Shown in pieces: positions 1 through 64,000 of a stretch of 64,000 bases of DNA. Where the stretch lies: positions 3,202,413-3,266,412 of the forward strand of contig CACVBU010000681.1 of the NCBI GenBank assembly GCA_902728285.1. Direction: 5' to 3'. Source of the DNA: Clytia hemisphaerica. Lineage: Eukaryota > Cnidaria > Hydrozoa > Leptothecata > Clytiidae. Made by a program: the position numbers and the translations under genes. Under the pieces are notes generated by a model. The model saw nothing but the letters and a program-made list of their open reading frames with translations, had not been told where the DNA came from and searched no databases. Position 1 is the first letter of the stretch; each line of letters begins with the position of its first letter.

Positions 1-713
1 TTGTATTGATAATTTTCAAACATTTCTCAAGAACGACTATTCTAAATTGTATGCGAGTCAGTAAAAGATGGAACAGACTAGGGTAGGAAAACAACTTTGT
101 CATTTAGTACCAGTCTTTTTTGTGGTTGTAACCACTGACCATTATTAACCCAATACTAAGCTATATCCGCCACTTTTTGAAAGTGGTACCCACGGAAAAA
201 CTTTGTCTGGCGTCAAACGGCGCTACATCACAACTATTTAAGAAAAAATAAATCTAGCGCCCTTGGTGTATTTGTACCACTTTTGAAACCACTTTCAAAG
301 AAACTCCGATAAAAGATTTTGGTCTGCTAAGATTGAAAAAATATCCAGAGTTAATATAAAGCTCAGTAGATGTAATAGGCAGAAAGATACACAACGTTGT
401 TTCAACGTTCATGAAACGTTATTATGGCCGTTGGGTGAACGTCTGAACAACGTTGGTACGGTTCGGTAAAATGTCAGTTGTTCTTCAGCCTCATCCTTTG
501 CTGAGAGTCTTAAACTTTAAACAAAAGAAAATCTACCCAATTTACCTAGAGGTTAACGAGTTATAGTATTTTTCAAAACAGACGGGATATATAAGGGGTT
601 AGGTACCTTAGCTAGGTATAAAAGAGGATATCTTGGGGAATATGCACTAGGTTGCTATGCCTTCCAATATTAGTATCATCATTATGTTTTTTCAACGTTT
701 TGTTTGTTTCTAG
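1..713. other. presumed SKP2 intron; AACGT palindrome, no exon seen
   Basis: No F-box-coding exon or other gene is visible. An AACGT-rich palindromic repeat sits at about 391-465 and is related to the copies at 28823-28922 and 30132-30230. Confidence 0.5.
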
Positions 714-3700
714 GTCAGACTCCAGTTTGTGGAAGTCCGTGAATTGTGACTCTAAACATTTCATTATGGAGGGCCAACTTGGTAAAATACTGCATCGAGG
801 TGTGGAATCGCTACGGCTGAGTAAAGCAGAAGTAAGTATTTCGTTCGTTCGTTCGTTCGTTCGTTCGTTCCTATTCTTGTTCATTTGCTCGCTTGTTTTT
901 TTAACGATACTTTGTTCATTTCTGCTTTTTAACCTTTTCCATTCCAATAACGCGTTCTGTTACGTCGTATATAACAAAACTTGTTCACCATAGTGTGTGT
1001 TCTTTCTTTTGATAGGTACTGGCTAACAAGCTTGCTCACCATAGTGTGTTTCTCCTTTTGATAGGCACTGGCTAACAAGCTTGCTCACCATAGTGTGTGT
1101 TCTTTCTTTTGATAGGTACTGGCTAACAAGCTTGCTCACCATAGTGTGTGTTCTTTCTTTTGATAGGTACTGGCTAACAAGCTTGCTCACCATAGTGTGT
1201 GTTCTTTCTTTTGATAGGTACTGGCTAACAAGCTTGCTCACCATAGTGTGTTTCTCCTTTTGATAGGTACTGGCTAACAAGCTTGCTCACCATAGTGTGT
1301 TCTTTCTTTTGATAGGTACTGGCTAACAAGCTTGCTCACCATAGTGTGTTTCTCCTTTTGATAGGCACTGGCTAACAAGCTCGTTCCCCATAGTGTGCTC
1401 TTTCTTTTGATAGGTACTGGCTAACAAGCTTATTCACCATAGTGTGTGCTCTTTCTTTTGATAGGTACTGGCTAACAAGCTTGCTCACCATAGTGTGTGT
1501 TCTTTCTTTTGATAGGTACTGGCTAACAAGCTTGCTCACCATAGTGTGTTTCTCCTTTTGATAGGTACTGGCTAACAAGCTTGCTCACCATAGTGTGTGT
1601 TCTTTCTTTTGATAGGTACTGGCTAACAAGCTTATTCACCATAGTGTGTGTTCTTTCTTTTGATAGGTACTGGCTAACAAACTTGTTCACCATAGTGTGT
1701 GTTCTTTCTTTTGATAGGTACTGGCTAACATTTGTATAGAAGACTGTGCATTACTGAAAGATGAAATAGAGTAAGTGCAATCTAAAGAGGCTTTCGGATA
1801 TCTTTTTATGTAAATAGACTGTAAATTCTATTGGATGGTCAGGAGATATAACTACAAGAGCATTGCCTTCATCAAAAAGAATGTTTCAATTCTTTTAGCT
1901 GTGCTGCATCACATCATATTCTTCGATTTCAGTCTTTTCATGAAACTAGACTTTTAGAATTCTGTGGGAGATTGCAAAGGAAACTTCATTATGACCTTTT
2001 CATGAATTACATCACGAACATCAGTTGCCCCGTTTTGAAATTATTGTCATGGTGATTAACTCCCAGCGGATTTTCTTAAATCTACTTTCTATTTAAAATT
2101 AATAATTTAATGTCTCAAGGGACATAATCAACATGATAATTGGTTGAATACGAGGCAAGTGATGTTCGTGACGTGATTTATGAAAAGGTCTATTGCCTCT
2201 TCAAAAAAAAATGTTTCAATTCTTTCAGATGTGAATTCCAACTAAAACAGTTAGACTGTTCAATGTCCAAGTTCAAAGATGAAGCATTGTCAACTTTAAT
2301 ACTGGTAAATTTCTTTTTGTTTATTGTTTAGGATTTTTACTGAGATTCCTAAAAAAGCTGTAGTAATTTTGTTCATATCTGAACTTGATTCTCAGCCTCA
2401 AACTGCGACGGTATAAATTCCCTACAAATTTAGCGATGGGTTCTTCCAGAGAAAAACCGTCCTTAGGGGGTGGAAGATATATTGTCCAGGGGTATCGAAA
2501 AAATCCTGAAAAATTGCCATATCCATATCTGCTTGTCCAGGGGGTGAAAAATCGAAATGTCCCGGATAGATCATTGAAAAAATAATATATCCTCCACCCC
2601 CCCCCCATGAACGAATTTTTTTTCTGGAAGAGCCCAATGTATCAGGTCCAAAAACGTGTATCGCCAAATTTATTCTGCCGTAAAACTAAAGTATAAATAA
2701 AGAATAAAGATTTAGTAGTAAATTCTCCTAACCTTTTTTATCTTTCTCTCCGCCCTTTTCCCACCCTCTATCCGCCCTCTTTATGTGCCTGTTGTGATTA
2801 AACCTGTCTGTTTAGAATTGCAAACAACTTGAAAACTTGTCACTCGAGAGCTGCAAACTTAATCCGACGGTACTAAGGTATATATACTCAATAGTATATT
2901 TCCTGTATACGTTGTTTATCTAACTCGTATTACACGCTTTTTTTATAAGAATATACTTTCTAAGAATTTCATGATGAAATTTGCCAAAAAATTAAGAATA
3001 TGCTAAGAATATCACTATCATGGAATTTCCAATCATAGATTGCCAATTACCCCCAAGTAAGGCTCATTACTTTCACAAAAATGCCATTTTATGCTTTAGA
3101 CGTATGTATTAAATGTCCTAACCTAAGAATGCTGTAAGAATATTTAAGGATGATTTTCCCCAATAAAAGTTAAGAATGTTCATCATGAAATGAAAAAATA
3201 ACCATTCTTATGAATGAAAAAGCGTGTATGATGTTATGGGTGATATAAATGATTCTTAAAACCTTTTTAGAAATTAACGGAAATAATAATTTTTAAATCC
3301 ATTCGGATCACTTAAGCAAATTTTCAAAATAAATATGTGGGAACCATTATTTGTACTCAGTGGGAGATCCCAGTCAATCTACAAGAGAAATGGCTTTTCT
3401 TCCTCGGTTTTTCTGGTACACCTCCGGAGGATTTTTTCAAAAATACCCTGGATTATATCAAGTTATCAGTCATAATCAAACAGGTTTTATAAAACATTAT
3501 TTTCTTCTTTTTAGTGGTGTTGGACTTAATAGGAATCTACGCGTATTGAATTTGGCTTTGTGTGTCGGATTGAACATTGGTTCATTGGATATGATCACGA
3601 GACAATGTCAACAGTATGTAAAAAACCATTTTTCAGTTTTTAGTTAAAATTATCTTGTTTCTCTAGTAGCTATTTTGAGGGGCTTTGTTATGAAAGACTA

Positions 3701-6336
3701 TTTAAAAGTTTTTTATTCTTTTAAAGACAGAATAGAAAGGGCCGCAAGAAACTCGAAACTTCTAATGATTACCGTAAGTTGGTCTAATGTCGACATCCCT
3801 TTTCTAATTTCGACATCCTTCTTTAGAGATCAACTGATTGCTATAAAGCTATGAAAATTAATTTCAATCAGCGATGTCGACATTAGACCAACTTACGGTA
3901 CGGTAATAACCAACCTTTCTTTTTCAGAATCACGTCATTGAATTTATCATGGACCAATCAGACAAGGGATGCCATACGAACGGTAACATTTATTTAGATT
4001 TGAATCCCAATCATTTGAAATTTTATTCGAATTACTGGTTATCGAAAGTAGATCTCTATCCCCCTTGTTGAAACTTCGAACGAACGGGATTTATCCACAG
4101 ATTTATAAAGCCCGAAGGGCTAGATGTAGTGCTTCGGCTGAAAAGTGCGCCGTGGTTAGGTAGGAAATCCTACCTAGGTCACGTGACATTACAATAGAAT
4201 TTCAGCGTTTGACCAATCAAAAGCTTCGCGGGTTTTTGAAAACAATCTCAACAATATTTTTCCGATATTCATTTCTTTGCCTGCTATGGCTAAAAGCACG
4301 ATATCTAGCCCTTTGGGCATTATAAACATTTGGATTTATCAGATAGAGAAAAGAGATTGTTCAATGAACACTAGATGTTATAAAAGGTATAAGGAGCTGT
4401 TACTATAGAAACGCTTGCAAATAAACTAGTGAAGATATAAGAAGTATAAATATTCAATTCCTATCATTTTCAACCGTAGATTTGTCGATGCCGTGAACTT
4501 CGTGAATTGAACTTGAGTGGGTTGCGTGGTGGCGTGAATCGAAAATGTAAGTCAATACTACCTTTAGCACACCCCCTTCTCACACCAGACTCGGTAGGAT
4601 GTTTTCAAGTCAGTGGGGGCAAAAATGACGGAATGAAACTCGATGAGGATTGATATCCCCATACTTTTTATAGCCGGGGATTTAATTTATTTTGTTTTCA
4701 AGTCAGAAAATTCACTGGGATGGGAAAAATAGCACAATATTTTGCAGTGAGGATTGGTTTATTTGATTATTTTCAGTGGGGACAAAAGTTGGAGGATAAT
4801 TTCCCACCGAAGACCGGCGATTTTTGTGAGAAGGGGGTGTTTCAGCCTTTTGCTTTCTTTTCAAGTAAATGTAACAGATATAGACTGGATCACCGATCTC
4901 TATAATCCCTGATAGTACAGGGTAGTATCATAGCATAAGAAAGTCAGTGCTAGTATGGATTCGCATTTGTTAGAGGGATAAAAGCTGCCATTAAAACTTA
5001 GACTGTACTCCAAAATAATCTCTGATATGATATTTTCTGTTATTTCTAGACATGGAACTACTTGTCAAGAATTGTAACAAATTAATGCAACTTGATTTAA
5101 GGTAAGGAATCTAAATCCATGTTCATATTTTTTTAGAGATTTTTGGGAAAGTGTTTTTTATAATTGTTTGAAGTTTATATCTTTTAAATTTACATTTAAA
5201 GATTTTGAAATTGTCCAATCTTTTTCTTTCAGTGACGTAGCATTACAGATCGGATCGTTAAAACTAATCGCCGACAATTTAACGTCATTAACGACATTAT
5301 CCATCAGCCGTTGTTCTGATGTTCGTTCTGAGCAGCTCTTGTAAGTTTGATCTCTCTAAAGGGCTAATAAAAATTTCCATATACATAGAACATCAGAGAA
5401 CATTTCTATTCCAAGCTTCAAAGCTTCTTAATCTCTTCCTTAATAAAAGCCTAATGTTCCATTTATCCACCCAGTAATTTATATTACAGTTGACGCTCTC
5501 TTATTCGACGTTCTACTATTCGATAGGCTCCATTATTCGATGAAATTTAAAGTCCCTACCAACAAGAAACTCTCATAAACGACGTTCTACTATTCGATAA
5601 GCTCCCTTATTCGATGAAAATTCTATTCCCCTTGAAGATCGAATTAGAGAGCGTCAACTGTATTTCAAAAAGTAGATGGCATCTTAAGGCCGGTTTCCAC
5701 TTGCGCGCGCTGCGATCGCACCTTTTGGCTTCAATCCTTTACTTGGAAAATGATTACGTCATAGAAATGTAGCGCGCTCTCGAAAAAAAAAGTTGAAGAC
5801 ATTTCAACTTCTTTCAACCGTTACGTCAGATCGCGCCAATGGAGTCGCTTCATTTTTCTTTTGACCAATAGCGTGGAAGCTTTGCTCGAAAAAGTGCAGC
5901 GCAAATGGAGACCGGCGTTTGAGTTTTATACACCCTTGATGCAGTTTCTTGATCCCAGTCAAGCAAAATTTTTGATTAGAATTTTTAAAGTGATACTAAA
6001 TGTGGGTGAAAATATTTTAAACGCATTTCATTGAATCATAAATTAACCAGATCTAAAAACTCCAATCAAAGATGGCGGATATAAGTTAGTTCAGGTCAGT
6101 GATAGTAACAGCTAATATTCAATTATTATTTTTTTCATAGTGATCTGAAGGAGCTTCGTTCGCTTTCACATCTCAACCTGTTTGGGTTCCTTAACATGAG
6201 CGCTCTTGAACTTTTCTCGGAAACTCGACCTGACGTTCATATTAACAAACACACATTCTCACCGATCGCGCGGCCGATTTCGTCCGCTTCATACGAAGGA
6301 CGTTTATGGGAGCAATATGTTGGTTTCATTATTTGA
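714..6336 (+). CDS. SKP2: SKP2-like F-box/LRR protein, 3' part (5' exons outside window)
   Basis: Substrate receptor of an SCF (SKP1-CUL1-F-box) ubiquitin ligase; in animals SKP2 targets p27-type CDK inhibitors. Eleven phase-consistent exons: 714-831, 1718-1770, 2229-2304, 2816-2877, 3515-3613, 3928-3982, 4480-4546, 5050-5101, 5233-5340, 6141-6336 (the last ends at TGA 6334-6336), i.e. ten coding blocks once counted. The protein starts with SLWKSVNCDSK, which corresponds to the segment after the F-box of human SKP2, then runs through leucine-rich repeats (CKQLENLSLESCKLN, LRVLNLALCVG, ITSLNLSWTNQ, LRELNLSGLRG, LMQLDLS, LTTLSISRC). It closes with INKHTFSPIARPISSA and a C-terminal tail, matching the INCSHFTTIARPTIG stretch of human SKP2; that match decides the assignment over other LRR F-box proteins. 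No F-box is visible in 1-713, so the gene is 5'-incomplete here. The intron before the second exon carries a minisatellite of copied acceptor sites. Confidence 0.9.
839..870. repeat. (CGTT)n microsatellite
   Basis: About seven uninterrupted CGTT units in the SKP2-like intron, starting only a few bases after the 714-831 donor site (GTAAGT at 832). Confidence 0.9.
974..1735. repeat. minisatellite, 15 copies of a 49-51 bp unit holding a 3' splice site
   Basis: Each unit contains TTGCTCACCATAGTGTG, a pyrimidine-rich tract (TTCTTTCTTTTGATAG or TTTCTCCTTTTGATAG) and then GTACTGGCTAACA. That last string is also the beginning of the real SKP2 exon at 1718. The 15 junctions lie at 1016, 1065, 1116, 1167, 1218, 1267, 1316, 1365, 1414, 1465, 1516, 1565, 1616, 1667 and 1718. 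Spacing is 49 or 51 bases. Two units read GCACTGG instead of GTACTGG. Confidence 0.97.
1991..2192. mobile_element. MITE, family with termini GACCTTTTCATGAATTAC
   Basis: The left end GACCTTTTCATGAATTACAT and the right end GTGATTTATGAAAAGGTC are inverted repeats. A second copy lies at 12455-12607. It sits in an SKP2-like intron. Confidence 0.75.
2436..2637. mobile_element. foldback element, GGGCTNTTCCA-terminated family, copy 1
   Basis: Begins ATGGGTTCTTCCAGAGAAAA and ends TTTTCTGGAAGAGCCCA (reverse complement). Both arms carry G- or C-rich runs (GGGGGTGG / CCACCCCCC). Other copies lie at 28239-28505 and 37116-37376. Confidence 0.75.
3770..3900. mobile_element. short foldback, termini TACCGTAAGTTGGTCTAATG
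   Basis: About 28 bases are repeated inverted at the two ends of 131 bp, ending CCAACTTACGGTA. A diverged relative with GTCTAATGTCGACA ends spans about 18236-18795. It lies between two SKP2-like exons. Confidence 0.8.
4086..4350. mobile_element. foldback with GCCCGAAGGGCTAGA arms
   Basis: AAAGCCCGAAGGGCTAGATG near the left end is mirrored by ATCTAGCCCTTTGGGC and an AT-rich stretch near the right end, inside an SKP2-like intron. Ends are approximate. Confidence 0.5.
4566..4847. mobile_element. foldback, termini ACACCCCCTTCTCACA
   Basis: ACACCCCCTTCTCACA at the left is mirrored by TGTGAGAAGGGGGTGT at the right. Inner sequence around 4715-4800 recurs inverted at 11190-11310. Confidence 0.65.
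5487..5660. mobile_element. pogo/mariner-type MITE, termini CAGTTGACGCTCTCT
   Basis: CAGTTGACGCTCTCTTATTC at the left and its inverse at the right (GAGAGCGTCAACTG), with TA on both sides (5485-5486, 5661-5662). Related copies lie at 7087-7260 and 27891-28062. TA plus CAGTTGA-type ends is typical of pogo/Tigger relatives. Confidence 0.85.
5686..5920. mobile_element. MITE, termini TTAAGGCCGGTTTCCACTTG
   Basis: AAGGCCGGTTTCCACTTGCG at the left is mirrored by GCAAATGGAGACCGGCG at the right. The interior contains GATTACGTCAT and AACCGTTACGTCA. A second intact copy is at 44990-45231 and an interrupted one at 41074-42483. Confidence 0.8.
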
Positions 6337-6663
6337 AGCGTTTTCATCATTGGCTGTTTTGGTAACCTTACGTGATTTCAATGTATCGAGTGTGGGAAAG
6401 TAATGTCAGATCTCGGAGCTCGGAGCATTATGCTCTTTCCAATGAGTTTAAAGATTGCTGAGCCAATTTTACAAAGTCGGAACCATTATTCTGTGTTTGA
6501 TAACATTATGTCATTTTGACGAATCCATTTTGAAAAAGGACTTCTTGAATTCAGTAGTCATCCACCAATTGTCGTGTTCCAGAAAACGAGTATTCTATTT
6601 TCAACTGACTTCTACGTGTACGCAAAAATTTGGTTTCCTTTATTGAAACCATTCTAGTTCAAG

Positions 6664-6669
6664 AATAAA
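6664..6669 (+). promoter_or_regulatory. candidate polyadenylation signal of the SKP2-like gene
   Basis: AATAAA lies about 330 bases after the SKP2-like stop codon on the same strand. It is the first convincing hexamer seen downstream, but AATAAA is frequent by chance in such AT-rich DNA. Confidence 0.35.
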
Positions 6670-6930
6670 AACAAAAAATCAAAAATCACCTTGGCAAGGT
6701 TGCCATGGCCATGGTTAGGTTTATTTCTTGTGATATACATTTAATTTTTATATTCGGGAAAAAAAATTTAAATTCAGGTCCCATAGTTCGAATTTGTTGG
6801 TTTTCAAAACTGACATCAGTTTACTAAATTTCAAGACTAGGGTCCTTTCTACCCAAGCGATTCGATTCTCGACTTGTTCGATTTACTCGGTTTTATCGGT
6901 TTTCTGAATCAAGAAAGGATATCATATTTG

Positions 6931-7084
6931 GGGAAAAGCTGGAGTTTTTACAAGCTCTTATGTGATTTGGTTGGTCGTTAAGATGTAATAAAAACAAATT
7001 CTTTTTTCTAAAGAACGTGTCATCTCTATCACTCCAAATGACCAATTAGTGAAGTATCTTATAAAAACTCCAGTTCATCCCAAT
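6931..7084. mobile_element. MITE, termini AGCTGGAGTTTTTACAAG, copy 1
   Basis: AGCTGGAGTTTTTACAAG at the left is mirrored by CTTATAAAAACTCCAG at the right. Two further copies (22566-22724 and 44366-44518) share the whole roughly 155-bp body. Confidence 0.8.
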
Positions 7085-7086
7085 AT

Positions 7087-7260
7087 TTGACGCTCTCTAA
7101 TTCGACGTTCTACTATTCGATAGGCTCCCTTATTCGATGAAATTTAAAGTCCCCGTCAACAAGAAACTCTCATAAACGATGTTCCCTTATTCGATAAGCT
7201 CCCTTATTCGATGAAAATCCTATTCCCCTTTGAAGATCGAATTAGAGAGCGTCAACTGTA
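7087..7260. mobile_element. pogo-type MITE, second copy of the TTGACGCTCTCT family
   Basis: Same ends and same interior (ACGTTCTACTATTCGATAGG) as the copy at 5487-5660. It starts three bases after the preceding MITE. Confidence 0.85.
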
Positions 7261-7444
7261 GTGTTTGGCAGAAAAGTCATTATCATGTAGACTAATTTAG
7301 ATTATCATGTAGATAATTTTTCCATAGTTTTTATACTTAGATAGGGTAAACGCAACAAATTATATTTTTCTTATGTATCACATTTTACACTATAGAAATT
7401 TATTATAAAATCAATATCTCTAGATAGAAACCAATTTAGTTACC

Positions 7445-7930
7445 AGTGGGAAAAGCCATTGAGTTTAAAGCCCCAAAGGGCTGGAAAGGAATTTTGAATT
7501 TCTCAAGCAAGAAAAGTGAAGCATTATAATTTGCACGGCTCTTTGAATGACGGATTAAATCTACAATCATGGTCGTAATATTTTAGAGAATAGGGAAATT
7601 CCCACGAATTTTCAAAACGATAAACGATTTGGAAGTGCTCTAACTTAGGTTGGAAGGGTAGAGTTTTAACTTTCTTAAAACTTAGGATCTGAGGAAAACG
7701 AGGAAATAAGCTAAATTCTCAACGGATTTTGACCATGATTGTAGCGCTTTCATTGTTTTCACGCAGAATATGTTTTTGAAATTTGGCGATCGATGATGGA
7801 TTTTACTTTTAACCTGGTTTTTGTTCGAAAACTACACGGGTCACGCGTTTCAGAGATAGGAAATTAGGTTTCCATTCCCAATCCAGTAATCTCTAGCCCT
7901 TTTGGGGATGTAAACTCAATGGGAAAATCT
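7445..7930. mobile_element. foldback with ATTGAGTTTAAAGCCCCAAA arms, second element nested inside
   Basis: ATTGAGTTTAAAGCCCCAAA near 7458 is mirrored by TTTTGGGGATGTAAACTCAA near 7920. Inside, 7561-7744 is bounded by CTACAATCATGGTC and GACCATGATTGTAG, a family also present at 21555-21886 and 59587-59885. Confidence 0.75.
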
Positions 7931-8214
7931 AATTTTATAAATAACTTTCAGGATATCTGAACAACTCTTTATTAGATAAATTTGGGGAATACTGGATAAC
8001 ACTTTTTCAAATTTCTTGACGTTTTTAGTCTTGATTAATTTTTCCTCGTACTGGTAGAATTTGAAAGTTCTAGTCTAGTTCTGCATTTCAAATATTAAAC
8101 TACTAGTCGTGAATTTAAAATTTTGAAAATGAAAGATTTTTTGATCCGAAATCTATCTAAGATATTTACTCTGCGATTCTTTTGATTCTAAATATATTTT
8201 AAAGTTTTTATTTT

Positions 8215-8860
8215 TACACGAGTGTTCCTGTTTCATATTAGACACATATTTCATATCAGGACAGTGTCTGCCTTTTGTTATATTATGCTGATAGTAGAGG
8301 GCATTTTGTAAAATCGCTCGACTGTTTTATTAGAAGCACTTGTTATACATTTTTGGAAAGCTAAGGGGTAGGGGAATCGAAATTACTATGTTTCCAATTT
8401 TTTTTCGGACACTTTGGTGTGCTTTTCGGACAAATGTGACGGTCTCAGGCAAAAATCATAGGGTTAAAAATTAATCAAAATTTTAGCTCGAGAAAACGGA
8501 GACCTGTTGTATATTTTTGGAAAGCTCTCAAAAAATTAAGATTAGAGATATATTGCAAGTATAGGTGATTTCTGTACCTAACTCGAGATATTAACCCTTG
8601 AAAACCGTGTTTTTCAGCCAGAAACAGCTATTTTGTCCAGTTTTTGCGCTTTTTGAAGCTTGCAAAACAGTCAAGCGATTGCAAAATTCGAACAAAATTC
8701 CCCCTACTATGATGTAAAAATTTACAAAAAATTGTTTTTCTTTTCCTCTCTCTGACCAATATTGCTCCACATTCGTGTCAATCCAATGTGAAAAAGCTTG
8801 TGGATCAAAATTGATGAGTAAGCAAACGATATCACTCTTATTTAAAAACAAAACCTTTAA
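8215..8860. repeat. dispersed repeat shared with 19608-19825
   Basis: GTGTTCCTGTTTCATATTAG and GACAGTGTCTGCC at the left, and AATGTGAAAAAGCTTGTG with ATGAGTAAGCAAACGATATC at the right, recur at 19608-19825. The interior here is about 400 bases longer, so the second copy looks internally deleted or this one has an insertion. Confidence 0.75.
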
Positions 8861-10830
8861 TACAGTGTCAATTGTCAATAGAAAAAGATTTTTTTTTTTT
8901 TTTAAGTTAACTAATATCAATTCTATCCTCTCTGGTGCGTTTTTTGGAACTCTCTGAATGTCACTGAAGTGATATCTTGGGAATAAAAGGTTATGTTCGA
9001 TTTTGTTCTGTTTCTCTCTAAAATTTACTCCATTTCTGTAATATTTTCATAGAGTTTTTTTATAAGAAGGGTAAATAAATTATTTTTAATGCAAAATATG
9101 TGTTTTATCTTTTCCTTGCGCGACAGGTTTATATTTCAATTTTTTTAGGCGTTTTACACTTTAGTATACTTTATACTCTGCTTGTAATTATGTTTTTGAT
9201 GTAAGTAATTCAAACTTGTTATCTAACCAGTTTCTTCAACTTCTAATTGGTTATTAGCTGAAAAGGTAGAAAAATAGTAGATACATGGTATCCGCCCTTG
9301 ATAGAAAGACAACTCTAAAAACCAGTTCTAGCTCAAATAATTGGAGAAAGAGTGACGCAGATTCAAAACAGAAACTCCATATTTCCATTCACGTTCATTC
9401 AGATGCCATCATTAAATTAATCGATAACCTATCAAGTGTATCTTGCCAAGCACATCCTTCACGGTATTGATGTAATTGTGGTGAGTAATCTTTACGCATG
9501 CTCAATAAAGAGTTCTTACCGAAATGACCACCACAAGCAATTTAATGCTGCATCGGGCTGGTCAATTTATAATTCAGTGTGGAAATCTTCTTCATTGCTT
9601 TTTTTTAACATTTTTAATATTCGTCTGATTTTTTCTGTCGCATCTCATACAAAACCAAGGCCTCTTTGTGTTTATGAAATCAACTATCTTTTCAGTATCC
9701 ATCAATTATGGCCCAATAATTAACATTGATCTTTGAGAATTAATTAAAGCATGCAAATAAAAAAAATTCTAAAAAACCTCTGCGATGGAGTGCAAAATCG
9801 CATAAAATCTCCTTATATAGATATAATAACACTCCACCGGAGAGAATTGTACAATATTTTGTAATTTTCTGATAAATTTCATTTAGTATCTACGATGGAG
9901 GGTAAAATGTGCTTTTTATTTCCTAACATGGTCAAAATTGCACTCACTCGTAGAGCCTTTTTTCGCAATTTTTGACAATTTTAATTATCGATTTAATTAT
10001 CGATATATTCAAATCATTTATTTTCACTTTTCGTTTTGTTTACATTCAATTATTACTTTTTCTGTTTACATTTGTTCGCCTTATATCCTCCCCGTCCCCG
10101 TTCCCCTATCCTTCCTATCCCCGTCCACATTCCTTTCCCATGAGCCCTACACTCCTCCCCCTCTCTCTTACACCCGACCTCGCTGATACACTCCACACAG
10201 CGCATCGCCGCTAACTTGGTGCCAATCAGCATGCAACCACCTGAAAATCAATGAGATGAAAATATAGTATACAGGTAAACACTAAGAAGACTCGTCATCA
10301 TTAATTCCTCACGATTGTATTCATGTTTAAGAAACATAAAATTGAATCGCAATTGTAACAAGCGTCTCAATTCAGCACATAGCGGGCGAGTATAAAATCA
10401 TTGTGGTAAGTCAAAATTGAATCAGCGCATGCGTGATAAAGGTACACAAATGTATTGGAATTGCGTGATATTTCACTTTTAGTCCATATAAGAGGGGGTT
10501 TATCTAACAAATCCTGCATTACTAAAAATAGACAAAAAGAACGACAAATTTCGCCGTTCACAACCCCGACCAAAAGTGCAGTCATTAACCTTACGGATTT
10601 TTTCGTCTTTGTTTATCACAGGAATTAAGTACATGTGGTTTAAAAGAACGACAAATTACACGTGCGTGCTATTAAAGCAAGCATTGGCAGTCGAACCCAC
10701 AGACAAGAAACTTACTTTTTCATTGTATTTGATAGTGGACAGAAAAGGTTTACACTTAAAAGTCGTTAATGATCAATTCAGTTATGGAGTTTAACGACGG
10801 TGGATTAATTTCAACACCCCCTTCTCAAAG

Positions 10831-11186
10831 ACCCACTGGCCCGGGGGGCACTGGGTTTGCGGACTGACGGTATGTGCGGGCCAAAAATTGGCTTTTAAAA
10901 TTGCACCCTTACAGTGCAGCAAAAATCAGTGAAAATCATACCCTTAGAGTGCATTTTCCCCCAAATTTTCGATCCCTTTCGTGCAAAAAATGGTCAAAAT
11001 TATAGCATTTTTGGTCAAAATATCTAGATTTTTCAAGAATTTTCTGAAATTTCTACCCTTACAGTGCATTTCTAGTTTTTCCGACCCTTACAGTGCATTT
11101 TAAACATATTGGAAAAGGTACCCTTAGGACCCGCACATACCCGTCGGTCCTTTTGCCCAGCTGCCCCCCCCCCCGGGCCCACTGGG
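10831..11186. mobile_element. G/C-ended foldback inserted in another repeat
   Basis: CCCACTGGCCCGGGGGGCA at the left is mirrored by CCCCGGGCCCACTGGG at the right, with CGGTATGTGCGG / CCGCACATACCCG just inside. The interior repeats the phrase CCCTTACAGTGCATTT several times. Flanks resemble the element at 4566-4847, suggesting nesting. Confidence 0.75.
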
Positions 11187-12454
11187 AACCCTTCCCACTG
11201 GAAAAATAGTCCAAAATTTCGTCCCCGGTGGGAAATTATCCTTCAATTTTTGTCGCCACTGAAAATAATCAAATAGACCAATCCTCACTGCAAAATATTG
11301 TGCTATTTTGGTTTTGGCCAATAGAAAGGCTTCAATTCGTTTTGGAGCGAAACGGAACCGTAGCGTGTGAGCATGGTCTAACATGTAGCTTACAGTAGGG
11401 GGCCAACCCTTTAGATGAATCCGTAGCATTTTTCGTGGGACTCAACCGCATATGTGATTCGTTCGAAAGTATATAGGATTCTGAGACTTTTTTAAGAGGG
11501 GTTCGTGGATTGGGTCTGGCAAAAAAACGAACTAAGAGACTTGCTTATTTCCAAGCATTTGTCGTCTATTAAAAAGGTTAGTAAAAACTAAGTGCTTCTA
11601 TTTTGTTTCTAAAATTCTTTCAAGAAAGTGAAGAAAAATGAAGAAGAAAAATGAACTTCTTGTAGAATAGCACTCCAATTACCATTTTATTTTAAGTTCA
11701 ATCTTAGATCAGCAACAGAAAGTTGTAGCCTTCAAAAGTGGACTCATTTTGCTCATTTTTAACATAATTCTTCGTTTTCGAAACTTTTGAAAGATTGTAA
11801 ATACTTTAAAATATTCGGCTCAAAATTTTCTTTCCAACGAAGTATTACTTTTCATTACAGTACCCCCTGTCTCAACGCTCCGGTGGAAATTTTTTCCTCG
11901 TGGGGATAAAACTTTTTATTGAAATCCCGATGGGGATAGAAATTCTACTGTTTTAAGGTTAAATAATCCAGTGAGGATGGTTTAGGAATGTAATTTTTAA
12001 GTATTGAATTTTGAATGGGAATAAAATCAAATCAATTGCTTTTCCTACAAAAACAATGAATGAAAGTATGTAGACCTTTATAGACTGTCATTTTTCTTGA
12101 AACAGGCTGTAAAAGCTCGACAAGGGAGGACGCGTTAATCTTGTAAACAATAAACATTCTGTTCAAAAACTTATCGGGAAAGTCGGGGAAACGTGATCAC
12201 AATTTTGACAAAATTTGGCGACGTTTCCCCGGGAATCTTTACCCGAGCTTATTGCACAGGGGTATAAATCAATTTCAGATATATTTTCCATTCTCACTAA
12301 AAGAATTTTTCATTCATTTTCTCAACTACAAATATTAAAAAAAAACTACGATACATACAGTACAAATGCGTTACAAAATTCAAAATATAGTTACTACACA
12401 ATTTTCAATTTGACCCACCTAGGGCTCAATAAACTTTCAAAAACGTCGTCGATA

Positions 12455-12607
12455 GACCTTTTCATGAATTACGTCACGAGCAAACGCTTACTTCGTTTTC
12501 AAAAATATTGCTATGGTAATTGATTCCCAGAGGAGTTTATCCTTCAAAAAAGCCACACTTTCAAAACGAGGCAGTCGTTGTACTCAAAATGATTTATGAA
12601 AAGGTTT
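12455..12607. mobile_element. MITE, second copy of the GACCTTTTCATGAATTAC family
   Basis: GACCTTTTCATGAATTACGT at the left and ATTTATGAAAAGG at the right. It ends about 40 bases beyond the TRAF-like stop codon and so probably lies in or just past that gene's 3' UTR. Confidence 0.7.
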
Positions 12608-12647
12608 CTTAGAGCATAGTAATAAAAGTCTCTTCTTGTGACTATGC

Positions 12648-15600
12648 TTAGAGTACAGTTTTTTTCTTCTCGATAAAGAAAACAATTTCATTCCGTGCGC
12701 TTTTACATGAATCCCATAGAATGTTATCATTTGCCTGCAAATATTCCAACTGGTTCATGGGTTGCTCAGGATCGTTCAAAACATACATTGAAATGATTGA
12801 ATTGTCATTAGTGAAACCATTAATATTAATACAAATGTTATAATTCGTTGGTTGTCTCTTGCTATTGTCAAATACAATCAAATGTGTGTTTCTATACATT
12901 TTTTTACCAGTTTGGCAAACTAAATCAGGGACGTTTTGAACCCATAAACATCGATTCTCCATTAAAATTAATTTAAAGAATACATTATTCTCATCTATAT
13001 AGTATATTGCACCTCCTTCCATTTTGGATAACAGTTTGCCAGTTCTAGTTTTATACGTTTGATGGTCAAGGAAAATGGAAGCATTAAAAGCATCAAAATT
13101 GAACGAGACATCACAGAACTCTATTTTCTCCATGGGCAGGATACCAGACTTACTCACACCATGATCTACATCGATAGCTTTAAACAGGTTGACAGGTGTC
13201 TCAAGCAGGTGTTGAACTAAATAGCCAACACCTTTAGATAAAGTATCGGTTAGGGTTAATGTTTTAAAGTGAATATCGCGATGCCTCTCCAGTGTTTCGT
13301 TTTGAACTTTAGTTTCTTGTTTTATGTTCCAAGCTTCGTTCTCGATTTTCTTTAACTTTGTTTCATTTTCGGTGAGCTTCTGTTTAACTGCATTTAATTC
13401 GTTTTGTGAATCAATGATTTTTCCACTTTGAGCTGCCGATAGCTTATATAATGATGTGATTGCTCCATTAGTTTGGTTTAGATCACTTTTCGTATCCTCC
13501 AGTTCCGTTTGTAAATTTTCAATTTCTTTATTCGAGGTTTCAAGCTGCTTTTCAACAGTTTGCAGTTTATTTTTTGTATCTGTGAGTTCTTGCTTTTGAG
13601 CAGCATAGTTTTGAAGGAGAAATTCGGTGTGACGAATATTCGCATCTCTCAAGTGTTGATTAAGATCTCGTCTCAGTATCTATAATGGAAAACGATGTTA
13701 ATCGGTTTAAAAAAATTGACCTTTACGTACCCTGAACATCCGCCGTCCTTATAGTAGGGGGTCAAGCCTTGGGTCCCGTGACATCTTTTCTACGACCTAG
13801 CCATTTTTAGTTTATTCAAAAGAACAGTATATACCAACATTCAGTAGTGCAATTAATAAGGTGCCACTCCCAAAAAACTGGTCGGGATCGAGAAACAAAT
13901 GTCCAGGGTATATAAAAGCCAATGATTAAAACAACAAGCGTTTGCATGTATCGAAAAATGTTCATAATAGACCAGCGTCCGAGATTCAGAAAAGGCCTTA
14001 AAACAGGTTTTCGTAGGGCGATCCTTAGATCAGGGTAAATTTTTGATATTATGATCCTAATAGGGTGTTGAATTGACAAAAAGAATTCTCCTGAAGTTTT
14101 CGAGTCAATCGATTTTTAGTGAATCGATAGAACCGCTTTACTAACGGTTTTTCGAGGTCTAATGCTACCAACAGATTCAGTGTGAAAAGTAGATAAAAAA
14201 AATGGGGCTATTTGTTAAGTTTCGACCATCTGGTGCCGATAAATGGCATTTTAAGGCGAAAAATCGACGTTTTGGCGTTTTCCGATGACGTAAGCTGGTA
14301 GCATTTTTAGGTGCCCTACGAAGTGACACACTACCTCGGCCGCTGGTCTATAAGTTGAGTTTGTCCAGACAATTTCTCGAATTGAATGTAGAAGGGAGAA
14401 GTGTGAATTTATTTGATACCTTTATATCACAGCCAACCATTTTAAAAGAACATTCGATCACTTGGAAAGGACAATCTTTTTCTTCGTGTTCCGACATCTG
14501 AAAAATGAGAAGAAGCATTTAGATTTGAAAATTTCCATATTCATACCCATCCATTTAAAAGGTTAAACCTTCTTTTTGAGTAGATTAATTTAGTCGTAAT
14601 CAGGCACGTGCTATTATGGAGACAAAATGTTCCATTTTATAATAAACGCAGTCCAACGAATCAATCAAACTCTGGAGAAAATAATGCCAATCTTAACCAG
14701 CTCTTACGAATTATATCAGAAGATAAGAGATACACGCATCGTTGCATCATTGGCGACTTCAATTTTCCGACTATAAATTGGAAGAACTGGACAAGCCCAC
14801 ATGTAGAGGAAAGTAAAGAAGAGCAATTCCTGGAAGCATTACGTGTTTCATTCCTTTTCCAACATACGAATGAACCTACCAGATGTCGAGGTACTGACGA
14901 GCCTTCACTGATTGACCTCATCTTGACAGATGAAAGAGATCAGGTTCAAGATCTAAATTCCTAAGCCCTTTAGGAAAAAGTGATCATAGCGTTCTCTCTT
15001 TTAGCTTTAAATGTTATATGGAACTTAAAGCACCAACCAAAAGATACACCTACCACTTGGCAGACTTTAAGTCGATGAAAAGTCATCTGCAATGAATCAA
15101 CTGGACGAGAGAATTCATAGATACCTCACATGGGTCGATCCAGGAGCTCTGGTCAAAATTCAAAACAAAACTTCTTCAACTCAGAGATCAATTTGTCCCA
15201 AGAAAAGAGTTAGGAGCGCCTCACTGGAAAAAGAAAGGGAAAATTCCAATCAATGCTGAACTACGTAATGACATCAAAGAAAAGAGGCGACTTCACAGGA
15301 TCTGGTTAAAATCAAAATCATCACCCACAAACAGACGTCAAGCAAGAATCCGATATGTAATCGCGAGGAACCGTGTCAATCGAAAGATGGCACTTGCAAA
15401 AAGAGAATACGATCTAGCCATCGGTGAAAACTCAAAGAGAAACCCAAAAGCGTTCTGATCACATGTCAGAGGCAAACTTAAATCAAAAAGTGGAGTTTCC
15501 CCTCTTCTTGAAACGCCCGATGACAAGACATCCCTAAAGCACGAGGACCAAGAAAAGGCCAACATCCTGCAGAAACAATTTTGCAGTGTCTTTACTTGAT

Positions 15601-18600
15601 TTGATTTTGACAACATAACAGATAAAATACTTCAACCACTAAACATTACGAAGGAAATGATAACAGAACAAATCAGGAAGCTCAATGCGAATAAATCAAT
15701 AAGTTCAGATGAGATTCATGCCTCAATGCTTATTGAACTTCGTGACCATATTGCAGAACCACTATCAATCATAATGAATAAAACTCTCGAGGAAGGAAAC
15801 TTACCTAGTGACTGGAAACTAGCATATGTGACACCAATCTATAAAAACAAAGGAGCACACAACCTTGCTATTAACTATCGCCCCGTAAGTCTAACTTCAG
15901 TAGTCTGTAAGTTGATGGAAACAATGATACGAAAACATATCATGGAACACCTTATCAGCGAAGAACTTCTATCGAACAAGCAATACGGTTTCAACAACAA
16001 AAGGTCAACAGTCACACAGCTTATCTCCTTTATAGATATGTGGCGAATCAACTGCAAAAAGTGAAGTGGTCGACTGCATATACTTTAATCGGATTAATTT
16101 TCGCGAGATTAAATTTCGCGATTTCGCGAATTTTTGCCATTTTCGCGAAATTAAAACTCGCGAACACGCGTGAGATTCCTGATTCGCGAAATTAAATCCA
16201 CCACAAAACTTTTAAAAATTGTATTTTTGGCGGAGAAACTAGTTCCAAGTCTCCATTTATGGCAAAAAATGGCTATTTTCAGCTGTTTTCTGGCTTATTC
16301 GCGAAATTAAATCCACGCGAAATATTTCAAAACTCTGACTCGCGAAATTAAATTCAGAAAATTTCGCGATTTTTTTAGCGCGCAAAATTTAATCTCGCGA
16401 AAATTAATCCGGTTAAAGTACTTCCACTTTGCCAAGGCATTTGACACCCCATCGAAGACGAATTCATTCTGAACTGGATCAAATCTTTTCTATCGAACCG
16501 CAAGCAATTAGTGAGTGTTAATGGTGCAAAATCATCTTTAGATCCAGTGATAAGTGGCATTCCTCAAGGAAGCGTGCTCGGTCCTCTGCTTTTTGTTATT
16601 TATATTAATGACCTACCAGAACATGTTCTATCGAGCATTTTCTTGTTTGCAGACGACACGAAGATTATAAAGGAAATCAATTCCATTCTTGACTCCTTAA
16701 TCGTACAACATGACATTGAAGCACTTGAAAGATGGTCCCGTGAGTGGCTGTTGAAATTCCACCCCGACAAATGCCACGTTTTAACGATAGGTAAATTCGA
16801 GAACATAAAGCATGCACACCCGTATCAACTAAATGGAGAGCAACTTGAACATGTCTTCACAGAAAAAGATCTCGGTGTTTTGATAGACTCAGATCTTTTA
16901 TTTGAAGAACATATCGCTAAGCAAGTAAACAAAGCTAATTCTATGTTGGGATTGCTCAAAAGAGGATTTCAAGACCCTAGTCCTCGCGTATTCCAGACAC
17001 TTTATACCACCTTTGTACGACCACATTTAGAGTATGCTCAATCAGTATGGCAACCAAGATTACGTCGATCTATCAACCTGATCGAGAGTGTCCAAAGACG
17101 TGCGACAAAACTAGTAAAACCAATCTCACGGTTACCATATGCAGAAAGACTAAGACGCTTGGCGCTACCATCCCTTGAGTTTCGAAGACTTTTCTGTGAC
17201 ATGGTCCAGGTGTATAAGCATATCCACATCTATGATAGTAAAACAACACCAAAAAAGTTTATCAAAAGGACGCGACCATGTAGAAAGCATATACACGAGC
17301 TTCAGATGAATTTCCCGGACGATGGAGTACGTGGTGCACAAAGCAAGTCCTTCTTCTATAGAACTATCTCAACATGGAACGCGCTTCCAAAATACGTGGC
17401 AGAAGCATCATCGATAAAATCGTTCAAGAATAATTTAAACAAAGCATGGGCAAACCATGAACTACGCTATTTATTGTAAATAAACAAAGACCAGTTCTAG
17501 AGGCCCATGGCGTGCCTGAACTTTGTATTCGTTGTAATAATAAAAAAATAAACGGGTGAGAAATGTTATAATTCTTCTGCTCGACTTACCTTGAATTCGA
17601 CGTACTTTTCCGTTATTGGTGTAATATTTTAATCTTTGCAAAGTAGGTAAATAAGTAAAGTAAGTAAGTTTGCGACCGCAGTTGAGGGTGATTCGAAGTC
17701 ACTTTTCTTTAGCTTTCTACTCAAAGGCAGGGGAAGAAAACACTCTTTTCTCTGAATGTCTTGAGCATCAAGCAGAGAGGCATCAAGTATCATTTTGAGA
17801 ATCTTTGGTATCTTTGGGGTTGAACCCACAACCTTACGAACCGTAGCCAGACGCTCTACCACTGCTATACCGTCATAATAGGCCATTTCACAGTCGAAAT
17901 GAATCATGGGTAATAGGGACTGGTTGCGCTCTAGTAACGACTTCTGGTTGGTCAGACGCAAAAATCTTCAAATATTTTCAAAACTTTGGACCGATAGTAA
18001 GTCGTCATTAGCGCACAGTGGTCCTGATTACCCATTACGCTTTTCGACTGTGAAATGGCCTATGCTACGGCTACTTTTAGCTGAGGAACAATATTTTCAA
18101 AAGTTCCAAGCCTCAGCCAGATTCATTTGGTTGTATACCTTTCTCCTCTGTAACATTATGCCACACCCATCATTTGGGCAAGTCACTAAAACCATTTCAC
18201 ACTGTTCATAATGGGCCTGAAGAAATAAAAAGTGATACCGGAAGTTCGTCTAATGTCGACAACCCCTCCTAATTCAGTCACCCTTCGGTAGGGTTACTTT
18301 AATGGGATAAACTTTCGCGGGGATTAAAGTTCGCGGATTTGGGTGTCATCCGCGAAATTAAGTCCCGTTGGAAATTTGGAAGAGCCTCATCCGCGAAATA
18401 TTTCTAAACAATACTCAAAATATGTAAAATAAATACTTTTTGAATGGTTACTTGGATCAAAGAAGCGCTAATAATGTGTATTTCAACAACCAACATGCAT
18501 GATTTGACAGTAGAAGTAAAAAAATCGTGAAAATATTGTCACCCAATAGTGCCACACGCGAAATTTTGAATTTCGCGGATAGGCTCAACCACGAAATTTA

Positions 18601-19559
18601 ATCCCCACGAAAGGTTATCCCATTGAAGTAGCAAAAGTAAGCAGGTTGGAATCATTAAAAGAAAGTATGTTTCATTTTACTTTCTTTACGATTTTTTTTC
18701 TAATCAGCGATTCCACCCATCTTTGTTTCCATCTTTCTCATACCTAAAGAAGGGTGTCGGGGATAGAATGAGGTTGTTGACATTAGGCCAAATTTTCAAA
18801 AATAATCCAAAAATGAAGAAAATATAAATACTATAATCACACTACAATTACCACCATATGCACGTGATTCAATTAAATGAAAAAGGACATTCATTCTTTA
18901 AAGCTGCTGAACAAAAATGAGATAATGATCTACATCAAAACGCTAACCTCAATATTTCTTTCCTTGACAATAACATTATTACAATGTTTGCAAGCAATTT
19001 CTTTATGTGGACACTTTTCTTCATGTTCTTTTTGATGCATTCGAATGAACTTCATTTGACATCCAGTGAATTGACATGTCATTTCGGCGTACAAACAGTC
19101 ACGGTCTGCATGACTCTAAAGAAATAAAGCGAGTTTAATACTTTTAAGAAGTGATTAAAATGTTATGTTTTATGGTTTCAAGATCTGGTGTTTGACTAGG
19201 CAGATGGAAAAACCGTGGATAGTTAACTAGACCAGGCAGAAGCCAGATTCACGAGGACGTTTATATATATAATACATCTTTCCAGGAGGGACCATCCCAC
19301 CACATCATTTTTTCTCTTTAATATGAAAAAACTCACTTTTTATCATAAATTATCTATAGAATTCGAAAAATATTTCATAATAACTCATTTAAGGGTTGTG
19401 ACATATATAGCAATACTTTTTTCGGGACACACTGTAGAGGCAGACTAAAAGAAATTAATTTCATACTTTGAATTCATTCTTAAGACCAATCCAATTGCAG
19501 CCTTGACTTCGGTGTAGACATACGACTTTAAACTCTGGCTCGTTCTGGTTTGATGACAT
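12648..19559 (-). CDS. TRAF-type zinc finger, coiled-coil protein (456 aa, complete)
   Basis: Four exons on the minus strand with matching phases: 19467-19559 (ATG 19557-19559), 18948-19115, 14420-14497 and 12648-13679 (stop 12648-12650), giving 456 residues. Residues 1 to about 120 carry repeated Cys/His spacings of TRAF-type zinc fingers: VVCLHRSQGCNWIG, MTCQFTGCQMKF, HEEKCPHKEIACKHC, HEEKDCPFQVIECSF and VGCDIK. Residues about 137-247 are a heptad-rich coiled coil (QELTDTKNKLQTVEKQLE and following). Residues about 248-456 look globular and beta-rich, but I do not see a recognisable MATH/TRAF-C domain, and there is no RING before the fingers. Related TRAF-finger proteins act as trimeric cytoplasmic adaptors in receptor signalling; a role here is inference. 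The 4.4-kb second intron contains a broken LINE on the other strand. The gene converges on the SKP2-like gene. Confidence 0.8.
14608..15020 (+). pseudogene. LINE endonuclease domain fragment
   Basis: An open stretch with GDFNFPTINWKNW and TDEPSLIDLILTD, typical of the catalytic half of LINE endonucleases. A stop follows at about 14962, and GKSDHSVLSF is found just after it in another frame. The N-terminal half of the domain is missing. Confidence 0.8.
15657..17479 (+). pseudogene. LINE reverse transcriptase, interrupted by a MITE
   Basis: 15657-16064 encodes the fingers (WKLAYVTPIYKNKG, NYRPVSLTSVVCKLME). After the insertion the frame resumes with HFAKAFD at about 16428, then GIPQGSVLGPLLFVIYIND and the catalytic FADDTK, followed by the C-terminal region to 17479. 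Apart from the insertion and one frameshift near 16445, the second half (16511-17479) is an intact frame of 322 residues. The sequence fits the CR1/jockey group of LINEs. Confidence 0.88.
16083..16418. mobile_element. TA-flanked foldback (TTCGCGA family) inside the LINE
   Basis: CTTTAATCGGATTAATTTTC at the left is mirrored by the right end (GAAAATTAATCCGGTTAAAG). TA duplications lie at 16081-16082 and 16419-16420. Arms are rich in TTCGCGA / TCGCGAAATTAAA units. Confidence 0.9.
17807..17871 (-). repeat. tRNA-like (SINE or tRNA pseudogene) sequence
   Basis: On the minus strand GGTATAGCAGTGGTAGAGCG resembles an A box and GGTTCAACCCC a B box. The ends GGTAT/ATACC could pair as an acceptor stem. 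The anticodon arm does not fold well, so a functional tRNA is unlikely. Confidence 0.4.
17881..18060. mobile_element. 180-bp TA-flanked MITE, termini GGCCATTTCACAGTCGAAA
   Basis: GGCCATTTCACAGTCGAAA at the left and TTCGACTGTGAAATGGCC at the right. TA lies on both sides (17879-17880, 18061-18062). Confidence 0.88.
18297..18628. mobile_element. TA-flanked foldback, TTCGCGG variant, inside another repeat
   Basis: CTTTAATGGGATAAACTTTC at the left is mirrored by GAAAGGTTATCCCATTGAAG. TA lies at 18295-18296 and 18629-18630. The surrounding 18236-18795 has its own inverted ends (GTCTAATGTCGACAACC / GGTTGTTGACATTAG). Confidence 0.85.
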
Positions 19560-21126
19560 GATGATTTAATCTTAACACTTTGGAAACAAATAAAAAGAGT
19601 TAAAGGTTTTACATAAGTGTTCCCGTTTCATATCAGACACATATTTCGTATCAGGACAGTGTCTGCCTATTGTTATATTATGCTTATATGAGCAAAAATG
19701 TTTTTGTTTTCCACTTTCTGAGCAATCTTGCTCCACATATGTGTCGATTCAATGTGAAAAAGCTTGTGAATTAAAATTGATGAGTAAGCAAACGATATCA
19801 CTCTTATTTAAAAAAAACCCTTTAAATTGCATTTAAATGAAGTAAGACCATAGTATGGTAAGACTGACGAAAGATCTAAATTAAAATAACTTAAAGGGAA
19901 AAGGTATTGATTATTTTATATCATCAAAAATTGTTTTAAGTCAAACACTAGTCTGGACCCACACTAATTTTTACTCCATTTCACAAAGCTCACATGAGAT
20001 AAAAATTAGTATGGTAGAATTGGAGATTTTGAATTTGCCACCAGAAAAAAACCGTTTGAAAACTGGCCAATCAGAATTTTGTTGCATAAATTTTTCGGGA
20101 GAACAATAGACATAATCGGCCAATCAGAAGCGTTTCTACATAAAATTGTAGAAATTTTTGTCCAAAACTACCCGTCACAAGCTTCTCACTTCATGCTCCC
20201 TGACTAGTTCGAAAATTCATTAACCGATTTCCTTTTAGGTTGCTGGTATCCACTAACGGATTCGTGTTCCTTACATAGTTATATACTACCTGGGGTTTTG
20301 TAGAGGTCTGTGATTCAGACTAATTTCTTTCTACAGAAGAAAAGGTTCAAAACACCCTTAAAACACAATATTCTATAAAAGATATAATTGATCAACAAAC
20401 AGTAACAAGAGAGTAATACTACTGTACTTTTCTTTCCACCATCACGACATTACCATCAGTAGCATCATATAACTGAAATCTGATCCAAAAAAACCATACT
20501 ATTTATAATAATATCCTTTTGCTATAAGAAAATAACAAGAAATGGATTTCAGTTCGAGTTTAATGCATTTTGTATTCTTACAGATTTTTTTCTTTTAAAA
20601 AAAGTGTCTCTATACACCTATCAACTTTTAGCGGTGCGGTCAGCGTTTGACGAGACTGGTAACGAAAATACGTAGAAAGTTTTTTTGACCTTTTTTTTAA
20701 GAGGGTAGAAAATACAAGAGTTGAAGCACTCTTGAGAAAAAAAAATTAAAAAAGGTTCGCGCTTCTACGGAGAGACAAAATGTCTCTCACATTCAAACAG
20801 TTTCGACGTTTTTGCTTTGTTTAGATATCACTTTAGGAGTGCATAGCCTACACTATGCTGCCATACGATTTTTTATCAACCTGTCGGTATATAACGTTTT
20901 TACATGTTGCGCTTTGTAAAAAGTTACAGACGGAACGGTGTCGAGAAAAAAAGCCTTAACATTTATTTTGGAAGAGGGTAATTTTTCTCCAAATATTGCA
21001 GTTTTACAAGTAAAGACAGCAAAGTCAAGTCAAAAACAACAATTGATAATTGTATCGTATAGGTAAAAAAGTATTTCATCTAAATAAAAAGCGGACGATA
21101 AAAAATAGCTCTTCTTCTTGAGGTTA
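19560..21126. other. region between the TRAF-like 5' end and the NAT10 3' end
   Basis: Contains the second copy of the 8215-8860 repeat at 19608-19825. The rest has no gene I can support; it should include the TRAF-like promoter and the NAT10 3' UTR. Confidence 0.55.
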
Positions 21127-24100
21127 TCATAAAGAATGTTTCTTTTTCGTTTTCTTCTTCTTTTTGGTTTTCGATTCATCCTCGTCTGTTATGATCTGAA
21201 AAAACAAAAAGGGATAAAAAGTTGATACTTTCAGTACGAATTGCACGGTATACTATAGCCTGGATATCCAAGCTCAAAATTTTAGAAAAAACTAAATTTA
21301 CCTCAACATACAAAGTTCTAAAATTAGAGCTTGGTCTCCCTAGAGAATGAAAGTGCAAACCCATGTTTCCAAAACTTTCCTAACCAACCCAGGGCAGTAA
21401 AACAATAAAAAGCATCTAAAACCATTTAAAACATCCAAAGGTTACCCCAAAGTCCATAAACAAGTTTGCATGTATCACCATAACCAAAAATGTTTTCTTG
21501 GAAAATGAACTTGCCTCTGTTTTCTTCTTTTTCATGTTTTCATTTAACAGAGAGCTACAATCAGGGACAAAATACTTGGCACAAAAGGGAAATTCACCGG
21601 GGTGTTTTGAAACCACGATCGATTTGTAAGTGCTCTAAAGTAGGTTCGAAGGGTAGAGTTTTAACGCTAGACTTTAGACTTAGGACCTTAGATGTGAGGA
21701 TCCAAAAATTCAAAAATGGTCCAGTAGGGCTTGAAATATAGCCTAGAAACCAATAAATCCCTCCCAGATCGAAATACTCGATGAAATCAAGTTGAAGGCC
21801 TAAAAATTGACATTCTCGCTCGAACTTCAATTTTCGAAAAATTGTAAATTAGCCAAAAGTGCCAATATATTTTGACACTGATTGTATATCTTCACTAGCA
21901 AGTGGAAAATTATATATAACATTAAAAACACAGTTGTGTATTCCACGTTTCGACGGATAAAGAAACGTCGAATATACAACTGTGTTTTTAATGCTCACCT
22001 ATTATTTTTGACACAAATAATATACATTGACTTTTACGTTTTTTTATATATAAACCTGGATGGAGAAAGTAGACCATAGTTTTGAACCGGCAATTTGTTC
22101 AAACAAAACAAACAACCGGCATGACGCGAAGGGAGAAGGCGAGAGAATAATCTTGATCGATCAAATTACCGGCACCAGACTGTGGTCTACTTTAGGATAG
22201 ATGGCGGATTATCTTGCTTCAGTTAGGGATGTAATAGTTCCATCTAGTATTTTATATAAGATATCTGTGTCTGGAATACGTGTTATACAGTAATATATGT
22301 GTTATATGATAGTATGATAATTGCGATCAGTTTGTATGAATTATACCAATATCATTCAGAATTTCCTGAACCAAACTACAATTATAAATTACTCTAGTAG
22401 TATTATGGCATGCTAGACTTCAATCTTACAGCGAGTTCAACCAAAATATTTAAAAAAAATAAAGTAACCACAGTAACTTACGGTGGACTTTCGCTTGCTT
22501 AGTTTTTCTTTCGTCCTGAAATTAACAGAAAAGCTTAATTTACAACAGATACAATACCTAAAAAATAGGGACGGGCTGGAGTTCTTACAAGCTCTTATTT
22601 GATTTGGTTGGTCGTAAAGATGTAATAAAAGAATCTTATTACTTTTTCTAAAGAACGCGTCATCTCTATCACTTTAAATGACCAATTAGTGAAGTATCTT
22701 GTAAAAACTCCAGCTCATCCCAAAAAATAGCGTGCTAGACTTGGCCCTGTTACAAAGTTCGATACATTCACTTATCCTTTTGGCTTCTAGATCAACTAAG
22801 TGTTTTGTTTTATTGATAGAACTAATTTCGTAACAAGGCCGCTTTCTCATTCTCATTGTCCCGTGTTTTCCGCCCCTTTATGTCCTTCCCACCTTTACTT
22901 AAGATCGATCTACAGTCAGTTAGAGGTAACTGAATTTGTTCTGAAGTCAGATAAAGGTAACATTTTAAAGTGGTCAAACCAAGGTTCTATATTTGGGACG
23001 TAAAATGGATTTTACACAGAAAATTAGCACATATTCTGGAAGTTTTGGTGAATTACACAGAATTTATATATCCCTGAGACGGAAATCCTTTTGACACTGA
23101 TTTTAGTATCATCTTCATCTTAGTAGAGTCACTTTGTGCAGTCGAAAGTAGAATCTTACGTTGTTATGCTAACGTTGGAGAGGTTTTTCGTTTTCCCCAA
23201 TGTCTTCTCCCATTCTTCATTCGAGCCTGTGATTTCGTACCTAAAGAAAATACGCCAAGAGCTTCAGTGTGATTGGATAAAAACATTAGAAACGCAATGT
23301 GACTAGACAAAATAATTTACACCATCATTGAGGTAGGTCCATTAAAACGGCACTTGAGATGTAGTTTCAATATCGGTAAATGACGACAGGATTTCGTAAT
23401 ACACCTAAGAACTTATGAATACACCTTGACACCTAGAGTTTAGAATAACGAAGTTCACCAAGTGCTACAAACTTACTGTGACAGATCAAAGTTTTTCATT
23501 TTCTCTTTTTCTTTCTTCTTTTGACCTTGATATTCTTTTTCAACTTCAGCCTAGAATGAATGAATGAATGAATGAACGAATAAACGAATGAATGAATGAA
23601 TGAATAAACGAATAAACGAATAAATGAATGAATAAACCAATGAATGAATGAATGAATGAATAAACAAATGAATGAATGAATGAATATCATTGAAATGGCA
23701 AAACACGAAGAAGTAAAGAAAAGCACCTTCATCATTTGGGCATAAAACAAGCCGATGAAATCTCACTGCATTGTTTATTTAAAACTTGTGACAAAATTCC
23801 CTGCTTAGATCAAGATGTAGTGATAGAAAATGACTAATGTATGCAGAGATTTCAAACTAAAAAGTTACAAACTATCAGTTGGAGGAGGGGTTACTCACTA
23901 ATTCTTGTTTGAGTGATTGAGCAGTTGGCTCCATTTGAACACCAGTATTCTTCGGTAATAAAGCCTTCTCTATATCAGCTTCAACGATACCATTCAAAAA
24001 CTAGTAATGAAGAGATTAAAATCGAAGAGTGCATTCAAAAGTCAAGCACAGATGTGATCGAATGTTTTTAATATTTGGTAGCTCAAATACACGATTCAGA

Positions 24101-27100
24101 AGATTCACATTAATCGGCCCTCCATAAACAGGCCACAACAAATGTTGACAGCTGAAGTCGAGTGCTTTACCGACCCAAGCAGTGGCAAAAATTCTCTCTG
24201 AAACTGATTTTTCAGATTCACAGTGGTTAGATTTGAAGTTGAAAAGTTTCAATTACAGTGGAGTTTCGAGTTAAGGAGTAAGGTTTATAAGGTAAGGTAT
24301 TGTTAATTGTTAAAGGGACTCTACTGTAGGTCAACCATCCAAAACTAACATCAAGATATAAGAGGAATATTCGACAATCCTGTTGTGTTACTTAGTACCT
24401 GGTTTGCTTTTCTCATGATCTTGTTAAATAATCCGAGAATTTGTGTCGAAGGTAGCTCAAGTTCTTTTTCCATCTTTTCAACTGATTTTCTTTGCAGTCC
24501 CATGCCAAGTAAGATAGCCTGAAAAGGATTAAGAATTGGTGTTTGAAGAAGACATTCCAAACTCTGTTCTGGTCGAACCAAGATCAAGTTTAATTTATAG
24601 ATAGTCGAGCTGCCTGAAACTGGCGGGATAAAAGTAAACAAACTTTCATATTTCTTGGCTATCCACACATTATTAACCCTAATCATTTATGCTATTTCAA
24701 TACATTTGGAAATGAATCTCAAGGTTTGGATTACAAATTTCCTATATCTATATATCTTTTTTAAACCTGGATATTACCATCAAAGACGGGATATTTATTT
24801 ATAAGTTGTTTGATAAACGGGATGCATTTCCTTTTTCCATAGTCCGAATGCCACATAAAGATAGCAACTTGCCAGAATCGATTTTTTATTCTTCTTTTGT
24901 TGGTGAACTTCTCAGGATTGCTCGTTCTACGTTACTTTTCGAGGACTTGAAAGTTAAAGCCAAAGTTTTTATACAAAGAATGCGATGTCAAGGTGCTGAA
25001 AACGCAAAGTTAGATTGCAGTCTTCGACGGGTTATAGTTCGTCATTTTTCAGAATTTTCAAGATTTCAACTCTCTCAAGATTCACTCGTTCGCCAGCTCT
25101 TGCGGTGAGCGGTCACGGTGTACGGGGCTTCGAACCGGGTTATAGTCCGATTTTTTAAATTCTCATTCTTTCCCCACTCTTTCCATCTTATTCTTTGAAC
25201 TGTAAAATGTGTGTGAGAGCCACAGGGTTGGATAGTGGCAATCCAATCCCAGTTCCTTCTCTTCTAGTATGCTTTCTTCAACGTTGTGTCAGAAACGTGT
25301 CAAAGGTGTGGCAACTTTGTCTAGTAGAAAGTATACTTCTTTTCTCATTGTAATTTTAGTTTCTTCGGCTGGTTCCGTGTTACGTTTTAGTTTATTTTAT
25401 ATTATTGCGCGCGTTTTATACTTTCAATAAACACATCTTTTTACTATCTTTTATCTGTGGTGGTGTCTAATTAACACTGCTTGGCCTACCTACACAACCC
25501 TATTTCCATCATATAGGAGGATATTTTCACAAATGGCCGAAATCCTGTGTAGGTCGAAAACTGAGGAACAGATAATGTGTTTTTTTTGAAATATTTTTTG
25601 ACTCATATTGAGTTACTTCTTTCCATCTTAACTCATATTGAGTTACTTTCTTCCTTAAAGTCATTTTAGATCACTAGTTTTACATTGACGGGTTTCTATG
25701 TCATCATATTTTCCTTTTCTACTCCAACCTGATTGATTTTCTGTGAATGTTCATTCTAGATTTTTGTTGTATTTGTATTGTCTTTTTGTTTTGTGGGTTT
25801 TTGTCTTTATTGTTTCCATTTTGAGTAGTTGAAGGTTTTATACTTCTAGACTATATATAGTATGAAAATATAAATGTTTTCTCCTGTCAGACCTACAAAC
25901 AACAAAGAGTATATATATATGTTCGTTTTTCTAAACGTTTTGGTCTTGCTGTTTCTGAGAAGGACTTGGATCTTCCATGTATCTATTGGACTCCAAAGAA
26001 ACACAAGACTCCTACTGGTAAACGTTTCATTATCGCTTCAAAACATTGTTCCACCAAACTGATTTCTCGATCTGTCAGTCTAGTTTTTAAGCTTGTTTAC
26101 AGACAAGTTGAAAATTTCCATACAAAAGCAAAGTTTTTGAGCAATTATAATAAATTTTGGGTACTTCAAAATTGTGATCCAGTACTAGATTCACTCAACC
26201 GAATCAATAAAAAGAAAAACGCCAAATCTATTTCCACCTTTGACTTTAGTACATTGTACACAAAGATTCCTCATGACAAACTGATTAAAGAACTATCAGA
26301 GGTCATTGATTTTGTATTTGATGCAGGTAACTGCAAGTTTATCGCTATTTCTAAAAATGATAAAGCGTATTGGTCAAAAACAAAACCCAAATCTTCTGTG
26401 TCTTTTACACAGAATTCTTTGAAAACTGCTATGAAACATCTGATAAAAAATTGTTTTTTCAATGCAGGTGATATTGTTATGTGTCAAGTGATCGGGATTC
26501 CCATGGGAATCGATCCGGCGCCATTTTTGGGGCTAATCTTTTCCTCTACCAATACGAACAAAGGTATATGAGCAGGGTCATTGAGGAAAATAAGGTTAAG
26601 GCTCGCCATTTTCATTCGACTAAAAGATTCATTGATGATTTGTGTGCTATCAATGACGGTAACTTGTTTCAGTCTGTGTATAGAGATATCTATCCAGATG
26701 AGCTTGAACTCAAAATTGAGCACTCTGGTAATCATGCTTCTTTTTTAAACCTGGATATTACCATCAAAGACGGGATATTTATTTATAAGTTGTTTGATAA
26801 ACGGGATGCATTTCCTTTTTCCATAGTCCGAATGCCGCATAAAGATAGCAACTTGCCAGAATCGATTTTTTATTCTTCTTTTGTTGGTGAACTTCTCAGG
26901 ATTGCTCGTTCTACATTACTTTTCGACGACTTGAAAGTTAAAGCCAAAGTTTTTATAAAAAGAATGCGATGTCAAGGTGCTGAAAACGCAAAGTTAGATT
27001 GCAGTCTTCGACGGGTTATAGTTCGTCATTTTTCAGAATTTTCAAGATTTCAACTCTCTCAAGATTCACTCGTTCGCCAGCTCTTGCGGTGAGCGGTCAC

Positions 27101-30100
27101 GGTGTACGGGGCTTCGAACCGGGTTATAGTCCGATTTTTTAAATTCTCATTCTTTCCCCACTCTTTCAATCTTATTCTTTGAACTGTAAATGTGTGTGTG
27201 AGAGCCACAGGGTTGGATAGTGGCAATCCAATCCCAGTTCCTTCTCTTCTAGTATGCTTTCTTCAACGTTGTGGCAGAAACGTGTCAAAGGTGTGGCAAC
27301 TTTGTCTAGTAGAAAGTATACTTCTTTTCTCATTGTAATTTTAGTTTCTTCGGCTGGTTCCGTGGTTTTTACGTTTTAGTTTATTTTATATTATTGCGCG
27401 CGTTTTATACTTTCAATAAACACATCTTTTTACTATCTTTTATCTGTGGTGGTGTTTAATTAACACTGCTTGGCCTACCTACACAACCCTATTTCCATCA
27501 TATAGGAGGATATTTTCGTAAAAGGCCGAAATCCTGTGTAGGTCGAAAACTGAGGAACAGATAATGTGTTTTCTTGAAATATTTTTTGACTCATATTGAG
27601 TTACTTCATTCCATCTTAACTCATATTGAGTTACTTTCTTCCTTAAAGTCATTTTAGATCACTAGTTTTACATTGACGGATTTCTATGTCATCATATTTT
27701 CCTTTTCTACTCCAACCTGATTGATTTTCTGTGAATGTTCATTCTAGATTTTTGTTGTATTTGTATTGTCTTTTTGTTTTGTGGGGTTTTTGTCTTTATT
27801 GTTTCCATTTTGAGTAGTTGAAGGTTTTATACTTCTAGACTATATATATAGTATGAAAATAAAGTGTTTTCTCCTGTCAGATCTACATACGACGCTCTCT
27901 AATTCGACCTTCTTCGATTCGGCACACTCCATTATTCCATAAAATTTAAAGTCACCGTCAGCTATAAACGCTCATAAACGACACTGTATAAATGGATAAG
28001 CTCCCTTATTCGACGAAAATCCAACTCCCCTTGAAAATCGAATTAGAGAGCGCCAGCAGTAGTCACATTCGTTTATAAAAAAGGTGTCTTCAACAATCTT
28101 CAAAAGGACTTACCATTTGGACGACGGATAGATTGAAATCGAATCTTTCCAAGAAATACAAAGACGAAACTGGAACAGAAAAACAAAACATGATGTAATT
28201 TGTAACTTGAATGGATCATTTTTCTGATAATTCTGAAGCATTGGGCCGTTCCATTTTATATAAATACAGGAGTGGACGAACATTTCCAGGGGGTATTTTT
28301 TCATTTTTCAAGTACTAGGTCAAAGGTTATTCTAAAATTTCCAGGGGGTGATAGACTAATTTTTGTTCGTCCACCCTTACTTTTAAGGTATGAAAATAAT
28401 TTCGCCATTTTCCAGGGGGTATTACCACATTTCTAAAAATCCTCTTTTGCCTGAAAGAGGCTCGTCCACCCCCCTGTACGGAAATTTAATGGAACAGCCC
28501 ATTACATTGGCATTTCGGTTTTGTAAATTTTTGCAATCATATTACTCGTTCCAGAAGCCATCCCTCCAGACACTAGAGGCCGGATATAAGTCTAGCGGCC
28601 ATTGATATTCTGTGGAAAAAAGACGGGCTCAAAAAGCATACCTGATTGACAACAAATGCGCTTTTTTGCTTTTAAAGATATCAAGTATCATAAACCGTTT
28701 GAAAGGAAATTTGATTATGAACTATTTTGATACAGTTTTCGCTGAAAATGAAGCTACAAAAATGTTATGATGCTTTTATAAAAGAGCTCTGATTACAGCC
28801 ACAATGGGATGTTAAGTGGAGAACCCAGCTGGCAGATAACGTTGTTTCAACATTCATCTAACGTTATATGGACGTTGCGAACGTTAGATGGACGTCGAAA
28901 CAATGTTATGTGCTAGCTGGGAATATAGGTAATAACCATGGTCTTAGACGAACCATGATGGTTGTTGACGGGTGTTTGAGATTTCCATACATTATACAAA
29001 GTTAAAATCAACTCATGTAAAAGAGTATTCTAAATAATAACCTGTAGGTAGAAGGTCAGTGATGAGGTGATAGTCAGCCATGTTCCGTGCGTACAAATCC
29101 AATCGCTTCAAATCATACTTTGAAAGATGCATCTCCAGCTCTTCTTTTGATAGTACTAAAAACGGATAACATGAGATTATACAACTAATTTTCCAATGAG
29201 TAGTCTAGATCTAGACTACTAATTAAAAACTTTATACTAAAATGCTACTAAAATTGTTTCAAACTAAAAAGAGAGACGCGCTCCAGAGAGAGAGGAAGAA
29301 TTATAAAAACTCTCTCGCACGCGGTTTTTTATGGCAGACTTACTCTTTTTCGGCTTTGGGGCACAGAATTACCCTTATATAATGGTCTGGAAATCGAGAC
29401 TATCTAATAAGTAGAAATTCAATCTTAAAATGAGGGTAAAAGCGAAAAAAAGATCTGTAGACAAATTACAAATTCTTAAAAATTAGGAAGTGGGGATTCT
29501 GATTGGATTTGCTTGGAGATTCTCAACTATCTGTCGTTAAAAAAGGCTTCTGTAAGGCGCCATCCGTTTTAAACCAATCAAAATGATTTTATTCCAATGT
29601 ACCGTTTTTAGTGTTTTGACCACTTGCGTGTTTCATCTGTAGCATGCTCAAACCAAGACTTGATTTAAAGTTACCAAACTCGTAAGATAACAAGGAACAG
29701 AACCTCTTTCTGAAATCTAAAAAAGAAAACATAGAAGGAATTTCATCAATATCATCATCGGTTTTCAGGGAAGTAGAGCTATTGCCAGCTGTACTTGGTT
29801 TCTTTAAAAGGAATTTTCAGCCAATAAACTTAGTTGAATGAAATATTAATGCAAATTTAGAGTTTTAATTTTAGAAAAACTCAGATGGGAAGTTCCTATT
29901 TTAGTGGAAACTTCAAGAAACTAAGCCTACCCTTAAGCCCGACCCTCGGATTATAAAAATTATTGTCGGGACCTAAGCTCCACGAGGTGGGCGAGATGGG
30001 CTGCAATTTACAGAAAGATTCATTTGATAGAGTTTCAATTTCAAGAGCCAAACGTACTTAGCTTAAAACATTTTTTTGGTTAAAGCAGAAGAGAAAAGTT

Positions 30101-33100
30101 GTTCAGTTGCTAACCATAATTCGAAGTTACTACCCAGCTGGCAAACAACGTTGTTTCAACGTTCATCTAACGTTATGTAGACGTTGTGAACGTTAGATAA
30201 ACGTCGAAAAAACGTCGTGTACCAGCTGGGTGGACTGTCAAAAAGCTTAAGCCTCGTTTTAACGAAAAACTCTTACCTAACAAAATTTTGATAATAAAAA
30301 CACCCTACTCAATCCAGGAACAAAGTGTTCTAAATATAACCATTTTTCGAATTCTTCATGCTACCTCGAAGTATTAGGGACACGATTATTATACACACGA
30401 CTAAAGTTGAAAGCAATAGGAACTATACCTAGCCAATAATGGTGAAGCCATGATTGTTGCGATGTTGAGCTTTCTTGATTCAAAACTTTCAACATGATAC
30501 ACGAGTGTTCTCCTGTCAGCTCGTTCTAAACAGTCAATTTCAGTTGTGATTAGAATATTAAAGCTAAGACCATGTTCAGACGTTACAGTTTCGTATTGTT
30601 CCGAAGCGAAACGGTTCCGAGACAAGTGTGAACGTCAAAATTCGAAACGTCAAAAAACAAGACCTTACAAAGCAAAACAAATCGAAACGGCTTCACTCCA
30701 CTATCTTTATCGAAACGGAACTGCTATGTTTTCTTGCTCCGAAAAGTTCTGAAACCAATATGAACACTCTCGATCCGTAACAGAAACTATAGCGGAATAA
30801 TACGAAAGGGTAACGTCTGAACATGATCTAAGTTAACGAACGATACCTAAGAGAAGGTTGGAATTGCTATGAAAATAATGCTAAGTTTGCGAAAACATTG
30901 CAGAGTTTATGTATGTGTGTTTTTTTGCGACGGAGGTGGTAAAGTTCTAATTTGTCTTGTTCTTAACTGATTGAGGTCGACGGTAAATCAGTATTTTTAC
31001 CGTCCTCGATTTTGCGGGTCCAAGCTGCGGGCTATTCCAAATCGCTTCAGTCACTTTACCGTCCTCAAAAGTGCAAATACATAAACTCGCTATTGCAGTT
31101 GTCAAAATAAATCATTGAAAAAGAACGGCGCGCGCTACGTGATCTGCATTCTTGATGGTCCAAGTGAATAATTTGTAATGCTTTTGCAAGATCAGTAAGC
31201 AAAAAAAATATCTTTAAGGTGTTTTATTTTAGCTTTTTGTATCAATAATAGTAATGCTGAAATTAAATTAAACTCGTATATGGAAGTATTGTCGAAATAT
31301 TACTCTCTCTACACCGGTTCGCAGCAGTGATAAAGAATAAAATATTGATTTGAAACTTAAACAGTAAAAACTTACAGCTGATTGTCGTAGATATACTGGG
31401 ACGAATTCTGATTTCTTCCAAAACCTAAAAAGAACAATTAGAAAGACAGCTACTGACTATATCCAAGGAATTATCATCTCTGTCACCATCACTGATCTCT
31501 AATTAAATTTAACTATCTTTATGGAACATATCCCAAGGACGCAGTATGTTTTATTAAACCTTCAAATATTAAGCGATCCATGATATGCACCACTGCAACG
31601 ACTTTACGAAATTATGCAACATTTCTGTGTTTTTTTTCATCCAATACGTCACTTTTTCTATTGTTTAATTGACGTATTTGGTGGAAAATTTGAAAAGTTC
31701 TCAGACTAGACTCTCCAGTGGTGCATATTATGAATTAATATTCAATCAGTTTTGAAGCAAATTGTAAGCACAGTGGAGTCTCTTTATAACTCGAACGTCT
31801 CCTTAACTCGAACAACGTTTCTAATCCCTTTAGTTAACAACGCCTTATAAATCCTACTCTATAACTCGAACAAATCGGCGATCCCCATGCGCGTTCGAGT
31901 TATAGAAACTCCGCGGTACATATATGATAATCAGTATAAATCTTATGCACCAAAGTTTGATATGTCTGAAAGGATGCGGGGAACTCTCATGGTAAAGATT
32001 TAAAACTATTTGTTATACCTTAATTGCATATCTGATGATCGCACAAGGCGTGAAACTGACAGTAATATATGGATTTTAAATTTTAGATTTTAAATTTTAA
32101 CAAATGAAAATATATGTACCTTAATTGCATTAATTTTCGCGCACCTTTTTCGCGAAAATAAAAGGTGCGCGAGTTAGTGATCGTTCTGAACGTGTAGAAA
32201 TCTCATTTTAGGGCTTTTTTAATAAAATGGGACCTAGATCCATGATAAATATGCCTCTGGGATGTAAATTTAGCTTGAATACCCACTTAAAGTGAGTAAA
32301 ACTCAATCTAAATCGTCAAAAACACTCAAAAAATATCCCAGAATTTGCAAGATGCGCGAAAATAAAAGGCTCGCGAAAATTAATGGAATTAAGGTATATT
32401 CTGATATACTTGAAAACCAACTTACTTGAGAAGATCGTTAGTCAATCCGTACGAGACACCAAGGTAATCTAAACGTTCAGGTTTACGTTCATTCAATTTC
32501 AACAATAACGGTGGTAGATTCTTTCTTGGTTTGATTGTCTCCTCTAGAAAATCTCCTTCGATTTCTTCGTCTGTAACCTGGCGTTAGAATAGGATAATAC
32601 TGAAAATATCTTGTCATAGAAATATAGACTCCATGCCATTGATTTCAAAGCCCCAAAGAGGCTAGAGCCGAAACTCTTGGACTGGAAAAGCCACTTATTT
32701 CTCATCCAAAACACAAACGTCAGATTAAAAACAAGCTACATGCTGAATGGACCTACCTGAAGATTGATGTAATAAGACAATTGAAAAATGAGAACAATAG
32801 TATGAAAATGCAGAATAATACGAGAATAACTCGAGACATTCATGGAATCCGGTGATTCTCGGCTGTTCTGGTAATTTTTAGAAAGTTCCTGTACCAAAAT
32901 CAGTTTCATTGAAAATTGAACCATGCTTAATCGTGTACATAAGTGATGTTTTTGTTTGAAAAAAAAAGACATGAAACGAAAAAATCCAATGAAAATCTGC
33001 AAAAACGGAAATTTCTGGCTTTTTTGGCCGGAAAAAACATTTTCTCAAAAATCGAACTCGGTCATGTTTTGAGCATTGCGAATACGCATCATTCTGCAAA

Positions 33101-36100
33101 AAATCTGAGAAAAATAAGGATGAGAAAATGTCAAAAAAAAACGGTTTTTCCGGCATATTTCCGGCATTTTCGAAAATCGGGCTCCGTCACATTTTAAGTA
33201 TTGTCATTTTGCATCAGTGTGCAAAATTTCATAAAAAAATAAAGTACAGCTCGAGAAATTCAAGAAATACTGTCTTTCCGGCGAAAATAGGCTGTTCCGG
33301 CGATTATTGAATAGTTCCGGCTTCTAAAATCAATTTCATTGAAAATTGGAACATACTTGATGGTGGGCATTGCTATTAAAGTCTGTCCAGATATAATTGG
33401 CAGTGGAAACAAGAATGCCTGTAACTTTTAATAGTGAAATATAATTCCAAAATTTTTTTTTGCTTGTTTTAGAGAATCAAAAGCGCTATATTTGAATGTA
33501 TTTTTTGTTGAAAAATTCGCGAGTTTTAGCAGTTAAATTTACCATTGCAAAAATTGAGCTTTTTTTCTTTTTATGCTATAACGTTCATTTTTAAACTAGT
33601 GGTAGTTTAACCTTAGGTAAAGAAGGTTGTTGAATTTCAAGCCAAACGGAAAAGTCCTTCGGAAGATATAGGACCCGAAATACCCCTTGGTAGCACTTTT
33701 CTGTGAAATATCAAATCTCCAAATTTTTACTAAAAACGGTGGTTATGTTATCTTTTTTTTAACATTCAATTAAAAGTTGTGTTGCTGCATTTGCGTTATT
33801 GGTATCATTGATCATTTCGAAACAAAGTGAATGCACAGTTTGATTGTTTTTATTGAAACGATAAGCACATTGAACTTACATTGCCTTTGTTGTTTTTAAG
33901 TAATTATAGAACTTTGCTACTTCCCAAAACACTTTGCACAGTTTGACAATGAGGTCATTATCGTAAAAAGATCGTAAAATGTGTTATAATATATGATTGA
34001 AAAACTGTTTTATCATCACTACCCCCGTTTTTATTAAAAATTTGGAGATTTGATGTTTCACAGAAAAATGCTACCAAGGGGTATTTCGGGTCCCATATCT
34101 TCCGAACGACTTATCCGTTTGCCTTAAATTTAACAATCTTCTTGACCTAAGGTTGAACTACCACTGGTGTAAAAATGACCGTTGTAGCATAAAAAGAAAA
34201 AAAGCTCAATTTTTGCAATCGCAAATTAAACCGCTAAAACTCGCAAATTTTTCAACAAAAAATACATTCAAATATAGCGCTTTTGATTTTCTAAAAGAAG
34301 CAAAAACATTTTTTGCAATTATATCGGACTATCAAAAGTTACAGGCATTCTTGTGTCCACTGCCAATTATATCTGGACAGACTTTAATAATTTTTTTGAA
34401 TGAAAAAACAACCAACTATAAGGAAAAAGTCTCAAAAATCGGACTCGGCCATGTTTTGGGCATTGTTAATACGCATCTTTGAGCAAAAAATCAGAAAAAA
34501 CTAATGATAAAATCTCGAGAAAGTGCCAAAAAATCAGTTTTTCCGGGATATTTCCGGCATTTTCGGCCGAAAATTTTTTTTCCCAAAAATCGGGCTCCGT
34601 CACATTTTGGGCATTGCCATTTTGCATCATTGTGCAAAAAATCAGAAAAAACTAATGAGCCAATCCCGAGAAAAGCTGGCAACAGACGAACGAACGAACG
34701 AACGAACGAACGAACGAACGAACGAACGAACGAACGAACGAACGAACGAACGAACGAACGAACGAACGAACGAACGAACGAACGAACGAACGAACGAACG
34801 AACGAACGGACGGACGGACGAACGGAAATGGGTTAATTTAAAGGACCTCCACCGGGGTACCCGGAGGTAGGTTCAATAAAACTCATCGCCTGATTAAAGA
34901 AAATATGTCGCGCGAAAACAAAGAAAGGGCTAGATTCAATCGGCCATTCTAAATGCAGCGAAAACCTTAAGGCTTCTTGCTAGAAAAAGGTTGAAGATTC
35001 AGTAAACCAATGGGCCATACCTCGCCATTGTTATATCCATGCTTTACTATTTTCTCAGAAAGGGTCAGAGAAAACCTTGGGTATGGGTATATTGTTGAAA
35101 CCATTTTGACCGAGATTTTTTAAACCCTCCCAGAAGAGAGTTACAGTAAAACGGTACCACCTACATCGACAATACATTAAAGGAAGAAATTTTGGCGGGA
35201 AGAAAATTTGGCGGGTTTGGCGGATTTGTCAGAAATCCACCAAATTAAAGTCTATTCACGATAAGTGTGCACTCTTTTTTCATTTACCTTTAACTTTTGA
35301 AGGAATTCTTCAATCTTTATAAATTTGGTATCATTGGAAAGATATTACTGAGTGGAACAATTTAAAATAAAAAGGTCTTTGAAAAAATGAAGAAGATGAA
35401 GAAGATGAAAATGAAGAAGAAAAAAATGAAGATCTTGTAGAGAAGTGCTATAACTTTCATTTTCACTGGAGTAAATCTTTGATTATTGAACGAAAAATTT
35501 CTTAAAATTAATCATTCAGTCAAAAGATATCAAACAAAGTTATAAGCTGATTGACGTCTAAAAACGCTGTTTTCTGCTGTTTTTTGGGGTCAATCACTTA
35601 TCAACTTTGTATCATAACTTTATATTGGATAAATATTTTAGTGAAATTTCTTCACAGTGATGATCTCCTAAGATCAAAGAATCTCTCCAGTGAAAATGAA
35701 AGTTATAGCACTTCTCTAAAAGATCTTCATTTTTTTCTTCTTCATTTTCATCTTCGTTTTTAGGATTTTTTCAAAGACTTTTTTATTTTAAATTGTTCCA
35801 CTCGGTAATATCTTTCCAATGATACCAAATTTATAAAGATTGAAGAATTCCTTCAAAAGTTATAGGTAAATGAAAAAAGAGTGCACATTATCGTGAATAG
35901 ACTTTCAGTTCCCACCAAATAAATTTTTTTCATCCATTCGCTAAATTTAATTCCCGCCAAATTTATTTTTTTCCTTTTATGTCCGATTTTTCACAATTTA
36001 CCCTCGATATCAATGTTTTCACCCTGATTTCAAATTAAAAAAATCCGTCATCCGCCAAAATAAATTCTCGCCAAAATTAGCTTTTTCCTTAATCCGCCAA

Positions 36101-39100
36101 ATTAAATTCCCACCAAAATTTCTTCCTGTAATGTATATTACCTTGTTACCATTGGCAACTTCGGCTTCGTCTTCTTCTTCTTCTTCGTTCAAACTAACAA
36201 TGTTTCCGGAATAATATTCAATCAATTGTTTGATAGCTCTTTTGCCGTACCCCATCTATAGATGAAGAATATATCTAGGAGATGACTATCTGGAGCTAAG
36301 ACCTCGCCTGCCGCCCAAAAGGTCACACCCGAAACTATCCCTATTTCGCCGTATTGGAAAGCGTTCTGTTTTTGAATATCGCCATCTTTTCGTTATGTGA
36401 AAAAAAAGTGCAGAGCAACAGCAGTGACGTTTTCCAAGACAGTTGCCGAAAGGAGACCTTCATAAACTCTAGTTTAGACAGTCCACTTTTCACCTTACCT
36501 ACTCTAACAATTAGAATAGACAGGGAAGAAAGTCGACCGTCTTAACTAGAGCTAATACCCTCAAATATGAGGTTACAAAGATACTTTCCAGCGCAGTGTT
36601 AGCAGTAAGGATCAAAAGTCAAGCATAAAGGTGTTGAAAAAGACATACCAATTTATTTTTTAAATTTGAGTCGAAGGGTCTCTTACTTTTTGGAAATCCG
36701 GGTGCGTTGCGATACGGACAATACGTGCACCGGAAAGGTTACCGAACTCGTGGTCATTGAACTGTTGGCTGACGGTCCAAGGGATCATATCACCGGAAGC
36801 ACGCTTACCGCGTGACAAACTGTTCATAATGATGTCTTTAGAGATCTCGCCTTCTAAGCAAACCTGGGATTATAATGAATAAAAGAACTGTACAGTGAAG
36901 ATAGATATAGTCGATATTTTATAAGGATAGCCCCGTAATTTAACACATTTAGACATTATTTTGATTGTTTTCACGGGTCTACGGCCAGCCGGCGGCGCGG
37001 CTATTTATGAACTAAACGGAACATTGGAAGGAGCGGGGATTCGAGCCAAAAACCCCTGGTTTGGGGCACTGGCGCCTTGACCACTCGGCCATCACCCGAT
37101 AATCCTTCATATCTGGAATGGGCTCTTCCAGAAAAAATTTAAATATGGGGGAGGGTAAGATAAAACATTTCTTTGGAAATTTACCCCTTCCCCCAGACAT
37201 TGCAACTTTTAACCCCCAGACAACAGATCTAGCCCCCTGGACAAGCATCGCAGTTGACCCCCAGACAATCATAATTATCCCTAAACAGAGGCAGAGCAGT
37301 TTCACCCCCCAAACAAGGCAAATTTTGCAGACTTTTCTCCACCCCCATGTACGAAAGTTTTCTGGAACAGCCCAATATCGATCGAATCTTTTCATTCCTT
37401 CAATAAGTAAATCTCTTTAGAAACGACTCCTCTTATTGACTATTCCCGGAAACCTTTCCGCGTGTTACCCATCCTTTCAGTGGCATATATCCTCAGAGAG
37501 AAATATTATGCAACACTTTTGATTTTCATTAACGTTGGAATATTCATTGTAAGAGCCTGAAATGTTAAAGTTGTTGTCAAGGGCCTGGGGAAAATATAAA
37601 GGAGCAGCTCATTTAATGTTTCTAAGACAGCCACAAACAACATACCTGAATGACGCAGAGGACTTCGGGTAATGAGGTTTGGTCCGATTTAACGGGACCG
37701 AGAAGACAAAACAAATGGTGGGCGGGCGCATCTGACATCAATTGTAAATCATTTGGCGTGTTCTAAGAAGCAAAGTAAGAGCCAATGGGCACAAACGTCT
37801 TTTGGTCGTCCAATGTACGTTCCTAGGACGTCCAAAGGTCTTAAAGCTGTCCATTGAATGTCCATAAGACGTCGCGTGCCCATAAGAGCATAGGTTAGAG
37901 TGTGATTTCTCAAAGAAAGGATCTCTCTTAACTGTACAGGGCTATGTGTATGTTTACTTTCAGGGATTGGGCTGCTAATGATGTCCTCCATTTCAGCCTA
38001 AAAAATTGCTTCTGAAGGTCCTAAAAAATTCAAGTTACTTTATAATTGGCCCAGCGCTAGCAATAGGGCCTTTCATTAGCACTTTTCCGTCCGTCCGTGT
38101 ATCTGTCTGTCCGTTTTGGTAGAAACGGCGCTTAAAACCAGTAACACACTTTTTAATTTTGCCGTCTGGAGAAGGAAAAGCTTGGCTAAAGTCGGATACT
38201 GGCTATAAAAGATATATTTTCTGATTCCGCGCTCCTTCAAAACAATTTTCAAAACAAAACAAGATGGCAGTCGAAGCGAGGAGGTTGATTCATACTTTCT
38301 TGAACATTTTCTTTGCTTTAGTGGTCAAGAGACTTTCAAACCAAAGAAATTTTGTAATTATTTTTCTTTATAAACCTTTTTCAACATTCTGCCATATCTT
38401 ATAGTCTTTGCTCAAGTTTTCATAAAGTTTTATGAGTGAAAATTCTACCTTAAATCACTTTCATTTTTAGTTTCTTGTTTTCCATGGTCTTTATAAATTT
38501 TTAGGAAATAATGGCTTCTGATATAGAAATAAATAAACTGAAATGCAGCTGATGTGTAAAATTGAATAAGATTGGAACTTTTTTCTTGATGCTACATAAG
38601 AAAACAGTCACTTCTGGATCTGTCGCTGTTCAGGCTGTTAACAAGACAACGGTGGTCAGTAGTGGTGGGACGTGGTATGATTTTCAAACTCAACACATAA
38701 TTATTTCAAGTAAACTGATTCTGGAATTTGGTAATGGACACTAATATGGAGCCCATGTGTAAATTGGAACATGATTGAAACTTTTTCCATGATGCTACAC
38801 GTGAAAATGGTTGTTATTTCTGGATCTGTCTCATTTGACGATTGGTGGCTTGATTTGTCAAACTCGACACAGAATTATTTCAAATAAGCTGATTATGGAA
38901 TCATGTTAATGGAGACTAAAATGCAGCTCATGTGTAAATTTGAACAAGATTAGGACTTTTTTCATGATTCTACACGTATATTAAATAAAATGGTCATTTT
39001 TGGATCTGTCGCATTAAACGATGGGTGGCTTGATTTTTCAAACTCGACTCACATGATTATTTAAAGTATAAACTGATTCTGGAATCTGTTTATTGACACT

Positions 39101-42100
39101 AAAATGCAGCTCATGGGTAAATTTGAACTAGATTGAAACATTTTTCATGGTTACAATGCATGAACAGTGAAAATGGTCATTTCTGGATCTGTCACATTAA
39201 CTGTTATCTCACATTAAATCTCATGAATTATATTAGCCTTGATATGCAGACCATAAACTATTTTATCGTCTAGTTTTTTAAAGATTATTTTTCTGGTTTA
39301 CGGTCTGGTCCAACTAACATGCCTGCAGGGATATTTCTCCGTGAATATGTGAGTGCACCTAATTGGTTAAAAAGCGCCCACTCACTATTTATTCGCGGGT
39401 TTTTAAAAATATTTTTTTATATACGCGTATAATTTATGGAAATTTTCCACCTAGGACATTTTTATTCCAACTCACCGCGGCCCCGCTTATTAAGTTTCGA
39501 GATTTTTTCCAACCTCACCCCGCTTATTCCAAACCCCCCAACTATTAGGTACCGTGAGATTGGGTAACTTGCATCAGTGGAGGCTAACATGCATAGCCCT
39601 CAAATGAAAGACCTGGCTGGTCATTAAAATACAAAATTAAATCAAAACAAAAATGGTAGAGTAGAGCTGCGAGCGGAGCTGCGTAGTTGTATTTTAATGA
39701 CCAGCCAGGTCTTTCATTTGAGGGCTATGCATGTTATGCATGTTATGTTAGCCTCCACTGATGCAAGTTACCCTCCACTGATGCAAGTTACCCAATCTCA
39801 CGGTACCTGAGAGTATTCAACCGGGTGAACCTGCGCCGGTTGGTAGGAGACCATTCAATAAAATTTCAAGCCTCTAACCAATGAGAAGTACAGCGCTGAT
39901 TTTGGAAAAATTTTCCCTGTCTTCACTTTGATCCATGTCAACAGGGTCATACATTTGCTGTTTTGCACGCTCGTTTTCAACACGTTACTTTTCGCTGGGC
40001 CTTCAAGCCAACAGGCTTCTTGTTTAATTTCACTTTCACTCGTCTTAAAAAGCTTTAAATTAGCCGTGAAAATATCACTACGTCGTTTGCTGATTCGAAA
40101 ACACAAATTCCACAATACCTATTTTTCAGTCAATTTTATAAGTTTGTCCTTTATTTTAGTAATTGGCAAGCAACTAAGATTATAGATTTGAATCAGGCAT
40201 GGAAGTGACTCTGTATTGTTTGCTGATTCCAAACACGCACGTACCTATTTTTCAGTCAATTTTATAAGTTTGTCCTTTATTTTAGTAATTGGCAAGCAAC
40301 TAAGATTATAGATTTGAATCAGGCATGGAAGTGACTCTGTATTGTTTGCTGATTTAAAAACACGCACGCAGAATACCTACTTTTCAGTCAATTCTATGTT
40401 GGCCCCTTATTGAAGATTCACAGCTATTCTTACAAACTTAACACTTTACCATCCCAGTTACTATTAAAGCCTTTTTCCAATACACATCAACCATTGCGTA
40501 AATGCACGTAAGAAAGAAGATTGAGTTCGAGTTTATCTAGGTCACATGATGACAACTATTTGAATTCTGCATCGATGCACTCACAGAAACAGTTCACCCG
40601 ACAATTTCAGAGCATATGATAATGATGTAATGTTACCAAATATGGCTATAAGATGCACTAACTTACACATGTGTAATTTGTCGTTTTTTAACCATATGGT
40701 ATTTATCTAGAGCGTAAAGATACAGAGAGGAATAAAAACGAGGTGGTGTTAATTCTATGGTCGTGGCTAGAGATGGTGAAATTTTTGTCGTTCATCATTC
40801 GTTTATTTGTTGTTCTTCAGATTGTCTATTGTTAGATGAACACTCGATCCACAGATTCAGAGATATGACAGCATCGGACCCTCATTAACTCACACCCAAG
40901 CCCTTCTATTTACCTTATAATGGGATGAGACGTAGAGCGACATGACTCGCTGAAGAAAGGTTTCAGATGCTTTGTGATATGAGAAAAGGGTATCTCGGTT
41001 GATGTAATACCTGTTGTTTGTTCATATTATTTTGTTAAGGATAATGAAGACTTGTATCGTTTACAATACGTGTTAAGGCCAGTATCCACTTTCGCGCGAA
41101 ATGGGCGACAGCTTTTTTCTCAAACTTTTTTGCCTAAAGAAAAGATTACGTCAAAAAAAAGTTTCGCGCAAACAAAAAAAAAAGTTGAAGGAAATTTTTT
41201 TTTTTTTTAAATAAATAATTTAAATAAATCACAAATTTATTTGGATATACATATAATAGAAAGGGAGTTTCTAAACATCGACCAGAAATGGCGACCACGA
41301 CCAGCGACCACGACCGGCGACCAGATAAATTTGGGTTATCGAGTTTTTCCTCTTTCTCCACCGTAGAGTCTCTCTTATGATCATTTATTTATGGCTTGAA
41401 GAGTAAAGCTCACCCCTGTCTCACATGTAGTGATTATAAAGCCACGTGCAAAACGTGTAGAGTAGCCATTTCAACGCTCTTGGAGTTTGAATATAGTGTC
41501 AATTTGTATCCTTTTGTATTTTCGGCATCAAATTGGTTAGTGGCAAAATTTGTGCTGGAATTTATTTAGGAAGCTTTATATTTGATCATCAGATCATTAT
41601 TTTGTCAAAATAAGTAATTTTGACAATGTAAGGACAATAGAATAATTGATGAGGTTGATATCTCTAAAACTGGCCTTCCCATCTTTTTCCTACTGACAAT
41701 TTCTATCTATTCATACTAAAGGCATCTCATTCGGTACAATTAAAATATTTGGTGTAATAAAGTTTACAGGCATCACACTTAATTGCCCTATCAATATTTT
41801 TGTCAAAAAGTGTCACTTTGTCTAGAAAATGACTGGTAACGTCAAAAGTCACTTTTAGTATTCTCTAGCTATAGAGTAATTCTCAGCCACATGCTCAGTG
41901 ATTCATTTGAAAGCCACATCAGGACTCGATTTGGACGTTCTCGACGGTGGAGAGAGCAGGTAAACTCGATAACCCAAATTTATCTGGTCGCCGGTCGTGG
42001 TCGCTGGTCGTGGTCGCCATTTCTGGTCGACGTTTAGAAACTCCCTAATAGAAATCAAATATATTTTAAGAAACTGAAACCCTGCAAAGACCAGTGTGAA

Positions 42101-45100
42101 AAACTCAAAAAAATGTCCAACAATACGTATTGAAAAATACGTGTCTAATAAAATATAGTAATAAAAAAAAACAAAAAAACTGAAAACTTATTGAAAACTT
42201 TAATTAAATATTACAAATGAAATTTGTGACTTCTGCGTCAGCAGTGGTGTTAACGAAAGGCGAGTGTCTCCGGTACCTCCAGGACCTCGAGCCTCTCAAA
42301 CACACCACAGCTGACCGAATCAGACTAAAAGAAATTTTTCGTTTTACATACAGAAATTCAACTTTTTTCAACCGTTACGTCAATTTTGAACAATGGAATT
42401 GCTTCATTTTTCAACCGACCAATGACCTTACAAAAACGTTAAAAAGTTTTCGCTCATTTCGCACGAAAGTGGAGCTCGGCCTCTATTCATGATATGCACC
42501 ATTACAAAGTCTTCTGACATCAGATCACAGACCCATTAGCTGATTGGTTGTAAGTGGCGTAAAATAAGTCAATGCGTCATTTGCAACAAATCAGCTGTTG
42601 GTTCCGTGGAAGACATTGCAATGGTGCATATCGTGAATATGGATGTTATACAATAATGCGGTAACTGTTGCAGGGTAATATTTGTTTTCGTGATAATATC
42701 GGCTTTCCTTTTCACAACCCACTCTCTCTTAAATACAGCCGTTTAGTAAGCTTGACTAAAGAAGACACAGTACTTTTGAGTAGAGAAACTTTGTAGTAGT
42801 TCAAACTGAAATGCACTTTCACGTGTCAAAGTTTGCGATGTAAAATGAAGCTTTCTTGAAGCTTCGAAGCTTTTCGAATCTTTCTATAATTCAAACTAAT
42901 TCTCAGTTCCCGTCAAGTGAAAACTCTGTTAAAATACTCTCTACAATTCGAATCTTTCTGTAATCCGAACTAATTAGACTCCCCGTTCGAGTTCGAATTA
43001 GCGACGGTTAGATGTACTTCACTTTATGTAGCTCAGCGAATAGCATTAAAGAAAAGGATACAGGTCACAGTCGCCAGGTAAGGGACAACCAGAGCTAATG
43101 CGAGGAACGATACTAGCATCCAAACATAAGAGGTGGTTCAGCCATTTCTCCACTGAGTCACCGTTCGCATATCTACGGAGGATAGAAGAAAAAGGTAAAT
43201 TAAGAGAAGAATATTTTGTACCGCCCCCGGACGCCTACAGATGACTTTTTTGAAAAATCTTGCTGTGTGTCGCGGTCCATTTCCGCGAAGAAAAGTAAAT
43301 TGAAAGGATAATACAGAGCCAATGATACCTATATTATAACCCCTAAGCTAAGGTAATAATCCTTACTGAAATCAGAATCTAATTCTTTACTGGCACCCGT
43401 TCAGTTTATTTGGCGTAGCCTCTATAGCCCCGTAGGCCCACAGGCGATTTTCTTCTTTTTTTTTCAAATAATAATTTCTTATGTGTCTGTTTCGGTTAGA
43501 CGGAATCCTGTGTCTGACAAGTAGAATTTTTTTGGTACTCAATTATCGGGTCACAAGGAATGCTTCGTTCAGATAATTACTAACAGTGACCTGCACAGAC
43601 CCGATATCCACTGTTAATTTCAAAATTCTTTGCAATAGAAGGTTTGCTATCATTGTCTTTTCTTATTTGAGATTTTTCAAACCGACCGCTGTGATGAATT
43701 GCGGGTGAGAGGGGAGACGACGAGAGAAGTGTTGCTATTTATAAATCATACTTCATCACAGAGGTTTTCGTACGGGAATTTTTTCATGAAACAGACAATA
43801 AGCACAGATTGTACTACAAAACGATAAACGTGACACTCTGGTACGGAGTAGTAGCTAACCTGAAGCAACGAAACTTAGTTAAGCACGATTGAATTCTAAG
43901 AATAGAATATCACTCCACTGAAGACGCGAAATGAGACTTGCGCGTTAACCGTAACAAATCGTCCTTCGCATGTTTTTTTCGGCGTCCCTAAAACTTGTTA
44001 GTACCGTGGCGTTCTAAATCTTAGAGCTTAAGAATTCATTAGAAAATAGTTATGTTAAATTATTTGGAGGTTTTATTCGTGATCGCAAAGCTTTATGCAG
44101 GCCAAAGATCTCAAACCATCTGATTATCACAAACCTGATAGATTCATTCAACGCTAGTTCGACCAACATCCGACCACTGGTTGTACTTCCATTTCTCGAT
44201 GCTGGTGCACTAGATGACGAATCTTTCTTGGTTACCGTGGTAACACTTTGTGATCGCAATTGTTCGATAAGTTTCAATGAAAGTGAGCGTCCCGTACCTT
44301 CGTAACTGTTGCAAGTGAAAAGAATAAAGAAGATTTTTTAAAGTCAACTTTCTCATCCTGATTTAGCATAAGTTGGAGTTTTTACAAGCTCTTACTTGAT
44401 TTGGTTCATCGTTAACCTGATAACAAAATAATTTTGTTACATTTTCTAAAAAACGCATCATCTCTATTACTTGAAATGACCAAGTGAAGTATCTTATAAA
44501 AACTCCAGCTCCGCCCCTCATTTATAGATTTTGAAACAATAAACTCTGAGATTTCAAAAAATGTTACCAGATTTTTAACATCTTTGTTAGTTCAAAAGTT
44601 AATACAAAAATATTCAAGCTTTGATTGAGATACAGTAACAGATTCTTTTACTATTTAGCCTTAAAGCGGCCCTCCAAATTGTGTCTAAATCGATAAAGAA
44701 ATTTAGAGCAATTTGAAGAGCAAAAAAAGAACAGCCGACCTCAACAAAATTTACTGGTTCTTATAAAGATCCTACAATCCTACTAACCCATTTATAGTAG
44801 ATGACATGAAAACCAAGTAAGGGCCAAGAAGTTCTTTAACGTAAGGTAGAGGAATGGCAGCAGCTTCGTCGATGGCGAGTAATTCTGCTTGCCCCAGTTT
44901 GTGGTGGTCCGTTGGTGAGATGTACTGGAAAGAAGGGAAATGAGAAGGTAGAAAGATTCAGTTCTCGAGTCCATTTACCTTAAAGGCCGGTCTCCACTTG
45001 CGCGCGCTGCGATCGCACTTTTTGGCTTCAATCTTTTTTGCTTGGAAAAAAGATTACGTCATAAAAATGTAGCGCACGCTCGAACAAAAAAGTTGAACAC

Positions 45101-48100
45101 ACTTCAACTTTTCTCAACCGTTACGTCAGATCGCGCCAATGGAGTTGTTTCATTTTTCTTTTGACCAATAGCGTGGAAGCTTTGCTCAAAAAAGTGCGAT
45201 CGAAGTGTGCGCAAGTGGAGAACGGCCTTAATTGTGTATTCTATTTTGCTACCATATGGAAACTATGTCAGCGTCATTAGACTAATTCCCTTGAGAGTGG
45301 TTTCTACATGGTAACTATAAAGAGTCAGTTCTAAACAGTTCTAAAGTGTATCCTATGAAGATATTAGTTTAGACAACAGTACAAATAGATTCTGATCCCC
45401 CTAAGGATTTTGGTTGCAAACTCTTAGTACCATCGGATGTAAAATTAAGACTTGATCCCGCAGGTAACTCTGATTAAATTTCTATAACGGCGTCTAAATA
45501 TCGGGGAAATTTTCGAGTCAGAAAAATAGACTTAAGGTTTGAACAACAGTGTAAAAACAACTTTAAAAGGTAACTCCTCAACCATTTTGCCATGTTGTTT
45601 TCTATTTTACACTAAACTTTCAAACGTTCAAATTTCAAAATATTGTCGACAACCAGAATAGAATACAAGGATAGTGGAACTCTCAACCTGAATACTCTTA
45701 CTTTTATATACTAAGCCCAATCCAGTCAAGTAATTAGAGATCAGTGCTTGCTGCTAAGAAAGACATTTACCCCATGACTATATTTTTACCATTTAGGTAA
45801 GCTGAGATCTACTTTGAAAATCATACTCTAGAAAATACATTTAAAAAAAAATTTGGAATGGTAACTTATTTTAATTAAAAGAGTACCTGTATAGTTTGTC
45901 TATGTTCTCGAAAGATGTTCACTCGTACGACGGCTTTATTGAAATCTGGATTAGTTGACTGGATGATTTCGTAATCAATATGTTCCTGAAAAGCAAAGAG
46001 AAACAGTCAGTTCATCAGTAGCGAGCACCTCACTAAAAACCGGGATTTTTCATTTCGTTTCTTAGTGAGTTCCACTTTGACGATTTTTGAAAAATAGCCT
46101 TTCAAGTGCTTTGACGCAAATTCGATTATTTTGCTACTGCAGGCTTCGAAAGTTAAAAGTGACGTCCAAAAATCGAATGTTTAGAGCCCGAAAACATTCG
46201 AAAAAGTCGCAAAGTGGAATAGACATTAATTGCGTAAAAAAACGCAGGTGACGTCTAGTATAGGCTAGTTCATCAGTAAAGTTTGAATATTTGGTAAAGT
46301 AATATTTGAGGGGCCTTGCAAATTCCTAATTCTTTTCATTTACTCCTATTTTATTGTGATTTGGTATAGAAGTACTTTAAGGGAAGAATTTATTTTTGTT
46401 TATGACGCAAGTCACTACTAGGTCTGAAAACATCAATTGTAGACACGGTTAATGTTTTTCAGACTTAGTAGTGAGTATACCTGATAATCAAGAGCATCAA
46501 ACCCTTTGAAAATGAATTCGAAAAGAGTCTTCAGATTCTCTGGACTGGGTGATGTCACAAAAATGTTCGAATACCTATTAACAGAACACAATATACAAAG
46601 CAAAATTATAGTAGTAAAATCGTCTCTAAAAGCGTCGTACCTTTGACTTTGCAAAATTTTAAAGAGCGCTGGGGCACAGATTTAACAAGAAAATACAGCA
46701 TTCTATTAATTAATTGTGCATCTTATTAATGATTTGAAGATGATTAAAGTAAAGTAGACATTGCACCCTATTTTGTCCTTGGCGGGTCGGGATAGCCATC
46801 ACACTTATGCATGAACAAAAAAAACACAAAAACGAAAAATGGAGTTTCCTGGTAATTAAAAACAGAGTGTAGTGAGACAAAAAAAATACTTAGATTTACC
46901 CAAAGGCAACTGCAGAGGCAAGAGACAAGCCAATAGCAGCAGATTTCCCTCTTCCACGAGCTGCCGTTAATGCAACCGTACTTCGTAAGGTCTTCTCTGA
47001 GATCACTTCAATAAACTTCAAGACTGCTTTTGCCTACGAAGAGAAAGAATTCATTTGAGAAGAATGCCTATTACTTTTTATTTTATAAGTTTTTACAATA
47101 CTAAACTATTAGGCTATATTAAAGATGTTAAAAATTGTCCTAACCCAAGTGGTAGATTTTCAAGCTTGGTATTTACATATCACACAAGCATATTGCATAT
47201 TAGACCTACCTAATGATAAATATAGAATGGAAATAGAAAAGGAAGCAAAATAAGAAACGTATAGGGACTGAAAAAATAAACAAATAGTCAAGAAATTTAT
47301 CTGATATTTTGAGATGCAATGATCCATTGTTTCAATTAGCTTGTTACAAACTATAAACTACATAATAAGTTTTTGTTTCATACAGCAAAAACAAGTTGGC
47401 TGTTCCAGCGAATTTTAGAAAGTTCCAACTTGGTGGTCATTGTTATCAATAATGATTTTGTGTGAAAAAACAACAAAATAGGAAAAAGTCCAATGAAAAT
47501 CTGCAAGAACGGCAATTTCTGGCAATTTTCGGTTTTTAAAAAACACTAAATGCATGTAGGATGATTTTTTCTTAGTCACATGTGTTTAGTATTAAACGCG
47601 TTCTACTGTTAAAATGCGCTTGACTGTTAAACTTGAGTGTTAAAGTCATTTTTTAATAAGAAGATGCCAAAATACCAACAATTTGAGTTTACCACAATTA
47701 TTTTCAAATCCACACAATATGCTACTGTCTTTTTATTCCTATGTGATTACCTGATCTAGTGTCCGACACTGGGCCACAATGGAGCCTATAGGTTGTGTAT
47801 CTTGAAGGGAATCTTTAAGTTCTCCCAATTCTTTTTCCTCCTCGGTTACTGCATCTTCCTATAATTTCATAATGAAATGATGTTGGCAAGATTCGAAACT
47901 GTTTAAGCATATGTATTTTTGTCAAGCTAAATTATAATCAATATCGCCCCCCAAACTCCCCTCACGTATCATATAACTTAGCACTTAAGTTCTAGTTTTA
48001 CCAAAAAAGAACAATTCATTCCAAATTATAAGATTTTGTTAGGGCATAAACAGCAAATGTAGCTAAAACGCAAAAGTATAGAACCATGAAATCCCTAATA

Positions 48101-50248
48101 TATTTGAAGGAGTGGTTTGTCCCCAAAAAAAATGTTGAACAAAAAAACAAACCGATGACTTGGGTGCAATGCTTGATACTTGACTGGCTTGTGAAGAGAT
48201 GGGTAAAATCTTTAGTTGATCATCAATGACAAGGCAATTTTTACAACTAGCAAGCGAGAGAATGAACCTAAAAGTAATAAATTGAAATGTTAGTAGCAAA
48301 AGATAACATTGACCTTTGGTTGGAAGTTTTTATGAACTTTCTTGTTTGTGTGTTTGTGTGTGTGTGTTTTAACGGTATACTTGAAAAAGACGTGGATTTA
48401 CAAATCATATGGTGTGGCATATATAAAATAATGTAAATATATAAGCCACAGGGTAAGATCTAAGAATACAGTTTCAAAAAGTATCAGTGGAGTAATAAAA
48501 TAGATTAAAGGTGATTATATAATAAGAATTAAAGATGCAAGGGCACATGAGAAAAACGAAAACCTCTCATTGAATCGCCCAGTAACTTCTTGATGAGATT
48601 CTGTCCGGTATCTTGCATGAACATCCTAAAAGTGAAGTCACAATTAACATAATATATATACAACATAGTGATATAGTGAACAGAGAAATGGAACATAACG
48701 AAAAACTCCTAAGATCATAATTTGTAAGCCATTAAGAAATGGCTTCTAATTTACTTATGATTACCACATGCAAACATATTCTATCAAAAATAGTTTATTT
48801 CACCTGTAATATACAAAATTTTTTATGTTGAAAAGCTAATTTGACCGTGCCTTACCATTGTCATGGTGTATAGTTTCTTCAGAGAAGACATGTTTTGTAA
48901 AAGGAGACAAACGATGCCACCACCTTCAATTGTTTCCACTGTCCTGGCAAGAAGATTTGGTGTCAATGCTTCAAAATCCTGCAAAGTGTTTGAATTAAAT
49001 TAGCTATTGTGGAGTTAGTACAGCTATATGACCATGAAGGTAACCTTATTACAATGATGATCTCATTTGATAGCATGCCAATAGCAATTAGAATATAAGA
49101 TTGCTACACTTCTGCACTGGCCAAATATTTTAGGTGTGTGAGGTATGTTATGTTTAGTGTCATTTCATTTAATTGTAATTTTATATTCCTATCGACCCCC
49201 TAGGGTTATTTGTTAAGTATAAAGCAATTTACAGTGAGATTTCCTGATGCTCTGTCAAAATCATTCAAAGAGAGATTTATAATAGAAAAGTTGTGTATGC
49301 TTTTACACGTTCTGAACGCCTTTTTCAATATTATCTGAAGTCATACTTAGTCAAGCATAACTCATCTTACATTTACTCCACACTTTGGTCTGTGAATGCT
49401 GTTAAGCGACTTTATATGCTACAAATAGGCACAATTACACCCCTCTCATTCAATATAATCATCTGATAATATCATTATCTATGTTTGTTGACGAATGAGG
49501 CATAGTTTTTGCATCATAACATAAGAAAAAAGAAACAAAGTCTCCCCTAGAGTGAAGAATATAATCTTGTTGTGTCTACTGCCAATCATTTGAATACATA
49601 GATAGATAGATAAATAAAAAGGCTCACCTGCAATATAAGCATTCCATAAGTGCTCCCAAGAATTTTATGTGTATCTGCGTAATAACAATAGCGGATTGAT
49701 GTGGCTGCAATGAAAAGCTCAAACGGGTCATCTTTCTTCAAATCAAGTGATCCACTTTTTACTTTCTTTTGCAACTGTTTCATACGTTTTTTACGATGAC
49801 TACTAAATCCAAGTTCTTTTTTGTAACACCATAAGACTGAAGGACGTGCCTTGACCTGTGCTTTTGATAGCATGTGATGCAAGATAACGACCTTAAAAAA
49901 GTTTAAGATGTATCAATGAAAACAATTATACATTATAATTAACAATAAATTTTATGATAGAGGAAAACAGTGTCTATAATTTTAATTCCAGACAAAAAAT
50001 TTCCAGCCAGCACAGACCTTTAAAAAAAATCATTGGTTTAATTTCAATCATTGAAGAATTAAAAAAGCGGCGACATCTTGAAAATTGTCCTTATTCTCAG
50101 AGCAGGAAGTGTAATGTTAATAGAAGGGTATGTATTATACTTGATCTCTTGCTTTGTCTCCAACAACAAAGAACAGTGTTCTATGTTTCTGCTGCACCCC
50201 ATTTTCAATCACCACTCTGATTCTGTTGTCAATTTTCTTTAGTACCAT
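21127..50248 (-). CDS. NAT10: NAT10, RNA cytidine acetyltransferase (complete, 28 exons, 1023 aa)
   Basis: Makes N4-acetylcytidine in 18S rRNA and, with a THUMP adaptor, in Ser/Leu tRNAs; nucleolar, ATP and acetyl-CoA dependent. Exons, 5' to 3': 50141-50248, 49628-49891, 48856-48978, 48564-48625, 48153-48267, 47751-47858, 46900-47033, 46481-46574, 45887-45985, 44788-44924, 44135-44305, 43062-43172, 40914-41010, 37646-37762, 36687-36863, 36142-36255, 32426-32577, 31376-31424, 30429-30525, 29624-29716, 29042-29155, 28114-28169, 24399-24518, 23899-24000, 23477-23550, 23160-23240, 22482-22515, 21127-21195. All phases join; 3072 nt in total. Seen: N-terminal KKIDNRIRVVIENGV, Walker A ARGRGKSAAIG (near residue 290), DEAAAIPLP (near 388), YEGTGRSLSLKLI, the GNAT acetyl-CoA loop QKMGYGKRA (about 638-646), LPPLLLKLNER, and a lysine-rich tail KTKKKKKTKKKHSL typical of nucleolar proteins. 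No break or frameshift. The start is the only in-frame ATG giving the conserved N-terminus. Confidence 0.97.
21555..21886. mobile_element. MITE, TACAATCATGG family, in the last NAT10 intron
   Basis: TACAATCAGGGACAAAA at the left and TTTTGACACTGATTGTA at the right. Interior phrases such as AAGGGTAGAGTTTTAACGCT match the copies at 7561-7744 and 59587-59885. Confidence 0.7.
21920..21994. repeat. near-perfect 73-nt hairpin
   Basis: Two arms of about 31 bases (ATTAAAAACACAGTTGTGTA start, TACAACTGTGTTTTTAAT end) with about three mismatches and a 10-base loop. Either a miniature transposon or a microRNA-like hairpin. It lies in the last NAT10 intron. Confidence 0.75.
22066..22193. mobile_element. 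128-bp foldback, termini AAAGTAGACCATAGT
   Basis: AAAGTAGACCATAGTTTTGA and ACCGGCAATTTG at the left are mirrored by CAAATTACCGGCACCAGACT and GTGGTCTACTTT at the right. Confidence 0.75.
22566..22724. mobile_element. MITE, AGCTGGAGTTTTTACAAG family, copy 2
   Basis: Same termini and body as 6931-7084, including GATTTGGTTGGTCGTAAAGA and CATCTCTATCACT. It lies in the NAT10 intron between 22515 and 23160. Confidence 0.8.
23554..23690. repeat. (TGAA/TAAA)n microsatellite directly upstream of a NAT10 splice acceptor
   Basis: About 34 tetranucleotide units (ATGA with ACGA/ATAA variants). On the NAT10 (minus) strand this is a TTCA/TTTA-rich tract running straight into the TAG acceptor of exon 23477-23550. 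Confidence 0.9.
24255..24335. mobile_element. short pogo-type MITE relic, CAGTGGAGTTTCGAGTTAAG
   Basis: TACAGTGGAGTTTCGAGTTA at the left and AAAGGGACTCTACTGTA at the right. It resembles the larger copy at 31772-31918. Confidence 0.6.
24806..25108 (+). pseudogene. C-terminal fragment of the same reverse transcriptase (first tandem copy)
   Basis: Encodes the last 100 residues of the protein, nearly identical to those ending at 27092 (for example IARSTLLFEDLKVKAK against IARSTLLFDDLKVKAK). It is part of the truncated leading copy. Confidence 0.85.
25899..27092 (+). pseudogene. Penelope-like reverse transcriptase, 5'-truncated, frameshifted
   Basis: Reading frame 1 carries CIYWTPKKHKTPTGKRFI, SISTFDFSTLYTKIPHDKL and QVIGIPMGIDPAPF. 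The frame shifts within a short T/G run near 26525, and the other frame continues with LFLYQYEQRYMS, FIDDLCAIND, FLNLDITIKD and a C-terminus ending at 27092. FDFSTLYT plus IPMG plus IDD fits Penelope-type reverse transcriptases. No GIY-YIG endonuclease follows, and the N-terminus is missing. Confidence 0.78.
27891..28062. mobile_element. pogo-type MITE, third copy, abutting the retroelement
   Basis: GACGCTCTCTAATTCGACC at the left and AATCGAATTAGAGAGCG at the right. It begins exactly where the Penelope-like copy ends. Confidence 0.75.
28239..28505. mobile_element. foldback, GGGCYGTTCCA family, copy 2
   Basis: TTGGGCCGTTCCATTTTATA at the left is mirrored by AATTTAATGGAACAGCCCA at the right. 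Interior motifs TTCCAGGGGGT and CGTCCACCC recur. It is in a NAT10 intron. Confidence 0.8.
28823..28922. mobile_element. 100-bp AACGT-rich palindrome, CCAGCTGGC ends
   Basis: ACCCAGCTGGCAGATAACGT at the left and ACAATGTTATGTGCTAGCTG at the right, with AACGTT/AACGTC repeats in between. Confidence 0.75.
30132..30230. mobile_element. 99-bp AACGT-rich palindrome, second copy
   Basis: CCCAGCTGGCAAACAACGTT at the left, AACGTCGTGTACCAGCTGGG at the right. Same architecture as 28823-28922; also in a NAT10 intron. Confidence 0.8.
30563..30830. mobile_element. foldback, termini ACCATGTTCAGACGTTAC
   Basis: ACCATGTTCAGACGTTACAG and TTTCGTATTGTTCCG at the left are mirrored by CGGAATAATACGAAA and GTAACGTCTGAACATGATC at the right. 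Interior carries GAAACGG/TCGAAACG repeats. Confidence 0.75.
31562..31740. mobile_element. MITE, ATGATATGCACCACTGCAA family, copy 1
   Basis: ATGATATGCACCACTGCAAC at the left and CCAGTGGTGCATATTATGA at the right; the middle has two inverted ACGTCACTTTTTCTATTG / AATTGACGTATT parts. Related copies at 42487-42648 and 61973-62140. Confidence 0.8.
31772..31918. mobile_element. pogo-type MITE, CAGTGGAGTCTCTTTATAAC
   Basis: CAGTGGAGTCTCTTTATAAC at the left and GTTATAGAAACTCCGCGG at the right. TCGAAC units repeat inside. Confidence 0.75.
32119..32394. mobile_element. TA-flanked foldback, TTCGCGCACC variant
   Basis: CCTTAATTGCATTAATTTTC at the left and GAAAATTAATGGAATTAAGG at the right, with TA at 32117-32118 and 32395-32396. 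Same layout as 16083-16418. It ends about 30 bases from a NAT10 splice donor. Confidence 0.88.
32845..33373. repeat. degenerate tandem repeat, left half
   Basis: Units contain TCAGTTTCATTGAAAATTG, a GGCATTTTCCGG-like phrase and CTCCGTCACATTTTAAGTATTG. The series continues at 34390-34680 after an inserted foldback; a single diverged copy is at 47395-47545. Confidence 0.7.
33376..34387. mobile_element. 1-kb foldback with arms of nearly 400 bp
   Basis: TTAAAGTCTGTCCAGATATA at the left is mirrored by TATATCTGGACAGACTTTAA at the right; the arms match for about 380 bases each, around a 250-base spacer. TA at 33374-33375 and 34388-34389. It splits the tandem repeat 32845-34680 in a NAT10 intron. 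Confidence 0.9.
34390..34680. repeat. degenerate tandem repeat, right half
   Basis: Two units with GGCCATGTTTTGGGCATTG and GTCACATTTTGGGCATTGCC, about 150 bases apart, matching units on the left of the inserted foldback. Confidence 0.7.
34687..34820. repeat. (GAAC)n microsatellite, about 30 units
   Basis: Uninterrupted ACGA/GAAC tetramers for about 120 bases, then three GGAC variants. It follows the tandem repeat in a NAT10 intron. Long open frames across it are artefacts of the repeat. Confidence 0.97.
35175..36133. mobile_element. 959-bp TA-flanked composite foldback (GGCGGGAA family)
   Basis: CATTAAAGGAAGAAATTTTG at the left and AAATTTCTTCCTGTAATG at the right, TA at 35173-35174 and 36134-36135. 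Outer arms repeat GGCGGGAAGAAAATTTGGCG-type units; inner arms (about 35254-35470 and 35690-35905) are a second long inverted repeat with GTGCACTCTTTTTTCATTTA. The right end lies directly beside a NAT10 splice donor. Confidence 0.9.
37031..37099 (-). repeat. tRNA-like (SINE head or tRNA pseudogene)
   Basis: On the minus strand GATGGCCGAGTGGTCAAGGC matches a polymerase III A box of Ser/Leu-type tRNAs and GGCTCGAATCCCC a B box. The acceptor stem does not close and the T stem has mismatches, so a working tRNA is unlikely. It lies in the NAT10 intron between 36863 and 37646. Confidence 0.55.
37116..37376. mobile_element. foldback, GGGCTNTTCCA family, copy 3
   Basis: ATGGGCTCTTCCAGAAAAAA at the left and TTTTCTGGAACAGCCCA at the right; C-rich phrases (CCCCCAGACA, CCCCCTGG) repeat inside. 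It lies next to the tRNA-like sequence. Confidence 0.8.
38543..39200. repeat. degenerate tandem repeat, 4 copies of about 175-205 bp
   Basis: Copies start ATGCAGCTGATGTGTAAA (38543), ATGGAGCCCATGTGTAAA (38746), ATGCAGCTCATGTGTAAA (38921) and ATGCAGCTCATGGGTAAA (39104). Each has a TTTCTGGATCTGTC phrase. It is in the NAT10 intron 37763-40913. Confidence 0.85.
39552..39803. mobile_element. young TA-flanked palindrome, CCGTGAGATTGGGTAACTTG
   Basis: CCGTGAGATTGGGTAACTTG and AGCCCTCAAATGAAAGACCT at the left are repeated inverted at the right with almost no mismatch over about 90 bases. The right arm carries a 20-base tandem duplication of CTCCACTGATGCAAGTTACC. TA at 39550-39551 and 39804-39805. 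Confidence 0.9.
40086..40400. repeat. tandem repeat, about 2.5 copies of a 125-133 bp unit
   Basis: TTTGCTGATT occurs at 40086, 40219 and 40344, each followed by ACCTATTTTTCAGTCAATT or a close variant. The first two full units are nearly identical. Confidence 0.88.
41074..42483. mobile_element. AAGGCCGG-type MITE interrupted by another foldback
   Basis: Left end AAGGCCAGTATCCACTTTCG and right end CGAAAGTGGAGCTCGGCCT match the ends of the copies at 5686-5920 and 44990-45231, but lie 1.4 kb apart because 41260-42048 is inserted. It is in a NAT10 intron. Confidence 0.75.
41260..42048. mobile_element. 0.8-kb foldback, termini AGGGAGTTTCTAAACATCGA
   Basis: AGGGAGTTTCTAAACATCGA and three CGACCACGACC-type units at the left are repeated inverted at the right (GGTCGTGGTCGCC, then TCGACGTTTAGAAACTCCCT). 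Arms are about 90 bases long. No coding region is seen inside. Confidence 0.85.
42487..42648. mobile_element. MITE, ATGATATGCACCA family, copy 2
   Basis: ATGATATGCACCATTACAAA at the left, GCAATGGTGCATATCGTGAA at the right. It starts immediately after the end of the AAGGCC-type MITE. Confidence 0.78.
44366..44518. mobile_element. MITE, GGAGTTTTTACAAG family, copy 3
   Basis: GCATAAGTTGGAGTTTTTAC at the left and ATAAAAACTCCAGCTCCGC at the right; body shared with 6931-7084 and 22566-22724. Confidence 0.8.
44990..45231. mobile_element. MITE, AAGGCCGG family, intact copy 2
   Basis: TAAAGGCCGGTCTCCACTTG at the left and CAAGTGGAGAACGGCCTTA at the right; interior nearly the same as 5686-5920. It lies just 65 bases upstream (NAT10 sense) of exon 44788-44924. 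Confidence 0.85.
46412..46474. repeat. 63-nt hairpin adjoining a NAT10 splice donor
   Basis: TCACTACTAGGTCTGAAAAC and the mirrored GTTTTTCAGACTTAGTAGTG pair over about 24 bases with one or two mismatches, around a loop of about 15 bases. On the NAT10 strand it begins right after GTATAC, the donor of exon 46481-46574. Confidence 0.8.
47395..47545. repeat. single copy of the 32845-34680 repeat unit
   Basis: GGCTGTTCCAGCGAATTTTA and CAATGAAAATCTGCAAGAAC match the tandem units at 32860-33010. It acts as a rough uninterrupted reference for the foldback insertion at 33376. Confidence 0.65.
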
Positions 50249-51002
50249 TTTAATGTATCATTCCTTTGCTATGTAAAAAAAAAACTATTGTTAAATGATG
50301 CTCAACATTTCTTGCAGATCAAAAGCATATTTTTCATTGAATCATATAAACAAAATTATTAGTATAATGCTTAATGTGATCTTCAAAAGGACAAGAAAAA
50401 TTGTTACAAACTCATAGCCATAGCCATCTCTACGAACCGAGTAGTTTTGGACAATTTTGTTAGTTTGAAATTTTGTATATAAGCCTTCATTCTTGGATAT
50501 CTTGTAGACAATACCAAAAATTCAGAATCCTAAAATTTCTAACCCAGAAAAGCCATAAAACCGGCTTGAGAGCTAGTTGAAATTTTGGATTTCTTTTACC
50601 AAGTTTCAAGTTGCAACTAAATTCACATGGGTTTTTCTTTTGATTTTCTGATAGTACTACAGTAATGGTGAAGTGTCAAAAAATAAAAATAAACCCACGT
50701 AACCTTGATTGCACTTTTTATAATGACTCCAGAAATAAGTCACTAAACCCATATTTGACGAATTCTTAAATAAGCTTCAATTATCCAGCCTTAGAACAAA
50801 TTAGGAATTTCAGTTTTTTACAAAATAGCTGCTTACCTACTAACAAAGATCAAATGTTGAAAATCTGAAGTTTTTCACTCAAACTGCTACGAGCACCTAT
50901 ATTTGTTGAGGTGGGGGTTTGTAAATGAAACGTCCAGTCAACGTTTTTGTGGCAAATCTGAGTTTGGATGGCTCCCCCTTGGAGTATTTGACACTACAGA
51001 TA

Positions 51003-51753
51003 CCGGGTGTCCCAGAAAAAAGTTCCGCTCTTTGAAGTGGATTTTCTCGAGCTCTATGAACTTTTAAAAGATCAATCCTTTTGCATTGGAAACAGGAAGG
51101 ATAAAATTAAATTCTGAGGGGTCGTTTATCAAATTTGGTTAACTAGATAAAAAGTTATGCTGTAATGAATAAAAATTTCATTTTTGGAAAATGCTCTCGA
51201 AAAAACGTTGAAAATCGACCTATCAAATTTCATAACCTAATTATTACTTTTTTACAGGAATAAAGAGTTTAAAGTGGACAGGAAAACAAAAAATGCTTGA
51301 AATAATTCTCTAAAGGGCTGAAAAATTTCATTTGGGTCATTTCAAATTATTTTTTATGGAATTTAGCTTCAAGTTTTGGCTCATGGACCCCTTAAGTCAA
51401 AAGTAGCGCTGATTTCATCAGTGTAGCCATTGAAGTCAAATATCCATTGGAATGATCAAATTTTTCAGTTTTTCAGATAAATTTCTTTGTTTCACTTAAA
51501 ATCTTACTTCTTTTTTTCATAAAAAGATATTTTCATTAGGTTTTTATTACTTCAACAATGGAGCAGTTACAAAAATAAATTTTTTTCATTTTAGCTTAAC
51601 TTTTGATCAACAGTTGACCAAATTTGATAAATGACCCCTAAAAATTTAAGTTTATCCTTCCTCTTTCTAATGCAAAAGGATTGATTGTTTAAAAATTCAT
51701 AGAACTCGAGAAAATTCATTTCAAAGAACGGAACTTTTTTCTGGGACACCTGG
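51003..51753. mobile_element. 0.75-kb TA-flanked foldback, CCGGGTGTCCCAGAAAAAAG
   Basis: CCGGGTGTCCCAGAAAAAAG at the left and CTTTTTTCTGGGACACCTGG at the right; arms match for about 170 bases. TA at 51001-51002 and 51754-51755. GTGTCCCA-type ends with a TA target are typical of mariner relatives. Confidence 0.9.
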
Positions 51754-52635
51754 TATATCTAAATCACTTGATCCCAGACTTGCATAGACAAATATCTGGG
51801 TACAATAATCATTAGGTCCAGGAACTGTCAAAATGGCAATCGTGAGCTGTGATAAAAATTTATTCAAATGAGGGAAGAGGTGAGGATTGAATATCATTGA
51901 ACTAATCGAACTTTTTACAGACCGAACTAAATCGAACTCTTACCGTCAACTGCTCTAACTTGGGACTATCTGACAAATCATAGGATGGCAATTCGGCCAC
52001 CATTTCACCGAACCTTCAAAGTCATTAATTTGAGTCAATGTGAACGGGATTATAAAATACACGAATTTGATTTTGCACAGAGTAGGCTTTTTAATTTAAT
52101 TAAGAAAAAATCCGTAATGGAATACATGGGAGTGTCTGGAACGAAGAAGAACAAATTAGTCAAACGATGGAGCGTTTCATGCCACTCGGGCGGCAAGTTA
52201 CACACTCGTTATTTGTTAATCCCATTGGGCGATAGGCGGTTAGGCGGCGGGCGATAGGCGGTTAGGCAGGGGGCGTCCTCTAATTCTCCAATCAGCGTCC
52301 GGTCATTTTGAATGAAAACAAAAAAGTTAAAAAAGCCACGCTATCAGTGTTATGACAGAAAGTTTGATGGATAAACTTGGTGGAGTTATCAAAACAAATT
52401 TGTTGTCGAAGAGATTTAACAGTAAGTGTAAATACAGGCCAGATATCAACAATCCCATGTTTTGATCAATTGTCCTAAGTGAGAGCAGTTGAAGGTATTT
52501 CTTCAAAAATTGTGAGTGTCCGACTTGGTTTAACTTTAATCGTTCAATGGAGTTCGATTAGTTTGATTGGTTTGCCAAGTTCAATTGATTGGGTCTGGTT
52601 GATCTGAGGGGGATCTGAGATGTCATGGCACCCTA

Positions 52636-53127
52636 AGGGGAGTCGTCCATATTCATTTGACAACACAAAACGTCAAATTGACGTTATGAGGGGGTGGGGG
52701 GGTTTTCAAAAGTTAGGTTTGACGTTATAAGAAATCAAAGGTATACCTTTTTGTGAAAATTGCGAATATTTGTAACCACCAACCCAATTATACTTTATAA
52801 GCTGTCGAAAATATATTCGTGTATAAATTACATGAAAATTTGCTGCTTGCATAATCCCATTGGTTCGCGCTATGATATCATTACATCATATTTTCATTGT
52901 TAGCGATCGAGCAAACCACCTCGCACAAGTGGGCAAAGAAGGTGGTACGCCTAAAGCACGGCACGGACCTAGCGCCAAGTGGAGCTTTTAATTTAAAAAT
53001 AAATAAAGGTCATTAGTTCAACTTTTGGTATACATTGCTTGACATTATCTGTGGGGGGCGGGTGAGGGTACAGAGGATAACGTCAATTTGACGTTATGCG
53101 TTGTAAAATAAATATGGACGGGTCCCC
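52636..53127. mobile_element. 0.5-kb TA-flanked element, AGGGGAGTCGTCCATATT ends
   Basis: GTCCATATTCATTTGACAAC and AACGTCAAATTGACGTTAT at the left are mirrored at the right (ATAACGTCAATTTGACGTTA, AATATGGACGGGTCCCC), next to GGGGGTGGGGG and GGGGGGCGGG. TA at 52634-52635 and 53128-53129. Confidence 0.85.
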
Positions 53128-53465
53128 TAAAGGAAGAAATAAGTCAAAATCACTTTATCCAGAAAATTCCCCAAGTTTCCCTTGTTTATCCAGCATAATT
53201 TTCCTAGTCAGTTGCCAAACCCAGTTTGCAGAGTATGGCAAGGCTGCACTAGAGGAAAAATTTGGAAATACCAAGTTCCACACTGGAAGAACGCACCTGA
53301 TAAATTTTGGTCCGGACAAGGTGCCCCTATTAGCTATACCTCCGGAATTTGCCCAAAAAGGCATCTGAACTTGCACCTGAAAGCCTCAAATTTTGCACCT
53401 GCACTCAACTTTTTCCGAGTTGTACACTCAAGATCTCCAGCGAAACGTGCATACTCTGCAAACTA

Positions 53466-54235
53466 CTAAAAGGAAGAAATTTTGACGGGAATAGACCTTT
53501 TTTTAAAGAGGCAACCCTGTTGAATAATTATGTAGTCCAGCGTAAAAACAATAATACAGCCATTCATAATTACTGTTTCATGCATATTATAATAATTATG
53601 CATATGGCTATATCATTGTTTTTTTTGCTGGACTACATAATTATTCAACAGGGTGGCCTCAATAAAAAAAGGTCTACCTTAAGGGAAGAAACTTTCGCGA
53701 GAAGAAATTTTCGCGGAATTTAATTTCGCGAATTAGAGTTTCAAAATGACAAATTTTGCGGAATTTAATTTCGCGAATGAGCCGATTTCAAAAGTTTCAC
53801 GGAATTCAATTTCGCGATTGAGAAATTTCAAAAGAATTTTTTTTACAGAGAAAATGTTTTTCATAATTTTCATCGACATTCAAGACAATTTCAGTCACAT
53901 TACCAAACTTTAACAACAAAATAATAACATCAGAGATGAATGTTTCTATGATAAGTCATGATTAAACTTCATCGCCTTCTTCTTCCTCCAAAAAATTGAA
54001 TTTCGCGGAATTTAATTTCGCGATTTAGCCATTTTGATGTGTTTCGCGGAATTTAATTTTGTGAATTACGCCCAAATTCGCGAAATTAAATTCCGCGAAA
54101 ATTTCTTTCGCAAAAATTTAATTTGCCGGATGGCCGAAAAAGTTTTTTAGAGGGAATTTTAATTTGGCAGATGGATGAAAAAACTTAATTTGGCGGGAAT
54201 TTAATTTGGTGTTTGCTGAAAAATTTATCCTTAGA
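53466..54235. mobile_element. composite GGAAGAAA / TTCGCGGAATTTAA foldback, disrupted
   Basis: Left arm starts AAAAGGAAGAAATTTTGACG and is cut by the insertion 53494-53674. The body repeats GCGGAATTTAATTTCGCGAA-like units first in one, then in the other orientation (53690-54110), then switches to GGCGGGAATTTAATTTGG units that stop where the 3.6-kb element begins. Confidence 0.7.
53494..53674. mobile_element. 181-bp TA-flanked foldback inserted in a repeat
   Basis: GACCTTTTTTTAAAGAGGCA and CCCTGTTGAATAATTATGTA at the left are mirrored at the right (TACATAATTATTCAACAGGG, AAAAAAAGGTC). TA at 53492-53493 and 53675-53676. Confidence 0.88.
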
Positions 54236-54236
54236 G

Positions 54237-57200
54237 GCCACTCACATATCGATTTTTCCCACGCTAATTAAAAAACCCACCCACCCCCTACCCAGCCCCT
54301 ACCCTTAGCGTCATATTATAAAATATACTGAAAATCGATGAAAACCTTTTTTTCCTTTCTCACTTCGGGTATTGATGTTCCACTGCCAGAGAAGTTGCTT
54401 CCCCCTTCTGCTTTGGTACATTTCGCTTGTTTTCCGAGTATTGGTTTTGGTATATGTATATGACTTTTACACAGATTGGTTCCCAAGACCCGCATATGTT
54501 ATGACGCAGGAAAAAAAGCCCCAAACTTTTTTAACATACAGGTATATGTACCACAAAACCCACAGGTACCTCAAAACCAACAATTTCATTTCAGGAGTTC
54601 TAGAAAAATCTAAAATGTTTTTATTAGCATAACTTTTTAAGATTATGTTGGTATAATAGTTTCTTTATTATTTAAAACAAAATTGAGCATTATTGGTTGG
54701 GTAAAAGTTTTTTTATCAAGATTTAACGCTAGAAATCTAACTTCAAAATTTTTGATTTTTTTCAAAAAATGGTCAGATAAGTCACTTGCTATTGACTAAC
54801 CTATCAATCTTTCGTTTTCTATTACCTCTAGGCATAACATAAATGTAGGAAAAAAGTCCTAAGTACTGTAAGCAATGTGTTTATTTTAATTGCTCTCAAA
54901 AAACTCATTTTTAAATTGTGGGTTTTGAGGTACAAATGAGAAAAATTGCAAGTTTTAGAATTTTTTGATGTCAAACACAAAAATATTTATCTATTTCACA
55001 AACATACTTCTGGAAGACAATTTTGTGACACATTTTCAAGAAAAACTATGCAAAAATACAACAATAATATTTAGCATAACTCAAAAGCTTAACAAAAAGT
55101 ATGGATATATATTACATCATATTTAATAAAGCTAGACGGTTTAGTCCTGATACTTTGTTAAACATATTTTCAATTGAATCATAATCTGGGATGTTCATTT
55201 TTTTCCTCAAATGGGAATGGCCTTTAATGGTGTCTTCAAGAACAGTGGATCGTGTTCAAAAATAAAGGCCTGTTTTGTGACATTTTCAAAGTTGGCTGAC
55301 AATTATGTTAATAAAATGAGTATTTTTGGTGGCTAACCGTTTATTTTTTCACCAAGGATAAGTAGAATGATTAACCTTTCCAATTGTTTTGGAGCGAAAT
55401 TAAGTGGCTTACTAGGTTACAAGATATTTCAAGATAAGCTATGAGTCGTTTATGTGGCTGACAACACTGGTGGCTTTTTGAAACCAACCAGTTTCAAAAT
55501 GTTGCACTTTTATCTGTTTTGAGATAATATGATACCTCTAGTTACCGATTCAAGTGTCATTTTCAAAAAAACCATTTCCTCCTTTGAGGTGGCTGACAAA
55601 ATACATATTTGGACATATTTGGACCTGGAACCACACATTTTACTCATTTTACCATTTTTTTCATCAAAATATGTTCTTTGTGTAAATACCGATCATCATA
55701 TAAAATTTCAACGTTATATTTGAAATATTTTTCAAGTTATTCAAGAAATACTATATTTTTGAGTTCACTAAATGTCACACTATTTTTGAACATGATCAGT
55801 GCCACTCCCAACTTTAGGCTTTAGACAGTGCAACTGAATTGAGTCAACAGAGCCATCTTCATCTTTTAAAAATCTCTTCAACAAACGACCAATATACAAC
55901 CTTTTTGTTTTCTTAGTGGTGTAGATGGCAGCATACCATCTACCAGTGACTTCAGTCTCTTTTATTGGCTATGCCAGGACTTTCCAGCAATTCTTCAGTT
56001 TTTGGATTCGCTTTCATCATCAGTTTCATCTTCGGACATTTCGCTTTCTTCAGATTCAAATTCCTCACCTTCCTCATCTGATGACGAATCCTCCTCAAAC
56101 AATTGTTTAGAGAAGAATGCTGTTTGCTGGCTGGTAATATTATCAGTGGTTTGATTCCATTAAATTACATTAGCTTTGCTGCAAACTGAACGATAATGCA
56201 ATAGTGCAATACTGGGCACTGCTTTAATCCTAAAGCCAAAGATTTTTGTTGCAAACAGGTACATTGAGTTTTGCATTAGATGAATGTTTCTCTGATCTAC
56301 TCTCTCTTCTCTGCTTCTTCTTTTTCAGTTTCCTTCTTCAGTTTCTCATCCCTGATTTCTTTGACCTTGGTTGCTACATTTTTAGCCCTCGTCAAGCCGT
56401 GTACCTCAGTCACCCTTGTAGTTGTGGTTGCTTTCTTTTCCTCGTGTGGCTTAACCCTTTTTATTGTCAGAAGCCCAGGAATTTCCTCCAGTTGGATGCT
56501 TCTTTCTGCCATCTCCCCTATCAGGGACTGAGCCTGGCCAAATTTAGCCTTCCAATAATCACGAGAACCTTTTCTTTTGTCAGAAGGAGACATGATGAGT
56601 CTGGAGTTGATGTAGATGTTGATGGAGGGATTTCTTCTTGTATACATGCTGCTGCTCTGTCAAGCTTATCTTACTGCATGAAGTTTACGCTCAATCCACT
56701 TGATGTTATTCCAACCCGCTTGGCACATGAAACTAATGTATCTTTATCTGCCCATATTTAGGCCAAATCTCTCCCAAGATAGTCATAAAAGCCTCACAAT
56801 TTTTGTTTTGCATCAGATTAAAAAGGGATTCTTTAGCTTTTCGATATTCATGGCGGAGATTGCACTGTAATTTCAACAACTTCATATGCTTCTTTTCATA
56901 GTAAATAATAGTTTCATTTGCTTCAATTAATGCCTAAATCAGTTTGATTTGCTATCCAGACAATGTAAAAAAGTTTCTGTCATTTGCAATAAATAACTAT
57001 GTATGGTGATGTTTTGTAACTTTCATGAGTGATAACAACAGTCTATGCAGTTTCCAAAATCATTTCAACACAATTAGGAAAACATGTAATCCTTAATTTT
57101 TACATACAAAATACCTATATGAAATACAAAATCAAATGTCAAAAAGTTTTAGGTAGAAATATAACAAGGGGAAAATAATTTGCAAAACTCCCTTGTCGGT

Positions 57201-57857
57201 TTTGAGGTACATCTATTGTGGGTTCTGTGATGTAATAGGTAATTCTATTGAGACTAACTTATCAACTTATGAATAGTTCCAAAACAAACTTACCTAGATG
57301 TACAGGTGCAAAATTTTACCTTGATTGACCCAGTGGACTTAAAGATATCATCAATGATAAAAATGTGGGTTTTGAGGTACGTATTCAAAAAAAGTGAAAA
57401 TTTTAAAAAGCAATGACAAAAAAACAATCTAACATATGACATTGAAAAATATCAGGAAGAACTCTTTTCATGGGACTCCTCGCACCATCAAACAAGTTTC
57501 TTGATAAAGGCAGCCCAAAAAATAATTACTTAGATCAGAAATTTAGTGTGGGTTTTGTGGTACATATACCTGTAATGAGCATCTTTAGCATTTTACTATA
57601 CCGGTTTATTCTTGATGCCGTGAAAACGAGATAAATTTGGCGCAAGGATGTTTTGTTGAATCTTGACAAATGAAGAGGTTGCTACCAGAAAAATAATAAA
57701 TATGAAAGTTTATATAGTTTTCTGAAAATTTGAACTTCTGTTGGGCCTCGAAAATTGATATCTCTAGTAGATTTTCTTAGCGTCACTCGATCTAACCCGC
57801 ACCCACCCTATAGCGTAGGAATGTTGCTAAGCGTGGGAAAATCGATATGTGAGTGGC
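54237..57857 (-). mobile_element. 3.6-kb terminal-inverted-repeat element with a decayed gene
   Basis: GCCACTCACATATCGATTTT and CCCACGC at the left are mirrored at the right (GCGTGGG, AAAATCGATATGTGAGTGGC). Both end regions carry copies of GTGGGTTTTGAGGTAC or its inverse. Inside, a minus-strand gene-like stretch is visible at 55780-56933. No recognisable transposase motif was found, so the class is open. Confidence 0.7.
55780..56933 (-). pseudogene. decayed gene of unknown function inside the TIR element
   Basis: Read on the minus strand, with several frame changes and stops. First comes an exon-like stretch with an AG acceptor and EANETIIYYEKKHMKLLKLQ (helical), then LVSCAKRVGITSSGLSVNF after a one-base shift, then a basic coiled region (KGSRDYWKAKFGQAQSLIGE, VKEIRDEKLKKETEKEEAEK). 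An acidic Ser/Glu block follows (EDSSSDEEGEEFESEESEMS), and finally TGRWYAAIYTTKKTKRLYIG with a small Tudor/chromo-like look, ending at TAG 55780-55782. Acidic block plus small beta-domain is a layout seen in many transposon-borne proteins. I do not recognise the family; intron loss or sequence decay may explain the breaks. Confidence 0.5.
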
Positions 57858-59032
57858 TGTTATGTTCAGTGGCTTTTATATTCAGAAACAAGAGTAAAAG
57901 CATATCTTGGAATATTCTAGCTCCCTCGATATACTATATACAATCCTATACGCGTACGCTACTAAATATAATTAGCAGAGACTCTCGGTGAGAAAAAGAA
58001 CATCACCTACTCTCTAATGGTTACATGGTTGCGAAGAAAGATTTCTTTCTCCCTAATAAGCGCTGTTGCTATGTGTATTAGAGGAAGCCGATTGTGTAGG
58101 TCGCAGAAAGAACTATTAGATTCACTAGAAAAGGGTAACCCCATTGTCAGTGAAACAATTGCAAATATCTAATTTTATTTATTTTTTTATCTAATCTTAT
58201 CATTTCTACCATGTTTTATCATCAAGATCCATACCGGGACAGGCTCCGGCTATAGCCTTAGCTTTTTAATTTATTGTATATTTTTCTGTAAGCTATGTAA
58301 ATATTCGATTTTACTACGTATACGTTTTTGTGATAAAGACAAAGTATTTTTCCAAAAAAAAAGAAAAAAAGAAACAAACTAAATATAATACCGTTCGCGT
58401 ACAAATAGACATAACATCTCTCCCCCACCACTACAAATAGCAAGACGACCCTGCCTATGCCCGGACAGTCCGGGGCAAATGTCTGGGGTCTGAAAAAAAT
58501 AACTTTTTCCCCGGACCTACGTCCGGGGCTCCTGTTTAATGTTCATGTAAGTTCGTAATTAGATAACCACTTTGGAGCTTGTTTTACACGTTGTGGTCTT
58601 GGAATAAAAAGAGGTTCTGGGTCATTGTCCTCTTCATTGTATGGGATTGTTGCATCAGATGATGTTAAAAAGATGCCAAACAGTAAAGTGAAGTTGTCAA
58701 CTTCTGTGAGACAGCAACGAAAATTCGCCAATGAAAAGACGATGCAGACTATAACCCATGGAAGTATAAACTTTCTTTTAAAACCTTCTTATAATAAGTG
58801 GCACGAGACATACTTACCTTCACATCAAAACAATTTCCAATTTTGGGATCCATGAACTTCGAAGATAAAATTTTTGAATCATCCTTTTTTTCCTTTTGCG
58901 GACCACGAGGAAGCTAGAGAAAACACGCATGGTTGATTTCCCGATTTCCCGATCAATTTATCCGATTAAATTATTTTTGCCACCGCAGCCAAAGCAAAAG
59001 GTAAAAGGTGATTGACATGGAAAATTAGAATA

Positions 59033-59200
59033 CCTTTAAAGGAAGAAATTTTGGCGGGAATTTAATTTGGCGTTTCCTGAAAAATTTATCCTTAAAATGG
59101 CGTAAAAACAGCAAATATTTTGGCGGGGACTTAATTTGGTAGATTCTGGCCAAATCCGCCAAATTTTTTTCCGCCAAAATTTCTTCCTTTAACTTTAAGG
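59033..59200. mobile_element. 168-bp TA-flanked foldback, GGCGGGAATTTAATTTGG family
   Basis: CCTTTAAAGGAAGAAATTTT at the left and AAAATTTCTTCCTTTAACTT at the right, TA at 59031-59032 and 59201-59202. It is the shortest clean member of the family that includes 35175-36133 and 53466-54235. Confidence 0.88.
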
Positions 59201-59586
59201 TATAGTTTCAGTGGGGATGGGAACCTCTAGAAAATTGGTCGAAAATTCCCTCGTCCATTCTCTTTTGCCTTTTTGATGATGGAAAATAAATTGCAAATTA
59301 ATTCATGTAGCTTTTGATTTAAAAGATGGTTTTGCTTTGGTACCATTAGAAAGCTTTTTTTATATTCTTTTAAAAGCATTCGGTTTAATGCCCCTTTAAA
59401 TTGAGTGGTCAGGAGCTATGGTCCAAAGTCTGAGACTCAGTATTTTGGCTTGCTTTGGACGCATATACGGATCTCTCGAGGTCTAAGGGTTAAGGTAATT
59501 TTTTAGGCTTACCCAAAGTGCACTGTAAGGGTCGAAATGAACGAAAGTGTACTGTAATAAAATGGACAACGATTTTCAAGTAAATG

Positions 59587-59885
59587 TACAATCATGGTCA
59601 TTATATTTGAGAAAAAAGAGAAATTCTCACGAAATCTTACAACCACAAACGATTTGGAAGCGCTCTAAATTAGGTTGGAAGGGTTGAGTTTTAACACTAG
59701 ACTTAAGATTTTGGTCCAATAGGGCTCAGAAATATAGCCTGGAAGTCTATATAAAACCCTCCAAAATTGAAATATTCGAATAAATTTATCAATTAGCTCA
59801 AAAGCGACTTTCTCGCCCGAACTTTAAATTTCTAAAAACGAAGAATTAACCAAAATTCTCAATATATTTTGACCGAGATTGTACA
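59587..59885. mobile_element. MITE, TACAATCATGGTC family, copy 3
   Basis: TACAATCATGGTCATTATAT at the left and GACCGAGATTGTACA at the right; shares AAACGATTTGGAAGCGCTCT and AGGTTGGAAGGGT with the copy at 7561-7744. Confidence 0.78.
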
Positions 59886-60623
59886 ATTAGGATAGATTTT
59901 TTACTCAAATTTACTTTCATTTCTATCCGCACACATACGGTGGTTATTAGATCGAGTGCCTCCTCCCCCGGTTCATCCAACATAATTGACAAATTTTAGG
60001 AATTGGACCTAAAAAATTAAGCTAAATCCATGTTGTTGAAATCTTAATCTTCAAAGCTTCATAGAAGCATTGGTATGCAAAAATATCTAAAAAAGTTAAA
60101 ATGTAATTAAATTAAGGCTGACATTCATAATTTACAATATATATATAAACAAATATATTACAAAATAAAATCAACTATCATAAGAAAAACTAAATTGCTT
60201 TAAACATGTGTGTAAAAATGTGTCGGTGCCGAAAAATGCTGATGTCCGTCTTTCAAAACGAAATAGATTGAAAAATTACATAATTTAAGACTCCTTTCCT
60301 TTGCAGCATAGATGGAGGGCATTCAAAAGTAAGACCGTTAAAGCAGGTATTCCAGGCTTAGGACGCGTTGTGAGAAAGAGCAGGAGAGAATATATGCAAA
60401 AAATGTACTAAATTCAGTGAAAATTCAAAAATAGTACGAGAAAATTTATGGAATTTTCAAATATATTTTGCTATGTAATGGACAGAGGATTTCAAGACAA
60501 TGCAGTTTGAGGGTTGACTTTGCTCAGAATTCGATTGAGTCCAATTTTGAAGGCAGCATTATAGCCGAACAAACCGTCTTATCTCAAATTTAGTGTCCAC
60601 TCCCCCAGGACGTCTCCATTCTG

Positions 60624-63382
60624 TCATAATCTGTATGTACGACTACAATGTGATGAAGCACCGTTCAAAGATGGTGTTGAACTGAATTTCCTCGAATGCA
60701 TTACTGATCGGCTGGAAGAAATAATTATGATTATGATTATCATTAAATTGAATATCATGAATAGACTACAACCATGGACAAAAATGTTTGAGGAAAACAC
60801 AAGAATTTGCAGTAAAAAATATAGAAAACAGACCCCATTTGGAATGTTCCGTGCGCTTGGCCGTCCCACCGTTCATTGAACATTGCAATTGGGGAGATGG
60901 GGGGAGGGCGGGATGGGATGGATGGGAAATTGCTTTTGTCTCACAATGAATGTCCATAATTGTAGCAACTGTTTATATTTATGAGTGGCGTTTTATTTTG
61001 TTTCGACTGTTTTTATCTAGCCTAAATCTCATTTAATATTCATCCCATAATTGGATAAAAAAGATCAAAGGGGTCTACCAACCTGGGCATCATCTTACTT
61101 TTTATACTCTCAGGTACCTAATAAGCAGCCCCCAGTTAATTTTTCACAATTTTCCACCCAGGACATTCTTAAAATGTTTTTGAAAGTTCCCTCTTTTGCC
61201 CTAATTTTGCTGTATTAGCCTCCTTTTAAGATTTGCCACCCAGGACATTTTTATTCCAACCCTTCCCCGCTTATTAAGCTTCAAGAATTTTTCCACCCAT
61301 CTCGCTTATTTCACCCCCCCCCCGTTTGTTACGTACCCGAGAGAAGGTGCTAAAGGGACATAAGAGTAGTAAAATGTAAACATTGCGCGAACCACATGTC
61401 ATTAAAGAGAACAATTAAAATCACGTGTCCAAAACAAACTTGTAAAACAATTGAAAAATGAAAGTTGATTTTTTATTTTGACATGTGATATTTGTTTTGA
61501 TTTTGTATCCGCTGTATACAGTTTGTTTACAAATTTCACAAGTACTGTTATGCCCCTTTAAGGACGTTAAATTAGCCAGCTTTATACGATTTCTCTCGGC
61601 AATCCAAAATTTTTGATCGGTTTTAGAAAATCCGATACCCTGAGAGCGGCACTTCTAGAGTTATGTTGTCAACTGAAACAAGAATGTGGATACCTCTGAG
61701 GAATCTTCCTATTATTTGGAGTGTGAGGACACTGTAGCCTGGTGTCCGGAGTCGGTGACGTCATTGACGAGGATGACGTCATAGATGACGTAAGATGAAT
61801 AGTGGTGGTTTCTGCAGCGAATTGGTAGACCACAAGTAAACAATCTTTGCAGAGTTTGACAACCTGTCGACAACAATCGATCTCAACCTGCAATATCAAA
61901 TTTTTATAATTTTCAAATGTACATTTTTCTGACAGCCTTGAATAAAGATAGCGCTAAGGAGAACAAGGTTATGAATCCATTATATGCACCACTGCAATGA
62001 CTTCACGAAATAGTGCAACTTTCTGTTTTTTTGCACCCAATACGTCACTTTTTCTATTGTTTAAGTGACGTATTGGGCGTATATAGCCCTCAGAAGACCC
62101 TCCATGGAGTGTCCACTACAGTGGTGCATATCGTGAATTTAGTTTCTCTAAGGAAAGCACATTGATCATGTTTCTCTGCCATAAACGAGAGAATCCGAGA
62201 AACCAAGAGAGAAAGACTGGCACCCTCTTCCAATAGATGAATAACTTAAAATGAACCTTGGTGCCTCCAACTGTGATCACCCCATTCACAATTCATACTC
62301 GAGTTGAGAATCGTTCTTAGGCAGACTTGTAAAATTGACGGACAAGAAGTTCTCAGGAGAAAACACAACTAGCACATAACGGTCTTTCAACCATATAAGG
62401 ACGTCAATGACGTTAACTGGACGGACCTTGTTTTGACTAGGAACTGTGTGAATATTTCTGTGTGAAAAGTAACATTGTGATCCATCCAGGATCTTGGATA
62501 AAGTCGCACCAATCACATTACAAGAAAGAAACGTAGGATAGATCCAATGACATCAAAATAACTTACAGGTAGAAAAGTTTCGGCGCTTTTCAAGAAAATC
62601 GATTCCCACGAATCACTAAAATTAGAGATTAAGATAAATTTATCCAATCATACTCAATCATATAATTACTAAAGCTGGTCGTCTCCAGAATCATGTTGGT
62701 TGAATGAAGGTGTTTGCTGACTTGAAAACGGTTTTGAATTGACTTACTCTAGCGGTTAGGGTAGTACGTGATAATCTAAAATGTTACATCTTGTAACGCT
62801 TTTACAATTACATTTCTGATTTAAAGATTACTGAACTCGATTTTTATTTTCTTAAAATAAGCTAACAAATAAACTTACTTTGACCAAGTAAGATTCATTA
62901 ATAAGGCATTAATATATGGCTCGTAGCTGGAGCTGCTAAGGATTTTCAAGATACTATAAAAGTTGCTCATGGATTCACTTTTTTAACTTAAAGTTCCATG
63001 CCTAAAATAACTCAAACTAGGTATCAAAGTGCTTCTAGTAGACATTCTGATGCCAGACAATGACAAAATACCTTATTTTCAGGAGATGCTTATTGTTCCT
63101 TTCACAATTTATTGTTAGTTTTAGGGCAATGGTTGTCGAGCCAAATTGCTTGATCCCTTGGTCATTTTCAAGGCTTGGCTCTTAGCAAATCACTACTTAT
63201 TAAAATGATGTGTAAAATTACCCAGTAGCACTGAAGCAATTCCAAAGACCTTGACCATGACTCCATAGCAAACGATTGAACAGCTTGGCGAACATTCGGT
63301 AAAGTATTAATGCTTCAATGTCGGTCGTTTGCCACATACGTTGTAAGATGAGACTGACATTCCCTTTCACAATGTCAATCAC
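60624..63382 (-). CDS. unidentified gene, last five exons (5' part outside window)
   Basis: Five exons on the minus strand join in phase: 63222-63382, 62879-62932, 62567-62615, 61694-61887 and 60624-60711 (TGA 60624-60626). Each has a good GT donor and AG acceptor. The readable protein is about 180 residues. Its first part is helical and hydrophobic (VIDIVKGNVSLILQRMW, ALILYRMFAKLFNRLLW, GSSYEPYINALLMNLTW, RQVVKLCKDCLLVVYQF), as in HEAT-like or vesicle-tethering helical proteins. It ends in a Ser/Thr-rich disordered tail (TSSMTSSSSMTSPTPDT). I do not recognise the family and assign no function. Small exons, phase agreement and regular amino acid composition argue that it is real. It lies in the same orientation as NAT10, about 10 kb upstream of the NAT10 start. 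Confidence 0.7.
61150..61335. repeat. dispersed repeat shared with 39430-39545
   Basis: CCACCCAGGACATTTTTATT and CCCCGCTTATTAAGCTTC recur at 39455-39500 (CACCTAGGACATTTTTATTC, CCCCGCTTATTAAGTTTC). It lies in an intron of the unidentified gene. Confidence 0.7.
61973..62140. mobile_element. MITE, ATGCACCACTGCAA family, copy 3
   Basis: TATATGCACCACTGCAATGA at the left and ACAGTGGTGCATATCGTGAA at the right; interior AATACGTCACTTTTTCTATT is shared with 31562-31740. It is in an intron of the unidentified gene. Confidence 0.8.
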
Positions 63383-64000
63383 CTGAGCAGTTTTGAAACA
63401 AAAAAAGATTCAAATATCATTTTGAAAAAGAAAGTTAGAATTTCATTTGAGACGTAAGGCCTCGTGAAAACAAGCTTCACGATCTAACGTTTAAAAGGAT
63501 TGTTAAGGCGAGGCAAAAGAATCTTGCTTTTAGATGGGAGGGAAAATAGGTTTTTGAATAGAAAACCAGACAGGTGATGTCAAAACAACGTAAGTCTATG
63601 ACGTTCGCTAAACGAACGTAAAATGGACGTTAAAACAACCCTGTGCTCCATCATCTATTTAATAATATTCTGTGCTCTCCTGCAGGCGGGGGAGGGGGTA
63701 GGTGCTGGATATCGTCGGTTTCTTGACCTTCCAAAGTCTCTATAGGGGTAACTATAGCAAGCAAGTCAAAATAATCTCTCTAAGGGTCGGGATAAACCCC
63801 TTTTTTGGGTCTCTTTAAGGGTACGAAAACTAAGAGAAGTTATAAATATCTTTTGGGTTAGGGACCTTTCGAAAACTGCTCTCTAAAAGCAACTTTTTCG
63901 CAAAATATCTTTCTCTAAGAGTCGGTTTTTCGGAAGTCTGGTCTCGCACATAACCGATATTCCTCAACCTTAGTACCCTTAATGGGAAGGTTTATTGCAG
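63383..64000. other. upstream intron of the unidentified gene; no exon recognised
   Basis: Apart from an AACGT-rich stretch at about 63575-63650 related to the 28823 palindrome, I see no coding exon or repeat. The missing 5' exons of the minus-strand gene lie beyond the window edge or were not recognised. Confidence 0.4.

Follow-up and report, generated by a model that had tools for sequence, protein, structure and literature searches.

We found that the 3' splice site of an SKP2-like exon (1718-1770) is preceded by 14 copies of itself, all carried by a minisatellite whose repeat unit consists of the 3' end of the intron plus the first 13 bases of the exon, and which hence spans the intron/exon border, as the initial annotation of this DNA had proposed. 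Every upstream copy leads into an early stop, and the last acceptor is the one that reads open. The array is probably a minisatellite of the 'mirage' type that grew over the 3' border of the SKP2 intron, and it would be mainly a tolerated by-product, with splicing taking place mostly at the last acceptor. Below, 'the window' means the whole 64-kb stretch of DNA that was analysed.

In a TRF search the array gave a score of 1292 with a period of 51, 15.1 copies and 92% matches, against best scores of 38-67 when the window was Markov-shuffled 20 times. The G+C content of the window is 31-42% per 2 kb, mostly below the value of about 41% for amphioxus. This upholds the 15-copy minisatellite ending in exon 1718-1770 that had been described previously, although its start shifts from position 974 to 972. 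The unit length had been given as 49-51 bp; most units measure either 49 or 51 bp, but the first is longer. Neighbouring acceptors are 51 bp apart in 8 of the 14 intervals and 49 bp apart in 6. There are nine distinct sequences among the 15 units, and five inner units are identical. No significant higher-order periodicity of the units was detected at lags 1-8, the lowest values being those of lags 4 and 6 (0.161 and 0.156 of 5000 permutations).

The exon at the end of the array belongs to a gene with ten visible exons, the first starting at 714 and the last ending at 6336, which together form one open frame of 294 codons with a stop at its end. Residues 1-286 of the predicted protein match positions 44-322 of the SKP2 PDB chain 1fqv_A (E 5.4e-30), with FBXL2 as the second-best kind of protein (3.6e-10), and both the LRR part and the C-terminal tail are collinear with SKP2. 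Pfam returned LRR_Zer-1 alone, barely above the cut-off, and the F-box exons of SKP2 would lie to the left of the window. When the second exon (E2, donor GA/gtaagt) is omitted, a stop is reached one codon past the junction; the frame therefore needs E2 or an equivalent. The residues encoded by E2 align poorly, in a section of the SKP2 match that contains gaps, so the support for this exon comes from the frame and its flanks and not from its own likeness. With that qualification, its earlier description as SKP2-like stands.

A pseudo-exon at 3731-3773 was tried in the gene model and rejected, since with it the frame is interrupted at 4480-4546; an open frame results when 3613 is joined to 3928. 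The GTAAGT behind this open 43-nt pseudo-exon comes from the left end of a MITE-like inverted repeat (3770-3900, 31-nt arms, 97%). Two further repeats were noticed within the gene. One is a (TTCG) microsatellite of 7.8 copies at 840-870, a few bases past the E1 donor and sharing its intron with the array. The other, at 5478-5669, is an element that has inverted ends and carries ATTCGA motifs in its internal repeats; a second copy of the element lies behind SKP2 at about 7090-7260 (by eye). Rfam gave nothing at gathering scores.

Table 1. Positions of the array, its acceptors, the SKP2 exons and the second copied border in the window.
Feature	Position	Strand	Remarks
Minisatellite	972..1730	.	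15 units, 49 or 51 bp each (first 52), TAACA at both ends
14 decoy acceptors TTTTGATAG	1007..1666	+	early stop in 14/14
Decoy AG ends, exact TTTTGATAG copies 1-7	1015, 1064, 1115, 1166, 1217, 1266, 1315	+	
Decoy AG ends, exact TTTTGATAG copies 8-14	1364, 1413, 1464, 1515, 1564, 1615, 1666	+	
True acceptor	1709..1717	+	sole one of 15 keeping the frame open
Exon E1	714..831	+	open frame and PDB match; donor GAA/gtaagt
Intron 1	832..1717	+	886 nt, contains the array
Exon E2	1718..1770	+	53 nt, entry phase 0, exit phase 2; frame
SKP2 exons	2229-2304, 2816-2877, 3515-3613, 3928-3982	+	open frame and PDB match
SKP2 exons	4480-4546, 5050-5101, 5233-5340, 6141-6336 (stop included)	+	open frame and PDB match
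Second copied acceptor (E3 border, single copy)	1862..1903	+	34/42 identical to 2192-2233
Inverted repeat	1993..2190	.	arms 1993-2064 and 2119-2190; 72 nt, 81% complementary

Exact copies of TTTTGATAG occur 15 times in the array, with AG ends from 1015 to 1717, and 3 more copies of this 9-mer lie outside it on the + strand of the window. The count of 14 copied acceptors in front of the real one was thus correct. The decoys had also been said to have the same local sequence as the used acceptor, which is true of the core: in an ungapped comparison 12 of the 14 are identical to it over -9..+13, but the number drops to 8 over -20..+13 and to a single decoy over -37..+13. Similarly, the 13 bases that open the exon, GTACTGGCTAACA, had been given as the end of every unit; they were found behind 12 of the 14 decoys, while the remaining two have GC in place of GT. 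AG is present in all 15 units. A run of 11 pyrimidines precedes GATAG in each of the 15 acceptors (read off the units, three of them counted). Two candidate branch points, CTAAC and TTCAC, are located in the last unit, 40 and 28 nt before its AG end, and the former is copied exon sequence.

When the gene is read from any of the decoys, the frame runs through 15 or 19 codons of array sequence and then meets a stop. The argument that the frame would vary with the acceptor chosen is arithmetically right, but the change is without effect because all 14 decoys stop early, and a variable-number splicing switch acting through the choice of frame finds no support in view of the same result.

We scored the acceptors with a matrix built from the nine other acceptors of the gene, leaving one out at a time and using larger pseudocounts. 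This matrix is a weak tool, because a genuine acceptor of the gene (AG end 4479) ranks 229th-240th in it. Among 318 other AGs the array acceptors rank 52nd-129th by this weak matrix, depending on the unit and the pseudocount, and are therefore not strong by such a test; the true acceptor ranks 80th or 92nd on the same limited scale. A CATAG within the last unit took rank 12th or 15th with this nine-acceptor matrix, weak as it is. We rejected it as an acceptor (CATAG at 1695) despite its good score, as it reads into a stop (GGC TAA, by eye). A first nine-acceptor matrix was over-trained and was replaced by this one; in it the array acceptors had taken ranks 97th-165th among 342 AGs.

The ends of the array suggest how it may have arisen. 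The motif TAACA bounds it on both sides, at 972-976 in the intron and at 1726-1730 in the exon, and among 5605 pairs of neighbouring positions, 5 have 5 or more bases in common. The repeated segment of about 51 bp extends from the intron TAACA to the exon TAACA. Slipped copying between the two probably began the duplication, after which slippage or unequal exchange would have multiplied the unit. The junctions of units 2-15 have one A fewer than a clean exchange between two TAACA would leave. Each step of growth would have kept one intact border beside the exon, so that the protein would have remained unchanged while the array expanded.

The first and the last unit differ from each other in 1 column and share an A at column 8 that is private to these two; a T at column 13 is found in 5 of the 15 units. 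From the 13 inner units, the first unit is separated by 3-9 columns and the last by 2-8. On these few bases we read the first and last units as edges that may have kept ancestral sequence. The comparison of cluster edges rests on the shared private base and on this T, yet just 2 columns separate the last unit from the commonest inner type, the identical five, fewer than separate many inner units from it. The initial annotation had left three options for the array side by side, and the TAACA at both ends, the likeness of the first and last units and the 14 dead decoys together make a neutral slip product the best fit among them.

How the intron would be spliced in the presence of so many acceptors can be proposed from the gene structure. 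The last acceptor would mostly be chosen because it lies only 53 nt from the donor of the exon, GA/gtaagt, with which it could pair by exon definition. Messages spliced to a decoy carry an early stop and would be expected to be lost through nonsense-mediated decay. If the last acceptor is used and decoy messages decay in this way, the array would be mainly a tolerated by-product, and its copy number would be expected to vary.

Arrays of this kind have been described in amphioxus under the name of 'mirages', tandem repeats that lie over exon-intron borders, in Adh3 (Canestro 2002) and in the globin genes BflGb6 and BflGb9 (PMC3087553). According to the account of the globin genes, the BflGb6 unit joins an intron's 3' end to the beginning of exon 2 and is present 6 times in one haplotype and 3 times in another; many units of these mirages carry AG/GT, the boundaries of the clusters lie outside homogenization, and RT-PCR suggests regular splicing (PMC3087553). 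The SKP2 array has the same two sequence properties, a border-spanning unit and AG/GT in many units, and like that of BflGb6 its unit is made of an intron 3' end and an exon 5' end. Judged by these properties, the SKP2 locus appears to join the border-spanning minisatellites already described as mirages in amphioxus. The gene is a different one, the unit is 49-51 bp long as compared to 150-160 in BflGb6 and 10-72 in Adh3, and there are 15 units here versus the 6 and 3 of the BflGb6 haplotypes (PMC3087553). The length of the SKP2 array is known from the sequence of one haplotype, whereas the amphioxus globin cases are known also by RT-PCR and from alleles (PMC3087553).

Other systems share single features with the array. 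In the potato RdRp gene, as described in PMC4974935, a duplication over the intron 1/exon 2 border turned the upstream exonic copy intronic, but it was a single duplication, compared to 15 units here, and the new intron came about through a cryptic donor of the upstream exon. The anatomy of the SKP2 array would permit a new intron spliced from one copy to another, as in intron gain by AGGT tandem duplication. Two fission yeast genes are reported to contain 24-nt tandem repeats with proto-splice sites inside (gained) introns; unlike the SKP2 units, these repeats resemble nearby exons, have AGGC sites and are partly supported by ESTs (PMC3629103). The human IFI6 (6-16) minisatellite also multiplies a splice site (Turri 1995, via PMC2572611, PMC4526556 and PMC3618361), but there it is the donor that is multiplied, and downstream copies are reported to be used, giving rise to isoforms (PMC4526556). 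Finally, the recursive-splicing ratchet points of Drosophila, as presented in PMC8605326, place an acceptor and a donor directly together (AG/GT), as the array does. They are found for the most part in long introns, and the donor at such a point is generally stronger than that of the cryptic exon behind it, in contrast to the poor donor and the 886-nt intron found here.

This likeness leads to an alternative in which the array would remove itself. The 14 units that can be read from acceptor to acceptor start with GT in 12 cases and with GC in 2, and all of them end with AG, which gives 105 array-internal combinations of donor and acceptor with lengths of 49-702 (20 of them from a GC donor, by hand count). 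Since the units run from GT or GC to AG, the removal of whole units keeps the same register. Splicing might accordingly remove runs of whole units, either earlier or later than the main intron, and yield the same final message, which we consider unlikely. The array would then amount to a set of interchangeable splice modules closed under splicing, with many of the 15 acceptors in use and the leftovers removed as GT-AG or GC-AG mini-introns, and we hold this to be doubtful in equal measure. If it were true, the message would not reveal that the array had grown, and unit removal that failed now and then would produce stop-bearing messages whose share would rise with copy number.

Compared with the donor consensus MAG/GTRAGT, the internal donor TAG/GTACTG has 5 of 9 matches and its GC form 4, whereas the nine real donors of the gene have 6-8. 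By a rough estimate of the U1 pairing energy, TAG/GTACTGG at -5.5 falls among the nine real donors, whose values run from -3.4 to -10.0, and the GC form has -2.9; however, when 3304 GTs of the window were tested, 7.3% of them paired with U1 at least as well as the GT form of the array. The donor that is rebuilt after splicing to a decoy, GAA/GTACTGG, has -3.1, or -1.5 in the GC form. In addition, single units of 49-51 nt are at about the lower limit for animal introns. In favour of such splicing, a weakened ratchet-point donor in Drosophila is reported to be still partly usable (PMC8605326). As far as the sequence allows a judgement, self-repair by unit removal appears possible but is not favoured, because the internal donor is poor and has only -3.1 once rebuilt.

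The array could instead act as a dosage switch. In that case the extent of decoy use would be proportional to the number of decoys, messages with a stop would be destroyed and the length of the array would set the level of SKP2. The pyrimidine run shared by all 15 acceptors and the fact that all 14 decoys are dead ends would suit such a role, and a C. elegans minisatellite has been linked to multiple splicing decisions (PMC4039745). Published mirages, on the other hand, are reported with undisturbed regular splicing (PMC3087553), and we regard the switch as quite improbable.

We looked at whether variation is spread evenly over the unit. The variable positions avoid the part made up of acceptor and exon, where 1 of 10 hand-counted events falls in 22 of the 52 columns (P 0.034, for a region chosen post hoc), which speaks weakly against pure neutrality. 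This bears on the idea that the copies are helpers, their pyrimidine tracts and branch points raising the local concentration of U2AF and U2 and thereby strengthening the last site. It would agree with the middling acceptor (by the small matrix) and with a core that varies less than the rest of the unit, but the P value comes from ten events counted by hand in a region picked afterwards, and recent homogenization explains it equally; we think it very unlikely that the copies serve in this way. Least probable is an assembly artefact, with the array or its length wrong: one amphioxus mirage haplotype was apparently aberrantly assembled in a draft (PMC3087553), but nine distinct units out of 15 are unlike the simple repetition of one read, even though the copy number could be wrong despite them.

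We scanned the 10 acceptors and 9 donors of SKP2 as 42-mers for similar sequence within 1000 bases, and the acceptors of E2 (42/42) and E3 (34/42) were the only ones to stand out. The other 8 acceptors and the 9 donors gave best matches of 21-25/42, which is the null level (null fractions 0.075-0.853). The copy of the E3 border is a single one in the next intron, 330 bp upstream of the original, and it has its own TTTTAG with the AG end at 1898. None of 1000 shuffles reached 34 matches (best 27); among 652 42-mers of the gene that served as a null, true repeats included, 1.2% did. The inverted repeat listed in Table 1 lies between the two copies and abuts the true E3 border segment. If used, the E3-border decoy would truncate the protein as well. 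Because the next intron has a second copied acceptor, the duplication of borders may be recurrent in SKP2.

Several other features were seen in the window. A 343-codon open frame at 12651-13679 (- strand) has a coiled-coil-like part and a match to CC2-LZ below the Pfam cut-off. Pieces resembling a non-LTR retrotransposon, with endonuclease (PF14529) and reverse transcriptase (PF00078), are located at 14584-17476 (+ strand), and a second reverse-transcriptase-like frame, below the Pfam cut-off, at 25861-26568. Exon pieces similar to NAT10 (RNA cytidine acetyltransferase; PF05127, PF08351) were found at 44053-44337 and 49589-49912 (- strand). Other tandem repeats occur in the window (28 TRF rows), and there are long ACGA and GAAT tetranucleotide repeats at 34686-34824 and 23554-23685, respectively. 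In the stretch 38500-40500, which was inspected by eye, no splice border was seen within the repeats.

With fifteen near-identical acceptors of which one reads open, the SKP2 array amounts to a natural competition experiment on the choice of a 3' splice site by the spliceosome. It also offers a snapshot of exon sequence turning into intron. If the organism is not a cephalochordate, the range of mirages would extend past the amphioxus cases in print.
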